From: Paenibacillus sp. JNUCC-31
GTDB lineage: Bacteria > Bacillota > Bacilli > Paenibacillales > Paenibacillaceae
Reading direction: 5' to 3'
Assembly: GCF_014844075.1 (NCBI RefSeq)
Contig: NZ_CP062165.1
Span: forward strand, 4,650,001 to 4,714,000
DNA length: 64,000 bases
Below are positions 1 to 64,000 of the stretch, piece by piece (within the stretch, counting starts at the first letter, position 1; each line of letters opens with the position of its first letter). The position numbers were made by a program, and so were the translations under genes. The notes beneath the pieces are model-generated. The model was not told the origin of the DNA, searched no databases, and saw only the letters and a program-made list of their open reading frames with translations.

Positions 1-1
1 C

Positions 2-1099
2 GGTATCGCCCTGGATTATTCCGGTGCGAGCCATGATGCTGCCGTTTATCATGCTTCTCGGACGGACGGCGCAAGAGGCGGAGGATTGGGCTTGAACGGT
101 TTGTCAAGCTACATGAAGCTTCCGGATCGGATGCTGAAAGGAGCCCAGGACTTCACCTTCTCCGCATGGGTAAACGTGGCCGGGAGTCCGGCTGCCTCAT
201 CCTCCGGCAACTCTGATATAAACGCAGCCAACGTGCGCATTTTCGATTTTGGCTCACGCCCAGGCAAATCCATGGCGTTATCCATCGAAGCTGGCGGAAC
301 GTTACGCTTGACGGCACCGGGCCCGCAGGGGACCGGAGCCGTGAACATTTCTGGCAGCGGCGTAACATCCGGACAATGGCATCATGCGGCGGTCACCGTA
401 TCTGGAAGCACGGCAATCCTTTACCTGGATGGGGCTGAGCTGGCCAAGACCTCGGATGTGAATCCAGGCAGCATCCGATCCCTTCTGAATGGGGCGAACA
501 AGTATATCGGAAAGTCCGGGACGAACGAACATTATTTTGCCGGAAGTCTCGATGAAATCAAGCTCTATTCGCGTGCGCTGCTTGCGGCCGATATCGCCGC
601 TCTTGCCGCGGATAAACCATCTCCGCCCGTTGTCGAACCGCCGGGACCGATAAATCCAAACGTAGCGGTTGAAGGAAACGTTACGGCCTCCTACGTCTCG
701 CCTTGGGAAAGCCTGGTGGGACTAAATGATGAATACGAGCCGACGAGCTCGGCGGACAGGGGGCACCCGATCTACGGGAACTGGGATACCCGTGGGACCG
801 AGCAGTGGGTGCAGTATGATTTTGACCGGCCGTTTACCCTCTCGTCAAGTGAGGTATACTGGTTTGCCGATCATGACGGGATCGATCTGCCAGCGTCGTT
901 TTACATCCAGTATTGGACGGGAACCGATTGGGTGAAGGTGCCTGATCCTTCCGAATATGGCGTTCTTCCGGATCAATATAATGTGACCTCCTTCGATCCG
1001 GTAACAACGACGAAAATCCGCCTAACCATGAAGGCCAAGGCAACGACATCCACAGGCATTCAACAGTGGAAGGTGATTGGAACATCCACAAGCGAATAG
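2..1099 (+). CDS. Secreted LamG/discoidin-type carbohydrate-binding protein, C-terminal part (5' end outside window)
   Basis: The frame is open from the first base, so the gene begins upstream of the window and only about 365 C-terminal residues are seen. The first part reads as a LamG/concanavalin-like beta-sandwich: it contains the GLGLNGLSSY strand, a WHHAAVTVSG motif and a final SLDEIKLYSRAL strand, which are typical of LamG_3 modules. After a Pro-rich linker a second beta-rich module (around bases 650-1095) resembles the discoidin-like tail found on many Paenibacillus secreted glycosidases, with WDTRGTEQWVQYDF near its start. Such modules bind glycans. The catalytic domain is presumably upstream; since the next gene is GH127, a secreted arabinan-active enzyme is possible, but that is inference. 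No in-window start codon should be used. Confidence 0.75.
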   Translation, partial: GIALDYSGASHDAAVYHASRTDGARGGGLGLNGLSSYMKLPDRMLKGAQDFTFSAWVNVAGSPAASSSGNSDINAANVRIFDFGSRPGKSMALSIEAGGTLRLTAPGPQGTGAVNISGSGVTSGQWHHAAVTVSGSTAILYLDGAELAKTSDVNPGSIRSLLNGANKYIGKSGTNEHYFAGSLDEIKLYSRALLAADIAALAADKPSPPVVEPPGPINPNVAVEGNVTASYVSPWESLVGLNDEYEPTSSADRGHPIYGNWDTRGTEQWVQYDFDRPFTLSSSEVYWFADHDGIDLPASFYIQYWTGTDWVKVPDPSEYGVLPDQYNVTSFDPVTTTKIRLTMKAKATTSTGIQQWKVIGTSTSE

Positions 1100-1110
1100 G
1101 GGGGCATGAC

Positions 1111-3420
1111 ATGGGTTTGGTTAAAGAGGATGAAAGCATCGTAATCAAGGATATGGAGACGCTGTATTTAGGCAATCTGGCCACGGTGGAATTCGACCTC
1201 CGCTTGCCCCTGGAAGGGAAATACGGCTCAAAAATCAACTGGACATCAGGGGATTCCCGCTTTCTCCATGACGACGGTACGGTAACCCGGCCGAAATACG
1301 GCATTGGCAAACGCACAGTTCCGCTGCGCGCAACGTTTCGATATGGCGATTGCATCAAGGAAAAAGTCTTTGAAGTGACCATTTTGGAGGAAAAGAATCA
1401 AATTCGGGTGTCACGGATTTATCCGATACTGCTGAAAGAGGAAAAGGGGCGGCCGTTTTATTTGCCGACGGTCGCCGTGGTCGAAACGACCGAGGGCGAG
1501 ATCATTTCCCATGCGGTGGATTGGGAACAGGGGGAGGCATGCATTGTCGATGAGCCCGGTCCTATCATGTTTAAAGGGGTCCTGAAAGACACGGCGATTC
1601 CGGTAAGTGCGGAAGTTTGGATGGCAGCCGGGCAGCTTGAACGGGAAACGATGGACACCACTCCTGCCGTGCACGGCTTTCCCGCTGATGCGGTAGCGCT
1701 GAAGGACGGGACCGTCTTTAAAGCGGCTCAGGACAGAAGCCTGGTCTTTTTGAGAAATGTCAATGACGACCAGATGTTATATAATTTCAGGGCTGCCGCC
1801 GGACTGGATACACGCGGAGCTCCGGAAATGACCGGTTGGGATTCGCCCGACTGCTTGCTGAGGGGGCATACGACCGGGCACTATCTGTCCGCGCTGGCAT
1901 TGTGCTATGCGACTTCGGGGGATGAGGACATCAAGCGGAAGGCAGAGTACATGATCGCTTCGCTGGAAGAATGCCAGCAGGCTTTTGCAGGCCAATCCGG
2001 AATTCATGCCGGCTTCCTCAGCGGTTACACAGAGGAACAATTTGACCAGTTGGAGAAGTTTACCCGCTATCCGGAAATATGGGCTCCTTACTACACCCTG
2101 CACAAGATCTTTGCCGGGTTGCTGGACTGCTACCGCCATTTGGGAATTCGTACGGCGCTGACGATCGCCGATCAGCTTGGCGACTGGGTGTATCATCGTT
2201 TGAACAGGCTCCCTAACCGCGTGCTCAAAACCATGTGGAGCATGTACATCGCCGGCGAATTTGGCGGCATGAACGAATCGCTTGCCGAGTTATACTCCAT
2301 GACGCATAAGCCCGAACATCTGGCGGCGGCCAACCTGTTTGAAAACGATCGTCTGTTTGTCCCGCTGCGCGCGGGTATTGATGCCCTTGGCGGCCTCCAT
2401 GCCAACCAGCATATCCCTCAGGTCATCGGCGCCCTGAAAATATTCCAGGCTACCGGGGAGAAGGTGTATTACGACATGTCCCGTTTTTTTTGGCAGGCCG
2501 TTACGAGTTCGCATATCTATTCGATCGGCGGCACGGGAGAAGGCGAAATGTTCCGGCAGCCAGACAGAATTGGAGAGTGTCTCAGCGATAGAACCGCGGA
2601 AACTTGCGCCTCGTACAACATGCTGAAATTGACGAAGGAATTGTTTGTGTATCATCCGGCAACGGAATATATGGATTATTACGAGCGTACGATGTTTAAT
2701 CACATTTTGGCCTCCTGCGATCATCAACCGACGGGAGGCAGCACGTATTTCATGCCGTTGGCACCCGGCAGGACAAAGTCTTTTGACGTAGCGGGGAATA
2801 CCTGCTGCCATGGCACCGGATTGGAGAACCATTTTAAATATTCGGAGGCGATTTATCATTACGATGAATCCGCGCTATATGTTAATTTGTTGATCCCTTC
2901 GACCCTCCATTGGCGGGAACGGCAGGTGAAGCTGGCGCTGGACGCGGAGCGATACGATCCAGGTAAAGTGACGCTGCGGGTGGAGGGGACAGGGGCTTTT
3001 ACATTGAAGATTCGTCGTCCTTACTGGGCCGGGCCGGATTGCGGAATGGAGATCAACGGCCAGCCAGCCGACATGGCTAACGACCCTGAAGGGTATATGT
3101 GCATCAGACGGGATTGGCAGGATGGAGACGAGATCAAGCTTTTCTTCGACTGCAGGCTCCGCGTGGAAACGGCGCCGGATCGGAAGGAACTGGTGTCTCT
3201 TGCGTATGGGCCGTACATTTTGGCTGCGCTCTCTGAAGAAAGTGACTATTTGCGGCTTCAGCTGCGCGAAGATGCCCTTCAGGAAAGTTTCACCAAGGAA
3301 ACCGGGCCGCATGGGTTCGCTTTCCGCTATGCCGAGGATGATTTGTTGTTCATTCCACTTGCGAATGTGTTTCACGAACGATATCACGTGTATATTGAAC
3401 GGGACACGATGCTGCAGTAG
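1111..3420 (+). CDS. GH127 beta-L-arabinofuranosidase family protein (DUF1680)
   Basis: 769 residues, no signal peptide, so probably cytoplasmic. The start is ATG 1111, preceded by a GGGGGG ribosome site; an earlier in-frame ATG at 1066 lies inside the preceding gene and has no good site. The N-terminal ~150 residues look like an atrophied Ig-like module. The catalytic (alpha/alpha)6 barrel follows, with GWDSPDCLLRGHTTGHYLSA, GGTGEGEMF, ETCASYNMLKL and NTCCHGTGLENHFKYSEAIY. In the family, Glu and Cys of E-T-C and both Cys of C-C-H-G bind zinc, and one of these Cys is the nucleophile; all are present. The last ~200 residues are beta-sandwich. Family enzymes release beta-L-arabinofuranose from arabino-oligosaccharides. 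It lies 11 bases behind the LamG/discoidin gene, so they probably share a transcript. Exact substrate is inferred. Confidence 0.9.
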   Translation: MGLVKEDESIVIKDMETLYLGNLATVEFDLRLPLEGKYGSKINWTSGDSRFLHDDGTVTRPKYGIGKRTVPLRATFRYGDCIKEKVFEVTILEEKNQIRVSRIYPILLKEEKGRPFYLPTVAVVETTEGEIISHAVDWEQGEACIVDEPGPIMFKGVLKDTAIPVSAEVWMAAGQLERETMDTTPAVHGFPADAVALKDGTVFKAAQDRSLVFLRNVNDDQMLYNFRAAAGLDTRGAPEMTGWDSPDCLLRGHTTGHYLSALALCYATSGDEDIKRKAEYMIASLEECQQAFAGQSGIHAGFLSGYTEEQFDQLEKFTRYPEIWAPYYTLHKIFAGLLDCYRHLGIRTALTIADQLGDWVYHRLNRLPNRVLKTMWSMYIAGEFGGMNESLAELYSMTHKPEHLAAANLFENDRLFVPLRAGIDALGGLHANQHIPQVIGALKIFQATGEKVYYDMSRFFWQAVTSSHIYSIGGTGEGEMFRQPDRIGECLSDRTAETCASYNMLKLTKELFVYHPATEYMDYYERTMFNHILASCDHQPTGGSTYFMPLAPGRTKSFDVAGNTCCHGTGLENHFKYSEAIYHYDESALYVNLLIPSTLHWRERQVKLALDAERYDPGKVTLRVEGTGAFTLKIRRPYWAGPDCGMEINGQPADMANDPEGYMCIRRDWQDGDEIKLFFDCRLRVETAPDRKELVSLAYGPYILAALSEESDYLRLQLREDALQESFTKETGPHGFAFRYAEDDLLFIPLANVFHERYHVYIERDTMLQ

Positions 3421-3431
3421 GAGGAGAAATA

Positions 3432-3459
3432 GCGCACACTTTTGCAGTGTGCGTTTTTT
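3432..3459 (+). terminator. Rho-independent terminator after GH127 gene
   Basis: Eight-base stem CGCACACT/AGTGTGCG with a five-base loop followed by six T, 12 bases after the GH127 stop. Confidence 0.85.
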
Positions 3460-3508
3460 ATATTTGAACTTGAGCTTCATATAAGCCCATTGATTTTGGA
3501 GGGCATTA

Positions 3509-4696
3509 TTAATTCGTGGTCATCGTAGAGGCTCCGAAATCTTCAATGTCCACCTTCACCTCAAAGGTCACGGGTACGGTTGCAAAGACTTGATCCCAAT
3601 GGTCCTTCACTTGCTCCCACATATCGGGGTGTTGAATTCGCAAGGCTTGGCCCATATGTGCTACCTCCACCCGCATTTTTTTCATCTTGGATACCGTTTG
3701 CTGTGCCAGCTCCTTGATCTTGTCCTGAACAGCATCTGCTTCTTCGTGCAGTGTCTGATCCTTCATTTTATTTGCATCAGAAACAAAGCTTTCAGAAAGG
3801 CGACCCACGGATGAAATCTTCACATGGAACGAAATGTCGTTTTTATTAACGTGAGCCTGAATATTACTTTTTGCCGATTTGATCTCATAGACGAAATCCC
3901 GTTGCGAACGGGAATCGGTACCTTTTACAATCCCACCTGTCAAATCTCCTGTAATCCATTGCAATCCTTCTACATCCATTTTACTCAGATATCCTGCATA
4001 TTTTTGCGTGTTCCCCCTGATAACCCCTGCACCAAATAGTGTGATTCCATCCCTAATCCTGATGACGTTGGGTAACACGAAGCTGGATCTCGATTTTAGC
4101 GGTCCGATCACTTTGGCGAGAGTTACGGGCTTGACAAGACGATTGGTGTGGCTGCGGTTGTCAAAAAGATCTTTCAGCATGAAGGCGGGCGTTTTCCCCG
4201 AGCTCATTTCCTTGAACACATCGCTTGCTGTACCGGTGCTTGTTAAGAGCAGAATACTCAGTCGAATGTCGTTATCCGCCAAATAAAAATCCAATAGTTC
4301 CTGAAGGGGGACTTTTTGAAGTAATTCCGAACTAATGATAATGGTTTTAAGGTGAAATCCTGCCGGAGACTGATTGCTGAGATAGGATTCTCTTGTCATT
4401 TCCATGATTGAATCGCCAAGCTCTTCTTCATTATAAAACTTGTTTCCCTGTGAAGGAGAGCCTGAACTGCTTCCCTCTTCCGGAAGAACAAACTGAACAG
4501 TTCTTCGAATCTGATATTTCGGATGTTGTTGCCGGGTTTCTCGGACCGACGTCTCCGTTTTCTGAGGTTCGGCATCCAACGCAATGCCTGCTTCCAAATT
4601 CCTCTCCTCAATGGGGGAACTGCTCCAGCAGCCAGCAAGCAGGAAGCAACATGTAATCATGCAGGTGTATCTCAAGCAACGCTTCCAACTCTTCAT
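3509..4696 (-). CDS. Ger(x)C family spore germination lipoprotein
   Basis: 395 residues. The start at 4696 overlaps the upstream permease stop in an ATGA arrangement, and it begins directly with a lipoprotein signal (charged KSWKRCLR, hydrophobic stretch, lipobox LLAGC), so the longer frame reaching 4747 is rejected. The mature part follows the Ger(x)C pattern: an N-terminal domain with EERNLEAGIALDAE and a C-terminal domain ending in VPVTFEVKVDIEDFGAS. This is the C subunit of a GerA-type nutrient receptor in the spore inner membrane. It is the last gene of the A-B-C operon. The germinant cannot be read from sequence. Confidence 0.92.
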   Translation of the reverse strand: MKSWKRCLRYTCMITCCFLLAGCWSSSPIEERNLEAGIALDAEPQKTETSVRETRQQHPKYQIRRTVQFVLPEEGSSSGSPSQGNKFYNEEELGDSIMEMTRESYLSNQSPAGFHLKTIIISSELLQKVPLQELLDFYLADNDIRLSILLLTSTGTASDVFKEMSSGKTPAFMLKDLFDNRSHTNRLVKPVTLAKVIGPLKSRSSFVLPNVIRIRDGITLFGAGVIRGNTQKYAGYLSKMDVEGLQWITGDLTGGIVKGTDSRSQRDFVYEIKSAKSNIQAHVNKNDISFHVKISSVGRLSESFVSDANKMKDQTLHEEADAVQDKIKELAQQTVSKMKKMRVEVAHMGQALRIQHPDMWEQVKDHWDQVFATVPVTFEVKVDIEDFGASTMTTN

Positions 4697-5790
4697 GGAG
4701 AATTCACCCGCCAACGTGAAATGAGAAGCAACAGCACAGGCAAGCATGAGAACAAGACCAGATTGGCCTTACCCATGTATGCTCCCAGAGCAAAAACTTC
4801 GTTGATGTCTTTAGGCAACTGGGAAATGAGACAAATGAACGGCAAAATCAGAAACATGCTTATCCTGTAGGATAAATTGAAAATTTGGGAAACGCCTAAG
4901 GCTGCAGAGTAGAAAATAATTGTGAATATAGAAAAAATCTGTAATATCCAGATCGCCAAGAGCAGGGATTCGAATCGTTCCAGCAGGAGGTCTTCGAATT
5001 CCACGCTGCGGGCAAGATCGAAGAACGGCCAGGTGCGCGTCAAAACCCCGTCCAGGGAAAATACCCCAATACAGATGATTACGGCTGACGTATAAAAGAT
5101 AACGGCAAGGCCGATTCCCCAGCTCATGACTTTAGCTGCTTTTTTGGGAGCCTGCATCTGACTCAATATGAACAGGAAACATTCGCTTCCGCTGAAGGCG
5201 AGTGTAGTGGATGGAATGCCTTTCATGATCGGTGTCCATCCCTTGGCAACGAGGGGACGAAGATTATTCATATCGAAAGCGGTAGACCCCAAAAAACAGA
5301 TAAGAATAAGAACGGTTATGGATATGGGAATAATAATCTGGCATAATTTCCCGATTGTGCTGATACCCTCCATGCACAAGTACAGAGATATCCAGACAAA
5401 GCAAGCCAATATAGCCCATCCTGGTGTGCCCTCCAGAAGATAGAAGGAAGCCATTTCTTCCATAGACCTTAACTCATAACTGGCAAGATGAATGTAATAA
5501 AGAACGACAACAAGTCCGATGCATTTTCCGATAAGCTTACCAGTGATTTGTTGTACGTATTCATAGAAGGTGAAATGCGGATATCGCTGGCCGAGCAAGA
5601 TAATGATCCAGGCTGTGCAGAAGCTGAATATGCCCCCCAGAACAACCGATATCCATGCGTCGGCAGTGTTTACTTTGCTAATTATCTCCCTTGGCAGGGT
5701 AAACAATTCCGCTCCAATCATGAAACAAAGAATAAGCGCTAGCGTCTGTAACGTGGTTAACTGTTTCGTTTCAGGAATTCCGGCTGACAT
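4693..5790 (-). CDS. GerB family spore germination permease
   Basis: 365 residues, polytopic, about ten hydrophobic segments; it belongs to the endospore germination permease group (2A0309/GerAB, APC superfamily). The N-terminus with LILCFMIGAELFTLPREI is characteristic. It is the B subunit of a GerA-type receptor and, in characterised systems, carries the germinant binding site. A ribosome site AAAGGAG (about 5800-5806) precedes ATG 5790. It starts 19 bases after the A-subunit stop and its stop overlaps the C-subunit start, so the three genes are one translationally coupled unit. Confidence 0.92.
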   Translation of the reverse strand: MSAGIPETKQLTTLQTLALILCFMIGAELFTLPREIISKVNTADAWISVVLGGIFSFCTAWIIILLGQRYPHFTFYEYVQQITGKLIGKCIGLVVVLYYIHLASYELRSMEEMASFYLLEGTPGWAILACFVWISLYLCMEGISTIGKLCQIIIPISITVLILICFLGSTAFDMNNLRPLVAKGWTPIMKGIPSTTLAFSGSECFLFILSQMQAPKKAAKVMSWGIGLAVIFYTSAVIICIGVFSLDGVLTRTWPFFDLARSVEFEDLLLERFESLLLAIWILQIFSIFTIIFYSAALGVSQIFNLSYRISMFLILPFICLISQLPKDINEVFALGAYMGKANLVLFSCLPVLLLLISRWRVNSP

Positions 5791-5809
5791 CAGGAATGCT
5801 CCTTTCCAT

Positions 5810-7504
5810 CTAATCTTTGCGTTTGGATTCCTTGGGCTTGAGCACCTCGGGACGATATTTCATGAATTGCAGAGGTACACGGATTACATAGTCTTTCCAG
5901 TCTTTCAAGGACTGGGGAACGGCCAGATTGACATAAGAAATGCCGAAGCTTTTCAGCTTGAGCATATGGACGGTCAGGAAGAGAAAAGACATGATTACAC
6001 CATACAATCCGAACATCGCAGCGCTAAACATAATTGGAAAACGCAGCAGGCGCATGGATAACCCTGCGCTGTACATTGGCGTCGCAAAGGAACAGATGGC
6101 TGTCACGGCAACGACAATGACCAAAATGGGACTGACGATTCCTGCATTTACCGCAGCCTGTCCAATGATCAGTCCACCTACGATTCCCATGGCGGGACCG
6201 ATAGGTTTAGGAAGTCGCAGTCCTGCTTCGCGCAATACTTCAATGGCGATTTCCATGATCAGCGCCTCAATGAGTGTCGAAAAGGGAACGCCTTTCCTTG
6301 TGGCGATGATGGAAACAACCAATTTGGTTGGAATCAGGCCGGGATGAAACGAAATAAATGAAATGTACAGGGAAGGAGCGAAAAGGGAAATGAACGTGCA
6401 GACAAAACGAAGAATGCGGATCAGCGAGCTAGGAAGCCAGCGTTCATAATAATCCTCCGGGGATTGTAACATCATGGCATAGGTGACGGGCATTAACAGC
6501 GCATAGGAAGAACCATCCAACAATATGGCTACTCGACCTTCCAGCAAGGAACTCATAACCCGGTCAGGGCGTTCTGTATTTTGTATTTGGGCAAATGGAC
6601 TCAAAAAATTGTCCTCGATGAGCTGTTCCACATAACCGTTCTCCAATACTTCATCCACATCAATGGTTCTTATACGCCGTTTGACCTCTGCCACCAACTC
6701 TTCATTGGCAATATCCTTGAAATATATAACCATCAACTTTTTTTGCACCCGCTTACCGACTTGATAGGACGTCATGGCAAGGCTTTTATTTTCTCCGTGT
6801 CTGCGCAACATGGCCGTATTGTCGCTTAACGTTTCGGTGAAGCCGATTCTTGGTCCGCGAAGAACGGCTTCTGAGATGGGTTCCTCTACAGAACGGGTCT
6901 GGCCGCGAGAGCTTCCCAACAGCAGGGCACCTGGCATGCCTTCAACTAACAGCATGGTAGAACCGAACAGGACTTTTCGTAATGCTTGATGGACATCGAC
7001 GATCCACTCGGTCTCCGAAATCAACAAGACTTGTTGCACAAGGTAATCCTCTAGCTTTTCATTTCTAATATGTTCATCTGTTAAGGGCTTACTTGCCCAG
7101 TCCAGAAGCGGCTTTAATATATTCTGGTCGAGTCCCGGTTTGTCGGTAAGGCCGTCCACAAAAAACAAGATGCCTCTGGCTTTCAAATTTTGGAGAAAGA
7201 TCGTTCTCTCGTTGACATCATCCATATCCAGAGCAGTTTTCCTGAATTTGTCCAGGTTAAGTTGATAGTCATCCGTATAAGAAAGTATTTCCTCATCTGA
7301 TGCTGTCCGCGTATCGCCCGAGTCGAGTCCACGTTGGTCTTCCCGTTGTATTTCCTCTAATTTTTGTTTTCTTTGGCTATAAGCCCCATCAAATATTTTA
7401 ATCTGTCTGATGGTGAGTAGAATGAGCAGTGGAACAGCCGAAAGAAAAAAGACTTCCATTAGCACTCCCCATTTAGGTAAATGGTTCAGGATGAATTGTG
7501 GCAT
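5810..7504 (-). CDS. GerA family spore germination protein (A subunit)
   Basis: 564 residues. The start at 7504 has GGAGG seven bases upstream; the longer frame from 7573 has no such site. The N-terminal half is a cytoplasmic domain with an acidic stretch; the central motif GRVAILLDGSSYALLMPVTY is a signature of the GerA family (usually GRVAILVDGTPFVL), and the C-terminal half has four to five membrane segments including GLRLPKPIGPAMGIVGGLIIG. It is the A subunit of a nutrient receptor in the spore inner membrane. First gene of the A-B-C operon, expected to be transcribed in the forespore, but I could not identify a convincing sigma-G promoter by eye. Confidence 0.93.
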   Translation of the reverse strand: MPQFILNHLPKWGVLMEVFFLSAVPLLILLTIRQIKIFDGAYSQRKQKLEEIQREDQRGLDSGDTRTASDEEILSYTDDYQLNLDKFRKTALDMDDVNERTIFLQNLKARGILFFVDGLTDKPGLDQNILKPLLDWASKPLTDEHIRNEKLEDYLVQQVLLISETEWIVDVHQALRKVLFGSTMLLVEGMPGALLLGSSRGQTRSVEEPISEAVLRGPRIGFTETLSDNTAMLRRHGENKSLAMTSYQVGKRVQKKLMVIYFKDIANEELVAEVKRRIRTIDVDEVLENGYVEQLIEDNFLSPFAQIQNTERPDRVMSSLLEGRVAILLDGSSYALLMPVTYAMMLQSPEDYYERWLPSSLIRILRFVCTFISLFAPSLYISFISFHPGLIPTKLVVSIIATRKGVPFSTLIEALIMEIAIEVLREAGLRLPKPIGPAMGIVGGLIIGQAAVNAGIVSPILVIVVAVTAICSFATPMYSAGLSMRLLRFPIMFSAAMFGLYGVIMSFLFLTVHMLKLKSFGISYVNLAVPQSLKDWKDYVIRVPLQFMKYRPEVLKPKESKRKD

Positions 7505-7850
7505 CACAAGGCCTCCATTTCCAGAATATCCACGTTGGTTAATAGAGTTGCCAAACATAACAAAATAATGCATTACTAAGGGGCAATACGTATTGTACCC
7601 ATTTGCAGTCCTGATTTAGGCACGCTGCTCCGTTTTTTTTATCATAGATCGATGTTCCCATGTCCATTTCAGGTTAATAATGAGAAGGAAAGTAAGATAT
7701 TAACGATTTGATGATGCAAAATGCGATATAATAAGCGTATTGGATACGTGAAATTTTACATAGAATGATGGAATGAGACTAACGGAGCTGGCTGCGTGGA
7801 CACAAAAAAATGAGTCACGGTAACAAGCGCTCCGGGCCGGAGGAATGGTA
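7505..7850. other. Divergent intergenic region between germination operon and ABC exporter
   Basis: 346 bases without a gene. A TATAAT hexamer sits at 7727-7732 facing the exporter genes, but no matching -35 box is visible at 16-18 bases, so it is only a weak promoter candidate. No inverted repeat or coding remnant was recognised. Confidence 0.4.
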
Positions 7851-9683
7851 ATGATCAAGCTGTTGTACTACTTGAAGAAGTATCGAGTCGCCGCCATCGC
7901 AGCACTGGTCATGATGCTGATTGAATTGACGGTCGAATTGGCGCAACCCTATCTGATCTCGAAGATCATTGATAACGGTATCCAGCAAGGAGATCTATCG
8001 GTAGTTTGGCTATGGGGTGGGGTGCTCGTGGGCAGTGCCGTCGTGGCGTTTGCCGCGGGAATTGCAAGCTCGTTTTTTGCGTCCCATGCAAGTCTTGGCT
8101 TCGGGTACGATTTGCGGGAGAAGCTGTATGACAAAGTGCAAGCGCTCTCTTATGCCGTCTTTAACCGTTTTTCTACATCTTCCCTGATTACCCGATTGAC
8201 CGGGGACGTTACACAGGTGCAGGATACGATCTTTATGAGTCTGCGATTCATGACGCGTGTGCCGCTCGTAGTGATTGGCAGCATGATCATGGCGGTTGTG
8301 GTAAATCCGAGGCTGGGTCTGCTGCTCGTGGTGATGGTGCCTGTATTACTTGTGGTTGTCGTCTGGATGATCAAAAAGGCGGCGCTGCTGTTTCGCAATG
8401 TGCAGCGCAGACTGGATGCCGTGAACGGAGTCATCCAGGAAAATCTGACAGGCATTCGGCTGATCCGTGTCTTCGTACGGATGGGCCATGAGATTGAACG
8501 CTTTGCCACATACAGCGGCAAACTGATGAAAGGCACGATCTCCGCGCTGCGCCTGACGGAGACAACGATGCCATTCATGCTGCTCATGATGAATGGTTGT
8601 ATCATCGCCGTACTGTGGTTCGGACGACGTGATATCACTACCGGAAATGCAACCGTGGGTGAAGTCGTTGCAGTCATTAACTATCTGCTTCGGACCATTG
8701 GTGCCATGTCTGCACTGTCCTGGATTCTGGTAACCTTCTCCAGAGCGAGTGCTTCAGCACAGCGGCTTAATGAGGTTTTCGATACGGAGGATGTATCGGA
8801 AATGGCACAAGGTGAAGGGGGAGGGAAAGCCGAACAAACAGGACAGAAAACAAAGCAATCAACAGAGCAGCCAAGTCTTTCTTTAGAACCAGATCGTTCC
8901 GTACAAGCTGGGAAAGGAAATCCTGTTATCCAGGGTGCAGTTGATTTTCGGGGTGTGGGATTCAGCTATCCCAATAGTGAAATTACTGTCCTGGAAGATA
9001 TTACGTTCTCGGCGAACCGAGGAGAACGTATCGCCATCATGGGAGCGACAGGTTCGGGGAAATCCTCACTGGTTCAGCTCATTCCAAGACTTTATACCGA
9101 AGATCAGGGCAAGGTTCGTATTGATGGCAAAGACGCAGCTCGCCTGGATATTGCTTCACTGCGTGGAGCTATCGGTTATGTACCGCAGGAAGTGGTTCTC
9201 TTTACCGGATCGGTAAGAGATAACATCGCCTGGGGTCGGGAGGACGCAACGCTCGAAGAGATTAAGGAAGCAGCGCGGCGTGCCCAGATTCACGAGACCA
9301 TTGAGAAGTTGCCAAATGGCTACGATACACAGCTGGGTCAGCGGGGAGTCAATCTGTCGGGTGGACAGAAGCAGCGGCTCTCGATTGCCCGTGCATTGAT
9401 ACGTCGTCCGAGTATTTTGATACTGGATGACAGTACAAGTGCACTCGACGTGGCGACAGAAGCAAGGCTGCTTGATGCGCTGGAAGAACTGTCCTGTACA
9501 ACGTTCATTATTACGCAGAAGATCAGTTCAACCACCTCTGCGGATCTGATTCTGCTGCTGGACGATGGGCGTCTGATTGGTCAGGGGAAACATGAGGATT
9601 TGATGGATTCCTCCGAGCTGTATCGCCGAATCTATGAATCACAATACGGGGAGGGTACACCACATGTTCAAAGCATTCACTGA
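7851..9683 (+). CDS. ABC exporter half-transporter, subunit 1 (degenerate catalytic site)
   Basis: 610 residues: an N-terminal six-helix exporter domain, then a nucleotide-binding domain. ATG 7851 is chosen because the GGAGG at 7839-7843 is seven bases upstream; ATG 7845 is too close. Walker A GATGSGKSS lies near residue 398 and the signature LSGGQKQRLS near 501. The Walker B is LILDDSTSALD, with Asp where the catalytic Glu should be, and the switch His is replaced by Gln (FIITQKISS). A polar linker of about 45 residues, rich in Gly, Lys and Gln, joins the domains. This is the pattern of one half of a heterodimeric exporter of the YfiB/YfiC or BmrC/BmrD kind. The next gene overlaps by 20 bases and supplies the other half. 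Substrate (drug, lipid or peptide) is unknown. Confidence 0.9.
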   Translation: MIKLLYYLKKYRVAAIAALVMMLIELTVELAQPYLISKIIDNGIQQGDLSVVWLWGGVLVGSAVVAFAAGIASSFFASHASLGFGYDLREKLYDKVQALSYAVFNRFSTSSLITRLTGDVTQVQDTIFMSLRFMTRVPLVVIGSMIMAVVVNPRLGLLLVVMVPVLLVVVVWMIKKAALLFRNVQRRLDAVNGVIQENLTGIRLIRVFVRMGHEIERFATYSGKLMKGTISALRLTETTMPFMLLMMNGCIIAVLWFGRRDITTGNATVGEVVAVINYLLRTIGAMSALSWILVTFSRASASAQRLNEVFDTEDVSEMAQGEGGGKAEQTGQKTKQSTEQPSLSLEPDRSVQAGKGNPVIQGAVDFRGVGFSYPNSEITVLEDITFSANRGERIAIMGATGSGKSSLVQLIPRLYTEDQGKVRIDGKDAARLDIASLRGAIGYVPQEVVLFTGSVRDNIAWGREDATLEEIKEAARRAQIHETIEKLPNGYDTQLGQRGVNLSGGQKQRLSIARALIRRPSILILDDSTSALDVATEARLLDALEELSCTTFIITQKISSTTSADLILLLDDGRLIGQGKHEDLMDSSELYRRIYESQYGEGTPHVQSIH

Positions 9684-11505
9684 ACCTTTCCGTCAGCCCC
9701 CACCGTCGATTGATCCCGAGACGCTGAAGACGGGTGGAGGACGCAAGCCTAAAGCACGGGCGAAGAATTGGTCTGGTACGTTAGGCCGGATCTGGACGTA
9801 TCTGGCACGTCGCAAGGTCAAGCTGGCTATGGTGCTGTTAATGGTATTTGCCAGTTCCGCACTCGCTTTGCTTGGACCTTATATGGTCGGTGTGGCTGTG
9901 GATAAATTCATTGATGGAGAAGCAACGAGTTCCAGCTGGACGACATTTTTATTGGGTCTGGTGGCAGTCTATGTTCTGTTCTCCCTGACATCATGGCTGC
10001 AAAATATATGGATGATCGAAATTGCACAGGAGACCGTGTTCCGCATGCGGTATGATCTGTTCGCTCATCTGCACAAACTGCCGATTCCATTCTTCGGCAA
10101 GCGTCAGCAGGGTGAGATTATGAGCCGGGTTACGAATGACATCGAGAATGTCAGCGGTACGCTGAACAGCTCAGCCATACAGATTTTTTCCAGTATATTA
10201 ACCTTGCTTGGAACGTTTGGCGTGATGCTCTGGCTAAGTCCATTGCTCACCTTGCTTACATTTATCGTAGTACCGCTGATGGCTATTGGTATGCGCTGGA
10301 TTACACGCAGAACCGGGCCGTTGTTCAAGCAACGTCAGCGCAATCTGGGCGAACTTAATGGGTACATTGAGGAAACATTGTCCGGGCAGAAGATTATCAA
10401 GGCATTCTCCCAGGAAGAGCGGGTCATTCGCGGGTTTGAGGAACGAAATACGAACATCCGGTTGTCCGGTTTCTGGGCGCAGACGATCTCCGGCTTTATT
10501 CCCAAGCTGATGAATGGTCTGAACAATCTGAGCTTTGCAATTGTTGCAGGCATCGGTGGAATTCTGGCGATTCAGGGTTCGGTTACAGTCGGGGTGATTA
10601 TCATCTTTGTGGAATACGCTCGTCAGTTCACACGTCCGCTTAACGATCTGGCAAACCAGTGGAATACGTTGCTGTCTGCAATTGCCGGGGCAGAGCGGGT
10701 GTTCGAAGTGCTGGATGAGGATGAGGAAGCGAAGGATGAAGGCGCAGCGGTGTCATTGGACAAAGTGGAGGGAGCCGTTCGCTTCGACAAGGTGTCCTTT
10801 GGATACGATGAAGGGCGTAATATTTTGCATGAAATCAACTTTGAAGCTAAACCGGGTGAGATGATTGCCTTGGTAGGCCCGACTGGGGCAGGGAAAACAA
10901 CGTTGATTCAGCTGTTATCTCGTTTCTACGATGCTACAGACGGCACGATAACGGTGGATGGACGTGACATTACCACTATTCGACGTGAGAATTTGCGCTC
11001 CCATATGGCATTTGTTCTTCAGGATTCCTTCCTGTTCCAGGGCACGATTCGGGAAAATATCCGTTTCGGCCGTCTGGATGCGACCAACGAAGAGGTGGAG
11101 GCTGCTTCAAGGCTGGCGAATGCGCATTCGTTCATCGTGCGGATGAAGGACGGATACGACAAAGTGCTTCAGGCCGACGGAAGTGGTATCAGTCAAGGAC
11201 AGAAGCAGCTGCTTGCGATTGCCCGGGCAATTTTGGCTGACCCGTCCATTCTCGTGTTGGATGAAGCAACTAGCAGTATCGATACCGTCACGGAGATCAA
11301 AATCCAGGAAGGGTTACAACGTCTGATGCAAGGCCGCACCAGCTTTGTCATCGCCCACAGGCTGAACACGATCCGCCAAGCCGATCGAATTCTTGTACTG
11401 AAGGATGGTCAGCTCATGGAGCAGGGTTCGCATGACGCATTGCTGGAACAAGGCGGCTTCTACAGAGAACTGTATTACAGCCAGCTGCGGAACAAGGCAC
11501 AGTAA
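9664..11505 (+). CDS. ABC exporter half-transporter, subunit 2 (catalytic Glu, degenerate signature)
   Basis: 613 residues. ATG 9664 follows GGGGAGGG and lies inside the end of the preceding gene, so translation is coupled. Six-helix exporter domain, then an ATPase domain with Walker A GPTGAGKTT (near residue 404), Walker B LVLDEATSSID with the catalytic Glu, and switch His in FVIAHRLNTI. The signature reads ISQGQKQ instead of LSGGQ. Together with subunit 1 this predicts one working ATP site (Walker motifs of this protein plus the good signature of its partner) and one degenerate site. A short N-terminal tail rich in Pro precedes the first helix. Substrate unknown. Confidence 0.92.
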   Translation: MFKAFTEPFRQPPPSIDPETLKTGGGRKPKARAKNWSGTLGRIWTYLARRKVKLAMVLLMVFASSALALLGPYMVGVAVDKFIDGEATSSSWTTFLLGLVAVYVLFSLTSWLQNIWMIEIAQETVFRMRYDLFAHLHKLPIPFFGKRQQGEIMSRVTNDIENVSGTLNSSAIQIFSSILTLLGTFGVMLWLSPLLTLLTFIVVPLMAIGMRWITRRTGPLFKQRQRNLGELNGYIEETLSGQKIIKAFSQEERVIRGFEERNTNIRLSGFWAQTISGFIPKLMNGLNNLSFAIVAGIGGILAIQGSVTVGVIIIFVEYARQFTRPLNDLANQWNTLLSAIAGAERVFEVLDEDEEAKDEGAAVSLDKVEGAVRFDKVSFGYDEGRNILHEINFEAKPGEMIALVGPTGAGKTTLIQLLSRFYDATDGTITVDGRDITTIRRENLRSHMAFVLQDSFLFQGTIRENIRFGRLDATNEEVEAASRLANAHSFIVRMKDGYDKVLQADGSGISQGQKQLLAIARAILADPSILVLDEATSSIDTVTEIKIQEGLQRLMQGRTSFVIAHRLNTIRQADRILVLKDGQLMEQGSHDALLEQGGFYRELYYSQLRNKAQ

Positions 11506-11513
11506 CAGAAAGA

Positions 11514-11549
11514 GCATGGCCGAAGAACTATGGCGGCCATGCTTTTTTT
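11514..11549 (+). terminator. Terminator after ABC exporter pair
   Basis: Nine-base stem GCATGGCCG/CGGCCATGC followed by seven T, starting nine bases after the stop. Confidence 0.9.
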
Positions 11550-11633
11550 GTAGGTTATAATGGGTGGTTCGGGCTATCGCTGGCAGAGAATCAGCGAGAG
11601 GATTTTCTCTGTTGCTCAGCTGGAAAAAGGAGA

Positions 11634-11682
11634 GCAGGAACGGAGGGCATAATGAGTATTATGCCTTTCATTCCTGCTTTTT
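11634..11682 (+). terminator. Second hairpin with T run between convergent genes
   Basis: Nested arms GCAGGAA/TTCCTGC and GGCATAAT/ATTATGCC followed by five T on the plus strand. It lies between the exporter pair and the converging DUF4832 gene and may insulate both directions; the minus-strand T run is weaker. Confidence 0.6.
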
Positions 11683-11723
11683 GCCTCTTCACATATTCGC
11701 TGAACATGAGAAGTAACTGAGAA

Positions 11724-13715
11724 TTACTTCGTCACACTGCTCAGCTTGAATGAGCCGTCGGTCAATTTGTTTGTATTGGCAAAGTCCACGCCGGGTTTAT
11801 TCGTTTCCGGATCGATGATCGCAATCGCGATATCATAGGTTCCTGCGGCAAGACCGGAGACTGGAATGGAGTCGGTCAGGGTGTAGGTGCCCGTTTTCCA
11901 CGTGGTTAGATTAACAGTTGTTGTTTTCTTGGCGACCACTGTATTGCCACTGCGCAGTTGAATTTCAACCGGCCACGCAAATGGGAAGTGCTGTACGCCC
12001 TTATTTTCTACCTTAATCGTTGTTGTAAATGTACTTCCGTTAATGGTGGATGGATGCGAGATTTCTTTCACGACAAAGTGGTAACCCATTCGTTTCTTGA
12101 GTGCATCGATGTTGGCCTGTAGTGCATGATTCAAAGGAAGCGAGGCAGGGGAGTTCGGTCCCAGCCAGCTCGGCTTGCTCAGCTCCGTTTGACGCAACGT
12201 TTCCGTAAATCCGCTGCCGCTGGTCAATGCCGCAAGCATGCCGGAAGCTCCACCGTAAAATTCTCCACCGGAAATTCGTGTCTCCCAGAAGTTCGCATGT
12301 GCAGGCTGCTGCTGGCCGATGTCATCCCAATAACCATTCTGGGTGCCTGTGTACCAGCCCCAATCTGCATCGAAGCTTTCTTTATGTCCAAATACATCAT
12401 TGAACATGCCCATGACCATGCCTTTATTATTGGTTTTGGCGAGGGCAATACTGCGCCGGATCAGAACCTGCATCTTGTCCTCTTTACCGGCAAAGGCATC
12501 GATATAATGCTGTACGTACTTGTTCGATATGTCATTTGTAGGGAAAGCGCCTGTGTAGTTGGTCTCGCCATTCGGTCCGACATAAGGCCAGGTATGGAAC
12601 TCGCCCCAGTGTCCGAGGGAACCGATCTGGACAAAGGCGACCGGACGATCATTAGTGTTGTACCTTGCCGCAATGGCATCGATGGCTAATTTGTGCCTTT
12701 CTTGCAGATAGGTGGAGTTGTAGTTGGGGGAGAAGCCCATGTTGTTGCCTGTGCCCATGCCCCCGGTTGTATCGTTGTAAACTGTTCCGGGAGATTCTCC
12801 ACGGGCAATCATGTCATTGTAGAGCCAGTCTGGAATATCCCGGTGAGCCTGTCCAGTTGGGCTGTCCAGAATGAAGCGAAACACCACTTTAACCCCTTTG
12901 CTTTTCCAGTAGGCAAAATTGTTGGCAGCTTCAATTGCGCTAAAATCGTACGTACCTTTGATGGACTCAAGCTCTTTCCAGGTCACACCGGCATATACGA
13001 GCCTGTGTGGCTGTGCATATGTTGTGCTCTTGGCCGAAGGCGCCCAGCCTTTGAATGGATTGTTGAGTGGGCTGTCCAGCTCTACGGGATTCACCACAGT
13101 ATTGTTCCCTGTACCTCCACCCGATCCAGCCGAAGTCAAAAGGTAAGCGGGCAGCGTTTGTCCCGCCGCGGGCAGTCTCGACGTATCCGAGCTGTTGTCG
13201 ATATACCCGACCCGTACCGTGCTGCCTGCACTGATTTGCAAGGTAGAGAGAGGAATCGCAACCTCAATGGCGGAAGAGCTGCGATAGAATTGGGAGCTGG
13301 TTAACGTGCTGTTGAAATTCCAGCTCCAATCGGTTCCGCTACCGCCATAGCGGTATAATCCTGTATTTTCAAGCAGCCACTCCACACCTGTAGCTCCCCA
13401 GCCCGCAGCCTGGTAACCGGTTGAAGTATTGTTATCGGTATTGATCCAGAAATTCCCCATCGTTGTACTCAGACCAGAGCCTTGAATAAGCAGATAGAGG
13501 TTGGTTCCATCATTGGTCACTTTGAGCGTCTGGGCAGAGCCACTATTGGTGGTGAGAGCACTAACGCTGCTCCAATCGCTGACATTGCCATCAATGGTAA
13601 TGGTCGCAGCAGAGGCCTTTGGCAAAGCTCCCGCAGGCAAGAGCAGGGTAATCATGAGGATAAAAGCCAAAAACAGTCCAAGACTCCGTTTGCTTTGATC
13701 AAATAATCTTGTCAT
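11724..13715 (-). CDS. Secreted DUF4832/DUF4874-type protein with N-terminal carbohydrate-binding-like module
   Basis: 663 residues; ATG 13715 has a strong GGAGGT site. A signal peptide (KRSLGLFLAFILMITLLLP, cleavage near ASA-AT) indicates export. Residues ~38-165 form a module starting TITIDGNVSDW, typical of CBM9/DOMON-like sugar-binding folds. A short Gly/Asn linker leads to a large domain with NPFKGWAPS, VTWKELESIKGTYDF and VKVVFRFILDSP, which I recognise as the DUF4874/DUF4832 pair, resembling a TIM-barrel glycosidase with a C-terminal beta-sandwich. No catalytic pair is assigned. The gene is divergent from the sugar-uptake operon at 14361 and both share TTTGCSGCAAA operators, so it probably acts outside the cell on the polysaccharide whose fragments that operon imports. 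Confidence 0.8.
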   Translation of the reverse strand: MTRLFDQSKRSLGLFLAFILMITLLLPAGALPKASAATITIDGNVSDWSSVSALTTNSGSAQTLKVTNDGTNLYLLIQGSGLSTTMGNFWINTDNNTSTGYQAAGWGATGVEWLLENTGLYRYGGSGTDWSWNFNSTLTSSQFYRSSSAIEVAIPLSTLQISAGSTVRVGYIDNSSDTSRLPAAGQTLPAYLLTSAGSGGGTGNNTVVNPVELDSPLNNPFKGWAPSAKSTTYAQPHRLVYAGVTWKELESIKGTYDFSAIEAANNFAYWKSKGVKVVFRFILDSPTGQAHRDIPDWLYNDMIARGESPGTVYNDTTGGMGTGNNMGFSPNYNSTYLQERHKLAIDAIAARYNTNDRPVAFVQIGSLGHWGEFHTWPYVGPNGETNYTGAFPTNDISNKYVQHYIDAFAGKEDKMQVLIRRSIALAKTNNKGMVMGMFNDVFGHKESFDADWGWYTGTQNGYWDDIGQQQPAHANFWETRISGGEFYGGASGMLAALTSGSGFTETLRQTELSKPSWLGPNSPASLPLNHALQANIDALKKRMGYHFVVKEISHPSTINGSTFTTTIKVENKGVQHFPFAWPVEIQLRSGNTVVAKKTTTVNLTTWKTGTYTLTDSIPVSGLAAGTYDIAIAIIDPETNKPGVDFANTNKLTDGSFKLSSVTK

Positions 13716-13903
13716 GGTATACCTCCTGAATAATGGATTTTTGAATGAGTACTCGTTCTGCCTTGCCCCTACATGTCTTCATGAGGGAGAGTTAGGAAAG
13801 TTCAACTCCTTTCTGAGCCGCCAAAGTGGCAGGATAATGACGTTTTATGTAAGAGTCATGGTAGTAAATAGAGGATAAGCAGCTGAAAACGATCATACTT
13901 TGG

Positions 13904-13914
13904 TTTGCGGCAAA
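13904..13914. promoter_or_regulatory. Operator copy 1, TTTGCGGCAAA
   Basis: Perfect 11-base palindrome about an odd centre, 189 bases upstream of the secreted DUF4832 gene. Likely bound by the LacI-type regulator at 18896; assignment is inferred from co-occurrence. Confidence 0.65.
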
Positions 13915-14079
13915 TATAAAATGTGCTTTTAGTTCTTGAGTTCCGCGTCTAAATTGCATTATAGGGGACAGGAAAAGGAGATTCAACAGATTTTTTTCCA
14001 TAATTTATTTGTTTTTCTATTGAAAATAGAGGTATATCATTGAAGATTGAATATAATTCAATTTAGTTAACAAGTTAAA

Positions 14080-14090
14080 TTTGCCGCAAA
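14080..14090. promoter_or_regulatory. Operator copy 2, TTTGCCGCAAA
   Basis: Same palindrome, extended by flanking AAA/TAT bases. Lies centrally in the divergent region. Confidence 0.65.
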
Positions 14091-14133
14091 TATAATTGGA
14101 TTCACATTAAATTATATGATAATAAAATAAAAA

Positions 14134-14147
14134 TGTAAACGCTTAAT
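14134..14147. promoter_or_regulatory. Candidate CcpA cre box
   Basis: TGTAAACGCTTAAT matches the cre consensus TGWAANCGNTNWCA at 12 of 14 positions. It sits between the operators in the divergent region and would give catabolite control of both transcripts. Confidence 0.5.
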
Positions 14148-14203
14148 TTATGATGAATAAAGAGTTATACTGTTTAGTGGTATACAAATAACACCACGAA
14201 ACT

Positions 14204-14214
14204 ATTGCCGCAAA
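14204..14214. promoter_or_regulatory. Operator copy 3, ATTGCCGCAAA
   Basis: One-base variant of the palindrome, 27 bases upstream of the -35 box of the rightward promoter. Confidence 0.6.
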
Positions 14215-14240
14215 ATGTTTAAAAATTTAGCCAAAATCAA

Positions 14241-14269
14241 TTGACAACCAATCAAAACTATTTTACTAT
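14241..14269 (+). promoter_or_regulatory. Sigma-A promoter of the sugar-uptake operon
   Basis: TTGACA (14241-14246), 17-base spacer, TACTAT (14264-14269). It predicts a transcript start near 14276, about 85 bases before the first gene, flanked by operators at 14204 and 14325. Confidence 0.7.
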
Positions 14270-14324
14270 CGTTACATAGTCGCAATCCTGTTAGATTTCT
14301 TAACATCAAATTGGCTTGATGGCA

Positions 14325-14335
14325 TTTGCCGCAAA
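14325..14335. promoter_or_regulatory. Operator copy 4, TTTGCCGCAAA
   Basis: Perfect palindrome about 50 bases downstream of the predicted transcript start and 25 bases before ATG 14361; it is positioned to block transcription or to loop with copy 3, 121 bases away. Confidence 0.7.
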
Positions 14336-14360
14336 TTTACGAGCAACGGAGAGTGTAAGC

Positions 14361-15461
14361 ATGGGGAAGATAAAAATGGCTTTTATCGGTGTAGGAGACA
14401 TGGGGTCACATCATTGCATTGGTTTTGATTTGCTCGAAGAGTGTGAGGTTCGTTATATCTGTGATATGAATGAGGCCAATGTGGCACGTACGCTGGTTGA
14501 ACTTAAGAACAGTAACCCCGCCATAGTAAGCGATTATCGTGAGCTGCTTGCCAAGGAAGATTTGGATGCGGTGGTCATCAGTGTACCGAACTATTTGCAT
14601 CGTGAAGTGGCAGTCGCTTTTCTGGAGGCGGGCAAGCATGTATTTCTGGAAAAGCCTGTCGCCCATACCATTGAGGACTGTGATGCCATTATAGAAGCTG
14701 CGGAAGCCTCGGGACGAATTTTACAGATTGGACTGGTCTATCGGTATTCAAATCTGTATCGCCGGATGGAAAAGGAGTTGGAGAACGGACGACTTGGCGA
14801 CGTGAAATTGATGTGGTGCAAGGAGTTCCGCGATCCGTTCCCACCTGCAGATTGGTTCTATGACAAGACCAAGTCTGGGGGAGCGATTGTAGAAAAGGAT
14901 TGTCATCACTTCGACATTTTCAACTGGATGATCCAGGCAAAGCCTGTCCGCGTGTTTGCCTCTGGAGGTCAGCATGTCATGAAACAAGGGGAGCCCAATC
15001 AAATTCAAAATTCATACAGTCACTATCCGACGAAAGAAATTTCGGACACCTCCATCGTCGATCACGCCTTTATCACCATTGATTATGATAACGGCAGCAA
15101 AGCCAATCTGGGCCTGTGCATGTATTTGAAACCGCGCAATCTGATGGGAGAAGGGCTTGAGATTGGCCTGATCGGAGAGAATGGCGGTCAGATGGTGGCA
15201 CGGAATGACAAGACGATTGATATCGTTGGCGGGCAGGACTGGACGAAGGACCACCTGGACATTGATGTGTCGTCGGATTCAATCATGGGTGGACATACCG
15301 GAGGACAGACCCAGCGTATTGATTTTCTGAAATGTGTACAGGAAGGCAGACAGCCTTTTGCGAGTGCGCAGGTTGGTCGTAACGCGTTGCTTATTGCCCT
15401 GGCGGCAGAGAAATCCATTGTGGAAGAACGGTACGTCTATTTAGAAGAAATTTCAGGCTGA
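14361..15461 (+). CDS. Gfo/Idh/MocA family oxidoreductase
   Basis: 366 residues. ATG 14361 has a GGAGAG site; the longer frame from 14316 would run through an operator. The N-terminal Rossmann fold begins KIKMAFIGVGDMGSHH (GxGxxG-type NAD(P) site) and contains the family motif HVFLEKPVAHTIEDCD, where the Lys of EKP contacts the cofactor. The C-terminal alpha/beta domain carries KDCHHFDIFNWM, with the His residue expected in catalysis. Family members oxidise or reduce sugars, inositols and sugar acids. It heads an operon with two sugar permeases and a binding protein, so it probably processes the imported sugar. The exact substrate is not known. Confidence 0.9.
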   Translation: MGKIKMAFIGVGDMGSHHCIGFDLLEECEVRYICDMNEANVARTLVELKNSNPAIVSDYRELLAKEDLDAVVISVPNYLHREVAVAFLEAGKHVFLEKPVAHTIEDCDAIIEAAEASGRILQIGLVYRYSNLYRRMEKELENGRLGDVKLMWCKEFRDPFPPADWFYDKTKSGGAIVEKDCHHFDIFNWMIQAKPVRVFASGGQHVMKQGEPNQIQNSYSHYPTKEISDTSIVDHAFITIDYDNGSKANLGLCMYLKPRNLMGEGLEIGLIGENGGQMVARNDKTIDIVGGQDWTKDHLDIDVSSDSIMGGHTGGQTQRIDFLKCVQEGRQPFASAQVGRNALLIALAAEKSIVEERYVYLEEISG

Positions 15462-15472
15462 GGGGTGTCATC

Positions 15473-16363
15473 ATGAACAGATTGAGAAAATATGACACGC
15501 TGCTGTTTTTTCTCTTCATTTTGCCTTGGATCATCGGATTTATTACCTTTTTCCTTTTTCCTTTCGGGACCTCGGTCTTCTACGCTTTTACAGATGCGAG
15601 GCTCCCGGGAGCAACCAACTTCAACTTTGTCGGCATTGATAATTTTACACACATGATGGACGATCCCATCTTTTTGAAAAGTTTGATGAACACGATGTTT
15701 TTCGTTGTATTCGGTGTTCCGATCGTTACAGCGGGCATGCTCGGTTTGGCGATGCTGCTTAATTTTAATGTCAAAGGCATTGCGTTGTTCCGCACCTTCT
15801 TCTATTTGCCGACCCTGGTGCCCATTGTGGCAACGGTCATTATCTGGCGGCTCGTATTCAACTCCGAATTCGGCATCCTGAATGCCGGACTTGGCGCGCT
15901 CGGTATAAGCAAAGTGGATTGGATTGGCGGCGAACATACAATTAAGCCAGTCATCATCATGCTCCAGGTCTGGATCTCCGGCAGCGGCGTGCTGATCTTT
16001 CTGGCTGCACTGAAAAATGTACCCCGACATTTGTACGAAGCTGCTGCGATTGACGGTGCAAGCGGGATTCGTCGATTTTTCCAAATTACGCTGCCGATGA
16101 TCAGTCCGTCCATTCTGTTTGTCATCATTATTCAGACGATGTATAACTTTCAGATGTTTACGGAAGCGCTGCTGCTATCTAAGGGGGGGCCGAACTACTC
16201 TGCTTATACGTTTGTCTACAATATTTATAAATCGGCCTTTACCGATCTGAAATTCAGTATGGCGATGACGCAGTCGATTTTCCTGTTCGCCGTGATCTCG
16301 CTTGTCACCCTGATCCTGATGAAAGTATCGAACCGCTTTGTGTATTACGAGGGAGAACGATAG
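15473..16363 (+). CDS. Carbohydrate ABC transporter permease, MalF type
   Basis: 296 residues with six predicted helices. The start is 12 bases after the oxidoreductase stop, with a GAGGGGTG site. The cytoplasmic coupling loop contains EAAAIDGASGIRRFFQITLPM, the EAA motif of binding-protein-dependent permeases. It forms the membrane channel with the next gene for uptake of an oligosaccharide of the CUT1 class. There is no ATPase gene in this operon; as is common in Bacillus relatives, a shared MsmX/UgpC-type ATPase encoded elsewhere probably drives it. Confidence 0.92.
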   Translation: MNRLRKYDTLLFFLFILPWIIGFITFFLFPFGTSVFYAFTDARLPGATNFNFVGIDNFTHMMDDPIFLKSLMNTMFFVVFGVPIVTAGMLGLAMLLNFNVKGIALFRTFFYLPTLVPIVATVIIWRLVFNSEFGILNAGLGALGISKVDWIGGEHTIKPVIIMLQVWISGSGVLIFLAALKNVPRHLYEAAAIDGASGIRRFFQITLPMISPSILFVIIIQTMYNFQMFTEALLLSKGGPNYSAYTFVYNIYKSAFTDLKFSMAMTQSIFLFAVISLVTLILMKVSNRFVYYEGER

Positions 16364-16375
16364 GAGGAGAGTTAC

Positions 16376-17209
16376 ATGAACAGCCGAAAAATAGCGGTAA
16401 AAGCGTCTCAATATACATTGCTGATCGCAGCGTTAATGCTGTTTGCAGGGCCTCTGGTATGGATGCTCTCGACCATGCTGAAAACCAAAGCGGAGACCTA
16501 CAAGGTACCTCCAACCATCCTGCCGGACACATTCAGTCTGGAAGCCTTTGAACGATTGTTCGCCGTACAGCCGATGATGTGGCAGTGGATTCAGAATTCG
16601 TTTATCATTTCCTTTTTTGTTGCGGCGGGAGCGGTGGTGTCCAGTTCACTTGTCGCTTACGGTTTCTCCCGTTTTGCAACCAAATATCGGAATATTCTGT
16701 TCCCGGTCGTGCTTGTTACCTTAATGATTCCTCCATCCATTATGATGATTCCCTCGTACGTCCTTTTTTCCAAGTTGAACTGGATTGATACCTGGTTGCC
16801 GCTCATTGTGCCAGCCTGGCTCGGAGGCGCCTATTATATCTTCCTGTTCCGACAGTTTTTCATGACCATTCCCCAGGAGCTGGACGAGGCTACATATCTC
16901 GACGGCGGCAATCGCTGGACGGTATATGCACGGGTCATTATGCCGCTGTCCAAACCCATTATTATGACAACCATTATTTTTGCCTTTGTGAACTCCTGGC
17001 TCGATTTTCTGGGGCCGTTCCTGTATATCAAAAACGCAGAAATGTTCACGCTGAGCGTGGGCTTGCAGCTGCTGATTGGTCAGACGAGCCAGGATTTGCC
17101 GGCGCTCGCTGCGGGTGCATTTATCAGTATTGTACCTATTGGACTGCTGTATATGTTTGCACAACGTTATATCGTTGAGGGGGTGGTGCTTACGGGCACC
17201 AAAGGGTAG
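16376..17209 (+). CDS. Carbohydrate ABC transporter permease, MalG type
   Basis: 277 residues, six helices, ATG 16376 with AGGAGAG upstream, 12 bases after the partner permease. The EAA loop reads DEATYLDGGNRWTVYARVIMPL. Second half of the CUT1 sugar channel together with the preceding protein. Confidence 0.92.
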   Translation: MNSRKIAVKASQYTLLIAALMLFAGPLVWMLSTMLKTKAETYKVPPTILPDTFSLEAFERLFAVQPMMWQWIQNSFIISFFVAAGAVVSSSLVAYGFSRFATKYRNILFPVVLVTLMIPPSIMMIPSYVLFSKLNWIDTWLPLIVPAWLGGAYYIFLFRQFFMTIPQELDEATYLDGGNRWTVYARVIMPLSKPIIMTTIIFAFVNSWLDFLGPFLYIKNAEMFTLSVGLQLLIGQTSQDLPALAAGAFISIVPIGLLYMFAQRYIVEGVVLTGTKG

Positions 17210-17294
17210 AATGGCTGCCTCGCTTTCCGGTTTTCGGGTGGATAGAACTTTTTTGACTTTTTGATATGACATGACATAAAGGGGAGCTGTGTAT

Positions 17295-18638
17295 ATGAGA
17301 GCGAAGAGTAAGCGGCTATTCAATGTATGGGCACTTGTACTTGCGACAATGGTGGTGATCAGTGGATGTGGAAATGGAGGATCGTCCGAAAACGCCGACT
17401 CTTCTGGTTCCGGCAGCAGCCAGAGCGAACCTGTAACGATCACATACTCCCAGTGGGGGACGGCGGAAGAGCTTCATCGTACACAGGAACTGTTGGATCA
17501 GTTCATGAAGGCCAATACCGATATTAAGGTGAAACTGGAAGGCAAGGATTGGGGCAGCTACTGGGATGGACTCACAGCAAATGCAGCTGGGGGCACACTC
17601 CCGGACGTATTCAAAACGAGTTATGCATATGTGGAGAAATACGCCGAGCTTGGCATTTTCAAGGAATTGGACGGCTTGCTGGCGGAAAATCAGTTTGATC
17701 TGAATAATGTGGACAAAAGTCTGCTGGGCCTTCACCAATATCAGGGCAAACAAGTATCCTTGCCCATCGATGCCAACGTCATCGTATGGTATTACAACAA
17801 AGCGATCTTTGAGAACGCAGCAACCAATCCTCATAACGCCCCGGTTCCATCGCTTGAACCAACCTGGGATGAAATTACCGACATTGCAACCAAGATGACG
17901 CTGGATAAAAACGGGAAAAGCGCTGACGAAGCGGGTTTTGATGCCGAGAACATTGTGCAGTGGGGCTTGTCCATTTCACCGGGATCAACGATGGATTGGT
18001 TCCTGGAACCGGAGCTATGGTCCAACGGCGCCAAGCTGGTGAACGACGATGGTTCCCTTGCCCTTGAGACACCTGAAGCGATGGAAGTGCTGAACTATTT
18101 TATCGATTTGACCAAAAATAAAAAGATTAACACCACACCTGCACAGATTGAAGGTTTGGGTGGACAGGTGAATCTTGCAATTACTACATCCAAGGTAGCC
18201 ATGAATCCGGGTGGCAGCTGGAATACAACCAACTACCAGGAGGCTGGCGTGGAGTACGGCATCTCCTATTTGCCAAAATTCAAAACCAACCAGACCGTCG
18301 TTCAGCCAGCAGGTCTGGCCATCAGCTCCAATACCAAGCATGAAGAGGCGGCTTACAAGCTGTTGGCCTGGCTTGCCGGTCCGGAAGGACAGACTGAACT
18401 CGCGAAGCAGGGATATTCCATTCCGGCTAATAAAGCCGCAGCGGATGCTTATATTGCCACTGTAGGCGAAGATAATAAAATCTTCCTGGATGCACAGCAG
18501 TATGGTATTGTATCTCCCTTTACGACCAAGAAAACCGATCTGGTCTGGACGTATGGTGAGCAATCGCTCAAACTTCCACTTGCCGGGGACGGTGATCTGA
18601 ACGCAGCACTGAAGGATTTGGCCTCCAAGATGCAATAA
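17295..18638 (+). CDS. Extracellular sugar-binding lipoprotein
   Basis: 447 residues. ATG 17295 is eight bases from GGGGAG; the in-frame GTG at 17289 is too close. The signal peptide ends in lipobox VISGC. The mature part has the CUT1 binding-protein pattern: VTITYSQWGTAEE near the start, LPDVFKTSYAYVEKYAELG, and a C-terminal domain with VAMNPGGSW and AAYKLLAWLAGPEGQ. It delivers a sugar to the two permeases just upstream and is the last gene before a terminator. Confidence 0.93.
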   Translation: MRAKSKRLFNVWALVLATMVVISGCGNGGSSENADSSGSGSSQSEPVTITYSQWGTAEELHRTQELLDQFMKANTDIKVKLEGKDWGSYWDGLTANAAGGTLPDVFKTSYAYVEKYAELGIFKELDGLLAENQFDLNNVDKSLLGLHQYQGKQVSLPIDANVIVWYYNKAIFENAATNPHNAPVPSLEPTWDEITDIATKMTLDKNGKSADEAGFDAENIVQWGLSISPGSTMDWFLEPELWSNGAKLVNDDGSLALETPEAMEVLNYFIDLTKNKKINTTPAQIEGLGGQVNLAITTSKVAMNPGGSWNTTNYQEAGVEYGISYLPKFKTNQTVVQPAGLAISSNTKHEEAAYKLLAWLAGPEGQTELAKQGYSIPANKAAADAYIATVGEDNKIFLDAQQYGIVSPFTTKKTDLVWTYGEQSLKLPLAGDGDLNAALKDLASKMQ

Positions 18639-18696
18639 GTAGTTAAAGAGGAGGCAGAGCAGAGCTTCATACGTTTTCTTTAAAGGATTATAATTT

Positions 18697-18746
18697 GGCG
18701 GCAGTATAGGGGATAGCAAGCGCCCCGACTGCCGCCATTATTTTAT
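18697..18746 (+). terminator. Terminator of sugar-uptake operon
   Basis: Stem GGCGGCAGT/ACTGCCGCC with a 22-base loop, followed by a T-rich tract. It also separates the operon from the regulator gene. Confidence 0.7.
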
Positions 18747-18806
18747 AAAAGACCGCATCCGTGCACCATTTCATTGACTTCTGGCGAGTAGAAATATAGA
18801 ATTATA

Positions 18807-18817
18807 TTTGCCGCAAA
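18807..18817. promoter_or_regulatory. Operator copy 5, TTTGCCGCAAA, upstream of LacI-type gene
   Basis: Exact palindrome 79 bases before the regulator start, consistent with autoregulation. No other copies were noticed elsewhere in the window. Confidence 0.7.
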
Positions 18818-18895
18818 TTTGTGTTTGCAGGGATGAAATTGCCCCAATACAAATGGGGTTTAAATATATGTTTAGAGAAAAGGTGGGGACTTCAC

Positions 18896-19924
18896 ATGGC
18901 TAAATTGAAGGATATTGCAGACCGGGTAGGTGTATCGATCTCTACCGTTTCACGTGTGATGAAGAACGATGTCAATCGCTCGGTCAGCGATGAAACCCGC
19001 AAAAAAATCTGGGATACCGCTGAGGAGCTGGGTTATCGTTCGCAGCGACCGGCCAAGAAGAAAAAGGTGGAGCCCAAAACGGCATATGCAATCGGCTGTG
19101 TGGTTGCCATTCCGCAAAATAAATACAATAGCCCTTATTTTTCAGTCATTATGGAAGGGATCGAGAAGCAGCTTGCTGAAGCGGGCATGCGTCTGGAATT
19201 TGTGTACAGCATCGAGAACGATGGGGACATCGTGCAGCTGCAGTCCCTTGTGAAGGAGCATCGGATTGATGGCATGATTGTAGTGGAGCGAATTGACCCG
19301 GAAGCCTATCGCTGGCTCAAAGCCAATGTACGGACCGTAGTAGGTGTAGATATCACGGACCCGGACATCCCTGTCGTCGGTTATGACCGTGAAGAGGCGG
19401 CCAGAGAGGCAACGAATCATCTGATTGCGCAAGGGCATCGTATTATTGCCTATATTGGCGGAGCGGAGTACAAGAATGATTTTCGTGAGGAAAAACGTTT
19501 CCTTGGTTATCGGCGTGCAATGAATGATGCGGGATTACCTGTTGATGATGACTGGGTGATCGATGTGAAATGGGATGTTTCGCTGAGTTATGAATTGACC
19601 AAGCAGGCATTTACCAACAATGCAAACAGACCTACCGCAATATTTGCAGCCAGTGACATGATGGCAATTGCAGCCATGCGTGCTGCAACCGAACAGGGTC
19701 TGCGCATTCCGGAGGATATCGCCTTTTTTGGGGTGGATAATATTGAAATATCTGAATTCACCTCTCCGCCGTTATCGACCATTCATGTTCCCAAGCTGGA
19801 GATGGGCATGTTCGCGGTTAAACAGCTGCTCGATTATCTGGATCATCATTATGAAGTCGCTGTCAAAATGATCGTTCCGTATCGCTGTATATTCCGCCAG
19901 TCTTCCAATGGCAAAATAGAATAG
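18896..19924 (+). CDS. LacI family transcriptional regulator
   Basis: 342 residues. ATG 18896 follows AGGTGGGG; the reading frame extends back to 18821 but starts the protein unnaturally. The N-terminal helix-turn-helix reads KLKDIADRVGVSISTVSRVM, followed by a hinge helix (residues ~46-58) and a periplasmic-binding-protein-like effector domain with EHRIDGMIVVERID and IAFFGVDNIEISEFTSPPLSTI. Members repress sugar genes until the inducer binds. The palindrome TTTGCSGCAAA, with a central CG-type step typical of LacI operators, occurs upstream of this gene and of the divergent operons at 13.7-14.4 kb, so they form its probable regulon. Confidence 0.93.
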   Translation: MAKLKDIADRVGVSISTVSRVMKNDVNRSVSDETRKKIWDTAEELGYRSQRPAKKKKVEPKTAYAIGCVVAIPQNKYNSPYFSVIMEGIEKQLAEAGMRLEFVYSIENDGDIVQLQSLVKEHRIDGMIVVERIDPEAYRWLKANVRTVVGVDITDPDIPVVGYDREEAAREATNHLIAQGHRIIAYIGGAEYKNDFREEKRFLGYRRAMNDAGLPVDDDWVIDVKWDVSLSYELTKQAFTNNANRPTAIFAASDMMAIAAMRAATEQGLRIPEDIAFFGVDNIEISEFTSPPLSTIHVPKLEMGMFAVKQLLDYLDHHYEVAVKMIVPYRCIFRQSSNGKIE

Positions 19925-19930
19925 CTATCA

Positions 19931-19978
19931 ACCAAAGAGTTCCCGTGTCCAGAGTTGGACAGAGGGAACTCTTTGGTT
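19931..19978. terminator. Long hairpin between convergent lacI-type and arr genes
   Basis: Perfect 14-base arms ACCAAAGAGTTCCC/GGGAACTCTTTGGT with a ~19-base loop. No strong T run on either side, so it may act as a bidirectional terminator or transcript-end stabiliser. Confidence 0.6.
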
Positions 19979-19983
19979 AAGAT

Positions 19984-20400
19984 TTAATCGTAGATCACAT
20001 TTTTTCCTTCTTCACTTAATTTTTTTAAAGATGTAAGCATATGATTGATCTCTTCATCGGAGTGTCTTTCCCATGAAGCTAATTCAGCTACTATTTTTAG
20101 AGGTGATTTAGATCTATATGAGCGTGTTGGGTTGCCAGGAAATCTTTTATCCGTTAAGTTAGGATCATTTTCAAAATCTCCTAATGGTTCTACAATGTAG
20201 ATTCTTTCTTTTGCATTCGTTTTTGCTAATTCCGCACCCCACTTGGCAGCATTTAATGTTCCGGTAAAGTAAATGTGGTTAGATTTTTTATCTTGGTAAT
20301 TGGATAAGTATTGCGGTTCTAATAAATCTCCAATTTTCAGTTCTGCTTTAGTACCATGAAAAAAAGGTCCGTTATCTAAGACATTTTTTTGGTCATCCAT
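19984..20400 (-). CDS. arr: Rifampin ADP-ribosyltransferase (Arr)
   Basis: 138 residues, the usual size of the family (~140). It begins with GPFFHGTKAELKIGDLLEP and contains IYFTGTLNAAKWGAELA, IYIVEPLGDFENDPNLTD and RFPGNPTRSYRSKSPL. These are the NAD-binding and catalytic landmarks of Arr, which transfers ADP-ribose from NAD to the ansa-chain hydroxyl of rifamycins and inactivates them in the cytoplasm. An AGAGGTG site lies upstream of ATG 20400. Transcribed alone, convergent with the LacI-type gene. Codon use is AT-richer than the sugar operon beside it, suggesting separate ancestry, although chromosomal arr genes are widespread in Bacillales. Confidence 0.92.
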   Translation of the reverse strand: MDDQKNVLDNGPFFHGTKAELKIGDLLEPQYLSNYQDKKSNHIYFTGTLNAAKWGAELAKTNAKERIYIVEPLGDFENDPNLTDKRFPGNPTRSYRSKSPLKIVAELASWERHSDEEINHMLTSLKKLSEEGKNVIYD

Positions 20401-20503
20401 ACTGATGCACCTCTTCTTTTTAGATTTGTATTTAGCAGTATAGTGTAGGAATCGCCAAAAAAACAGTCTATAAAAAACATATAAATAACGGTATAATGTA
20501 AGT

Positions 20504-20671
20504 AGAGAGAATGATATTCAAGAATCGGACAAGTGGGGACCCACGAATAAGCATACCGAACTGGAAAAAGTAAGAGAAGCGATGAAACAAGCCAAAGAGC
20601 GACGATTGAAAACGTCATGCGATTCATTGCTCAACGAAATTCGTATCAAATTAATAACAAATAATGTGTGA
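20504..20671 (+). pseudogene. Possible transposase N-terminal remnant (IS630-like)
   Basis: A coding-like stretch with no start codon: TELEKVREAMKQAKERR followed by unrelated residues and a stop at 20669-20671. The basic, helical sequence resembles the N-terminus of some IS630-family transposases. It is too short for a firm call. It lies in a gap with other gene remnants. Confidence 0.25.
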
Positions 20672-20684
20672 TGCTCAAACAAGA

Positions 20685-20717
20685 AGGCAGCCGATCATAG
20701 TGATCGGCTGCCTTTGT
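20685..20717 (+). terminator. Strong hairpin terminator
   Basis: 13-base perfect stem AGGCAGCCGATCA/TGATCGGCTGCCT with a three-base loop, then TTGTT. It belongs to no intact gene; it follows the remnant at 20504-20671. Confidence 0.75.
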
Positions 20718-20803
20718 TCAACTAACGGGCAGGGTAGTGCAATGGTTTGCGTTAAGATATGTATAATAAGGTATATTGTAGTTTGAAAAGGGGAGACGAG
20801 GCT

Positions 20804-21454
20804 ATGTCGCAATCACTAATTTTTGATATGGATGGAACACTATTTCAGACAGGAAAAATATTAGAGGTATCACTCGAAGAAGCTTTTGATCGTTTAAGGT
20901 CACTAAAAGTATGGGATACAGTAACGCCTATTGAGAAATACCGTGAAATTATGGGAGTACCTTTACCAAAAGTTTGGGAGGCATTATTACCCAATCATTC
21001 TGATGAAGTAAGAAAAGAGACGGATGCTTACTTTTTGGAAGTGTTAATAAAAAATATAAGATGTGGGAAAGGCGCTTTATATCCAAATGTAATGGAGATT
21101 TTTACGCATTTAAAAGAGAATAATTGTTCAATCTACATAGCAAGTAATGGTTTAAAAGAATATTTAAATGCAATTGTGGGTTACTATAATTTGGATAATT
21201 GGGTTACTGAGACCTTTAGCATTCAACAAATTGAATCTTTGAACAAGTCAGACTTAGTCCAAAGTATAATTGTAAAATATGGAATTAGTAGTGGAGCAGT
21301 AGTAGGAGACCGCCTTTCGGATATAAATGCAGCTAAAGATAACGGTTTGGTTTCCATAGGATGTAATTTTGATTTTGCGCAAAGTGATGAACTTGCTCAT
21401 GCTGATATCGTTATAAACGATTTGATCGAGCTGAAGACAATAGTAATACAGTGA
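20804..21454 (+). CDS. HAD family hydrolase (phosphoglycolate-phosphatase-like)
   Basis: 216 residues. ATG 20804 has GGGGAGACG upstream; the earlier ATG at 20759 has none. Motif I is LIFDMDGTLFQTG (the first Asp is the nucleophile and the second the acid/base), motif II is IYIASNG, and motif IV is VVGDRLSDINAA. A helical cap domain lies between motifs I and II (subclass I). It should act as a cytoplasmic phosphatase on a small phosphorylated metabolite. Stands alone among remnants, AT-rich compared with the flanking sugar genes. Confidence 0.88.
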   Translation: MSQSLIFDMDGTLFQTGKILEVSLEEAFDRLRSLKVWDTVTPIEKYREIMGVPLPKVWEALLPNHSDEVRKETDAYFLEVLIKNIRCGKGALYPNVMEIFTHLKENNCSIYIASNGLKEYLNAIVGYYNLDNWVTETFSIQQIESLNKSDLVQSIIVKYGISSGAVVGDRLSDINAAKDNGLVSIGCNFDFAQSDELAHADIVINDLIELKTIVIQ

Positions 21455-21626
21455 AAAATACGAAGACTTTGATTCTAATTCAGCTTGTGAAACATATGAA
21501 AAATTAGCTGAGAATATAGAAAAGTATCAACTTTTTACAATTTTAGAGGAGGAAACAATAATTGGTGCGATTGATATAAGAGGAAATGATGATCGTATTC
21601 ACAGTTTAATATTTTTTCTCTTCTGA
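21453..21626 (+). pseudogene. GNAT acetyltransferase fragment (truncated)
   Basis: An open stretch of 57 codons without a start, running out of the HAD gene end. It reads ...FTILEEETIIGAIDIRGN and then stops at 21624. This matches the middle of GNAT enzymes just before the GGHIGYSVRPSERRKGYA acetyl-CoA region, which is missing. Deleted at both ends; clearly non-functional. Confidence 0.5.
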
Positions 21627-21651
21627 AAATACGGGAATCGATTGACAAATA

Positions 21652-21710
21652 AGAGAAGAGCCTGAGGGGGACGACGAAATCACGAAACCCTCCAGGCTCT
21701 TCTCTATTAT
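21652..21710. terminator. Hairpin terminator between convergent genes
   Basis: Arms AGAGAAGAGCCTG/CAGGCTCTTCTCT (13 bases) around a 28-base loop with an inner GGGG/CCCT pairing; a TATTAT tract follows on the plus strand. Serves the HAD side and possibly the YjdJ-like gene. Confidence 0.65.
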
Positions 21711-21736
21711 GATCTTCATAACCATATTATTAGTGA

Positions 21737-22024
21737 TTATTTATTGAGAACATCCGCGTATTCGGAGAGACGTTCGAATCGTCCCTTGGCAAACGGGCAT
21801 AAGGGTAAAATCTTAATACCGTTTTCCCGCGCGTATTCCACCATAGCTTCGATAAGCTTATCGCCAAGCCCTTGCCCTCGGTAAGCATTTTCGACAAAGG
21901 TATGATCAATAATGTAAAGTTCAGGACTTGAGATTACATACGTCATCACCGCAGCAATGCTGCCGTTATCTCGAATAAGAAATCTTTTTTTGGCGGTTTC
22001 ATGTTCTACCACATGCATGTTCAT
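21737..22024 (-). CDS. YjdJ-like GNAT acetyltransferase
   Basis: 95 residues. A small CG-NAT type GCN5-related acetyltransferase: FVENAYRGQGLGDKLIEAMVEYA is the acetyl-CoA loop and ILPLCPFAKGRFER the C-terminal signature of the YjdJ group. ATG 22024 overlaps the upstream stop as ATGA; the ATG two codons on (22018) has better spacing to GAGGG and may be used instead. It follows the YjdI-like gene, the same pair found in enterobacteria and bacilli. Substrate unknown. Confidence 0.85.
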   Translation of the reverse strand: MNMHVVEHETAKKRFLIRDNGSIAAVMTYVISSPELYIIDHTFVENAYRGQGLGDKLIEAMVEYARENGIKILPLCPFAKGRFERLSEYADVLNK

Positions 22025-22266
22025 CCCTCTTTCTCTGTTGAAAATTCACCGTCCAGGCGTCTATACGTCAGTGCTCCGCTTGGGCATGTGTCAATATGCC
22101 GGGCAATTGCCTCCGTAGTGTCAGCATCTGGATTGATCCAAGGACGCTTGTTTAAATCAAAAACACCAGGCAGGCCTTTTACGCAAATACCCGAATGAAT
22201 GCATACCTCTGAATTAAACATTACCTCGATATCTTTACCGTAGTATACTTTCTGCTTAATCATCAT
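22021..22266 (-). CDS. YjdI-like divergent iron-sulfur (Fer4_19) protein
   Basis: 81 residues from ATG 22266 (or the ATG three bases on); the frame extends to 22311 but the start there has no clear ribosome site. It has VCIHSGICVKGLPGVFDLNK, RPWINPDAD and CPSGALTYRR: three Cys arranged as in the Fer4_19 mono-cluster family. Coupled to the YjdJ-like acetyltransferase by a four-base overlap. Role unknown; the pairing is conserved. Confidence 0.85.
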   Translation of the reverse strand: MMIKQKVYYGKDIEVMFNSEVCIHSGICVKGLPGVFDLNKRPWINPDADTTEAIARHIDTCPSGALTYRRLDGEFSTEKEG

Positions 22267-22295
22267 TTCTTCACATCTTTCACTATTGAGTTTGT

Positions 22296-22577
22296 TTAAA
22301 GACCAATCCATTCTTCGAAAGCTGATAGAAATCTTTCCAAATGGCGAAGCGTTGATTCGTCTTCCAATTCTGGGGTTTCATTCACCGGTTTTTGAATCAA
22401 CCGCTTTTCGAATGCTTTTTCTTTAAATTCGAAAACCGACTGGGGAACGTCTTGGCTCTCGATGTTCGAATTATAAAGAGGAATCGTTGGTAAGTCAACG
22501 AGATGAACCACCCGATGCTTTGTCGAATGCAGCTGGGTTTTGAGATAGCTTATGGGCCGAAGTCCCCCTGCATTCAA
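22296..22577 (-). pseudogene. NADPH-dependent FMN reductase C-terminal fragment
   Basis: About 93 codons with the C-terminal half of a flavodoxin-fold FMN reductase: AGGLRPISYLKTQL (the helix after the second flavin loop), a central strand VVHLVDLPTIPLYN and a terminal helix LERFLSAFEEWI. The N-terminal GSxRxxS FMN loop is missing, and a stop codon lies just upstream (around 22586), so the gene is 5'-truncated. Confidence 0.6.
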
Positions 22578-22597
22578 GGGTTTTCAGAGTTTCTTTT

Positions 22598-23620
22598 TTA
22601 GATCCAACCTTGGGCAGTGCTATTCTTCATTTCATAAATTTTTTGGAGTATATGGATTTGCTTCGCCTTCTGGTCATCGTCCTCTGCATGGAGATACCCC
22701 TCCACAAGCCTGTACCCGAATATGAGCAGGATCAGCTCGTAGACGCAATGATCGGCGACAGGGGATACATCTGCATACTCCGAAAAGCCTTTGTAATACG
22801 CGGGGACACATCGCTGGTAGTATTCGACCATATGATCGGTATCCGCTTCATCCGCAATCAGGCTTGCGAGATCCTCGCCCAAGTAGCCCCATCCCGATGT
22901 ATCCCAGTCGATGAGCGCAATTTTTCCATCGGCGTAGATCAAGTTGGTCACCCAGAAGTCCCGGTGGCATAGCACGAGGGGCAATCTTTCGATGCGGGCA
23001 AGTATTTCGTCCGCGTGCTCATCGATGTCGATAAGCATTTGCCGTACGTGCTGCGGGAATTCACAGTCCTCCGAACGAATATAATCGTAGACGATTGGCC
23101 ATGACCGGTAATGCATATACGTATTCTTCATGAGATCCGCATGGCTCAGGTTTGTCAGGCTCTGCAGTACAGTGGGCTGTTTCGCATACAGTTTACCTTG
23201 AAAGCGTCCTAACTCCAACGAAGCCTGTTCATACATGTCACCGGTCAAGTCCAAACCTGTTACACCGTCGATATATTCCAGCCATAGCTGGAATTCATCT
23301 TCTTCGGTATTCATCTCGGCGTGATAACATGCTGGCCAACGTAAGGCATCTGAGAACGTCGCTCCCAAGTCAGACTCATAAAGATCATATTCCCGGCGCC
23401 ATGAACCCGGATCACCATAACGCTCCCATTTCTTCTGAATTTTAAGTACGATATCGTACGGCATTTTTTTGCCACACGCGGTTTCGACGATCCCGGTTAC
23501 CAGGTACACATTTCCCACAGTACCACCCTGTAACGGCATGGTTTGGCAGTCGGCCGAGATAATATCCTTCCTGAACTGTTGGCTCAAGGCATAGATCAGC
23601 GTTTGGAGATTAATATTCAT
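22598..23620 (-). CDS. APH family phosphotransferase
   Basis: 340 residues. ATG 23620 overlaps the stop of the truncated RsgA frame as ATGA, with GGAGGT upstream. It has a kinase-like fold of the aminoglycoside/choline phosphotransferase family: GGTVGNVYLVTG as ATP loop, YDIVLKIQKK with the ATP-binding Lys, catalytic loop LCHRDFWVTNLI (Asp base, Asn metal ligand) and IALIDWDTSGWG (metal-binding Asp). It may modify an antibiotic or a metabolite such as a sugar or choline; the sequence does not decide. It is translated together with the RsgA fragment and lies behind a leader-peptide region, an arrangement seen for ribosome-targeted drug resistance, so a resistance role is plausible but inferred. 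Confidence 0.85.
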   Translation of the reverse strand: MNINLQTLIYALSQQFRKDIISADCQTMPLQGGTVGNVYLVTGIVETACGKKMPYDIVLKIQKKWERYGDPGSWRREYDLYESDLGATFSDALRWPACYHAEMNTEEDEFQLWLEYIDGVTGLDLTGDMYEQASLELGRFQGKLYAKQPTVLQSLTNLSHADLMKNTYMHYRSWPIVYDYIRSEDCEFPQHVRQMLIDIDEHADEILARIERLPLVLCHRDFWVTNLIYADGKIALIDWDTSGWGYLGEDLASLIADEADTDHMVEYYQRCVPAYYKGFSEYADVSPVADHCVYELILLIFGYRLVEGYLHAEDDDQKAKQIHILQKIYEMKNSTAQGWI

Positions 23621-24075
23621 AGCTTCCAACCTCCGTTATTCTTCGTTTGCTTGCCCTGCCTGGCTTGTGTCAGGTACCGCATGATGCGGGTAACGTTGAA
23701 ATCCGAATTCAGAGAAGAAAGGATAAACACATAGTCAAAGTTGGTAGCGACGACTTGTTCCAGCACGGTTTTGGCATAGCCTGTGGCATGCCCTGAGTAA
23801 TCCGCGCGTGAGAACTTGGAGCGGCGGGGCAATACCGTAACGATGAGTGAATGTCCGCTCTCGTTGTGGTGCAGCAAGACAAAATCACCGACGCACGGAA
23901 AGTCCACGCGTGTTTCCGCGCCGTGATAGAAAGTTCCCTTGAGGACTGCCGTTACTTCCCCACGCTCAGTCATGACCGTGAAGCGCTCTCGACGAAGCTC
24001 CGTCACCCTGCCGGGCAATAATCCGCCTTGAATTGCATCTATTTCTGTATAGCCATAGGTTTTCAAATCCATCAT
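23617..24075 (-). pseudogene. Truncated RsgA-like protein (N-terminal OB domain only)
   Basis: 152 residues. The N-terminus matches ribosome-small-subunit GTPase A: GGLLPGRVTELRRERFTVMT, an OB-fold with FPCVGDFVLL and LPRRSKFSRADYSG, then VLEQVVATNFDYVFILSSLN and RIMRYLTQAR. In RsgA the text continues into the circularly permuted GTPase domain (NKxD, P-loop) and a zinc domain; here it ends after twelve unrelated residues, overlapping the kinase start. The GTPase part is therefore deleted. A good AAAGGAGC site precedes it and the frame is intact, so a short protein may still be made; alternatively it only serves to couple translation of the kinase. Confidence 0.75.
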
Positions 24076-24117
24076 GTTTTTTGTTAGCTCCTTTAATGTT
24101 GTTTTTTGGACGCAAAA

Positions 24118-24163
24118 ATGCCATGGACAAGCAGCCTCTAAAGAAGCTGCTGTCGCACGGCAT
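24118..24163 (-). terminator. Second leader hairpin
   Basis: Outer arms ATGCC/GGCAT and inner arms AGCAGC/GCTGCT, followed on the minus strand by five T at 24113-24117. Attenuator candidate, about 40 bases before the rsgA-like start. Confidence 0.4.
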
Positions 24164-24170
24164 CAGGACG

Positions 24171-24199
24171 TAAAAAAAGATACGACCTTCATCGTATCT
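24171..24199 (-). terminator. Intrinsic terminator inside leader
   Basis: Perfect eight-base stem AGATACGA/TCGTATCT with a six-base loop followed on the minus strand by seven T. It lies between the leader peptide and the truncated rsgA gene. It is ~260 bases beyond the AraC gene, so an attenuator role is more likely than ending that gene. Confidence 0.65.
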
Positions 24200-24293
24200 G
24201 CAAACAGCAATATTCACGAAAGGTTACTTTGGATGGCATACCAAATAATACGGCCGTTTTCCCGCTTTTTTCGCATATGCCTACTATTCGGTT

Positions 24294-24326
24294 TTAAGAC
24301 GAAACCACCATATAAGTAGTTGCCAT
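24294..24326 (-). CDS. Ten-residue leader peptide candidate
   Basis: ATG at 24326 is preceded by GGGAGA (24335-24340) at eight-base spacing. The frame encodes MATTYMVVSS and a stop. It is followed by hairpins and a T run. Short leader frames of this kind control several ribosome-drug resistance genes by stalling. No homologue is recalled, so function is inference. Confidence 0.45.
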   Translation of the reverse strand: MATTYMVVSS

Positions 24327-24459
24327 TAAAAACATCTCCCTTCGTGTCAGGAACTTGCTTATCACTAAGCTGTCTATAAAATAACCTTTTTTGGAAAAAA
24401 AATCAATGCTGAATACGACTAACCGTGAATTAACCTACTTTATCATATAGAATTCGCTT

Positions 24460-25365
24460 TTACAGCATTCTGGACAACTTCCGATATTCCCGGGGCGAAA
24501 TGCCCTCATATTTGCGGAACATGCGGCTGAAATAGTGAATGTCCGGGTAACCGCTTTGTACACCCACAGCCTCAATGGAATGATCCGTTTCCCGCAATAG
24601 TTTGCGTGCCTCGCTTAGGCGCATGGATTGAATATATTCGTTGGGTGGCATGCCCGCAATCTGTTTGAATAATTTGGCCATGTGATCCACACTCAGGTTC
24701 AATTGTTTGGCGATGCTCGAATTGGTCCACGGGTCGGATGGGGCGACCTCTATACGTTTCATGAGTTCGAGCAGCTTCTCTCCGTGTACCGAATCATGGC
24801 GTGGTGTATTTCGCCAGGATGAACGCAGCAGATGGGTTAATAATTGCAGCATCAGAGCTTTACATACCAGTTCATATCCCGGTGGACGCATGGTGAATTC
24901 ATGAACCAGTTGTTCCATGAGCTGCACGGCAGCTGGAGAAGGGGTATAGACCGGATTGGAGGATAACGGCGTCATGCCCTCAGCGCACGCTTCCACTGCG
25001 AATTTATGAGGCTGAACCGTTTCTTCGTTAACCACCATATCCGCCTCGGTCTGAATGGTCAATTCATTGAAGAAATCAAAATGAATGCCGATAAAACGAG
25101 CTTCCGGGCTGGATACGACCTCATTTTGGTGATAGACACCGGATGGCAGCATAATCAACTGTCCCGCCTTCAGAGTATGGTTTTTACCGTTCATATAAGT
25201 TGCAGCTTCACCTTGAGAGACGTACAGAAGTTCAAAATCATACAAACGCCGCTTTGCCAGCTTGCCGGGAGGAAGGCTCTGGAACTGAGCATAATGCACG
25301 TTGGGAGACCAGTCCTTGTAAGTGACGGTTCGTTGCAGAGGATATACCGCTGGTTGGAGAGACAT
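24460..25365 (-). CDS. AraC family transcriptional regulator
   Basis: 301 residues. The start at 25365 has AAAGGAG upstream; the earlier frame start at 25398 does not. The N-terminal cupin-type sensing domain contains YVSQGEAATYMNGKNHTLKAG, and the C-terminal double helix-turn-helix contains LNLSVDHMAKLFKQIAGMPP and VGVQSGYPDIHYFSRMFRKY. It is divergent from a CBM9-like/isomerase/dehydrogenase set, which it presumably activates in response to a sugar. Confidence 0.92.
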   Translation of the reverse strand: MSLQPAVYPLQRTVTYKDWSPNVHYAQFQSLPPGKLAKRRLYDFELLYVSQGEAATYMNGKNHTLKAGQLIMLPSGVYHQNEVVSSPEARFIGIHFDFFNELTIQTEADMVVNEETVQPHKFAVEACAEGMTPLSSNPVYTPSPAAVQLMEQLVHEFTMRPPGYELVCKALMLQLLTHLLRSSWRNTPRHDSVHGEKLLELMKRIEVAPSDPWTNSSIAKQLNLSVDHMAKLFKQIAGMPPNEYIQSMRLSEARKLLRETDHSIEAVGVQSGYPDIHYFSRMFRKYEGISPREYRKLSRML

Positions 25366-25552
25366 AAATTCCATCTCCTTTTTCAATGAGATTGGCACAA
25401 ACAGATTTAATTAAAACTAAACGGAATTGTGCAAAAAATCTCTTTATCTCCTAAATAAATGATCGGATGAATTATTTATAATATATGTATTATCACATGT
25501 TCAAACGAGAGAGACAACATCACGGATTATGCTAAAAAGGAGATGAATTACA

Positions 25553-26194
25553 ATGCGCTCTCTCCCTGTGGAACGGAGCACGAGTTATTGCTGCGAACCA
25601 CTCCGTTCAGTTGCACGGAATGGATTTCCTTCTGCTGTGGATTGGGAAAAGTGTGTCCCAGTGGAACTGGTGGATACGGTGACAGGCAGACCACCTCATC
25701 AATCCACGGAAGTCCGTTTTGGCTGGAGTCCCGAATTCCTGCATATTCGATTTGTATGCCAGGATGATCACGTCGTATCTGATTTCACAGAAAGGGATCA
25801 GCCATTATATGAGCAGGATGTGGTTGAACTGTTCATTGATGAACAAGGCGATGGCAGGAACTACATGGAACTGGAGGTCAGCCCGCACAACGTGGTATTT
25901 GATGCACTCATTCACAATAACGGCGAGGGTTCCGAATTGAAAGCAGATGTAACTTGGCAGGTGGAGGGTTTACAAACGGCTGTAGAAGTGGATCGGCAGG
26001 GCAATCGTGTGTATTTGATCCATATTCCCGCCAGTAACTTCAGGTCTCCCCTGGCTAAAGGGGTATGTTGGAGGGTTAATGTTTACCGTATTGATGAGAA
26101 TGTGCTGGGAGATCGGGAATATCAGGCATGGCAGCCTACGGGGGCTGTAAACTTTCATTTGCCTGCCTGTTTTGGTCATTTTCGTTTGGGATAG
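25553..26194 (+). CDS. CBM9-like carbohydrate-binding protein (cytoplasmic)
   Basis: 213 residues without signal peptide; ATG 25553 with AAAAAGGAGA upstream. The motif WSPEFLHIRFVCQDDHVVSDF, DVVELFIDEQGDGRNYMELEVSPHN and a final WQPTGAVNFHLPACFGHFRLG mark the family-9-like sugar-binding sandwich found as a single domain in many Paenibacillus. Usually attached to secreted enzymes; as a stand-alone intracellular protein its job is unknown. First of three genes divergent from the AraC regulator. Confidence 0.75.
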   Translation: MRSLPVERSTSYCCEPLRSVARNGFPSAVDWEKCVPVELVDTVTGRPPHQSTEVRFGWSPEFLHIRFVCQDDHVVSDFTERDQPLYEQDVVELFIDEQGDGRNYMELEVSPHNVVFDALIHNNGEGSELKADVTWQVEGLQTAVEVDRQGNRVYLIHIPASNFRSPLAKGVCWRVNVYRIDENVLGDREYQAWQPTGAVNFHLPACFGHFRLG

Positions 26195-26244
26195 CCATGC
26201 ACTGCAGAAGAACAGGGTTCCATATTTTGAAGGAGGGGTTTGAC

Positions 26245-27093
26245 ATGAAAAAAGGGATTAACATATGGTCGTTTCCAGGAGATGCCTCGATTTCGGATTG
26301 TATTCAGACGGCGAAGCAGGCTGGCTTTGAAGGGATTGAACTATCGCTTAATGGAGAAGGCGAGCTGAGTCTGTCTGCCACGGATCAGGAGGTCCGTGAT
26401 ATTCAGGGACGTCTCGAAGAGGCCGGGATTGAGATCGCGGGACTTGCAACCGGTTTGTACTGGGATTACCCGATGACGAGTGCTCGTCCAGAGATCCGTA
26501 CAAAAGCATTGGATGTATGTAAGAAGCAGCTCGAGCTTGCCGCGGCATTTGGTGTGGATACCATTCTGGTCATTCCAGGTGCTGTTGGTGTGGATTTTAT
26601 TCCAGACAGCGAAGTGACGGATTATGAAGTCGCCTACGAGCGGGCGCAGGAAGCGATTGCGCACCTGCTGCCGTATGCGGAAAGTACCGGCGTATCCATT
26701 GGCATTGAGAACGTATGGAACAAATTCCTGGTGTCACCGCTAGAACTGCGTTCCTTCATTGACTCGTTTAATTCAGAATATATAGGTTCGTATCTCGATG
26801 TGGGCAATGTCGTACAGAACGGTTATCCGGAGCAGTGGGTTCGCATTCTCGGCCATCGGATCAAAAAGGTGCATTTCAAGGATTACCGCCGTCAAGCGGG
26901 AGGACTTCACGGGTTTGTGGATCTGCTGGCTGGAGATGTGAATTATCCGGCGGTGATGGAGGCATTGCAGGCCATTGGTTACGACAACTATGTGACTGCC
27001 GAGATGATTCCGCCGTACACTCATCATTCGAAGCAGATCATATTTAATACATCCAAAGCGATGGATGCCATCCTTGGATGTTCTTTGGAATAG
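26245..27093 (+). CDS. Sugar phosphate isomerase/epimerase (xylose isomerase-like TIM barrel)
   Basis: 282 residues from ATG 26245 with AGGAGGGG upstream; the frame reaching 26128 overlaps the previous gene. It has the AP-endonuclease-2 fold: AGFEGIELSLNGEGELS, VDTILVIPGAVG, SIGIENVWNKFLVSP (metal-binding Glu), YLDVGNVV and VHFKDYRRQAGG. Such enzymes interconvert keto and aldo sugars or inosose derivatives, often together with Gfo/Idh/MocA oxidoreductases like the next gene. Substrate not assigned. Confidence 0.9.
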   Translation: MKKGINIWSFPGDASISDCIQTAKQAGFEGIELSLNGEGELSLSATDQEVRDIQGRLEEAGIEIAGLATGLYWDYPMTSARPEIRTKALDVCKKQLELAAAFGVDTILVIPGAVGVDFIPDSEVTDYEVAYERAQEAIAHLLPYAESTGVSIGIENVWNKFLVSPLELRSFIDSFNSEYIGSYLDVGNVVQNGYPEQWVRILGHRIKKVHFKDYRRQAGGLHGFVDLLAGDVNYPAVMEALQAIGYDNYVTAEMIPPYTHHSKQIIFNTSKAMDAILGCSLE

Positions 27094-27154
27094 GGGATAC
27101 ATCTAACAATGGGAATTGGAACGCAAAATTTTATTTTATTCGGGAGGTAGAAGC

Positions 27155-28198
27155 ATGTTAAAAGTGGGATTGATCGGTTTTGGGTTTATGGGACGTATGC
27201 ATTTCGATAACTATGTACGCCTTGCTTCCGAAGGGGAACCTGTGGAATTGGTAGCCATCTGCGATCTGAGAATAGAGGAACTGAAGAACGGTAAAGCAGC
27301 TGGCAATATGGCAACAGAGCAAGAGGTATATGATCTCACACCTTATCGTTTGTACGACAACATCGACGCGATGCTGGAGCAAGAAGAACTGGATATCATC
27401 GATATTACGCTGCCTACGCCATTGCACGCTGAACTAACGTGTTCCTTGCTGGAGAAAGGCATGCATGTGCTGTGCGAGAAGCCGGTTGCACGTCATTCGG
27501 CGGAAGGCTGGAAGATGGCAGAGACCGCCAAAGCGACCGGAAAAACACTGATGATTGGTCAATGTTTACGCTTCTGGCCAGCCTATGCCTATCTGAAATC
27601 TGTTGTAGAAGATGGTCGTTATGGAGCGGTAAATGCAGGTTATTTCTTCCGGGGTTCAGGTTTGCCTCAAGAGTGGTTCCTGGATGGCGAGAAAAGCGGC
27701 GGCTGCATACTGGATATGCACATTCATGATGCGGACATCATTCACTGGCTATTTGGTAAACCGGATCAAGTCTCCACACTTGCCCGTAACGTAATTCCGG
27801 GAAGCGGTTATGATACGGTGTCCACCAACTACGTATACCCTGACGGAAAAGTGCTGAATGCCCAAGCCGACTGGACGCTGGGGGGAGACTATGGTTTCTC
27901 CATGACGTATAGAGTTAATTTCGAACAGGGGAATCTGGTATTTGAGAATGGTGAGCTGAAAGTAAATCCGAACAATGCACCCGGCTTCGTCGCTGAGTTG
28001 TCACCCGACACGGGATATTATCACCAGCTCAAATATTTTATCCAGTCCGTGCAAGCAGGTGCCCCTGTATCTGTATGTACACCGGAGAGCGCAACGGGCA
28101 CGCTTGAAATGATTGAAGCCGAAATGCGTTCGGCGGATGAGCACGGGGCATTGGTTTCGGTGGCGGAAAAGACAGGTCAAATGACAGCAGAGGCATAA
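27155..28198 (+). CDS. Gfo/Idh/MocA family oxidoreductase
   Basis: 347 residues from ATG 27155 with GGGAGGT upstream. Rossmann start KVGLIGFGFMGRMH, cofactor motif HVLCEKPVARHSAEG and catalytic-region motif GGCILDMHIHDADIIHWLFG. Sixty bases after the isomerase gene, so likely co-transcribed; together they resemble sugar or inositol catabolic modules. Differs clearly from the oxidoreductase at 14361. Confidence 0.92.
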   Translation: MLKVGLIGFGFMGRMHFDNYVRLASEGEPVELVAICDLRIEELKNGKAAGNMATEQEVYDLTPYRLYDNIDAMLEQEELDIIDITLPTPLHAELTCSLLEKGMHVLCEKPVARHSAEGWKMAETAKATGKTLMIGQCLRFWPAYAYLKSVVEDGRYGAVNAGYFFRGSGLPQEWFLDGEKSGGCILDMHIHDADIIHWLFGKPDQVSTLARNVIPGSGYDTVSTNYVYPDGKVLNAQADWTLGGDYGFSMTYRVNFEQGNLVFENGELKVNPNNAPGFVAELSPDTGYYHQLKYFIQSVQAGAPVSVCTPESATGTLEMIEAEMRSADEHGALVSVAEKTGQMTAEA

Positions 28199-28287
28199 AT
28201 CAGGATGTACTGGAAAATACAACCGTGACGGTATGTAATCTTGTGGATATACTGGGGTGAGATTGTTATTCCGGGAGGTCCCTTGTC

Positions 28288-28596
28288 ATGAAAAATCGTA
28301 CCGTGGCGAATTGGCTCTTTTTTATCAATGCGATCAATTTAATTACACTGGTAGCTTATCCTTATATGCTGCTCATCAGCTTTTATATGTTTGCCAGCAG
28401 CAATACGAATGATTATGTATTGGAGTATATCGCCGCAGGGGTGCTGGCTACCTATCCGGTTCCGGTCCTGGCATCGTTCACCTGCTGGGTGTTCTATAAA
28501 AATTACAAATTCAAGATTGCGCTGATCATGGCAAATTTGTTACTGGTGTGGGTGGCCATTCTTTTGCTTGCCGCACTTGCGTCTACTTTGATTTAG
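28288..28596 (+). CDS. Small membrane protein, unknown function
   Basis: 102 residues; ATG 28288 follows GGGAGGT at good spacing. Three strongly hydrophobic segments (about residues 9-34, 46-70 and 75-100) predict an integral membrane protein. I do not recognise the family. It is followed by a terminator and lies between the sugar genes and the peptide cluster; it seems independently expressed. Confidence 0.65.
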   Translation: MKNRTVANWLFFINAINLITLVAYPYMLLISFYMFASSNTNDYVLEYIAAGVLATYPVPVLASFTCWVFYKNYKFKIALIMANLLLVWVAILLLAALASTLI

Positions 28597-28613
28597 ATCG
28601 AGACGAAATGGAA

Positions 28614-28651
28614 AGAGCAGAACCTTCGTACATGAAGGTTCTGCTCTTTTT
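28614..28651 (+). terminator. Terminator upstream of the RiPP cluster
   Basis: Arms AGAGCAGAACCTTC/GAAGGTTCTGCTCT with a six-base loop followed by five T. Separates the small membrane protein gene from the peptide locus. Confidence 0.9.
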
Positions 28652-28740
28652 ACAATAATGTTCCTTTTAAAAATCGAACATGAAGAAATGTAAATGATAT
28701 TTATTACTGTTTAATTAATGGATTTATCGGATAATTTCTC

Positions 28741-28768
28741 TTGTAAATACAATTTAATAATTATATTT
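28741..28768 (+). promoter_or_regulatory. Candidate promoter of the RiPP precursor gene
   Basis: TTGTAA (28741-28746), 16-base spacer, TATATT (28763-28768) in AT-rich DNA, ending 32 bases before the precursor start. Only a plausible sigma-A match. Confidence 0.4.
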
Positions 28769-28800
28769 GTTTGTTAATCTAATTGAAGGGAGGTAGAGAT

Positions 28801-28959
28801 ATGCTTAAACAAATCAATAAGGGATTTGCTAAGGGTTCTTCTGACTCAAAGTTATGTTGGACATGTGATACAAAGGACTACTGTGTAAAATGTGATGCAC
28901 TTGACTGGGGATGTTCAGGTGGATGGGAAACTTGCATTACCAAAGATTCTGATGGTTAG
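28801..28959 (+). CDS. Freyrasin-like ranthipeptide precursor (six-Cys RiPP)
   Basis: 52 residues with a strong GGGAGGTAGAG site before ATG 28801. A basic leader of about 18 residues (MLKQINKGFAKGSSDSKL) is followed by a Cys-rich core with Cys at 19, 22, 28, 31, 38 and 45. Asp stands exactly four positions after five of them (19-23, 22-26, 28-32, 31-35, 45-49); the Cys at 38 has Trp at +4 and Glu at +5. The first four rings form a nine-residue repeat, C-x-x-C-D-x-x-D-[YW]. Cys-X3-Asp is the substrate pattern of freyrasin-type radical SAM enzymes, which join Cys sulfur to the Asp beta-carbon. The gene lies 130 bases before a radical SAM/SPASM gene. Bioactivity unknown. Confidence 0.85.
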   Translation: MLKQINKGFAKGSSDSKLCWTCDTKDYCVKCDALDWGCSGGWETCITKDSDG

Positions 28960-29002
28960 ATTGTGAGAAGTGACTTTTTACTAGACACACTCCTCAGCAA
29001 AG

Positions 29003-29038
29003 AACCCAGATGTTCTAAGAAATAATCTGGGTTTTTTG
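29003..29038 (+). terminator. Terminator between precursor and radical SAM gene
   Basis: Arms AACCCAGAT/ATCTGGGTT with a 13-base loop, then TTTT. Partial termination here would give more precursor than enzyme transcript, as usual in peptide clusters. Confidence 0.85.
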
Positions 29039-29089
29039 AGCGTTATTTTATCAAGAATAACTTACAACGTATAGAATGGAGCAAAGGAA

Positions 29090-30469
29090 ATGAACGAATT
29101 AACAAATGTTTGGGAAGAACGCATCACACCAGGAGATGTTATGCTTCTAAAGCATAATTCTACTAAATATGCATACGTTCCAGAGAGTAATGCATTATAT
29201 GAAATTGATAACAATTTAGAGATGATTCTCAAGTCGGAAAATGAAACAGCATCGGTGTTATACAATAAATTACCTTCGCCATTAGAGAAAGGAGAGTTTC
29301 TCGAAGTCATTGATTCTCTGATCGAGAATGAAATGATCAATCAAGAAAGAAAAACTAAAGAAATTGAGACAGCCCATTTTCAAACAATCAGCGCTCTAAC
29401 ACTTATGATGGTACAAGAATGCAATCTAAAGTGTACCTATTGTTATGCTGGAGATGGCGAGTACAATGAAAAAGGAAAAATGAATTTCGAAACTGCGAAA
29501 AGATCTGTGGATTTTTTAATTCAGAATTCAGGAAATATTGAAGAATTGACTCTTGTTTTCTTTGGCGGGGAACCTTTATTAAATTTTGAAACGATCGAGC
29601 AAGTTGTACAATATGCTAATAAACTAGCTGAGACACATCATAAAAAAATTAAATATAGTATGACTTGTAATGGAACCCTCATTACTCCGAAAATCATTAA
29701 CTTTATTAGGGCTCATGATATCTATGTTCAAATTAGTGTTGATGGCCAGAAGTCTGCTCATGATCAGAATAGGTTTTATGGTAACCAAAAAGGCAGTTAC
29801 GAAATAATCATGAATCGTACGGAAGAGCTCAGAGACAAAAAACAGTTGGGAGTGCGTTCTACACTTACTCCCGCAAATACGAACTATACAGAAATATACC
29901 AACACTTATTTTCTTTGAATTTTCGAAGTGCTTTTTTAGCACCTGCTATGCAAATGTTTAACAGAGAGAGTTTTGAAGATTTGGGTGTAGAATTTGAGGT
30001 TCTAACACAGTATTTTCTAAAACTTATAGAAGCGAAGGAATATAGTAAGGCTAAAAAGATAAATAATGTAATGAAATTTTTACAGAGATTACATAGTGGT
30101 TTCGAGTCGACCTATTCATGTGGAGCCGAGGTTAACTTTTATGCTGTTGATATTCATGGTGATCTCTATCCGTGTCATCGCTTCGTTAACAATAAAAATT
30201 ACAAACAGGGCAACGTATACTCTGATATTGATCATTATAAGAAAAATGAATTTCTTCTAGAAGCACATACATCCAATCGGCAAAATTGTAATTATTGTTG
30301 GGCTAGAAATTTGTGTGGCGGTGGCTGTCATCATGAGAACTATGAGTTATCTGGAGCTGTAACATCACCACCGGTGGATTATTGTAGGCTTACAAAAACA
30401 CAATTACAGTCCATTTTTCATCTTTACTTAACTTTGACAGAAGAAGAAAAAGAGATATTGCTAGGTTAA
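29090..30469 (+). CDS. Radical SAM/SPASM peptide maturase (thioether-forming)
   Basis: 459 residues. Residues 1-90 resemble a PqqD-like peptide-recognition domain. The radical SAM cluster motif CNLKCTYCYA has Cys at 111, 115 and 118; GGEPLL (159-164) is the SAM-binding loop. The SPASM region has Cys at 344, 362, 400, 403, 409, 413 and 432, in the CX2CX5CX3C arrangement that binds two auxiliary [4Fe-4S] clusters. This is the architecture of sactipeptide and ranthipeptide maturases. With the Cys-X3-Asp precursor just upstream the best prediction is installation of thioether bridges. Codon use is AT-rich, like the rest of the cluster and unlike the neighbours, suggesting transfer. Confidence 0.93.
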   Translation: MNELTNVWEERITPGDVMLLKHNSTKYAYVPESNALYEIDNNLEMILKSENETASVLYNKLPSPLEKGEFLEVIDSLIENEMINQERKTKEIETAHFQTISALTLMMVQECNLKCTYCYAGDGEYNEKGKMNFETAKRSVDFLIQNSGNIEELTLVFFGGEPLLNFETIEQVVQYANKLAETHHKKIKYSMTCNGTLITPKIINFIRAHDIYVQISVDGQKSAHDQNRFYGNQKGSYEIIMNRTEELRDKKQLGVRSTLTPANTNYTEIYQHLFSLNFRSAFLAPAMQMFNRESFEDLGVEFEVLTQYFLKLIEAKEYSKAKKINNVMKFLQRLHSGFESTYSCGAEVNFYAVDIHGDLYPCHRFVNNKNYKQGNVYSDIDHYKKNEFLLEAHTSNRQNCNYCWARNLCGGGCHHENYELSGAVTSPPVDYCRLTKTQLQSIFHLYLTLTEEEKEILLG

Positions 30470-30502
30470 CTTTTAAAAGGGTATTACTAAGGAGATTCAA
30501 TT

Positions 30503-32149
30503 ATGAAAGGTCTTGCTTTTATATATAAAAGATTGCTCCCTTATAATCGTGAGATTGTGACAATTTTGTTATTCATGGGACTGCCTCTGTGTTTTGGAAT
30601 AATACAGCCTATCCTGTTTGGAAAATTCGTTGATTTGATTAGTTCTAACCAGATTAAGGATGCTTTTTTTATCGTTTTTTTGATTTTTATTGTTTGTTTG
30701 ATGAGTCTTCTTTTTAACTTGGTGTGCAAATATAAAGTAGCAAGTATCTCTTATAAAATTCAATTCAGTTTAAAGACTGATCTAATTAAACGTATCTTCT
30801 TTCTTCCTATGAACATCTTCGAATCGCTCCCCAAGGGAGAGATAATTAACAAAGTTGAAAATGATACAAAAGCATTCTCAATTGCCGTAACGGACTTAGC
30901 AAAGTTTCTCGTAGATAGTATCAGTTTCATCTTTATTATTATTATACTCATTAAAATCAATCTGAAACTTTCATTAATTTTAGTTCTTCTTGGGCCGATA
31001 TTACTTATATCATTCTTGGTATTTGGAAAAAAAATAAAATTTTGGGACGCGATTGTTAAACGGAAATTAGATAGTTATCTTAATTTATTGAATGAGATCT
31101 TGGAGAAATTCACGCTATTTAGAGTTTTTCATGCAGAAGGTGTGATCTTTCGAAAGTTTGAAGGGGAATTGAGTAGTTATCAATCGTCATCATTAAAAAA
31201 GAACAGGATAACCATTCTTTCTAGTGGTACAGTAGAAGGCCTAAACTTTATTTCATATATAGCAATTCTCTTGGGTGGACTTTATTTTATTGGAAATCAC
31301 AATCTTACTCTGGGGGAACTTGTAGCATTCACAACGTATTCCAGCAATTTCAATTACTCTCTGTTAAGGTTTTCTCAATTTAACGTCCTGGTACAGGAAA
31401 CCGTGGTCTCTATAAATCGAATGGACAATATTCCGGCTCCAGCATTAAAAAATAGCAATGAGAAAGGTAAATATGATTTGGGGAGTTTAACTAATTTTAC
31501 CGGAAATGTCATGGGAATATCGAATCTCTCCTATAGCTATGCTGAAGTTGGTATTAGGTGTATTAATGAATTAACCTTGTCTGTTTCTCGATCAAAAATT
31601 CTTCAAATTACTGGGGCAAACGGGAGCGGGAAATCAACCTTGTTAAAAATTCTAGCAGGATTTTATCGGAACTATACAGGTGAGATTCGTTATAAGGGAT
31701 CAGATATTAATGATATCCCTCGTTCTGTATATTGTAATGAGGTATGTTTGGTTACTCAAGAACCTCAAGTCATTTCTGGCTCAATCCGTGAGAATCTTTT
31801 ACTGGGGAACGCTCAAGCAACTTCGGGAGAACTACGCAAGGTGTGTGAAATGGTTGGTATTGCTTCGTTTATTGATTCACTAGATCATAATTATAATACT
31901 TTAATCGGTATTAATGGAATTGAACTATCTGTTGGTCAAAAACAGAAGTTATCCATGGCTAGAGGACTACTAGTAAATGCAGAATTATACTTGTTTGACG
32001 AAGTCACTTCTGCACTGGATGCGATGCATAAACAAACTTTTTTCGAATTGATGCACTCTTTGAAAGAGAACAATAAGGCGATTATTATCATCTCTCATGA
32101 TCCACTTCCACCTGGCTTGGTTGATGAAAAAATCGAATTATGTATCTAA
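30503..32149 (+). CDS. ABC exporter (permease-ATPase fusion) of the RiPP cluster
   Basis: 548 residues; ATG 30503 with AAGGAGA upstream, 33 bases after the maturase. An N-terminal exporter membrane domain (six helices to ~residue 300) and an ATPase domain with Walker A GANGSGKST near residue 370, signature ELSVGQKQK, Walker B LYLFDEVTSALD and switch His in IIIISHDPLPP. There is no C39 peptidase domain, so if a leader is removed another protease is required. Probable exporter of the modified peptide. Confidence 0.9.
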   Translation: MKGLAFIYKRLLPYNREIVTILLFMGLPLCFGIIQPILFGKFVDLISSNQIKDAFFIVFLIFIVCLMSLLFNLVCKYKVASISYKIQFSLKTDLIKRIFFLPMNIFESLPKGEIINKVENDTKAFSIAVTDLAKFLVDSISFIFIIIILIKINLKLSLILVLLGPILLISFLVFGKKIKFWDAIVKRKLDSYLNLLNEILEKFTLFRVFHAEGVIFRKFEGELSSYQSSSLKKNRITILSSGTVEGLNFISYIAILLGGLYFIGNHNLTLGELVAFTTYSSNFNYSLLRFSQFNVLVQETVVSINRMDNIPAPALKNSNEKGKYDLGSLTNFTGNVMGISNLSYSYAEVGIRCINELTLSVSRSKILQITGANGSGKSTLLKILAGFYRNYTGEIRYKGSDINDIPRSVYCNEVCLVTQEPQVISGSIRENLLLGNAQATSGELRKVCEMVGIASFIDSLDHNYNTLIGINGIELSVGQKQKLSMARGLLVNAELYLFDEVTSALDAMHKQTFFELMHSLKENNKAIIIISHDPLPPGLVDEKIELCI

Positions 32150-32193
32150 GGACTGAGATGTCAAAATAAAAATAAGGTAGCAGGTGAGTATTT

Positions 32194-33054
32194 ATGAAAT
32201 TGAGCGTTAAAAATCTTTCGAAACATTACGATAAGCCTATTCTCCAGAATGTATCTTTTGAAATGAATACTGGAATACTTGGTTTGCTAGGCGAAAATGG
32301 AGCAGGAAAAACGACATTGCTCGAAATCATCTCCACGCTCATTGCCCCCCATACAGGTCAAGTAGACTATGAAGGCATGGATGTCGTTCAGGACTTACAT
32401 ACGATTCGAAAACAGATTGGCTACTTGCCACAGAAGTTTGATTTTTTTCCCCACTTGACCGTGCAGGAGATTCTTGAATATGTTTGTCGTTTGAAAAATA
32501 TTCATGGGAGGCAGCGGATAACAGAAATTGAAGAAAAACTCAAGCAGGTTGGATTGCTGGAGCAAAGAAACAAAAAATTCAATGCTTTGTCTGGAGGTAT
32601 GAAGCAACGCTTAGGTATTGCCCAGGCTATTGTCGGCAACCCCAAGTTACTATTGATTGATGAACCTACCGTGGGACTTGATCCTCATGAGCGTGTATCG
32701 TTTAGACAATTGTTAACAACTCTTGCAACAGACCGGTCTATTATTATTTCCACTCATATTGTCGAAGATGTTGCACTTACAACAGATTTTGTTCTTGTAC
32801 TGCACCAAGGGAATGTTAACTACTTTGGAGATATCCCTGCTTTCATCAAATCGGTCGAGGGAAAGGTGTGGCTTTACAGCGGAGAGAATGTGACAGAGAA
32901 GCTTCAAAAACAAGGTGCACTAATCATCTCAACACAGGTCACTGCAAGTGGTGTACATATACGCTATCTATCGGATACCCCGTTGGAAGGCAGCCTTTTA
33001 TTAGAGCCTACTTTGGAGCACGCCTATATTTATACGAATAGAAAGAAGGTATAA
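32194..33054 (+). CDS. ABC-2 type transporter ATPase
   Basis: 286 residues. Stand-alone ATPase with Walker A GENGAGKTT, signature ALSGGMKQRLG and Walker B LLLIDEPTVGLDPHE, and a C-terminal ~70-residue regulatory tail. It belongs to the CcmA/NatA group that pairs with ABC-2 membrane subunits; the next two genes supply them. In bacteriocin loci such sets often give self-immunity, which is the inferred role here. Confidence 0.9.
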   Translation: MKLSVKNLSKHYDKPILQNVSFEMNTGILGLLGENGAGKTTLLEIISTLIAPHTGQVDYEGMDVVQDLHTIRKQIGYLPQKFDFFPHLTVQEILEYVCRLKNIHGRQRITEIEEKLKQVGLLEQRNKKFNALSGGMKQRLGIAQAIVGNPKLLLIDEPTVGLDPHERVSFRQLLTTLATDRSIIISTHIVEDVALTTDFVLVLHQGNVNYFGDIPAFIKSVEGKVWLYSGENVTEKLQKQGALIISTQVTASGVHIRYLSDTPLEGSLLLEPTLEHAYIYTNRKKV

Positions 33055-33057
33055 CCA

Positions 33058-33744
33058 TTGAATGAATTTATGGTACAACTTCATTTTTCGTTTAAATCTT
33101 TGCTAAAACATCGCATGCTACTTATCATTGTTTTTTTTCTCACAACGATAATCCCACTTGTTTTGGCACAAATGAGTGGAGAGACCCGCTTTGAAAATCG
33201 TTGGCTTTCTATGCTTCAGCTCCAAATGATTATTGTGACGCCTCTAGTCCCCGTTCTCGTAAATGCTGTTTGGGGCGGAAAACTAAGAGACTTCGAACTG
33301 AAAACGATCATGTTTTATCTAATTAGCCCAGCAAATTATTTAATCTCTAAGCTTGTAGCGGTTGGGGCCGGAATAAGCATGAGTTTGATACTGATCGATT
33401 CTATTTATTGGTTTGCATTATCAAACCAAGCTCCTAATCTCTTATGGTTAGTTACACTCTTGCAAATCATCTTAACCGTATCCTTTGTTGTCTCGTTAAC
33501 TGGACTATGCTCACTTATTTTTAAGAGGACGATATACAGTACTATTTTAGTTTTTATTTACTTGATTATCAGTATTCAATATGTCCAACAACCCATGTTT
33601 GCGATCTGGTTTAATCCAGATTATGTATCGGAAATGATACTACAGCCGAATTTTATGCTTCAACGGTATGTCTTAGTCTTGTGGGTAGCCCTCATGCTTT
33701 TGATCAGCTCAATGTTGTTCAGAAAGCAGGTTGTACGCACATGA
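33058..33744 (+). CDS. ABC-2 type membrane subunit
   Basis: 228 residues, six hydrophobic segments. TTG 33058 lies three bases after the ATPase stop with AGAAGG upstream; ATG 33070 is an alternative. It has no strong family motif beyond the six-helix ABC-2 layout. Its stop overlaps the next start (ATGA). Probably forms the membrane part of the transporter with the ATPase before it. Confidence 0.75.
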   Translation: MNEFMVQLHFSFKSLLKHRMLLIIVFFLTTIIPLVLAQMSGETRFENRWLSMLQLQMIIVTPLVPVLVNAVWGGKLRDFELKTIMFYLISPANYLISKLVAVGAGISMSLILIDSIYWFALSNQAPNLLWLVTLLQIILTVSFVVSLTGLCSLIFKRTIYSTILVFIYLIISIQYVQQPMFAIWFNPDYVSEMILQPNFMLQRYVLVLWVALMLLISSMLFRKQVVRT

Positions 33745-34871
33745 TACGGTTATGGTTTTTAAAACTAAAGGTCCTATGGCGCAGTGAACATATCTGGGCT
33801 TTCTACATGGGACTGTTCATGTTGTATTTGACCAAATTTGTATTTTTCATAGATGAATTGCCTGTTACCATACCTTTATATGGACTTTTCATGTCCACCA
33901 TGACGCTTGTTATATTGAATTCACCTAAGCGTTACCATATGGTTCATATGATAAGACTTACCAACTGGAATCCTATACGGAGAACTTTGCAGTCATGGTT
34001 ATTTAGTTTTTTTTGTACGCTTCCAGCCTCAACCCTCTTATTTTTCACTATTCGTGAAATCTTTAAAGACACTCCTGTTTATCTGCTTATGTTTGTTATT
34101 TTCGGATTATCTTACTTCGCAATCAGCTTTGCGTTTGTAATTTCTTTATTACCTTTTAAAATGGCTATTCTATGCAGTGTATCTTTGTACATGGTCCTCA
34201 CTTTAATGCATGGTTATAAACTGGAGAGTGTTCGGTACGTTGCACCAACTCTGAATTTTATGTATCCAGATTACCCTGATATGATTAATATGCTGTCGAT
34301 ATTTTTTCTTGGTATACTGATGCTGGCCATCTATTGTTGGAGCGGAGTCGATTGGCCTCGCCGACAAAAAAAAATATTGCTTTTCATTCTCATGATTATC
34401 GCTGCCGCATACATCGCAGTTCCCCTTGGACAAATATGGAATGGAAGGCATTTAGCAAATGAACCTTATCAAAAGGTTCAAGTGAATAACATCGTTGTGC
34501 AGTATAAAGGCATCCCTCATACTATTGCAACAAGATATGGTCAGGTAGTCTCTGATATTATTGATGAGTTGAACGAACATAAGATTAATCCCAATATTGC
34601 CCAAATCATAATTACTCGATTAGATCATGTTCCCAAAGGTACTCAACTGGAGCATATTTTGAAGTTAGAAGAGAAGACGCTATACATTGAACCCTATTCA
34701 AATAAGTTTTATGAGTTTAATTATGGATATAATATAATTCGGGATATGCTTGAACTTTCCGAAACTGACCATCAAATTGGACAACAAATAACCCAAAGTT
34801 TGATTAGTAAAAACAAACATCACTTTTTCGATTCACTTCAACGCAGGGGACTTAGTGAAACCTATGAATAA
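33741..34871 (+). CDS. Membrane protein with C-terminal extracytoplasmic domain, unknown
   Basis: 376 residues from ATG 33741, overlapping the previous stop as ATGA; the longer frame to 33681 is inside that gene. About seven hydrophobic segments fill residues 1-245, followed by a soluble part of ~130 residues (VQVNNIVVQYKGIPHTIATR to the end) that is probably outside the membrane after an odd number of passes. I recognise no family. As the last gene of the peptide cluster, coupled to an ABC-2 set, it may be a second transporter subunit or an immunity component with a peptide-binding domain. Confidence 0.7.
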   Translation: MIRLWFLKLKVLWRSEHIWAFYMGLFMLYLTKFVFFIDELPVTIPLYGLFMSTMTLVILNSPKRYHMVHMIRLTNWNPIRRTLQSWLFSFFCTLPASTLLFFTIREIFKDTPVYLLMFVIFGLSYFAISFAFVISLLPFKMAILCSVSLYMVLTLMHGYKLESVRYVAPTLNFMYPDYPDMINMLSIFFLGILMLAIYCWSGVDWPRRQKKILLFILMIIAAAYIAVPLGQIWNGRHLANEPYQKVQVNNIVVQYKGIPHTIATRYGQVVSDIIDELNEHKINPNIAQIIITRLDHVPKGTQLEHILKLEEKTLYIEPYSNKFYEFNYGYNIIRDMLELSETDHQIGQQITQSLISKNKHHFFDSLQRRGLSETYE

Positions 34872-34893
34872 AAGATATGGTTTCATAAGAGTA

Positions 34894-34924
34894 GGCGTGT
34901 CTTCAAACTGTTTGAAGACACGCC
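34894..34924. terminator. Hairpin at end of RiPP cluster
   Basis: Perfect 14-base arms GGCGTGTCTTCAAA/TTTGAAGACACGCC with a three-base loop. No T run follows directly, but it is placed at the end of the operon, 22 bases after the stop. Confidence 0.65.
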
Positions 34925-35016
34925 CTGGAACATTAGCTAATGGATTTTCCGCACTATCGAATTTGGTGATTGTACTTTTTTTGAAATACATACTGGCTTG
35001 ATTTTATTTTTGAAAC

Positions 35017-36792
35017 TTAAATTACCCGCCAGTTATTCGCCTGCTCCACCGTCACTGGTTGATGCCTGCGAATATAATCTTCCACTAATGCGGCCATATC
35101 CGTGGCGCCTTCGTGCAGTACCTTTTTGCCTGGATACATGGCATAATCACCACCACCCGCCGCACGATAACTGTTCATCACTACGGAGTACGTTGCGTCC
35201 ATTGCAACAGGTATACCCTCACGTTCCAGCTTCACCACACGATCCCCTACAGGTTTGGAGATTTCCAGCTCATATTCGATGCCTGCCCACATGTCGTAAT
35301 TATAATGTTGCGGTTTGGGCTGCATGTACGCGGGATTGACGACGACGTCGCCTGAAGCATCCAATTCAAAGTAACGTGCCGTTTGCTCCAACGCATCCCG
35401 AATGTCCTGCCCACGAAGCTCCAGCACGGTCAGTGTATTAGGATAGATAAAGTTAGATAATACATCCCGAACGGTAATGAGGGAACCGAACCCTCGGGCT
35501 TCTTCACTAAGCAATGCCGTATTGGAAATCTGTGCACCTGTTGCTTCCATCTGTACCTGATGTACAAAAGCCATGAAGGGATGCGCAGCAAGCCGCAGTG
35601 CGGCAGGATCTGCGATGGACAGGTCTCCGGCAACTTCGCCAATCGGCTGGTCCAGCCATGCCTGTGCTTTTGCTTCCAGCTCGTCTGTCAGTTTCATAAC
35701 AGCATCATCGGGCTGTAAGTCCGTATGTTCATCCAAAAGCAGCAAGCGAGCCTGTTTTCCGGCAATCTGCCATTTTCCATCCGATAAACGCTCCAACTGG
35801 ACGGATACCTGACCTGCACCGTTTCCACTAAACCCCGGCTGGATGACGGTCACCCCATGTATTTCAGCCGTAAGCTGACGATGTTGATGCCCGGTGAGCA
35901 GAACGTCAATCCCTTCAATGTCACGGCAGATGGCGTACGCCTGATTTTCTCCGGTTAACCTTTCGGCAGGTTCGCCTGTCTCCAGATCACTTTCAAATCC
36001 CCCATGATAACTGACCACGAGCACATCCGGCTGTTCATGTTCACGAATATAGCCAACCCACGCACGAATAGTCTCCAGAGCGTCAAGGAACTGTAAACCT
36101 TCTATATTTTTCGGATGCTCCCAGTTCGGAATATAGTGTGTCGTTGCGCCCAGCAAAGCAATTTTAACGCCCGAGGACAACGTTTTGATCAGATAAGGAG
36201 GGCCAAAGGCAGGTATGCCTGCTCCAGGAGGCGCAACAGCCCGTATTTCTTTTTCAGGATTCCCTTCATATGCATGGATCACGACCTGTTCATCCTGATA
36301 CGTTTTGTACGACGGCTGATCGTCGGCGCTGTGTTGTGACGCTAACCCTTCATGGTCACTTTCATGATTTCTCTCATCCTCTCTATAAGGATCTTCTTTA
36401 TGACGATCCATAACAATGTTGGCGGATAGCCAAGGAAAATGAGAGTCTTCCACGGCTTTACGCAGCAATTTCTGTCCGTAGTTGAATTCATGATTGCCCA
36501 CCACGGCAGCATCATAGCCTAGTTCATTCAGAACGTGAATGAAGGGATGCACTTCATGATCTGATACAAAGGACGCCGCATATGAGGCCAAAGGAGAACC
36601 CTGCAACAGATCGCCATTATCCACGAGCAGCAGTTCAGGTGAGCATTCCCATTCCCGCCGGATCAGTGAAGCCAGCAAAGCAAGCCCGGCTGGACGATAG
36701 GCATTGGTATTATAATGAATGGGCCGAATGGCCCCATGCAGGTCACTGGTTACTATGATGTCGAAGCTTGACGTAGATGTTATGGATGTCAT
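35017..36792 (-). CDS. UshA-like metallophosphatase/5'-nucleotidase (no signal peptide)
   Basis: 591 residues with GGAGAT before ATG 36792. The N-terminal calcineurin-like domain carries IIVTSDLHGAIRP, LLLVDNGDLLQGSP, AAVVGNHEFNYG, VVSYHGGFE and LLTGHQHR, the metal-binding motifs of two-metal phosphoesterases. The C-terminal 5'-nucleotidase domain has ISNTALLSEEARGFG and MNSYRAAGGGDY, which forms the substrate pocket. No signal sequence or anchor, so it is predicted cytoplasmic, unlike typical secreted UshA. It should hydrolyse nucleotides, cyclic nucleotides or other phosphoesters. Divergent from a phosphonate-type importer. Confidence 0.9.
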   Translation of the reverse strand: MTSITSTSSFDIIVTSDLHGAIRPIHYNTNAYRPAGLALLASLIRREWECSPELLLVDNGDLLQGSPLASYAASFVSDHEVHPFIHVLNELGYDAAVVGNHEFNYGQKLLRKAVEDSHFPWLSANIVMDRHKEDPYREDERNHESDHEGLASQHSADDQPSYKTYQDEQVVIHAYEGNPEKEIRAVAPPGAGIPAFGPPYLIKTLSSGVKIALLGATTHYIPNWEHPKNIEGLQFLDALETIRAWVGYIREHEQPDVLVVSYHGGFESDLETGEPAERLTGENQAYAICRDIEGIDVLLTGHQHRQLTAEIHGVTVIQPGFSGNGAGQVSVQLERLSDGKWQIAGKQARLLLLDEHTDLQPDDAVMKLTDELEAKAQAWLDQPIGEVAGDLSIADPAALRLAAHPFMAFVHQVQMEATGAQISNTALLSEEARGFGSLITVRDVLSNFIYPNTLTVLELRGQDIRDALEQTARYFELDASGDVVVNPAYMQPKPQHYNYDMWAGIEYELEISKPVGDRVVKLEREGIPVAMDATYSVVMNSYRAAGGGDYAMYPGKKVLHEGATDMAALVEDYIRRHQPVTVEQANNWRVI

Positions 36793-37043
36793 TTTACAAT
36801 CTCCTCTAACTATATAAGTTTAAACATATGAAATCCCAGGTCATTCTGGCGGCGGAGTACGTAGTAATTACCATTTCTACTTGTATCATCTGCCGTAATG
36901 AGCCTATTCTACCAGATGAAAGTCGCTCTGACAGCCTGACAGGAAACTTTACAAAACTCCAAATTTCGTTTCACATCGCGCAAATATTCGACGACTATAG
37001 TAGACAAGTATTGAAAAATAGAAACTCTTTGGAGGGTGTTCGC

Positions 37044-38027
37044 TTGAAGAAGTCTGCTTTATTTTTACCATTGTTGATTTTGGTTCTGTTTCTAAGTGCT
37101 TGTGGGTCTAACAGTAGTACAACAGGTTCAGCTAACGGAGCTGATACGAGCTCGAATGCACCCGGTACGGAAACGGCAGAAACAGACAAAGCCGCTGAAG
37201 GTTATGTGCCAACTGAACTGACTGTACAATTCGTTCCATCACAAAATGCAGATACACTCGAAGCCAAAGCGAAACCGCTTGAGAAGCTGCTGGGTGACAA
37301 ATTGGGCATCCCGGTGAAGGTTAGCGTATCCACAGACTACAACACAATTATTGAAGCAATGGCTTCCAATAAAGTGGACGTTGGTTTCTTGCCTCCGACG
37401 GCTTATGTACTTGCCAAAGAAAAAGGCGCAGCTGAAGTTATTCTTCAGGCACAACGTTTTGGCGTAAATGATGAGACTGGCGCTCCAACCGAGCAACTGG
37501 CAGATTCGTATAAATCCATGATTATCGTAAAAAAAGATTCGCCGATCCAATCCATTGAGGATCTGAAAGGCAAAAAAATCGCCTATCAGAACGTAACTTC
37601 TTCCGCAGGTTATGTATGGCCGGCAGCCCTGTTGCTGGACAGAGGCATTGATCCGTTGAAAGATGTAACACCTGTAACGGTAAAAGGTCATGACCAAGGC
37701 GTTATCGCTGTACTGAACGGTGATGTTGATGCAGCAGCGATTTTCCAGGATGCTCGTAACACAGTATCCAAAGACTACCCAACTGTATTCGAAGACACCC
37801 GTGTACTGGCGTTCACAGAGCCAATCCCTAATGACACCATTGCTGTTCGCACAGACATGAATGCAGAGTGGTCTGCGAAGATCAAACAAGCGTTCATCGA
37901 CATCGGTAAAGATCCTGCAGGTCACGAGATCGTTAAGGAAATCTACACACACGAAGGTTACGTAGAGTCGGATGACAGCAAATTTGATATCGTTCGTGAG
38001 TACGGCGAAAAAGTGAAAACAGAGTAG
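37044..38027 (+). CDS. phnD: Phosphonate/phosphate ABC transporter binding lipoprotein (PhnD)
   Basis: 327 residues. The start is TTG 37044, with GGAGGG at seven bases; the frame back to 36828 is untranslated leader. Signal with lipobox LSAC, then a Ser/Thr linker. The mature domain has LTVQFVPSQNADTLEAKAKPL, DVGFLPPTAYVLAKEKGA and GKKIAYQNVTSSAGYVWPA, the PhnD pattern whose Ser/Thr residues bind the phosphonate or phosphite. First gene of a PhnD-C-E-E set. Confidence 0.92.
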   Translation: MKKSALFLPLLILVLFLSACGSNSSTTGSANGADTSSNAPGTETAETDKAAEGYVPTELTVQFVPSQNADTLEAKAKPLEKLLGDKLGIPVKVSVSTDYNTIIEAMASNKVDVGFLPPTAYVLAKEKGAAEVILQAQRFGVNDETGAPTEQLADSYKSMIIVKKDSPIQSIEDLKGKKIAYQNVTSSAGYVWPAALLLDRGIDPLKDVTPVTVKGHDQGVIAVLNGDVDAAAIFQDARNTVSKDYPTVFEDTRVLAFTEPIPNDTIAVRTDMNAEWSAKIKQAFIDIGKDPAGHEIVKEIYTHEGYVESDDSKFDIVREYGEKVKTE

Positions 38028-38103
38028 TTTTCTGTTAAAAGAAAGATAGTTAATGATCGCATTGCATTGCTTATCTTTTCATTGGAGAACTTCATCGGTT
38101 CAG

Positions 38104-38148
38104 CGGGCAGGCCAGTTCAGCGTGACATACGCTGCGCTGGCTTGTCCC
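38104..38148 (+). other. Intercistronic branched hairpin between phnD and phnC
   Basis: Outer arms GGGCAGGCCAG/CTGGCTTGTCCC (imperfect) enclose CAGCG/CGCTG. No T run. It probably stabilises the binding-protein transcript or reduces downstream expression, a common design for binding-protein operons. Confidence 0.5.
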
Positions 38149-38200
38149 ATTACAGCGTGACTCTAAGAAATACCATATTAATGAAAGAAGGATTAACGCC

Positions 38201-39001
38201 ATGATTGAGCTTCACAATGTAACGAAAACTTATGCTAACGGCACGAAAGGCCTGAATAATATTAATCTGAAATTTAAGCAGGGGGAGTTCATTGCCGTAG
38301 TAGGTTTGTCTGGTGCAGGGAAATCAACGCTCTTGCGTTCCATTAACCGACTGCATGATATCAGCGAAGGCGAGATTTTGATTAATGGCAAGTCGATTAC
38401 GAAAGCCCATGGCAAGTCACTTCGCATGATTCGTCGGGATATCGGCATGATCTTCCAGAGCTTCAATCTTGTGAAACGTTCCAGTGTTCTTCGCAACGTG
38501 CTTGCTGGGCGTGTGGGATATCATTCCACCATGCGTACCATTCTGGGACGTTTTCCCAAAGAGGATACGGAACTCGCATTTGGAGCACTGGAGCGGGTGA
38601 ATATTGCGGAGAAAGCCTATTCCCGCGCGGATCAATTGTCCGGTGGGCAGCAGCAGCGGGTAGCCATAGCTCGCGTACTTGCACAGGAAGCAAAAATCAT
38701 TCTGGCAGACGAGCCTGTCGCTTCACTTGATCCGCTGACAACGAAACAGGTTATGGATGATCTGAAACGCATCAATCAGGATCTCGGAATTACAACCATT
38801 GTTAACCTTCACTTTATTGACCTCGCAAGAGAATATGCGACCCGTATTGTTGGATTGCGTGCGGGCGAAGTGGTGTTTGACGGACCTGTTTCCGAAGCGA
38901 CGGATGAGCGTTTTGCAGAAATTTATGGCAGACCTATTCTGGCAGACGAGCTGCTGGATAAACAGGCTGTACAGGAACAGCGGGGAGAAGTTCTGGTATG
39001 A
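38201..39001 (+). CDS. phnC: Phosphonate ABC transporter ATPase (PhnC)
   Basis: 266 residues. Walker [10 protein letters not shown], signature [13 protein letters not shown], Walker [15 protein letters not shown] and switch His in [11 protein letters not shown]. The [21 protein letters not shown] stretch is typical of PhnC. It energises uptake through the two PhnE proteins that follow; its stop overlaps the next start. Confidence 0.95.
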
Positions 39002-39861
39002 AGCAGCCCGTGAATGTACCGATAGATGGATCATTGCAGAACGATTCGAGGAAGGGCAAGCGTCCTGGCCCAGGCTCAGGTTCGACGATCCACCGTCCCA
39101 AACCACCGGGGCGCACCAAACATCTGCTCACGTTGATCATCATTCTCCTGCTTTTGTGGGCAAGTGCCAAACAGACGGATGCCAGCTTCAGTGAACTGAT
39201 CGAAGGTTTTCCGAACATGCTGGACCTACTGCGGGAGATGTTCCCGCCGCGATGGACCTATTTTGACAATATCGTTCAGGGCATGCTGGAGACGATTCGT
39301 ATGGCTCTCATCGGTACAACGATTGGTGCAATCATCGCGATTCCCGTTTCCATCATCTGTGCTGGTAATTTGATGCCCAGCCGCTGGATCTATTATCCGG
39401 CCCGCTTTGTACTGAACCTGATTCGTACCGTGCCAGATCTGCTGCTGGCTGCGCTGTTCGTTGCTGTATTTGGACTGGGGCCGATTCCGGGTATATTGGC
39501 ACTCGCCGTCTTCTCGGTGGGACTGATTGCCAAGCTGACCTACGAAACGTTGGAAACGATTGATCAGGGCCCCCTTGAAGCGATGACCGCTGTAGGCATG
39601 AATCGGATTCAGCTCATTATCTATGGCGTGGTGCCGCAACTGGCTGCCCAGTTTACTTCCTATGTGCTCTATGCCTTTGAGATTAATGTGCGCGCCGCCG
39701 CGATTCTCGGATTGGTCGGTGCAGGGGGCATTGGGCTGTATTATGAAGCGACACTTGGTTTCCTGGAATATGACAAAACGAGTGTAATCATTCTGTTTAC
39801 CCTTGTCATTGTTCTGATTATTGATTATGTAAGTACTAAGCTGCGGGAGAAATTGTTATGA
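38998..39861 (+). CDS. phnE: Phosphonate ABC transporter permease (PhnE, first copy)
   Basis: 287 residues, with a long basic N-terminal tail (~35 residues) before the first helix and six helices in total. The EAA loop reads [24 protein letters not shown] and is followed by the PhnE stretch [20 protein letters not shown]. Coupled to PhnC and to the next permease by four-base overlaps. Confidence 0.94.
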
Positions 39862-40664
39862 TGAAAAATGAAACAAGCGTTATCCGGCGCAAACCACGGA
39901 AAAACCCGCTTCGCTGGGTCATTGTACTCTTGCTTATCCTTGTGTATGCCTGGGCACTTGCCGGTGTACCGTTTACCGGTTTCAAGGAAACCGCTGGTCA
40001 GATCATGAAGGCGATTGTTGCCGGAATTTTCTCCCCGGATTGGAACTTTGTCTATCTGCCTGAGGGTGAGGATCTGCTGCGAGGGCTGCTGGATACGCTG
40101 GCGATCTCCGTGCTGGGTACCGTCATTTCCGCTGTACTGTGCATCCCGTTTGCGTTCTGGTCTGCCCGAAATATGAGCAGCTTCCGTCCTGTATCGGGTA
40201 CAGGCAAAATGGTGCTCAGCTTTATCCGTACGTTCCCGGAGATTATTATGGCTTTGCTGTTCATCAAGGCGGTAGGACCGGGTTCTTTCGCGGGTGTGCT
40301 CGCCCTTGGATTGCATTCCATAGGGATGCTCGGTAAGCTATTCGCTGACGAAGTGGAAAATATTGATTATGGTCCTTCTGAAGCGTTGCTCGCTTCCGGA
40401 GCGACTCGCATGCAGCAGCTGTGGTTTGCTGTACTGCCACAAGTTTTGCCAGGATTCCTGAATTACACGTTGTATCGGTTCGAGATTAATGTGCGCTCCG
40501 CAACCATACTAGGTGTGATTGGGGCAGGGGGGATTGGTACACCGCTGATCTTCGCACTCAGCACACGGAACTGGCCACGAGTAGGTATTATCCTGCTGGG
40601 TATTATCGTGATGATTACGATCATTGATCTGATCTCGGGATACATCCGCAAGAAGCTGGTATAA
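39858..40664 (+). CDS. phnE: Phosphonate ABC transporter permease (PhnE, second copy)
   Basis: 268 residues, related to the preceding gene: GPSEALLASGATRMQQLWFAVLPQ and FEINVRSATILGVIGAGGIG. The start at 39858 overlaps the first permease stop (the ATG three bases on is equally good). The two proteins presumably form a heterodimeric channel. No C-P lyase or phosphonatase genes accompany the importer in this window, so phosphite, phosphonate or phosphate esters all remain possible substrates. Confidence 0.94.
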   Translation: MMKNETSVIRRKPRKNPLRWVIVLLLILVYAWALAGVPFTGFKETAGQIMKAIVAGIFSPDWNFVYLPEGEDLLRGLLDTLAISVLGTVISAVLCIPFAFWSARNMSSFRPVSGTGKMVLSFIRTFPEIIMALLFIKAVGPGSFAGVLALGLHSIGMLGKLFADEVENIDYGPSEALLASGATRMQQLWFAVLPQVLPGFLNYTLYRFEINVRSATILGVIGAGGIGTPLIFALSTRNWPRVGIILLGIIVMITIIDLISGYIRKKLV

Positions 40665-40728
40665 AGAAGAAAGAGAGATCACCTGTAAGAGGGCAAGCGA
40701 AATGGAATGAAAAATAGAAAATCTTTGG

Positions 40729-40860
40729 TTAAGCGGCGATTTTTCCCCGAAATTCAACAGGGGAGAGGTCGCCCAGTTTGTTTTGGCAACGCTCCTCGTT
40801 GTAAAACAGAATATATTCGTTAATTAAGCTTCTCGCTTTCTCTAGATTCTGAGGTGCCGC
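40729..40860 (-). pseudogene. IS3-family transposase C-terminal remnant
   Basis: 43 codons ending at TAA (40729-40731): ARSLINEYILFYNEERCQNK and KLGDLSPVEFR. This is the terminal part of the IS3/IS150 orfB integrase domain (FYN.eR.q..L..lsP.efR). The catalytic DDE residues lie upstream and are missing, so the element is dead. Confidence 0.8.
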
Positions 40861-40997
40861 AATTGCAACTTGTAGGTTATTTCGCTGAATTCAGATACGT
40901 GATCGTACATGATACCTGGAGCAACACTCCGACAGATGTTTACATTTACTTGCCACAACTTTCTTGGAACGAGACGGTAAAGGTTGTACCAAACTAA
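40860..40997 (+). pseudogene. 3' fragment of an unidentified gene
   Basis: 45 codons beginning exactly where the IS3 remnant ends, reading VGYFAEFRYVIVHDTWSNTP through NETVKVVPN and a stop. Composition looks coding, there is no start codon, and the following hairpin at 41026 would be its terminator. Probably a gene cut by the IS insertion. Family not recognised. Confidence 0.35.
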
Positions 40998-41025
40998 AAG
41001 AAGGGAGTAGCCTTTATTATAATGT

Positions 41026-41076
41026 ACCCTATAAGATAGACACTTTAAAAAAGGTCATCTTATAGGGTGTTTTTTT
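41026..41076 (+). terminator. Terminator with long T run
   Basis: Arms ACCCTATAAGAT/ATCTTATAGGGT with a 19-base loop, then GTTTTTTT. It isolates the following lipoprotein gene from the remnants upstream. Confidence 0.9.
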
Positions 41077-41129
41077 GTTTAATGTAACCTTTTATGGGAA
41101 TCTTCGTCTTGGAGGTAGGAGGTGACAAT

Positions 41130-41579
41130 ATGCTTAGCATTAGAAAATCTGCATATATAGTTGTGCTGCTTGTACTATTTGCTTCGTTCCTTTCTGGATG
41201 TGGCAGTTTAGAAAACGATGAGACGGGGGAGAAAATTATGCCTCTAACAGACGTGTTAAAAAGTGATTTATCCAAAGTAGATGGTATCGATTTACAATTT
41301 AGCGATGGAAACAAGTTGTCAATCACCGATTCAAAAACCATTCAAGACATCGTTTCCCAAATAAAGAACATTAAAGTTCAAGAAACGATTAGCAAGGGTG
41401 TCGGGTATTTGTATTATTTAGACCTGAATGAAGGGAATAAAACGTATCGATTAAATAGCAATTTAACTTTTGGGGAAAAGACTTACGAAGCGACGGACAA
41501 TAATGCAAATAAATTGAACGAATTTATTCTAAAGTTAGGAAGGGGAAAAATTCCGGGGCTGCTTTCAGGTGTAAAATAA
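41130..41579 (+). CDS. Small lipoprotein, unknown function
   Basis: 149 residues. ATG 41130 is preceded by the near-perfect site GGAGGTGACAAT; the frame from 41094 lacks one. Signal peptide with lipobox FLSGC, then a ~125-residue domain (DGIDLQFSDGNKLSITDSKT, later TFGEKTYEATDNNANKLNEFI). Weakly reminiscent of small Firmicute lipoproteins that fold like a PDZ-less inhibitor domain, but I do not recognise it. It stands between two IS3 remnants. Confidence 0.75.
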   Translation: MLSIRKSAYIVVLLVLFASFLSGCGSLENDETGEKIMPLTDVLKSDLSKVDGIDLQFSDGNKLSITDSKTIQDIVSQIKNIKVQETISKGVGYLYYLDLNEGNKTYRLNSNLTFGEKTYEATDNNANKLNEFILKLGRGKIPGLLSGVK

Positions 41580-41618
41580 ATTCTGAATTTAAACGGAGGC
41601 TTCTTGGCTATCACCGAA

Positions 41619-41646
41619 AGAATGTGTGCTTTCATGAAAGCATTCT
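41619..41646 (+). terminator. Weak hairpin after lipoprotein gene
   Basis: Arms AGAAT-GCTTTC/GAAAGC-ATTCT with a bulge, followed by GCTTTCT. About 40 bases after the stop. Confidence 0.35.
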
Positions 41647-41674
41647 GCTTTCTCTACACTGCTAAAATGTTTCT

Positions 41675-41762
41675 TAGTTCATAACAAAAATCCCCTCCGT
41701 TTTCCAGTGCTGAGTTCATTTTAACATGATCTCTTTTTTCACTGTCTACCTTGAGGGGATCA
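41675..41762 (-). mobile_element. IS3-like left-end remnant
   Basis: Read on the minus strand it begins TGATCCCCTCAAGGTAGACA and runs to a GGAGGGGAT ribosome site and ATG at 41682, after which the frame stops immediately (ATG AAC TAA). From memory this matches the left inverted end and orfA leader of IS3/IS150-type elements in Bacillales; the transposase body is gone. Confidence 0.45.
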
Positions 41763-41822
41763 TACCAGCTTGACTCTTTTTGTGTCCATCTTCGTATTCG
41801 TGCTTGATAATACTTTAATTTC

Positions 41823-44618
41823 TTAGCTTGCTGCTGGCAGAGATACGGATTTCGTTACTTGTACCGTAATGGTTTCAGTACTTGTCACACCTGCTGCATT
41901 GATCAATTCTGCACGATACGTGTACGTTCCATTCGCGTGACCGGATACATCTGTCACGGCGCTTTGGGCATTAGGTGTTACTGCGTTCAACGTCTTGGTG
42001 TCGATCAGTTGACCGTTCTCATAGAGACGGTATTCTGTTGCATTCGTTCCCCACCAGAGATTCATCGTTACTTTGTAGTTACCGTCCCCATCCCAGTTGT
42101 CTTGGGAGAGAACGGCTTTGCCAGGGGCAGCATTCGCCACTTGTACCGTGAGTACCTCACTGCGAGTAGTGCCCTTGGAGTTCGTCAGCTCGGCTACATA
42201 GGTGTACGTACCGTTAGCTTTGCCATGAATCGTTGTCTGGGCTGATTGAGCTGCCGGAGTAGCGTCTGTCAGCTTTTGTGTGTCGATCAGCACACCATCT
42301 TCATACAGCTTATAGCTGGTGCCATTGTTACCCCACCAGAGGTTCATGCTGACGGTGTAAGATCCTTCGGACAGACCGTTGCTATAACCATTGTTGGAGG
42401 TAAGCGCCGGTTTACCCGGTGCGCCAACAGCTGGCGTGGAAGGTACTTCCTCAACTGCTGCAAAATCGTCCAGGTTTCTTGGTTTCAGTTGAAATACATC
42501 TTTGAAAATAGCGGCAACACCTGTCACGTTGATTTTATCGCCTGCCACATAAGGGAAGGACGTTTGTGTTACACCTGTACGTGTATCCACACGGACATGG
42601 GTGCTTGTTCCATCTGCTGCAATCGCATCGAATTCGAACGAGCCTACGGGTGTTGCGCTAATGATATTTTGAACCGTTACTTCTTTCAATTGAACGAGTT
42701 GACCCTGATTTTCAGCCGTTACCGCTTGAACTTCAACGGCAGCAGGGATGGAGGCTGTACCTGTTTTCTCGATTGCCACGATATCCGTAAGTTCGAATTC
42801 GCTATTATACAGCGCCGTTGCTGCGGTTACTTTAACTACATCACCCGCGTGGAAGCCGCCAGTGCTTTGAAAAACATAAAGGCCGCCAGTTGTATCCTGA
42901 AGATAGAAGGATTGTCCGCCAAATGCACCCGGTTCTGTTGTAACTACACCCTCAACTGTTACGGTTGACCCAGCTGCTTTGGTGCGTGCATCAGCAATGC
43001 TGATCGTTGCCGGGATGGGTCCTTCTTCCTCTGGAAGCTGCTCAGCCGGAACATTACCGACCGTAACTGCATTGGTAATCAGGTTGCTGCCATTCAGGCG
43101 CAGACGCAAGCTGGCAGCTCCAGTTGTACCCGGTTTGATGCGTACATTCAAGTCTTTAATTGCACGACCTTTACTATCTGAGGTTACGCTAAACGTAGAG
43201 CTGTAACCGTACGAAGTCGGCCATGTGCCACTTTCATTCTGAATCATGGCTACCTGTGTTCCGCCAGTCAGATAGATCCCTGCACTATAGCCGGAAACGG
43301 TTGTGTTCGCAGGCATGTTCTCTACAACAACGCGGATCTGGAAATCCTCCGCATTAGGCAGGGTTTCCTGCTTCACAAAGCTGTAAGAAGCGTTCGCGCT
43401 TGAAGCTGGCCCACCATAAGAACCTGCTTTGAACGTGGAACGATCATACCACTTATATCCCGCAGCGGGTGCCGCCCAAGGTTCAGCCTGTGGTTCTGTG
43501 GAAGCAGCAGGTTGTTCGAACGGAAGCAATGCTGTCGCATTATCCAGTTGAAGCCCGTTCACTTGGCTCAGGCTTGTGTAATTTTCCTGAGTAGCGAGCC
43601 AGTTAACTGTATTGACCAGCAATTTACCGTCATCGACTTCTTTGAAGCCGTCATAGGTTGTTTTGCGAGCGCCATTCTCTTCGCGCAGATACTTCGGTGA
43701 AGCATCCTCAACCGGAGAGGAGTCCCCGATAAAAGCAGCCTTACCTGCACCCAGCTTGGAAACAGCTACGTAAGGGCCTTCTTCGACTCCGCCGCCATTG
43801 TACACGCCTTGGTCAACTGCATTGGGCCAGGCTGCATTCGTTTTTGGCAGGTATACAATACCTTTGGCTTTGGTTGGATCAGTAATTGCGAGGGTGGAGC
43901 CTGCATGCATTGCTACAGCAGATACCCCTTCTGTAATGCCAAATGCCTGTCCTGCAGGCATGATGTTAGTGGCGTTAATATCACCTAGTGCGTTGTACCG
44001 GAAGCGTACACCAAAATTGTCGGACAACCAGTCGCTGCTGGTTACATTCTGCATGGCTTCGGAGTTACGCTCCTCTGTGCTCATGCCTTTGGCTGGATCT
44101 TCATAAGCACCGCGACGGTAGCCATTGATTGCTTCGGAACCGTCCCAGCGGTTTTTGTTACGGTCTGCATTGTAGTGATCTCCAATGAAGAAAATGCTGC
44201 CGCCTTTTTCCACATATTCTTTCATGGCTGCCTGCTCTGTCGTTTTGAATGGAACGTTGGGCTCGGCAATTACAAAAACACTATAATCCTTCAGATCCTC
44301 ATACGTAAAAGGGGTGGTTTTGCGAAGTTCTTTGACGTCATATCCGTCATTTGCGAGTGCATTTCCGAAGTCCGAGAAACCTCCGTCAATGACCCAGTCA
44401 GCCGCTCCGGCTGTCTGTGCATGAGTATTGTCGAACAGCACTTTCTTGCCTGCATTGCCATTAACCACTTTGGCCTGGATGAACGGTGCCGGGTCTGTCG
44501 GCCCTTCCGCATGAACCGAAGCATTTCCATTCCATAATCCGATCTGAAGCGGCAATGCCATGGACAATGCCAGGAGTGATTTTACCCATACTCCTCGCAT
44601 ACGTGTCAATTTACCCAA
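41823..44618 (-). CDS. Secreted multidomain protein: ThuA/GATase1-like domain, OB-fold repeat, two ChiA-type Ig modules
   Basis: 931 residues from TTG 44618 (GGGAGGG six bases upstream); starts at 44633 and 44600 are alternatives. A signal peptide ends near VHA-EG. Residues ~35-340 form a GATase1/ThuA-like Rossmann domain: [47 protein letters not shown] and [17 protein letters not shown] beta-sandwich follows ([14 protein letters not shown]). Then comes an OB-fold module like those of YhcR-type exported nucleases ([23 protein letters not shown]). The C-terminus has two near-identical ~95-residue modules ([20 protein letters not shown]) of the chitinase A N-terminal Ig type. No nuclease or glycosidase catalytic core is visible. 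Possibly a surface or matrix-binding protein with a hydrolase-like head; function unknown. Confidence 0.75.
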
Positions 44619-44823
44619 CCAAATCCCTCCCAAATATTAGTTGAAACATGAGTTCGTCCATATTCTAACACACCAAAATCTCACATAGTCATAACAATTT
44701 GTAAAAACGAACTCGACTTTTGTAAAAATGAGTCCTTTGTCATGCTCCATCTATCAAATTTTGATACTTTCTAACATTAGATGTTGATTTCACGTCATTT
44801 CTGCTCATGAAAAAAGCCATCTC

Positions 44824-45300
44824 TTATGAGATGACTTTGGCCCGAATACGATTGACGGCATGAAATACCGAGGATTTGATCATGCCTTCACTGCGGTTGA
44901 CGAGCTGTGCGGTTTCCTTGATGCTGTACCCGTGAATCACGCGTAATTCAAGAATTTTGCGATGTTCCGTATTGGGGATGTGGCTAACCAGGTCGTTGAC
45001 CCCTTCTTCGATCTCCAGTTTGGGTGTATCACAGTGATATGTTGGCATCTCCAGCTTGCTGTCTCGCTTCACTGTACGGGTTTGCCTGCGGAAGGTATCC
45101 ATGGCAAGGTTACGGGCAATTTTTTTGAGATAGTAGAGAAGACGTTCTTCCGATATGTCTGCCGATACATTCATCAGCCGAATGAAGCAATCCTGTGCAA
45201 GATCCTCTGCATCCTGTGGATGTTTGACAATTTGAGATAGATACCGTGTCACTTCTGATTTATAGTTTACATAAGCCTCATGAATGGTTGTTTTGTTCAC
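44824..45300 (-). CDS. ECF-type RNA polymerase sigma factor
   Basis: 158 residues from GTG 45300. Region 2 has HPQDAEDLAQDCFIRLMN for core binding and -10 recognition; region 4 has HRKILELRVIHGYSIKETAQ with the helix-turn-helix. No anti-sigma gene is adjacent. It is divergent from the two-component operon and converges on nothing; targets unknown. Confidence 0.88.
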   Translation of the reverse strand: MNKTTIHEAYVNYKSEVTRYLSQIVKHPQDAEDLAQDCFIRLMNVSADISEERLLYYLKKIARNLAMDTFRRQTRTVKRDSKLEMPTYHCDTPKLEIEEGVNDLVSHIPNTEHRKILELRVIHGYSIKETAQLVNRSEGMIKSSVFHAVNRIRAKVIS

Positions 45301-45505
45301 GTGATGTTGTCCCCGTTGGATACCGATCTGGCCTTGTCCGGTCTGGTTTGTTCTCTATGGTCCAAGTATATCGGGATGATGTTTCCAAAGACGCCAGACT
45401 TGTATCGGAGTTGTAACATTTCCCGTGAACCTCTGTTCATTCATGGATCAGGGATACAAAATATAGGCAGATGAAATTCATAGAGCAGGGAGATTAAGAT
45501 TCATC

Positions 45506-46219
45506 ATGAGACCGAAACAGATTTTGATAATAGAAGATGAAGAGTCCATTCGCGACATCCTTTCCTATTCGTTGCGCAAGGAAGGGTTTGAGATGACAGA
45601 AGCGGCAACAGGCAGAGAGGGATTGGAACTGCTGAGGGAGTCCAGACCGGATTTGATCCTGCTTGATCTGATGCTGCCTGACATGAGCGGGTTCGATGTA
45701 TGCAGACAGCTATCCGTGAATTCGAAAATTCCCGTGATTATGATTACGGCGAAATCCGATATGTTAGATAAAGTGCTTGGCATGGAGCTGGGGGCTGATG
45801 ACTATATTACGAAGCCCTTTGACATCCGGGAGGTGGTTGCCCGCATTCGTGCCATTTTTCGTCGTATTGATCTGATCAGTGAGACATTGGAGAATCAGTC
45901 CTATGAAGTGGTGCGGCTTGGCAGACATATTGAGATCCGGAAGGATGAGCGTGAAGTCTGGAAGGATGGGGAACGGGCCGGACTCACCAACAAGGAGTAT
46001 GAACTGTTACTGTATCTGGTGGAACACCACCGCAAAGTACATACTCGCTCCGAGCTGCTCGACAAGGTGTGGGGCTTTGATTTCCCGGGGGATACCCGTA
46101 CAGTTGATATTCATGTGCAGCGCATTCGCAAAAAATTGGATAGCAGTGTGCATGGAATTTCACTCATTGAAACCGTGTTCGGCGTGGGTTACAAGCTGAA
46201 TATACAGGTACAGACATGA
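45506..46219 (+). CDS. OmpR-family response regulator
   Basis: 237 residues. The receiver domain has acidic IIEDEES, phosphoacceptor in LILLDLMLPDMSG (about Asp53), Thr in IMITAKS and Lys in YITKPFD. The C-terminal winged helix has RTVDIHVQRIRKKL. Its stop overlaps the kinase start (ATGA). Likely controls the ABC operon at 49065, upstream of which direct repeats are found. Confidence 0.95.
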   Translation: MRPKQILIIEDEESIRDILSYSLRKEGFEMTEAATGREGLELLRESRPDLILLDLMLPDMSGFDVCRQLSVNSKIPVIMITAKSDMLDKVLGMELGADDYITKPFDIREVVARIRAIFRRIDLISETLENQSYEVVRLGRHIEIRKDEREVWKDGERAGLTNKEYELLLYLVEHHRKVHTRSELLDKVWGFDFPGDTRTVDIHVQRIRKKLDSSVHGISLIETVFGVGYKLNIQVQT

Positions 46220-47685
46220 AGTGGACCATTCAGTTCAAAATGGTGGTGCTATTCTCGGTTATCATCTTCATTGGTTTCTCTGCCCTGCTGATCATCTCCA
46301 ACAAGGTAGGCGAGGAGAACATGTACCGGGAAGTCCATGAGGACATGGTTCAATCGAAAAAAAATCTGGATATTGCGCTCAATCAGTATTTCCTGATTCA
46401 TAACAAACGTATGACAACCGTCTCGCTTGAGGCCGGGAATCGTGAACTCGCCGATCAGATCGGTTCCGCAGTGGGAGGGGTCGTCACTATCTACCGTCCA
46501 GATGCTACGGCATACAACTCAGCTGGCAGAGGCGGGGATGCCGTTGATCTATATTCGGATTACCCTGATGTGAAGGCTGCCATGGACTCCAGAATCGCTT
46601 ACTCCACACAGACGAAGCAGGGACGGGTCAAGGCAAGTCTTTCCTTCCCTCTTCAGGTCCATCAGCAATTGCTCGGCATTGTTCAACTGGAGAAGGATTA
46701 TACGGAGCTGTTCAAACGCAATCTTCGTTTTCAGAATACGATCAAGTTATTTGCAGCGATCATCTTTGGGTTTGTGTTTATAGCTTCCATCATGATTTCC
46801 CGGAAAATTACGAAACCGATTCGTGTGCTCACAAAACGTTCAGCGGAAGTGGCCCAGGGCAGTCTGAATGCGGATATCCAGATTGCGACAAAGGATGAGA
46901 TTGGAGAACTGGCCTCAAGCTTCACCATCATGATTGATCGGGTACGGGAGCAGATTGACGTGATTGAGCAGGAGCGGGACGAAGTGAAGCAGGTACAGGC
47001 AAGAAGCAAAGTTTTCTTTGACAATGTGACCCACGAATTGAAGACACCGCTGACGACCATTCTGGGATACGCCCAGATTTTACGTGACAATGGATTTACG
47101 GATCAGGCTTTCTTTGATAAAGGGTTGAACTATATTATTAATGAGAGCCGCCGTCTGAACACGATGGTCGCTGATATTCTGGAGGTGTCCGTATCTTCTA
47201 CGGTTATTCAGTCCTATCGGTTTGAATGGATTGATGCTGCGGAGATCATTCGTGAAGCTTGTGAGGATATGTCCATCAAGGCAAGTAAATACAATATAGG
47301 CATTCATTATGAGCTTGAAGAGCAGTTATATTTGCAGGGGGATCGAGTAAAGCTCAAGGAAGTCTTTCTCAATTTAGTGGACAACTCGGTTAAATACGCC
47401 TATGTCAACTCGATCATTGAGGTTCAGTCGTTCCGTTTGGGAGATCAGATCGCTATCCTTGTTCGCGATCAGGGAGAAGGCATCGGTCCAGAAGCGTTGA
47501 AGCATGTTTTTGAACCCTTTTATCGGGATAAAGACCTCAACAGAACCGAGAAAGGAAGTGCCGGCCTGGGCTTGTCTATTGTGAAGAATATCATTGAACA
47601 ACATGGAGGGACTGTAGAAATCAAGAGTATCATGCATCAAGGAACACAAGTAAATATCAGTCTGCCGGGGGAAAGCAAAGCATGA
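46216..47685 (+). CDS. Sensor histidine kinase
   Basis: 489 residues: an N-terminal helix, an extracytoplasmic sensor of ~150 residues, a second helix, HAMP ([20 protein letters not shown]), dimerisation helix with [20 protein letters not shown] (phosphoacceptor His) and HATPase motifs [22 protein letters not shown] and [19 protein letters not shown]. Coupled on both sides by four-base overlaps to the regulator and to the next protein. Confidence 0.95.
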
Positions 47686-48839
47686 AACATCCTGGATTTT
47701 GGCGTAAAAACCGCGATATCTTAATGCTGTCAGGCCTGTTGATCGTATTTGTCGGAGGCATCTTCGGTATTGGCAGCCTGTTCAGTATCAGCAGTCTCAA
47801 GCCTCGAACTGTGATTTTACCGAGTGAACAGTTTAATAGCCGCCTGGCTCCGCCACAGAGCAATGTCATCCAGATCGAGTCAGCAACCAAGCTGACAACG
47901 GATTTTGCCATCTATGACTTTGATATGGTTGACCGGAATACCATGATATTGAATCGCCCGGAACGTTCCTATTCAGGGCTCAAATTGTCTCTGCTGCATC
48001 TGGATGACAACCAGGTCAAGGATATCGCCGGCAACACCGATTATGGCATTTCGCTGAGCCCGAATCTGGATAAACTGATCTACTCCCAGTATCGTTCGGG
48101 GCTGAATCAGAAGACCACATATGAATACGATATTCAAAGCGGAGAACGCAGCAAGTTGCCCAATGACAATTCATACTACAGAACTTTTATAGGGAACGAC
48201 ACCTATATAGGCCAGGATGATCTCGCCCTTAATTTGGTCGATGTGAAGTCGGGCCACAAACGGGATATATACAGTTATGACGAGTTGAAGGCCCTGATTA
48301 CGGAGATGAGGCATATCAAAAATCAGGATAAAACCTTCTTTATTTTGGATTATTTTGAGGCCAGTCAGCAACTGAAGCAGGTCTATATCCTGGTAATGCT
48401 GAACGATAAATACGCCATTTACTCCATTTCACTTGCGCCTGAGGCTGACGTCAAGCTATATGCGGAAATGAAAGAAATCCAGCAATACAAGCTGCTGAAA
48501 AATGGAGATATGCTCATTCAGGGGAACTTGAACAATGTGGTGGGCTTGTACCGATATCGGGCGGAACAGAAGCAGTTTGATCTGCTGGTTAAGGGATCAA
48601 TCTGGAATTTTGATCTAGATACGGACGAATCCCGTATTGCCTATTTCCGTTCTCTGGAGGGTCAGAAGTATGAGGTGCATACAGCATTCCTGAATGGAAG
48701 CAAGCTGTCATCCGACACCGTGATCTATCGAAATATCGATAATTTTGTCAAACTGAAATGGAACAAGGATGAACTTTTTGTCGTAGGCAGTTCCGTGGAT
48801 AAAAGCGAGCTGTACCGTTTTAGCTTCAAAGCATGGTAG
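47682..48839 (+). CDS. Membrane-anchored protein coupled to the two-component system
   Basis: 385 residues beginning inside the kinase stop. One N-terminal membrane helix ([20 protein letters not shown]), then ~340 extracytoplasmic residues with repeated beta-strand blades such as [34 protein letters not shown] and [20 protein letters not shown], suggestive of a TolB/beta-propeller fold. I do not recognise a family. Tight coupling suggests an accessory that senses a ligand and modulates the kinase. Confidence 0.75.
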
Positions 48840-48894
48840 ATAACTCTTTACTGCCTAATCTATACTCCCCTCACCCTTCAAAAGGGTAATTGCC

Positions 48895-48938
48895 CCTGTT
48901 GGCCGAAGCAGAGCTTCGTGACTGACAGGTTTTTTTTG
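48895..48938 (+). terminator. Terminator after the two-component operon
   Basis: Arms CCTGT/ACAGG and CGAAGC/GCTTCG in one stem followed by eight T. Confidence 0.85.
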
Positions 48939-48948
48939 TGAGCAAATT

Positions 48949-48999
48949 TACAACTTGGATACATCCTTGGGCGGCTAGGATACAACTTCACCCTATACT
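48949..48999 (+). promoter_or_regulatory. Candidate response-regulator site and promoter for ABC operon
   Basis: GGATACA occurs at 48957 and 48978 (21 bases apart, two helical turns) and TACAACTT at 48949 and 48981. A -10-like TATACT follows at 48994-48999 without a recognisable -35 box, as in activator-dependent promoters. Regulation by the neighbouring OmpR-type protein is inference. Confidence 0.45.
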
Positions 49000-49064
49000 G
49001 AAAAGGTGATGAAGCTCTATGAGTCCTATACATATTCAGCAAATAGAAAGGAAGACATACAGGA

Positions 49065-49748
49065 ATGCTTCAAGTTGAACAGTTATCCCACTCGTTCCGA
49101 AATGCACAGGGACCTGTACCGGTGCTGCAAGATATCAATTTGACTATTGGTAAAGGCCAGATGGTTGCTCTGCTTGGCAGCTCAGGTTCGGGCAAATCAA
49201 CGCTGCTGAATCTGATGGCCGGGCTCATGAAGCCGGATCAGGGCAGGATTTTAATAGCCGGACAGGATATCGTACGTTTCAGCGAAAATCGTCTGGCAGA
49301 GTTCAGGCGCAGCCATATCGGTTTTATTTTTCAATCCTATGAACTGCTGTCGAATCTTACGATTCGGGAAAATGTAGAGCTGCCGCTGGTGTTTATGGGG
49401 GTAAGCCCCTCGAAGCGAAAGTCCAAAGCGTTGCAATTGCTGGAACAGGTCGGTCTGGGTGATAAAGTGAACCTGTTCCCTTCCCAGCTGTCTGGCGGTC
49501 AACAGCAGCGGGTGAGTATTGCGCGTTCGCTCATTACAGAGCCTTCGGTTATTTTCGCAGACGAGCCTACAGGGAACCTGGATACAGAGACCGAGGAGGA
49601 AATTATTGCGATCCTGCAGCAGCTTAATCGAGATATGAATACGACGTTTGTTATTGTGACACATGAAGCGGAGGTTGCGGAGCAAATGCAGGCCGTGCTT
49701 ACACTGCAGCATGGAATGCTGGTTGAAGAGGGCGTAAGGGAAGTTTGA
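49065..49748 (+). CDS. MacB/LolD-type ABC transporter ATPase
   Basis: 227 residues. Walker A GSSGSGKST, signature [13 protein letters not shown], Walker B VIFADEPTGNLDTE and switch His in VIVTHEAE. It belongs to the LolD/FtsE/MacB class that works with FtsX-type permeases like the next gene. First gene of a three-gene efflux or stress operon comparable with B. subtilis yknXYZ. Confidence 0.94.
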   Translation: MLQVEQLSHSFRNAQGPVPVLQDINLTIGKGQMVALLGSSGSGKSTLLNLMAGLMKPDQGRILIAGQDIVRFSENRLAEFRRSHIGFIFQSYELLSNLTIRENVELPLVFMGVSPSKRKSKALQLLEQVGLGDKVNLFPSQLSGGQQQRVSIARSLITEPSVIFADEPTGNLDTETEEEIIAILQQLNRDMNTTFVIVTHEAEVAEQMQAVLTLQHGMLVEEGVREV

Positions 49749-49766
49749 GGCAAAAGGAGAGGAATT

Positions 49767-51140
49767 GTGAGAATACGGGATGTAATACGTATGGCCTGGG
49801 GACAGATCATTCGCAGGAAAATGGTGACATTGCTGTGTATGATGGGGCTGTCCATCGGCTCTGCCGCCATGATCATTGCACTTAGTATAGGGCAGTCCGT
49901 ACAGACATATAGCGAGAAAACATTGAATGACAATTACAAGATGGATGAAATTACGATTACGCCCAATGAAGGCATTCGTACCGGCAAAGGTAGCAGCGGA
50001 AGCGGTCAGACCTCGAAGTTTGAACGCGGTGCGTTGACCTTGGAAAAGATTCGGATTATCCAGAGACTTCCCCATGTTGTTGCTGTGGCGCCCATGTTGA
50101 AGCTGGATGCACTCGATATGGTGCTTCCCGACGGACGTAGTTCCTATGTGGAAGTTGTAGGTACGGAGCTGGATACGCTGAGCGGATTCGGATACCGTTA
50201 TGCACAAGGAAGTGGTGCCGGGGACGGGCGGATTGCGGTGGCGAATTATGGGGCAACGTTCGGATTTATGGATCCCAAAGTCACCCAGAAATTATTCGAG
50301 CAGCTGAATGCTGATCCCTATAACAATGAGCTTTTGCAACAGTATACAGACATGTCGTCCATACAGGAGCAGCTGATGCAGCAGCGTGTTCAATTTCGCT
50401 ATGAAGACTACTCGGATGGAAGGAAAACCAAAATGAGTGGATCGGTTCGGGTGTCTGGTGAACTGATGAAGCCTTCCAACATGGACGATATGAGTGCCCA
50501 GGGCGAAAAGAGGGTATACGTACCGCTTGATACGGCGCGCGCCTTGCAGAATGAGCTTGGGTTACAACAGGTGGACGGTACTGCGACCAAGCATCTCAAC
50601 TCGGCACTGGTCAAGGTAGAGGATAAACGCTATGTATCCCGTGTTGAAGAACAGATTAAAAAGCTCACGTTAAACACACAGAGCAATCTGTTCCAGGAGG
50701 AAGCGATGGCAGGCCAGATGGCAATGTACCAAAAGGCGGCATTGGGCATAGGGGGCTTTATCATGCTGCTGGCCTCGCTGTCCATTATTGTGGCTATGAT
50801 CATGTCTACACATCAGCGGCGCAAGCAGATTGGTGTCATGAAGGTGCTGGGAGCGAATCTGTGGCAGATTCGCCAGATGTTTATTACAGAAGCAGCAATG
50901 CTTGGATTCATGGGCGGCGTGGCTGGTGTGGGGATTGCGTTTGCAGCCCTTGGAGGGGTAAACCAATTGCTGGCGAGCCAGATGGCAGATCAACAAAATG
51001 GGCCGCTCACTGTAGTCATTCAGCAATCGGCTTTGCCGCTCGGCATCATGTTTGCTGTTCTGGTAGGTATTGTATCGGGTATCTATCCGGCGATCAGCGC
51101 ATCCAGAACCAATGCTCTGAGTGTCATCAAGTCGATGTGA
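49767..51140 (+). CDS. MacB/FtsX-type ABC permease
   Basis: 457 residues; GTG 49767 with AAAGGAGAGG upstream. One N-terminal helix (VTLLCMMGLSIGSAAMIIALSIG), a large extracytoplasmic core domain and three C-terminal helices, the last region containing VMKVLGANLWQIRQMFITEA and YPAISASRTNALSVIKSM, typical for FtsX/MacB. It couples ATP hydrolysis to movement of the external adaptor rather than passing substrate through the membrane. Confidence 0.93.
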   Translation: MRIRDVIRMAWGQIIRRKMVTLLCMMGLSIGSAAMIIALSIGQSVQTYSEKTLNDNYKMDEITITPNEGIRTGKGSSGSGQTSKFERGALTLEKIRIIQRLPHVVAVAPMLKLDALDMVLPDGRSSYVEVVGTELDTLSGFGYRYAQGSGAGDGRIAVANYGATFGFMDPKVTQKLFEQLNADPYNNELLQQYTDMSSIQEQLMQQRVQFRYEDYSDGRKTKMSGSVRVSGELMKPSNMDDMSAQGEKRVYVPLDTARALQNELGLQQVDGTATKHLNSALVKVEDKRYVSRVEEQIKKLTLNTQSNLFQEEAMAGQMAMYQKAALGIGGFIMLLASLSIIVAMIMSTHQRRKQIGVMKVLGANLWQIRQMFITEAAMLGFMGGVAGVGIAFAALGGVNQLLASQMADQQNGPLTVVIQQSALPLGIMFAVLVGIVSGIYPAISASRTNALSVIKSM

Positions 51141-51168
51141 ATTTTATCAGTGAAAGGAAAATGGCTGC

Positions 51169-52248
51169 ATGAAGAAATGGATCAAAATAATCATTACCGT
51201 TGTGCTCATAGCAGGCGCGAGCTACTGGCTATATGAGAAATATAAACCAAAGCCTGCCGAACCTGTGGAGGCTCCACCACAGATTACCTTTGATGTAACA
51301 CAGGAAACTATGACACAAACGATCCAGGTTAAGGGCAAATCAGTATATACCGATCAGACGGATATCATCGCGCCATATGCCTCCAACATTCAGAAATGGA
51401 ACGTGAAAAATGGGGAGCAGGTAAGCAAGGGAGATGTCCTGTTCACACTCGATACTTCAGCCCTGCAATCCGAAATAGATCAATTGGAGAGCGATCTGGC
51501 AAAGGCGCGAATTGAATTGGAGGTCAATGAGGTCAGCCAGAATCAGGCAGATATGAGCGCTCCGCTTGGCGTAACGGAGGAGGAACGTAAAAAGGCTTTT
51601 GCAGATCGGGAGAGCAGGATTTTGACTAACGAGCTGAGTAAAAAGACGTTGGCAATCAAGGAAAAGGAGTTACAGAAGAAGCAGGACATCATGAGCAAGG
51701 GTGTGGTCTATGCCCCCGCTTCCGGTATTTTTCAAATGAATGATCCAGACAGCAAAACACGGATGGTGACCGAAGGACAGTTAGTCGGGAACATTATCAA
51801 TATGGGCAAACTGAAATTTATGACCATCGTCGGAGAAGATGAAATGTTCAAGCTTAAGGCGGGAATGCCTGTCCAGGTCCGAATGACAGCTCAGAAGGAG
51901 ACCCCTTTTACTGGAAAGGTGAGCATTGTATCCAAATTTGCACGTAAAGGTGCGTCGGAAACGAACCTCAAGGAGGCTTCTCAGTTTGATGTTGTTATTG
52001 ATCTGAAGCCTGACCCCAGAATGTATGGGGGCGTTAGTCTGGAAGGGGACATTGAAACGGCACGCAAGGACAAGGCTATTGTCGTATCCAGCTTGGCCAT
52101 TATGCGAGATCAAGGAGAACCTTATGTTTTATTGAGCAAAGGGAACGGAGAGACGGAGCAAAAGACAATCCAAACAGGCATGGAGTCAGGAGACAAGACG
52201 GAAGTGCTTAAAGGATTAAAGCCGGGGGACATTGTGGTTCTTCCCTAA
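51169..52248 (+). CDS. HlyD/MacA-like membrane fusion (adaptor) protein
   Basis: 359 residues. An N-terminal anchor (IKIIITVVLIAGASYWLY), lipoyl-like halves around NIQKWNVKNGEQVSKGDVLF and GVVYAPASGIFQ, a coiled-coil hairpin rich in Lys and Glu (residues ~95-170), and beta-barrel segments GMPVQVRMTAQ and EGDIETA. It is the third component of the ABC operon. Substrate not known; homologues act in antimicrobial peptide or toxin resistance. Confidence 0.92.
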   Translation: MKKWIKIIITVVLIAGASYWLYEKYKPKPAEPVEAPPQITFDVTQETMTQTIQVKGKSVYTDQTDIIAPYASNIQKWNVKNGEQVSKGDVLFTLDTSALQSEIDQLESDLAKARIELEVNEVSQNQADMSAPLGVTEEERKKAFADRESRILTNELSKKTLAIKEKELQKKQDIMSKGVVYAPASGIFQMNDPDSKTRMVTEGQLVGNIINMGKLKFMTIVGEDEMFKLKAGMPVQVRMTAQKETPFTGKVSIVSKFARKGASETNLKEASQFDVVIDLKPDPRMYGGVSLEGDIETARKDKAIVVSSLAIMRDQGEPYVLLSKGNGETEQKTIQTGMESGDKTEVLKGLKPGDIVVLP

Positions 52249-52323
52249 ACGTTCGGGCGCCTTCATTTCATGGGCATTCATTCACTTCAAAGTGGAATTG
52301 GACTCAGCGACGTTCTTCACAAG

Positions 52324-52364
52324 AAAAGGTTCATTGTGGCAAATAGCCATAATGAACCTTTTTG
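52324..52364 (+). terminator. Terminator of the ABC efflux operon
   Basis: Arms AAAAGGTTCATT-TGGC/GCCA-AATGAACCTTTT with a short loop and a T-rich end. Confidence 0.85.
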
Positions 52365-52439
52365 CCCGCATGGGAAGGGGACTCTCCACATTCCTGCTTG
52401 AATTATGGAATTTTATATAAATTATTTTAAATAATTCAA

Positions 52440-52468
52440 TTTACAGTAATATATTCATGACGTATAAT
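52440..52468 (+). promoter_or_regulatory. Sigma-A promoter of the cellulase gene
   Basis: TTTACA (52440-52445), 17-base spacer, TATAAT (52463-52468). Predicted transcript start near 52475, 417 bases before the cellulase start. Confidence 0.65.
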
Positions 52469-52473
52469 CAAGT

Positions 52474-52505
52474 GAAAAGGAGGTGGACATGTGATGTACA
52501 TGTAA
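52474..52505 (+). promoter_or_regulatory. STAB-SD-like sequence and four-codon frame at transcript 5' end
   Basis: AAAAGGAGGTGG (52475-52486) lies at the predicted 5' end of the mRNA and is followed by an ATG-TGA start-stop and a GTG-ATG-TAC-ATG-TAA frame. It is not usable for a real protein. It resembles the stabilising Shine-Dalgarno element of the cry3A mRNA, which binds 30S subunits and blocks 5' decay. Confidence 0.4.
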
Positions 52506-52538
52506 TATCGAGGGTAAGCTTTTTTTTTAAAATCAAAA

Positions 52539-52552
52539 AGAAAGCGCTTCCC
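52539..52552. promoter_or_regulatory. Candidate cre box in the cellulase leader
   Basis: AGAAAGCGCTTCCC matches cre TGWAANCGNTNWCA at 11 of 14 positions, including the central GCGC core, about 65 bases downstream of the predicted start. Position fits a CcpA roadblock. Confidence 0.45.
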
Positions 52553-52891
52553 TTGAAAAGCCCAGTATAACTGCTTGAAGCGATTGCACCCATGATCACC
52601 CTCACATCCCTACACACGCTGTACCCCTCACAAGGAAATGATCCGCATATTCAGTCATCCATCTTTAGGTTTAAACTCTTGATGTTCTGCTCTCAATGCA
52701 AGTTAGCATACAAGTCTTTAACGCAAGTTATTCGTGCTGCCGTTCCTTATATTGCAAACCAAATCCATTCCAGCTGGAGGTGAGGCGTTCACCACTCATC
52801 CATATGTTCTCTACCGTGCATAGCATCTTGCCGACACAGAGGATCCGACATGAGTATATACCAATCCAACCACAGGAAAGGTGGAACCCTA

Positions 52892-55333
52892 ATGACAAAA
52901 TCGAAAACCTTATCGAGAAACGGAAAGGTCCTTCGCAGAAGTGTAAAACAAATGCTGGCAGCCACACTGCTCGCGGCAGGCATTTTCCCAGGCATGGCTC
53001 CAGGTGTGACCCAGGCGGCAGAAGCGCATGTGGATAATCCATTTGTCGGAGCTACGGCGTATTTAAATCAGGATTATTCAGCCCTCGTGGATACGTCCAT
53101 TGCGCTCACCAGTGATGCTTCGTTAAAGGCCAAGATGCAAACGGTCAAATCTTACCCTACAGCAGTCTGGATTGACCGTATTGATGCTATAAATGGCGGG
53201 ACGAACAATGCTGGACGCAAGAGTATTGAGGAGCATCTGGATGCTGCGCTTGCTCAAAAGAAAGCCGGCACACCGATTACTGCTTCGTTTGTTATTTACA
53301 ATTTGCCCGGGCGGGACTGTCACGCACTCGCGTCCAACGGTGAATTGCCGCTGACACAAGCTGCTCTGCAGACGTATAAAACGGATTATATTGATGTGAT
53401 CGCAGACATCTTTGCAGATCCGAAGTATCAGGACATTCGCATTGTGGCGATCATTGAGCCGGACAGTCTGCCTAACCTTGTGACCAACCTGAGTACGCCA
53501 GCTTGTGGTCAAGCCAGTTCAACAGGCATCTATGAAGCAGGTGTGAAGTATGCACTAGACAAGCTGCATGCCATTCCGAATGTGTACAATTATCTGGATA
53601 TCGGCCATTCGGGCTGGCTCGGATGGGATAACAACCGTGCAGGTGCAGTCGCGCTGTACACAAGCGTTGTGCAAGGAACAGCCGCGGGTCTGAACAGTGC
53701 GGATGGTTTCATTACGAATACAGCAAATACCACACCGCTGGGAGAACCGAATCTGCCTAACCCGGATCTGAATATCGGTGGACAACCGATTAAGTCCGCC
53801 AAGTTTTATGAGTGGAACCCTTACTTTGACGAAACCGATTTCACAGCTGCGCTGTATGCCGACTTTGTGCAGGCAGGCTGGCCAACCAGCACTGGCTTCC
53901 TGATCGATACGAGCCGAAATGGCTGGGGAGGCGTCAATCGCCCGACAACCGCAACGGGCAGTGATATCAATGCCTACGTGAATTCCGGGCGCGTCGATCG
54001 CCGGGAGCATCGGGGGAACTGGTGTAACGCCAGTGGAGCTGGCATAGGTGAAGCCCCTAAGGCAGCACCGGGACCTGCCCATCTGGACGCATATGTATGG
54101 GCCAAGCCCCCAGGTGAGTCCGATGGATCAAGCTCCGAAATTCCGAACAACGAAGGCAAAGGTTTTGACCGGATGTGTGATCCAACATTCACGACTCGTG
54201 ATGGAGTATTGACGGGGGCACTGCCTAACGCACCCGTGTCAGGTCACTGGTTCCATGATCAATTCGTCATGCTGGTGCAAAATGCATTCCCGATCCTGCC
54301 TGCCAGCAATGGCGGAGGGGATCCAGGCGAGGGAACAACAGCGCCAGCTGCTCCGTCAACACTGACTGCGACAGCGGGCAATGCACAGGTTTCCCTGAGC
54401 TGGACAGCCTCCACAGGAGCGACCAGTTATAACGTAAAGCGTGCGTTGAGTGCGTCCGGTCCATTTGCTACGATTGCTGCGGGCGTGAGCGGCACATCGT
54501 ATGCCAACACAGGATTGACCAACGGGACAACCTACTATTATGTGGTTAGTGCCGTGAATGCCGTAGGTGAAAGTACTAACTCGACTGTAAAAAGTGCCGT
54601 ACCGGTTGCAGGCGCGACTGCCCCTGCTGCACCAACTGCGCTGACAGCTACAGCAGGAAACGCACAGGTCTCCTTGAGCTGGACAGCCTCCACAGGAGCG
54701 GCTAGTTATAATGTGAAGCGGGCAACGACGGTCGCCGGACCATTCGCAACTGTTGCTGCGGGCGTGAATGGTACCTCTTATACGAACACAGGTCTGACCA
54801 ACGGAACGACTTATCATTATGTCGTTAGTGCCGTAAACGCTGCCGGGGAAAGTGCCAATTCTGCCGCAGCTTCCGCTACACCGCAAAGTGTCGTTGTTCC
54901 GACCAGTGATCTGGTCCTGCAGTATCGGGCGGGAGATACCAATGCAGCAGATAGCCAGATCAAGCCGTATTTCAATATCAAAAATGTGGGCAACACGGCT
55001 GTAAACCTGAGTGATCTGAAGATTCGTTATTACTTCTCCAAAGAAGGCACGGCAGCGATGGACTCTGCAATTGACTGGGCTCAGGTTGGCGGTGCCAACA
55101 TTCAGCAGACGTTCACCGATACGTATGTGGAACTGAGCTTCACTTCTGGAGCAGGTGCGATTCAGGCGGGTGGACAATCCGGGGATATCCAGCTCCGCAT
55201 GTACAAAACGGACTGGAGCAACTTTGATGAATCCAATGATTATTCCTACGATCCAACCAAAACATCCTATCAGGACTGGAGCAAGGTGACCCTCTATCAA
55301 GGAGGTAATCTGGTCTGGGGAATTGAGCCTTAA
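52892..55333 (+). CDS. Secreted GH6 cellulase with two Fn3 modules and a C-terminal CBM3
   Basis: 813 residues from ATG 52892 (AAAGGTGG site). Signal peptide ends near TQA-AEA. The GH6 catalytic domain (~residues 45-465) shows VIYNLPGRDCHALASNGEL, IVAIIEPDSLPNLVTN, VYNYLDIGHSGWLGWDNN, GFLIDTSRNGWGG and DAYVWAKPPGESDG, including the conserved Asp residues. Two Fn3 modules (APAAPSTLTATAGNAQVSLS and its copy) follow, and the final ~145 residues (LVLQYRAGDTNAADSQIKPY... WSNFDESNDYSY) are a family 3 cellulose-binding module. An inverting endoglucanase or cellobiohydrolase acting on cellulose outside the cell; the exact mode cannot be read. Confidence 0.95.
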   Translation: MTKSKTLSRNGKVLRRSVKQMLAATLLAAGIFPGMAPGVTQAAEAHVDNPFVGATAYLNQDYSALVDTSIALTSDASLKAKMQTVKSYPTAVWIDRIDAINGGTNNAGRKSIEEHLDAALAQKKAGTPITASFVIYNLPGRDCHALASNGELPLTQAALQTYKTDYIDVIADIFADPKYQDIRIVAIIEPDSLPNLVTNLSTPACGQASSTGIYEAGVKYALDKLHAIPNVYNYLDIGHSGWLGWDNNRAGAVALYTSVVQGTAAGLNSADGFITNTANTTPLGEPNLPNPDLNIGGQPIKSAKFYEWNPYFDETDFTAALYADFVQAGWPTSTGFLIDTSRNGWGGVNRPTTATGSDINAYVNSGRVDRREHRGNWCNASGAGIGEAPKAAPGPAHLDAYVWAKPPGESDGSSSEIPNNEGKGFDRMCDPTFTTRDGVLTGALPNAPVSGHWFHDQFVMLVQNAFPILPASNGGGDPGEGTTAPAAPSTLTATAGNAQVSLSWTASTGATSYNVKRALSASGPFATIAAGVSGTSYANTGLTNGTTYYYVVSAVNAVGESTNSTVKSAVPVAGATAPAAPTALTATAGNAQVSLSWTASTGAASYNVKRATTVAGPFATVAAGVNGTSYTNTGLTNGTTYHYVVSAVNAAGESANSAAASATPQSVVVPTSDLVLQYRAGDTNAADSQIKPYFNIKNVGNTAVNLSDLKIRYYFSKEGTAAMDSAIDWAQVGGANIQQTFTDTYVELSFTSGAGAIQAGGQSGDIQLRMYKTDWSNFDESNDYSYDPTKTSYQDWSKVTLYQGGNLVWGIEP
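54349..54888 (+). repeat. Tandem Fn3-module direct repeat inside the cellulase gene
   Basis: Two DNA copies of ~230 bases, offset by 288 bases (starting about 54361 and 54649), are very similar, including a 20+ base identical stretch around GAGCTGGACAGCCTCCACAG. Recent duplication or gene conversion of an Fn3 module. Confidence 0.8.
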
Positions 55334-55422
55334 AAGAACCGAAAGGATTTATCGGATCGAACGGATTGAAAGATTAAAAGGATCGAAAGATTTAAAGGAT
55401 TGAAAGATTTCAAAGGAGCGCC
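55334..55422 (+). repeat. Degenerate purine-rich short tandem repeats
   Basis: Four to five imperfect copies of a 16-20 base unit around GGATTGAAAGATT (with GGATCGAAAGATT and GGATCGAACGGATT variants) directly after the cellulase stop. Function unknown; may have arisen by slippage. Confidence 0.5.
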
Positions 55423-55606
55423 AAATAATGGCCGAAATGATCGATCAGTGATCAAGGTGAGTAAGATTACGTCATGTAATTTAAGGCAGATAAGTTTACT
55501 TGATGTAATGGAGACCATAAGGGCGTTTGCATGAGATGATCATGAAGAAGGGGCCTATCGAGGTCATGATAATGAAGTAAGGCCTTTTCCAGCCCATCAC
55601 ATGAAG

Positions 55607-55660
55607 CAGGGGCGTTTCCAAGTCATGTCTATGACTTGGAAACGTCCCTGTTCTCATTTT
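55607..55660 (+). terminator. Terminator downstream of the cellulase gene
   Basis: Arms CAGGGGCGTTTCCAAGTCAT/ATGACTTGGAAACGTCCCTG with one mismatch, a four-base loop, followed by TTCTCATTTT. It lies ~275 bases after the stop. Confidence 0.8.
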
Positions 55661-55921
55661 AACGAATGGAGCGCATCTTATTTAGTGGAATTGAGCAGGT
55701 GCGGCGGTTTAACGAATCGTAGACAAGTTATAACCATGTTTTCAATCCATGTTCGCTAAGTTCTACCGAGATAACGTTACTGGAGTTCGTTAAATTTTCC
55801 ATTGCCCACTTATCTTCAGAATAAGGTGTAATCGGTTCGTAAGAGCGTCTAACTTGAACATATTATGCGTGAACATTCATTCATCCGGGGATCAGGGAGG
55901 GAAATAACGAATCAGTTGTAA

Positions 55922-56119
55922 CCGGAACGGCTGCTCCGCATAACCGTAAGCACAAATTTCCCCATCGAGCCTTCCAGAACAACACTGAATATTGATCGTT
56001 TTGGACGGATATTTGCCTATGTCGCAGCAGGCAGGATGACTATAATAATACCCGATGGGCAGGATGAAGCTGCTCAGATGGAGAGGGAATGGAAGGGGGA
56101 CGGAGTCGAAGAAGTCTGA
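55922..56119 (+). pseudogene. Possible coding remnant
   Basis: 65 codons open between stops without a clear start: LNIDRFGRIFAYVAAGRMTI and IIPDGQDEAAQMEREWKGDG then a stop. Composition looks coding. Family not recognised; could be a chance frame. Confidence 0.2.
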
Positions 56120-56154
56120 TAGGTCTGTTCACATGGATTATTCTTTTGAACATT

Positions 56155-56168
56155 TGTAAGCGCATTCA
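56155..56168. promoter_or_regulatory. Candidate cre box upstream of PL11 gene
   Basis: TGTAAGCGCATTCA matches cre TGWAANCGNTNWCA at 13 of 14 positions, 105 bases before the lyase start. Suggests catabolite repression. Confidence 0.6.
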
Positions 56169-56272
56169 GTTAAATTTGAAAAATATGAACGTCAGTATGA
56201 ATTGACAGAGGTCGCAGCGATTCAAACGCATCTATAAGCATCACCATTCTGTCTCAAGGAGAGTGAAGGTGG

Positions 56273-58690
56273 ATGAAATTCCAAACAACAGCGCCGATAC
56301 ATAAGAGATCGGTTTCAGGTATGCACTCCAATCGGAGGAAGGTGCGTATGCCACTTGCAGCCAAGGTGCTTTCGTCGGCACTAAGCGTGGCCCTGCTCGT
56401 TGCGGGAACCGCAGGTACGAGCGGAGCAGCGGCTTCCAATGGAAACAATGGGGCGGAGGCCAGCCTGCAGTCACATAAGGGGGGCGGACCTTTGAAGGAC
56501 ATTCAGTTGGAGTATCTCGATCGAGGTCTGGTCGCGGCCTCTACATCCGAGGGTGTTTTTCTCAGTTGGAGATTGCTTGGTGATGAGGCTACAGGGTATA
56601 GCGATAAAGGTCTGACAGGTACGGATTTCAACGTGTATCGGGATGGCAAGAAGATTGCTACGGTCACCGATAGCACCAACTATGTTGATGCGGCAGGCCA
56701 ATCGTCATCGCGTTATGAAGTGGCAGCGGTAACCAAGAAGGGCAAGGAGAGCAAACGCAGTGCATCTGTCCAACCTTGGGCGAATGGCTACGTCGATATC
56801 CCTTTGCAAAAACCGGCCGATGGTGTGACGCCAGTGGGAGAAGCCTTCACATATTCTGCGAATGACATGAGTGTGGGCGATGTGGACGGGGACGGTCAGT
56901 ATGAGTTTTTTGTAAAATGGGACCCTTCCAACTCCAAGGATGTCTCGCAAAAAGGCTACACCGGTAAAACGTACGTGGATTGTTACACGCTGGACGGACA
57001 ATTGTTATACCGGATCGATCTCGGGGTTAACATCCGTTCGGGTGCTCATTATACACAGATGCTCGTTTATGATTTTGACGGGGATGGCAAGGCTGAGATG
57101 ATGTTCAAGACCGCTCCGGGTACTAAGATAATTCAATATAACAAAAAAGGGAAAGTGACGTCCGAGAAATACATCACCCTTCCGAAGCAGGATCGCAAGG
57201 CAGGATACTCCAACGAAGATGATTACCGTCTAAGTGCAGATGGCTACTATGATCATGTCGTAGATATGTTCAAGAACTGGCATAAACATGAAGAGGTCGT
57301 GAAGGGCAACTGGCCTGCTACGCTGGAAGAAGCTTTTGGAATGGAGAAAAAGTATACCTATCCATTATCTCAGCAGGACGCCGAAAGTCTGGCCGATTAC
57401 TTCATCGATGTGTATGCACCGAGCCGCAGTGACAAGAATGAGCTGCGCAAGTTCGAAGGCTTTATCGTGGATGGGCCTGAGTATGTAACGGTGTTCGAAG
57501 GAGAGTCAGGCAAAGAGCTGGAGACGATTCCTTATGAGCCGGGACGGCAGGATGATGGGCTGATGTGGGGCGATTACGCGATGGCTCGCATCGAACCGGG
57601 CAACCGGGTAGACCGTTTCCTGGCAGGCGTGGCCTATCTGGACGGGAAGCAACCGTCTGCGATCTTTGCACGCGGCTACTACACACGTTCCACCATGGTC
57701 GCCTACAACTGGGATGGCAAAAAGCTCAAGCGTGAATGGAAAGTGGACAGTGGCTGGACACCGATGAAGAACCCGTTCAATGACGGTCCGCATGGAGTGG
57801 ATGGTACAGATCCGGAGTATGGTTCCATCACAACGCAAGGCGCGCACTATTTTAGTGTCGCTGATGTCGATGGAGACGGTAAACAGGAGATTGTATACGG
57901 CTCGGCCACGATTGATCATGATGGCATTGTGCTGTACAGCTCCACGGACCTGATGCCTGCACAGAGTGCTGCACCGGGAACGATCGCTCGTCTGGGGCAT
58001 GGTGACGCACTTCATGTAGCCGATATTGATCCGGAACGTCCGGGACTGGAGATCTTCATGGTGCATGAGGGCGGCCCTTGGGCTCCATACGGATATTCCC
58101 TGCGGGATGCGAAGACCGGGAAAGTGATCTATGGTGGGTACACGGGCAAAGATACCGGACGCGGCATGATTGGTGATGTGGATCCGACCCGCCGAGGGTT
58201 GGAGACATGGGCTGTGGGATTGTGGACAGCCAGCGGTGAGAAGATAAGCGATAAAGCCCCTGGTACTAATATGAACATTCGCTGGGCGGCCGATATGACA
58301 ACTCAGATCGTGGACGGGGCCATCGATGTCACACCTACGATCAAGGATTGGAATCGGGGTACGCTGTTAACCGCAACCGGAACGTTGACCAACAATTATA
58401 CCAAAGGAACGCCATCACTCGTAGCGGATATCTTTGGGGATTGGCGGGAAGAGATGCTGGTGAGAACCGAGGACAGCTTGGCAATCCGCATCTATCTGAG
58501 CACCGAGAAGACCGACCGCAAACTGTACACGCTGATGCATGACGCGATGTATCGTGTCGGCATTGCCGGACAGAACAGTGGATACAATCAACCGTCCTAC
58601 CCATCCTTCTATATGGCCTCGGATATCGATTGGTCGAAGGTTACACTGCCCAAGTTCCACACGCCCAAGTCGGGTAAGGGTGGGAAGTAA
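56273..58690 (+). CDS. Secreted rhamnogalacturonan lyase (PL11)
   Basis: 805 residues; ATG 56273 preceded by AAGGAGAGTGAAGGTGG. A long signal peptide (positively charged N-terminus, hydrophobic VLSSALSVALLVAGTAG) precedes the mature start. Residues ~75-165 form a small beta-sheet domain (GVFLSWRLLGDEATG). The eight-bladed propeller follows with repeated calcium-binding D-x-D-G-D motifs: SVGDVDGDGQYEF, VYDFDGDGKAEM, VADVDGDGKQEI, and GVDGTDPEYGSITTQGAHYF. It matches B. subtilis YesW/YesX. It cleaves the rhamnogalacturonan I backbone of pectin by beta-elimination. No binding module is attached. Confidence 0.94.
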   Translation: MKFQTTAPIHKRSVSGMHSNRRKVRMPLAAKVLSSALSVALLVAGTAGTSGAAASNGNNGAEASLQSHKGGGPLKDIQLEYLDRGLVAASTSEGVFLSWRLLGDEATGYSDKGLTGTDFNVYRDGKKIATVTDSTNYVDAAGQSSSRYEVAAVTKKGKESKRSASVQPWANGYVDIPLQKPADGVTPVGEAFTYSANDMSVGDVDGDGQYEFFVKWDPSNSKDVSQKGYTGKTYVDCYTLDGQLLYRIDLGVNIRSGAHYTQMLVYDFDGDGKAEMMFKTAPGTKIIQYNKKGKVTSEKYITLPKQDRKAGYSNEDDYRLSADGYYDHVVDMFKNWHKHEEVVKGNWPATLEEAFGMEKKYTYPLSQQDAESLADYFIDVYAPSRSDKNELRKFEGFIVDGPEYVTVFEGESGKELETIPYEPGRQDDGLMWGDYAMARIEPGNRVDRFLAGVAYLDGKQPSAIFARGYYTRSTMVAYNWDGKKLKREWKVDSGWTPMKNPFNDGPHGVDGTDPEYGSITTQGAHYFSVADVDGDGKQEIVYGSATIDHDGIVLYSSTDLMPAQSAAPGTIARLGHGDALHVADIDPERPGLEIFMVHEGGPWAPYGYSLRDAKTGKVIYGGYTGKDTGRGMIGDVDPTRRGLETWAVGLWTASGEKISDKAPGTNMNIRWAADMTTQIVDGAIDVTPTIKDWNRGTLLTATGTLTNNYTKGTPSLVADIFGDWREEMLVRTEDSLAIRIYLSTEKTDRKLYTLMHDAMYRVGIAGQNSGYNQPSYPSFYMASDIDWSKVTLPKFHTPKSGKGGK

Positions 58691-58897
58691 GAAGTAATAG
58701 GTGATAGGTGATAAGTGAGAAGAGGCCCAAAACACAGATTATCTGAAGGTTGGGCTTGAGAACGCATACCAGCATGGTGATTCATCGTGCTCTGGGGGAT
58801 GCCATCTGGAAACGTAAATTCAAAAGCGTAATTCCGAGGGCGTAATTCCAAAAGTACTATTTTGTTATAGAAGTTGTTTACTATTGTAATACAGCGA

Positions 58898-58956
58898 AGC
58901 TCTGGAGTAACCTCGGGTGCGTTTAGGCGTATGGAGGATTACTCGGAGCTTTTTTT
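58898..58956 (+). terminator. Terminator between PL11 gene and histidine phosphatase gene
   Basis: Arms AGCTC-GAGTAA-CCTC / AGG-ATTACTC-GGAGCT with minor mismatches, then six T. The 207 bases between the lyase stop and this hairpin hold only short GTGATAGGTGATAAGTGA repeats. Confidence 0.75.
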
Positions 58957-58985
58957 AGGTGGCTAAACCGAAACAGACAGCATCA

Positions 58986-59588
58986 TCATTTCAAATGTGC
59001 TACGGATGCAAAATCTTGAATGGTGTACTTCCCGTTTTCATGAATCAATGTGGTGATAGAGCATTCGGGAATCAGTTGACTTTGCATGGCTATAAAATCA
59101 GGATGCCAGACGTTAAGCTCATGCACTGGAAATGTGTTTACCAGAAAATCCGTAATTAACCCGCCATGAGTAACGATAACAATATGACTATCCGGTGGCT
59201 CTGTGTTCGCCAGTTCGGTTAGGAAAGAGGCTAAACGTTCCCCTGACTGTTTGGATGAATCACCCACGGGTGGAAGGTAGTGTGGATCAATTGTGCATCG
59301 GTCCCACATGGCAATAAATTCTTCAAATGTTTGTTCAGGCAGGTCCCCCCAGTTGGCGCGTTCGCGAAGACGCTGGTCTTCAGTCACAATAGCTTTAGTC
59401 TTCAAAGCAAAATACTCTGCGGTTTCCTTTGCCCTTCGAAGTGGACTTGAAACGATCTTGGTGATAGGCGCATTAGCCAAATGAAGTGCTGTTGACTCAG
59501 CTTGTGCTATTCCTTCGGATGTGATGGGAACATCACCGATTCGCTTTTCTTTGATCCCATGCCTCACTAGGAAAAATGTAGTTCTCAT
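58986..59588 (-). CDS. Histidine phosphatase family protein
   Basis: 200 residues. The phosphoglycerate-mutase-like fold starts TTFFLVRHGIKEKR (phosphohistidine RHG) and has SSPLRRAKETAEYF and HIVIVTHGGLITDFL, with the second catalytic His. Cytoplasmic phosphatase, substrate unknown. Transcribed alone; GAGGG lies just before ATG 59588. Confidence 0.9.
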   Translation of the reverse strand: MRTTFFLVRHGIKEKRIGDVPITSEGIAQAESTALHLANAPITKIVSSPLRRAKETAEYFALKTKAIVTEDQRLRERANWGDLPEQTFEEFIAMWDRCTIDPHYLPPVGDSSKQSGERLASFLTELANTEPPDSHIVIVTHGGLITDFLVNTFPVHELNVWHPDFIAMQSQLIPECSITTLIHENGKYTIQDFASVAHLK

Positions 59589-59767
59589 GCCCTCAAAACC
59601 TCCTGCTTATAGATTGGATAAATACCCAATTTATTAGTTATAAATCTAATTATATGATTATCTAATTTAATATAGCAATGATATTTTTTTGAACGGGTGA
59701 AATACATCGCCAAGACTTGTTACAATGGAGAAAAGTGAGGATCGTTGCAGCAACGGAGGTGCAGGCA

Positions 59768-60778
59768 TTGGAAGCAAAACATTGGACAGGCAGTCTGTTT
59801 CAGGAGAAACTGCGCACAGATGACTATGGACCGCGTTTCTACGCGTATTATTACAAGCAATGGGCTAACTACCAAATGTCCTATCACGACCATGATTCCA
59901 CTGAGATCATGTACATTATTTCGGGAATGTGCCGGGTCGACGTACAGATGCCGGATGGGAGCTCGGAACAGGCTGTATTGAAAAAAGGGCAGTTCATTCT
60001 GCTGGACGCCGGGGTCCCACACCGACTGCTGGTACAGGATGGTGTCCCGTGCCGCATGCTGAATGTGGAGTTTGGAGTTGCCAGGTCGGAGCCAGGGCAG
60101 CCTTCCATTCGCCAACTCGCGCTGGAGGAGGAAGAAGTCCATGCATTTCTCACTCAAGCCTCGCCTTATCTGGTACTGCCTGACCCGGAAGAGGTGTACC
60201 ACATTATGAAAAGCCTGGTGTTGGAGCTGGATCAACGAGGTCTGATGGAGCAGGGAAGATCTTCTAAACCCATGCGGATTATTCCGCCGGAGGAACGCTC
60301 GCATCATCGTGAATCCCGTGATCTGAAGTCTCCTGAGCAAGGTACGCTGGTACGCACGTTGTTTATCCAACTGCTGGTTCGGGTCGCCCGACTTCGCGGG
60401 GAAATCAACCGAAGTGCACTGGATCAGACAGAGCTGTATGTGAAAAGGACGATTGAATTCATGCATCACAATATGGATCGCCATATTCAGATGAAGGATA
60501 TCGCGGCAGCAGTGAATCTGCATCCGGGCTATTTGCACCGTATTTTTCGCCAGCACACGAAGCGCACGCCTACCGATTATCTGACGATGCTTCGAATGGA
60601 GAAGGCCAAGATGCTGCTGCAACAGACGGATATCCTCATCTCCGAAATTTCCGATTATGTGGGCGTAGGGAGCAGGCAATATTTTCATATGTTATTCAAG
60701 AAATATACAGGACACACTCCGGTTGAATTCCGTTCCTCGATAGAGCGACATGTCAGTCATTATCCCTCGGATGAATAG
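59768..60778 (+). CDS. AraC family transcriptional regulator
   Basis: 336 residues. TTG 59768 is chosen for the GGAGGT seven bases upstream; the frame to 59717 lacks a site. The cupin domain has YHDHDSTEIMYIISGMCRVD and GQFILLDAGVPHRL; the C-terminal HTH pair has IQMKDIAAAVNLHPGYLHRIF and ISDYVGVGSRQYFHMLFKKY. It lies upstream of the GH4 glycosidase gene in the same direction, whose promoter region carries paired repeats suited to an AraC protein. Confidence 0.93.
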   Translation: MEAKHWTGSLFQEKLRTDDYGPRFYAYYYKQWANYQMSYHDHDSTEIMYIISGMCRVDVQMPDGSSEQAVLKKGQFILLDAGVPHRLLVQDGVPCRMLNVEFGVARSEPGQPSIRQLALEEEEVHAFLTQASPYLVLPDPEEVYHIMKSLVLELDQRGLMEQGRSSKPMRIIPPEERSHHRESRDLKSPEQGTLVRTLFIQLLVRVARLRGEINRSALDQTELYVKRTIEFMHHNMDRHIQMKDIAAAVNLHPGYLHRIFRQHTKRTPTDYLTMLRMEKAKMLLQQTDILISEISDYVGVGSRQYFHMLFKKYTGHTPVEFRSSIERHVSHYPSDE

Positions 60779-60850
60779 GGGCGGATAGATCGTCTGATTT
60801 GTTCCGAGTAGGAGAGTGCCAATAAGCTGGGACACAGAAGTTAGGATTTT

Positions 60851-60897
60851 TGACAACCTTTACGTGAACAGGTCATGATTTTGATAACGCTTACGTG
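60851..60897. promoter_or_regulatory. Paired direct repeats upstream of GH4 gene
   Basis: TGACAACCTTTACGTG (60851-60866) and TGATAACGCTTACGTG (60882-60897) match at 13 of 16 positions and are 31 bases apart (three helical turns). The second also resembles a cre box. A TACAAT -10 candidate follows at 60908-60913. Likely activator sites, plausibly for the AraC protein just upstream. Confidence 0.55.
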
Positions 60898-61007
60898 TTC
60901 TCCGTTGATACAATGACTTCATCAGGAAATGGTAATTCCAAGTCCAATATTACTGAATGAAATCATTAACCGAAACCAATCATTTCGGATTACGGGGGGA
61001 ACTGTGC

Positions 61008-62513
61008 ATGTCGTTTAAAGTGGCATTTATCGGGGCAGGCAGTATCGGATTTACAAGGGGGCTGCTGCGGGATTTGCTCTCAGTACCGGAGTTTAGGGAT
61101 ATTGAAATTGCGTTCTGCGATATCAATCAGCATAATCTGGACATGGTTACCGAGCTGTGTCAGCGGGATATCCGCGAGAATGGACTGAATATTCAGATTC
61201 AGCCGACAACGGACCGGAGAGAAGCGCTTAAGGATGCGAAGTATGTACTGTGTACAATTCGTGTAGGCGGGTTGGAAGCTTTTGCAACCGATGTGGACAT
61301 TCCGCTCAAGTATGGGGTGGATCAATGTGTCGGCGATACATTGTGTGCTGGTGGGATTATGTATGGACAGCGCGGGATTGCCGAGATGCTGGACATCTGT
61401 AAGGATATTCGTGAGCAAAGTGCACCGGATGTTCTGCTCCTCAATTATTCCAATCCGATGGCCATGCTGACGTGGGCCTGCAACAAGTACGGCGGCGTGC
61501 GCACGATCGGACTATGTCATGGGGTACAGCACGGACATCACCAGATTGCGGAAGCGTTTGGGCTGAAAATGAATGAAGTGGATATTGTATGTGCCGGCAT
61601 TAATCATCAGACCTGGTACATCAAGGCATCCCATGAAGGCAAAGATCTTACGGGTGATTTGCTCGAAGCCTTCGAGAAACATCCGGAATATAGCCGTACC
61701 GAGAAAGTGCGGATTGATATGCTGCGCCGATTTGGTTACTACAGTACGGAATCGAATGGTCACCTTAGCGAATACGTACCTTGGTACCGCAAACGTCCTG
61801 AAGAGATCAAGGATTGGATCGATCTGGACAGCTGGATTAATGGCGAGACAGGCGGGTACTTGCGTGTATGTACAGAAGGAAGAAATTGGTTTGAGACCGA
61901 CTTCCCGAACTGGATGAAAGATGAGCCGAAGCAATTTGCCCAGGAAAAACGGGGCGGGGAACATGGTTCCTACATTATAGAAGGGTTGGAGACGGGACGT
62001 GTATACCGCGGACACTTCAATACCGTCAATAACGGTGTAATCTCCAATCTGCCGGATGATGCAATCATTGAAGCACCAGGATATGTGGACCGCAACGGCA
62101 TTTCGATGCCGCTTGTAGGCGATTTGCCGCTCGGTCCGGCTGCCGTGTGTAACGTAAGCATTTCTGTACAACGGCTTGCGGTTGAAGCTGCTGTACATGG
62201 TGATGACAAACTATTGCGTCAGGCATTCATGATGGACCCACTTGTGGGTGCAGTATGTAATCCAAAAGAGATCTGGCAAATGGTCGATGAAATGCTGGTC
62301 GCCCAAGCTCAGTGGTTGCCGCAATATGGGGATGCCATTGCCGCGGCAGAAGCAAGACTCGCTGCGGGCAACCTGATTCCTACGAAGGATTACGAAGGTG
62401 CTGCACGTCTCAAAGTGAAAACCGTTGAGGAGATGCAGCAGGATCGTGATGCCGCCAACAAAAATGCGGGTGAATCGGATAAAGGGAAAGATCGCGAGAA
62501 AGTGCAGCAATAG
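61008..62513 (+). CDS. GH4 family glycosidase (alpha-galactosidase-like, MelA group)
   Basis: 501 residues from ATG 61008 with GGGGGGAA upstream. The NAD-binding fold starts KVAFIGAGSIGFTRGLLRDL. The metal site motifs LLNYSNPMAML, GLCHGVQHGHHQIA (Cys and His ligands) and CAGINHQTWYI match MelA/AglA alpha-galactosidases more than the 6-phospho-glucosidases, and VGDTLCAGGIMYGQRG is typical. These enzymes need NAD and Mn2+ and cleave by transient oxidation at C3. It should act on imported alpha-galactosides or alpha-glucuronides; the specificity is not certain. A charged, low-complexity tail of ~30 residues ends the protein. Confidence 0.92.
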   Translation: MSFKVAFIGAGSIGFTRGLLRDLLSVPEFRDIEIAFCDINQHNLDMVTELCQRDIRENGLNIQIQPTTDRREALKDAKYVLCTIRVGGLEAFATDVDIPLKYGVDQCVGDTLCAGGIMYGQRGIAEMLDICKDIREQSAPDVLLLNYSNPMAMLTWACNKYGGVRTIGLCHGVQHGHHQIAEAFGLKMNEVDIVCAGINHQTWYIKASHEGKDLTGDLLEAFEKHPEYSRTEKVRIDMLRRFGYYSTESNGHLSEYVPWYRKRPEEIKDWIDLDSWINGETGGYLRVCTEGRNWFETDFPNWMKDEPKQFAQEKRGGEHGSYIIEGLETGRVYRGHFNTVNNGVISNLPDDAIIEAPGYVDRNGISMPLVGDLPLGPAAVCNVSISVQRLAVEAAVHGDDKLLRQAFMMDPLVGAVCNPKEIWQMVDEMLVAQAQWLPQYGDAIAAAEARLAAGNLIPTKDYEGAARLKVKTVEEMQQDRDAANKNAGESDKGKDREKVQQ

Positions 62514-62598
62514 ATAGAGGCAGGATGTACAACAACGAAATAGGAATAAGAATATGATCGCAAGAAATAACCAAATGAATATGAATATAAACAGTAAA

Positions 62599-62640
62599 CA
62601 GGGCCCTCTCATTATTGAGGGCCCTTATTTGTTTCTATTT
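62599..62640 (+). terminator. Terminator after GH4 gene
   Basis: Arms GGGCCCTC/GAGGGCCC with an eight-base loop followed by a T-rich tract (TTATTTGTTTC...TTTTTT). The converging lipoprotein gene ends just beside it. Confidence 0.85.
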
Positions 62641-63195
62641 TTTCTCCACAACACGAACCGCAAAAGCAAAAGAAGTACTTCCCAAGCTGACCTGTGAATC
62701 TTGACTTGAAGTCCAACGGACAGATGCTCCGTAATAATGTGTTCCTGGTTCCTTAGGAAGTTGGAAGGTCCCATCCGTGGAAGCGATAGGCTCGACTTGC
62801 TCCTCTATATATTCAAACAGATCCCATTCATCAGGCGGAATATCAGTGCCCATATGTATGGATACTTCTTCGCCAACAAGGACAGGCACAAATGTATGCC
62901 CTTTTAGCAAGTCCATACCTCCCACATAATCAGCGCAGGTGCCACTCCAACAATAACTGCCCTGTACAGCTGGAATAGAGATGCCGCTTTCGCTCTGGAT
63001 AGTTGGCGTAGGCAGTTCCTGGGGTAAGTTGGAATCCGGTTCCTGAGCTTTGTCCTGTTGAGATCCCATATCTGCTTCCTTTGGATTGGTCGTTGGGGGT
63101 GAGCCGGATTCGTTTGTACCGTTACTTGGAGCAGGACTACAGCCGGATAATATCAGCAAAGTTGTAAGGAACACGACTGAAGACAATGTTCTCAT
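62635..63195 (-). CDS. Lipoprotein, unknown function
   Basis: 186 residues from ATG 63195: signal peptide TLSSVVFLTTLLILSGC with lipobox LSGC, a Pro/Ser/Gln-rich linker of about 55 residues, then a ~110-residue beta-rich domain (YCWSGTCADYVGGMDLLKGH, later QLPKEPGTHYYGASVRW). I do not recognise the family. The frame is open back to 63441, but that part overlaps an unrelated plus-strand remnant. The strong GGAGGTGG site is 23 bases from ATG 63195, too far, so the true start is unclear. Confidence 0.65.
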   Translation of the reverse strand: MRTLSSVVFLTTLLILSGCSPAPSNGTNESGSPPTTNPKEADMGSQQDKAQEPDSNLPQELPTPTIQSESGISIPAVQGSYCWSGTCADYVGGMDLLKGHTFVPVLVGEEVSIHMGTDIPPDEWDLFEYIEEQVEPIASTDGTFQLPKEPGTHYYGASVRWTSSQDSQVSLGSTSFAFAVRVVEKK

Positions 63196-63230
63196 TGTTT
63201 TGATGAATTTTATTTTATCCACCTCCCTAA

Positions 63231-63392
63231 TATCTTCCAGACGAAAAGCAAGAGAAGAATGTTGCTCAGCAGTGGGCTGGAACGGAACTGAAGAAGTTTC
63301 AGGAGACGGGGAAATGGGATTCGCTTGTGCATGAGAAGCTGGTGGAACCGGCGCAAGTGAAAGAAGCTTTTTCACAAATTGTTGACAATTAA
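63231..63392 (+). pseudogene. 3' gene fragment
   Basis: 54 codons open from a stop at 63228, without a start: KNVAQQWAGTELKKFQETGK and KWDSLVHEKLVEPAQVKEAF, ending at TAA 63390. Looks like the genuine C-terminus of a lost protein; family not identified. Confidence 0.35.
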
Positions 63393-63524
63393 GTGGATTC
63401 AAATAGATGGAAAAGGACAAGAGGCTCGACTCTTCTTTCATGCTATGTTATTATAAGACTCTGATAACGTGGTAACGAACTAAAGCGTTTGGGTTTTGGT
63501 TATAGACATGGAGGGGTTAGAGAG

Positions 63525-64000
63525 ATGAGAAAACAAGCGATATTTCTATTACTGATCAGCATATGCATGATTGTTGTTGCGGGTTGTTCCAGCTCGGGAA
63601 GCAAGGATGAACATGCCATTATTGTGGGAATAGATGATAAGTTTGCTCCAATGGGCTTCCGGGATGACAAGAATGAAATTGTTGGTTTTGATATTGATTA
63701 TGCCAGAGCGGCAGCGGAGAAAATGGGGAAAAAGATTACGTTTCAGCCCATTGACTGGTCTTCCAAAGAATCGGAGCTGAACAGCGGCCGCATCGACCTG
63801 ATCTGGAACGGTTACACAATTACGGATGAGCGGAAAGATAAAGTGCTGTTCACGAAGCCGTATCTGGAGAACAGTCAGGTTGCAGTCACACTCGCGGACT
63901 CACCGATCACGAAACTGGATGAACTGGATGGCAAAAATGTAGGGTTGCAGGCTCTGTCCTCTGCGGCTGATGCACTTGCCGCAAGTCCTCTGAACGATAA
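63525..64000 (+). CDS. Amino-acid-type ABC transporter binding lipoprotein (3' end outside window)
   Basis: 158 residues seen, frame open to the window end. ATG 63525 with GGAGGGG upstream. Signal peptide with lipobox VVAGC, then the SBP_bac_3 pattern: AIIVGIDDKFAPMGFRD, IVGFDIDYARAAAEKMG, FQPIDWSSKESELNSGRIDL and TDERKDKVLFTKPYLENSQV. It binds a polar amino acid or related solute; permease and ATPase genes would be expected to follow. Confidence 0.92.
   Translation, partial: MRKQAIFLLLISICMIVVAGCSSSGSKDEHAIIVGIDDKFAPMGFRDDKNEIVGFDIDYARAAAEKMGKKITFQPIDWSSKESELNSGRIDLIWNGYTITDERKDKVLFTKPYLENSQVAVTLADSPITKLDELDGKNVGLQALSSAADALAASPLND

Follow-up and report, generated by a model that had tools for sequence, protein, structure and literature searches.

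Freyrasin, the product of the PapA/PapB pair of Paenibacillus polymyxa, is known for its chemistry, and the passages of the literature cited here state no biological role for it. According to the excerpted text of PMC9413430, PapA naturally contains nested CX3D links, PapB accepts Glu, CXnD is tolerated at n of 0-6 in a minimal substrate, and mutation of Arg372 in PapB abolished cross-linking. The excerpt of PMC8172795, on the other hand, summarises CX4D in PapA as unprocessed by the P. polymyxa enzyme. The locus analysed here shares with freyrasin a precursor gene beside that of a PapB-type maturase, a leader starting with MLKQIN, two nested CX3D units followed by a final CX3D, and a peptidase-less ABC exporter adjoining papB. 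It differs in that the maturase is only ~41% identical, the precursor lacks the N-terminal CX3D ring and carries an extra Cys before the last ring with Glu at +5, and the ABC module is a different one, co-directional with the other genes and including two membrane proteins without a Pfam family. New here are the shifted fifth motif of this type of precursor and a series of natural deletions pointing to an immunity module.

The window, that is the whole stretch of 64,000 nucleotides that was analysed (G000:C1:4650001-4714000), belongs to the 7.55 Mb genome of a bacterium from soil. The list of open reading frames shows six co-directional genes on the + strand between positions 28801 and 34871, and every part of the six-part gene set proposed in the preliminary description was found there. 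We consider it probable that these genes form a PapB-type ranthipeptide operon which was acquired horizontally and carries its own exporter and self-protection transporter.

The maturase gene (29090..30469, + strand) encodes 459 amino acids. The protein scored 410.1 bits with the PapB equivalog profile NF047865 (cut-off 340), whereas the next-best profile, TIGR04064, gave 308 bits against a cut-off of 518.7. The CX3CX2C motif (Cys111/115/118) and seven Cys of the SPASM region (344, 362, 400, 403, 409, 413 and 432) were all present, as the preliminary description had claimed, and these 10 of the 11 Cys of the enzyme are kept in all seven aligned sequences, window included. Arg364, which is Arg in 7/7 aligned sequences, aligns with PapB Arg372; this position was counted on P0016 of P. 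polymyxa, which is assumed to share the PapB numbering. Among the closest proteins, identity of the maturase amounts to 89% for Paenibacillus sp. JJ-223, 62% for the next protein, 60% for Saccharibacillus, 58% for Lysinibacillus and 41% for P. polymyxa. The best PDB sequence match was 5wgg, covering residues 33-440, which we take to be CteB. The SCIFF/CteB-type thioether maturases are likewise radical SAM/SPASM enzymes, but assignment as a SCIFF maturase was rejected at 250.8 bits with TIGR03974 (cut-off 425), and that as a nif11-type maturase at a score far under the cut-off.

A non-peptide SPASM enzyme was also dismissed, the PapB equivalog being clearly the best profile and candidate Cys-rich precursors adjoining the PapB-type gene at 17 of the 18 loci inspected (window included). 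The freyrasin-like ranthipeptide class suggested previously is thus supported by both the maturase score and the precursors beside related enzymes, the two points on which clustering with non-peptide enzymes or missing precursor homologues had been named as evidence to the contrary. The 18 loci comprise 16 over-cut-off family loci plus G566 and G793 from another family, and the 17 include the short four-Cys peptides of G205 and G232; the sole locus without a candidate, G007, has a truncated enzyme. The locus belongs to a known class and does not represent a new one.

Within the genus, matches to the maturase were found in 10 of 75 genomes (E <= 1e-60) and in the class sample in 3/398 (E <= 1e-95), both counts with the window included. 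The PapB cut-off is passed in 15 of the 394 family genomes, 49 of which have matches at E <= 1e-70 (window included). The family of G566, to which the window does not belong, yielded 2/261 (E <= 1e-80), and two plasmid records matched at E <= 1e-60 with 39% and 33% identity. The PapB cluster of strain JJ-223 (G011, locus L013) has all six genes in identical order, at another chromosomal site. The two operons are 90.35% identical over 6073 bases, compared to 78.1% for the flanking gene on the oxidoreductase side and 71.0% on the nucleotidase side. The nucleotidase is present in 58 of 75 genus genomes, and 30 of these 58 loci were inspected. Operon sequence was detected in three (G000, G055, G020), 13 contained both flanks together and no operon, and 14 were uninformative within the stretch fetched. 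As stated before, the operon is also richer in AT than its surroundings, with a GC content of 35.9% (28801-34871) compared to 49.1% (26000-28200) and 48.5% (35017-40000); the lowest-GC stretch of 6071 bases in the window begins at 28601 (scan step 200). The transfer proposed in the preliminary description is therefore backed by operon identity exceeding that of the flanks, by the other site in JJ-223 and by the empty loci.

The precursor gene (28801..28959, + strand) was recognised from its open reading frame, the freyrasin_like profile, an alignment of 11 sequences and a shuffle test. The listed frame opens with a TTG at 28783; starting instead from the ATG of position 28801, which has GGGAGG upstream, the peptide has 52 residues. 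The peptide contains two nested CxxCDxxD units (Cys19/22/28/31), Cys38 with Glu43 at +5, and Cys45 with Asp49 at +4, so that Asp stands at +4 for five of the six Cys and the nested CX3D arrangement next to a PapB gene is present. Compared with the six CX3D motifs expected of a freyrasin precursor, the window precursor has five, the fifth Cys being followed by Glu at +5. In 200,000 shuffles each, five Cys-X3-Asp motifs were reached only 3 times with the whole peptide and 13 times with the last 37 residues alone; thus, the Cys pattern goes beyond chance. With the profile NF037957 (freyrasin_like) the precursor matched over residues 9-37 only (E 6e-5) and at 22.9 bits missed the cut-off of 30, whereas three P. 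polymyxa-type precursors scored 54.8-65.6. Six precursors of the window and sister types ranged from 21.0 to 30.3, the upper value being that of G566, just above the cut-off, and the short G205 peptide gave 10.8. In a further difference from SCIFF systems, the peptide matches the freyrasin model only. When searched alone against the protein database, the precursor had itself as the sole match (1 candidate).

Alignment of the window precursor with 10 relatives revealed 10 invariant positions, five of them Cys. The maturase would bind the precursor via the conserved leader MLKQIN and link the sulfur of each Cys to a carbon in the side chain of an acidic residue, yielding four rings from the two nested CxxCDxxD pairs and a further ring between Cys45 and Asp49. 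We infer that the precursor is a variant of freyrasin whose fifth ring has shifted, and that Cys38-Glu43 probably forms an enlarged ring (CX4E) in place of the standard CX3D ring. PapB takes Glu and, in a minimal substrate, spacings of n 0-6, yet CX4D in PapA is summarised as unprocessed in PMC8172795, so the CX4E ring is a prediction; the latter observation counts against it unless the enzyme of the window differs. It is quite conceivable, though we lean against it, that the same operon makes a product with five rings in which Cys38 is not linked to Glu43 and is instead free, engaged in a disulfide or joined to another partner. The lack of an acid at +4 of Cys38 fits such a product, as does the reported CX4D result. 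However, Glu at +5 is kept in all five distinct window-type precursors, namely those of the window (identical to that of G055), G011, G566, G793 and G008, while the residue at +4 varies (W, Y, S); in JJ-223, Tyr replaces the Trp that precedes the conserved Glu in the window. At the corresponding Cys the sister-type precursors also carry an acid, Glu being found at +3 in G061 and G019 and at +4 in L057. In G205 and G232, whose precursors are short and have four Cys, the spacings are CX4D or CX5D, as counted by eye. A conserved non-CX3D motif in a native precursor would reveal whether nature makes use of the tolerance for ring size seen with PapB in vitro, a question of importance for engineering peptides by means of such enzymes.

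The gene following the maturase (ABC1; 30503..32149, + strand, 548 amino acids) matches ABC_membrane (PF00664) and ABC_tran (PF00005). No peptidase domain was listed among its domain matches, in agreement with the exporter described previously, and ABC1 likely exports the peptide. No protease gene that could remove the leader was found among the six genes. The remaining three genes, all on the + strand, constitute the proposed immunity module. ATPase2 (32194..33054, 286 amino acids) is an ABC ATPase (PF00005, 3e-35), and perm1 (33058..33744, 228 amino acids, TTG start) is a membrane protein with no Pfam or NCBIfam family, whose homologues show conserved gene order in relatives. For the second membrane protein, perm2 (33741..34871, 376 amino acids), the listed frame opens with a GTG at 33681, and the start was placed at the ATG of position 33741, which overlaps the perm1 stop. 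This protein had been described as matching nothing recognisable, which holds for Pfam and NCBIfam, where no meaningful match was obtained, but not for its first ~205 residues, which model like an ABC-2-type permease (residues 1-205). In the model, a further helix and a C-terminal alpha/beta domain (about 240-376) follow. Taken by itself, the Foldseek result for perm2 is not significant. Weak Foldseek matches of the C-terminal domain include M1/M61 aminopeptidases (best such E 0.92) and were not used as evidence.

Transporters also accompany other PapB layouts. In P. polymyxa an ABC ATPase and two ABC2_membrane_4 proteins adjoin papA, and in the G205 layout an ATPase is accompanied by an FtsX-type permease and by a histidine kinase with its response regulator. 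Resistance to membrane-active peptides commonly involves transporters of this kind, and orphan immunity genes are a known concept for bacteriocins. In the window operon, ABC1 would carry the product out and ATPase2-perm1-perm2 would act as dedicated self-protection, clearing the peptide, which is presumably antibacterial, from the membrane of the producer.

Evidence on the role of the module was obtained from its distribution. We detected perm2 in 14 of the 394 family genomes (E <= 1e-10, window included). Nine of these also possess an over-cut-off PapB (G000, G011, G019, G028, G045, G055, G061, G222 and G240), and five are without a PapB match at E <= 1e-70 (G008, G010, G020, G027 and G387). 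All nine PapB genomes with a window-type or MFDP/MFKP-type precursor have kept perm2; PapB occurs without perm2 in G205, G232, G127, G025, G026 and G007, and the precursors inspected there are of other types. In G020, at the same site as in the window, position ~28754 is joined to ~32093, so that ~3.3 kb are missing and 18 ABC1 codons are left, while the module is open and 97.9% identical to that of the window. In G010, whose surroundings are ~98% identical to those of G011, all sequence lying between the upstream region and the ABC1 end is absent and the module is open. Compared to G019, G027 has lost papA, its papB is reduced to fragments and its exporter contains 48 in-frame stops against one in each of G019, G061 and G045; again, the module is open. 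The remnants in G020 and G027 make loss certain there, and the comparison with the complete locus of G011 makes it likely in G010. G008 was not counted as module retention because of a stop in ATPase2 and a broken frame in perm1; its papA and perm2 still read open, but only fragments remain of papB and ABC1, and the cluster as a whole has decayed.

ABC1 is thus lost or fragmentary along with papB in G020, G010 and G008 and frame-broken in G027. As exporter function was lost together with the maturase and the module stayed in G020, G010 and G027, the simplest reading is export by ABC1 and immunity by the module. The probable immunity mentioned in the preliminary description gains support from these three genomes, which keep an open module after loss of peptide, maturase and exporter. 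Three clear module-only lineages stand against zero converse cases; this is a small sample. Few as they are, the cases point to ATPase2-perm1-perm2 as an immunity module and to an antibacterial peptide. Since some related strains keep the transporter after losing the peptide genes, the pattern suggests that the peptide serves as a weapon against which the transporter is the shield. By pointing to a specific three-gene shield, the deletion series makes the purpose of the peptide directly testable.

The same retention might be explained by a peptide that acts as a signal, with the module exporting or importing it and non-producers retaining the module as a means of responding to their neighbours. 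ABC-2 modules are able to export, and the terms 'ranthipeptide' and 'quorum sensing' co-occur in the literature, a co-occurrence with no shown link. We consider signalling unlikely, as no receptor or regulator was found among the six genes and an exporter that is lost or broken along with the maturase, beside a module that persists, is the pattern expected of immunity. The ABC transporters of other PapB layouts, one with a two-component system, fit resistance but could fit signalling. Very improbable is an unrelated housekeeping transporter that became a neighbour by chance. Such a transporter would account for G387, a genome of another genus in which the module is open and alone and neither papA nor papB was matched within the first 12 kb of the contig, the part that contains the module. 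However, perm2 is confined to the 14 of 394 family genomes, and the module adjoins papB in the nine family genomes having both as well as in G566 and G793. The moderate selection on orphan copies would also suit a housekeeping role. Synonymous/nonsynonymous branch counts of the module were 13/5 (G020), 12/13 (G010) and 9/11 (G027) for orphan copies, and 6/11 (G000), 12/7 (G055), 15/7 (G011) and 17/12 (G019) for complete loci. In a site-count test the orphan modules were below the neutral expectation (P 1e-5 for G020, 4e-3 for G010 and 2e-2 for G027), on branches that include the time before the loss; the complete loci of G011 and G019 (P 5e-6 and 2e-5) lay further below neutral than G010 and G027. 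Selection on orphan modules is not uniformly strong.

Returning to immunity as the preferred role of the module, we note that in G020 and G010 it now lies directly behind the former upstream region, which may serve as its promoter. Tentatively, we propose that the PapB-type peptides in this branch have antibacterial activity and occur in natural ring-size variants (CX4E, sister types with Glu at +3/+4, CX4D/CX5D in G205/G232), and that at least three lineages of the Paenibacillaceae (G020, G010, G027) have become protected non-producers keeping ATPase2-perm1-perm2, in the first two possibly driven from the old upstream region. Scans for promoters and terminators found 23 and 3 sites, numbers that shuffled sequences match (means of 23.9 and 3.3); therefore, no promoter is claimed from them. 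Rfam gave no family at the gathering threshold in 26000-37000. A T-rich stable hairpin (28998..29038, + strand), which the simple terminator scan did not list, lies in the gap between the precursor and maturase genes. The fold of 28957-29089 reached -32.5 kcal/mol (z -3.65), a stability attained by 0 of 200 shuffles, and the hairpin is a possible attenuator.

The PapB-type clusters of three genomes, G205, G232 and G127, represent a separate layout of the PapB cluster. Each carries a short four-Cys candidate precursor, located at L054:8676-8801 (G205), L055:8882-9010 (G232) and L056:9210-9434 (G127), and the spacing from Cys to acidic residue, counted by eye, is not constant in these candidates. 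Additional ABC transporters are present in all three clusters, and exporter-sized open reading frames (ORFs) occur twice each in L054 and L056. Pfam assignments for the G205 cluster comprise an ATPase, an FtsX-type permease and two-component genes.

Two PapB clusters with layouts unlike each other were found in a single genome, G045 (L018 and L022), and their precursors differ as well. Locus L021 of G007 is a decayed freyrasin-type cluster; its PapB is truncated at the N-terminus, with a frame of 351 residues, and no precursor was found next to it at this locus.

In the window, the interval between the oxidoreductase gene and the operon contains a 102-residue ORF on the plus strand (28288-28596), which appears membrane-like by eye and yielded only matches below the cut-off in a family search. 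Sequence comparison with G055 and G020, two relatives carrying operon sequence at the same site, revealed no counterpart of window positions 28199-28459 in either genome. The window also has a second AT-rich patch (35.7% GC at positions 20001-22000), and at its edge lies a 138-residue ORF on the minus strand (19984-20400), which may encode a rifampin ADP-ribosyltransferase.
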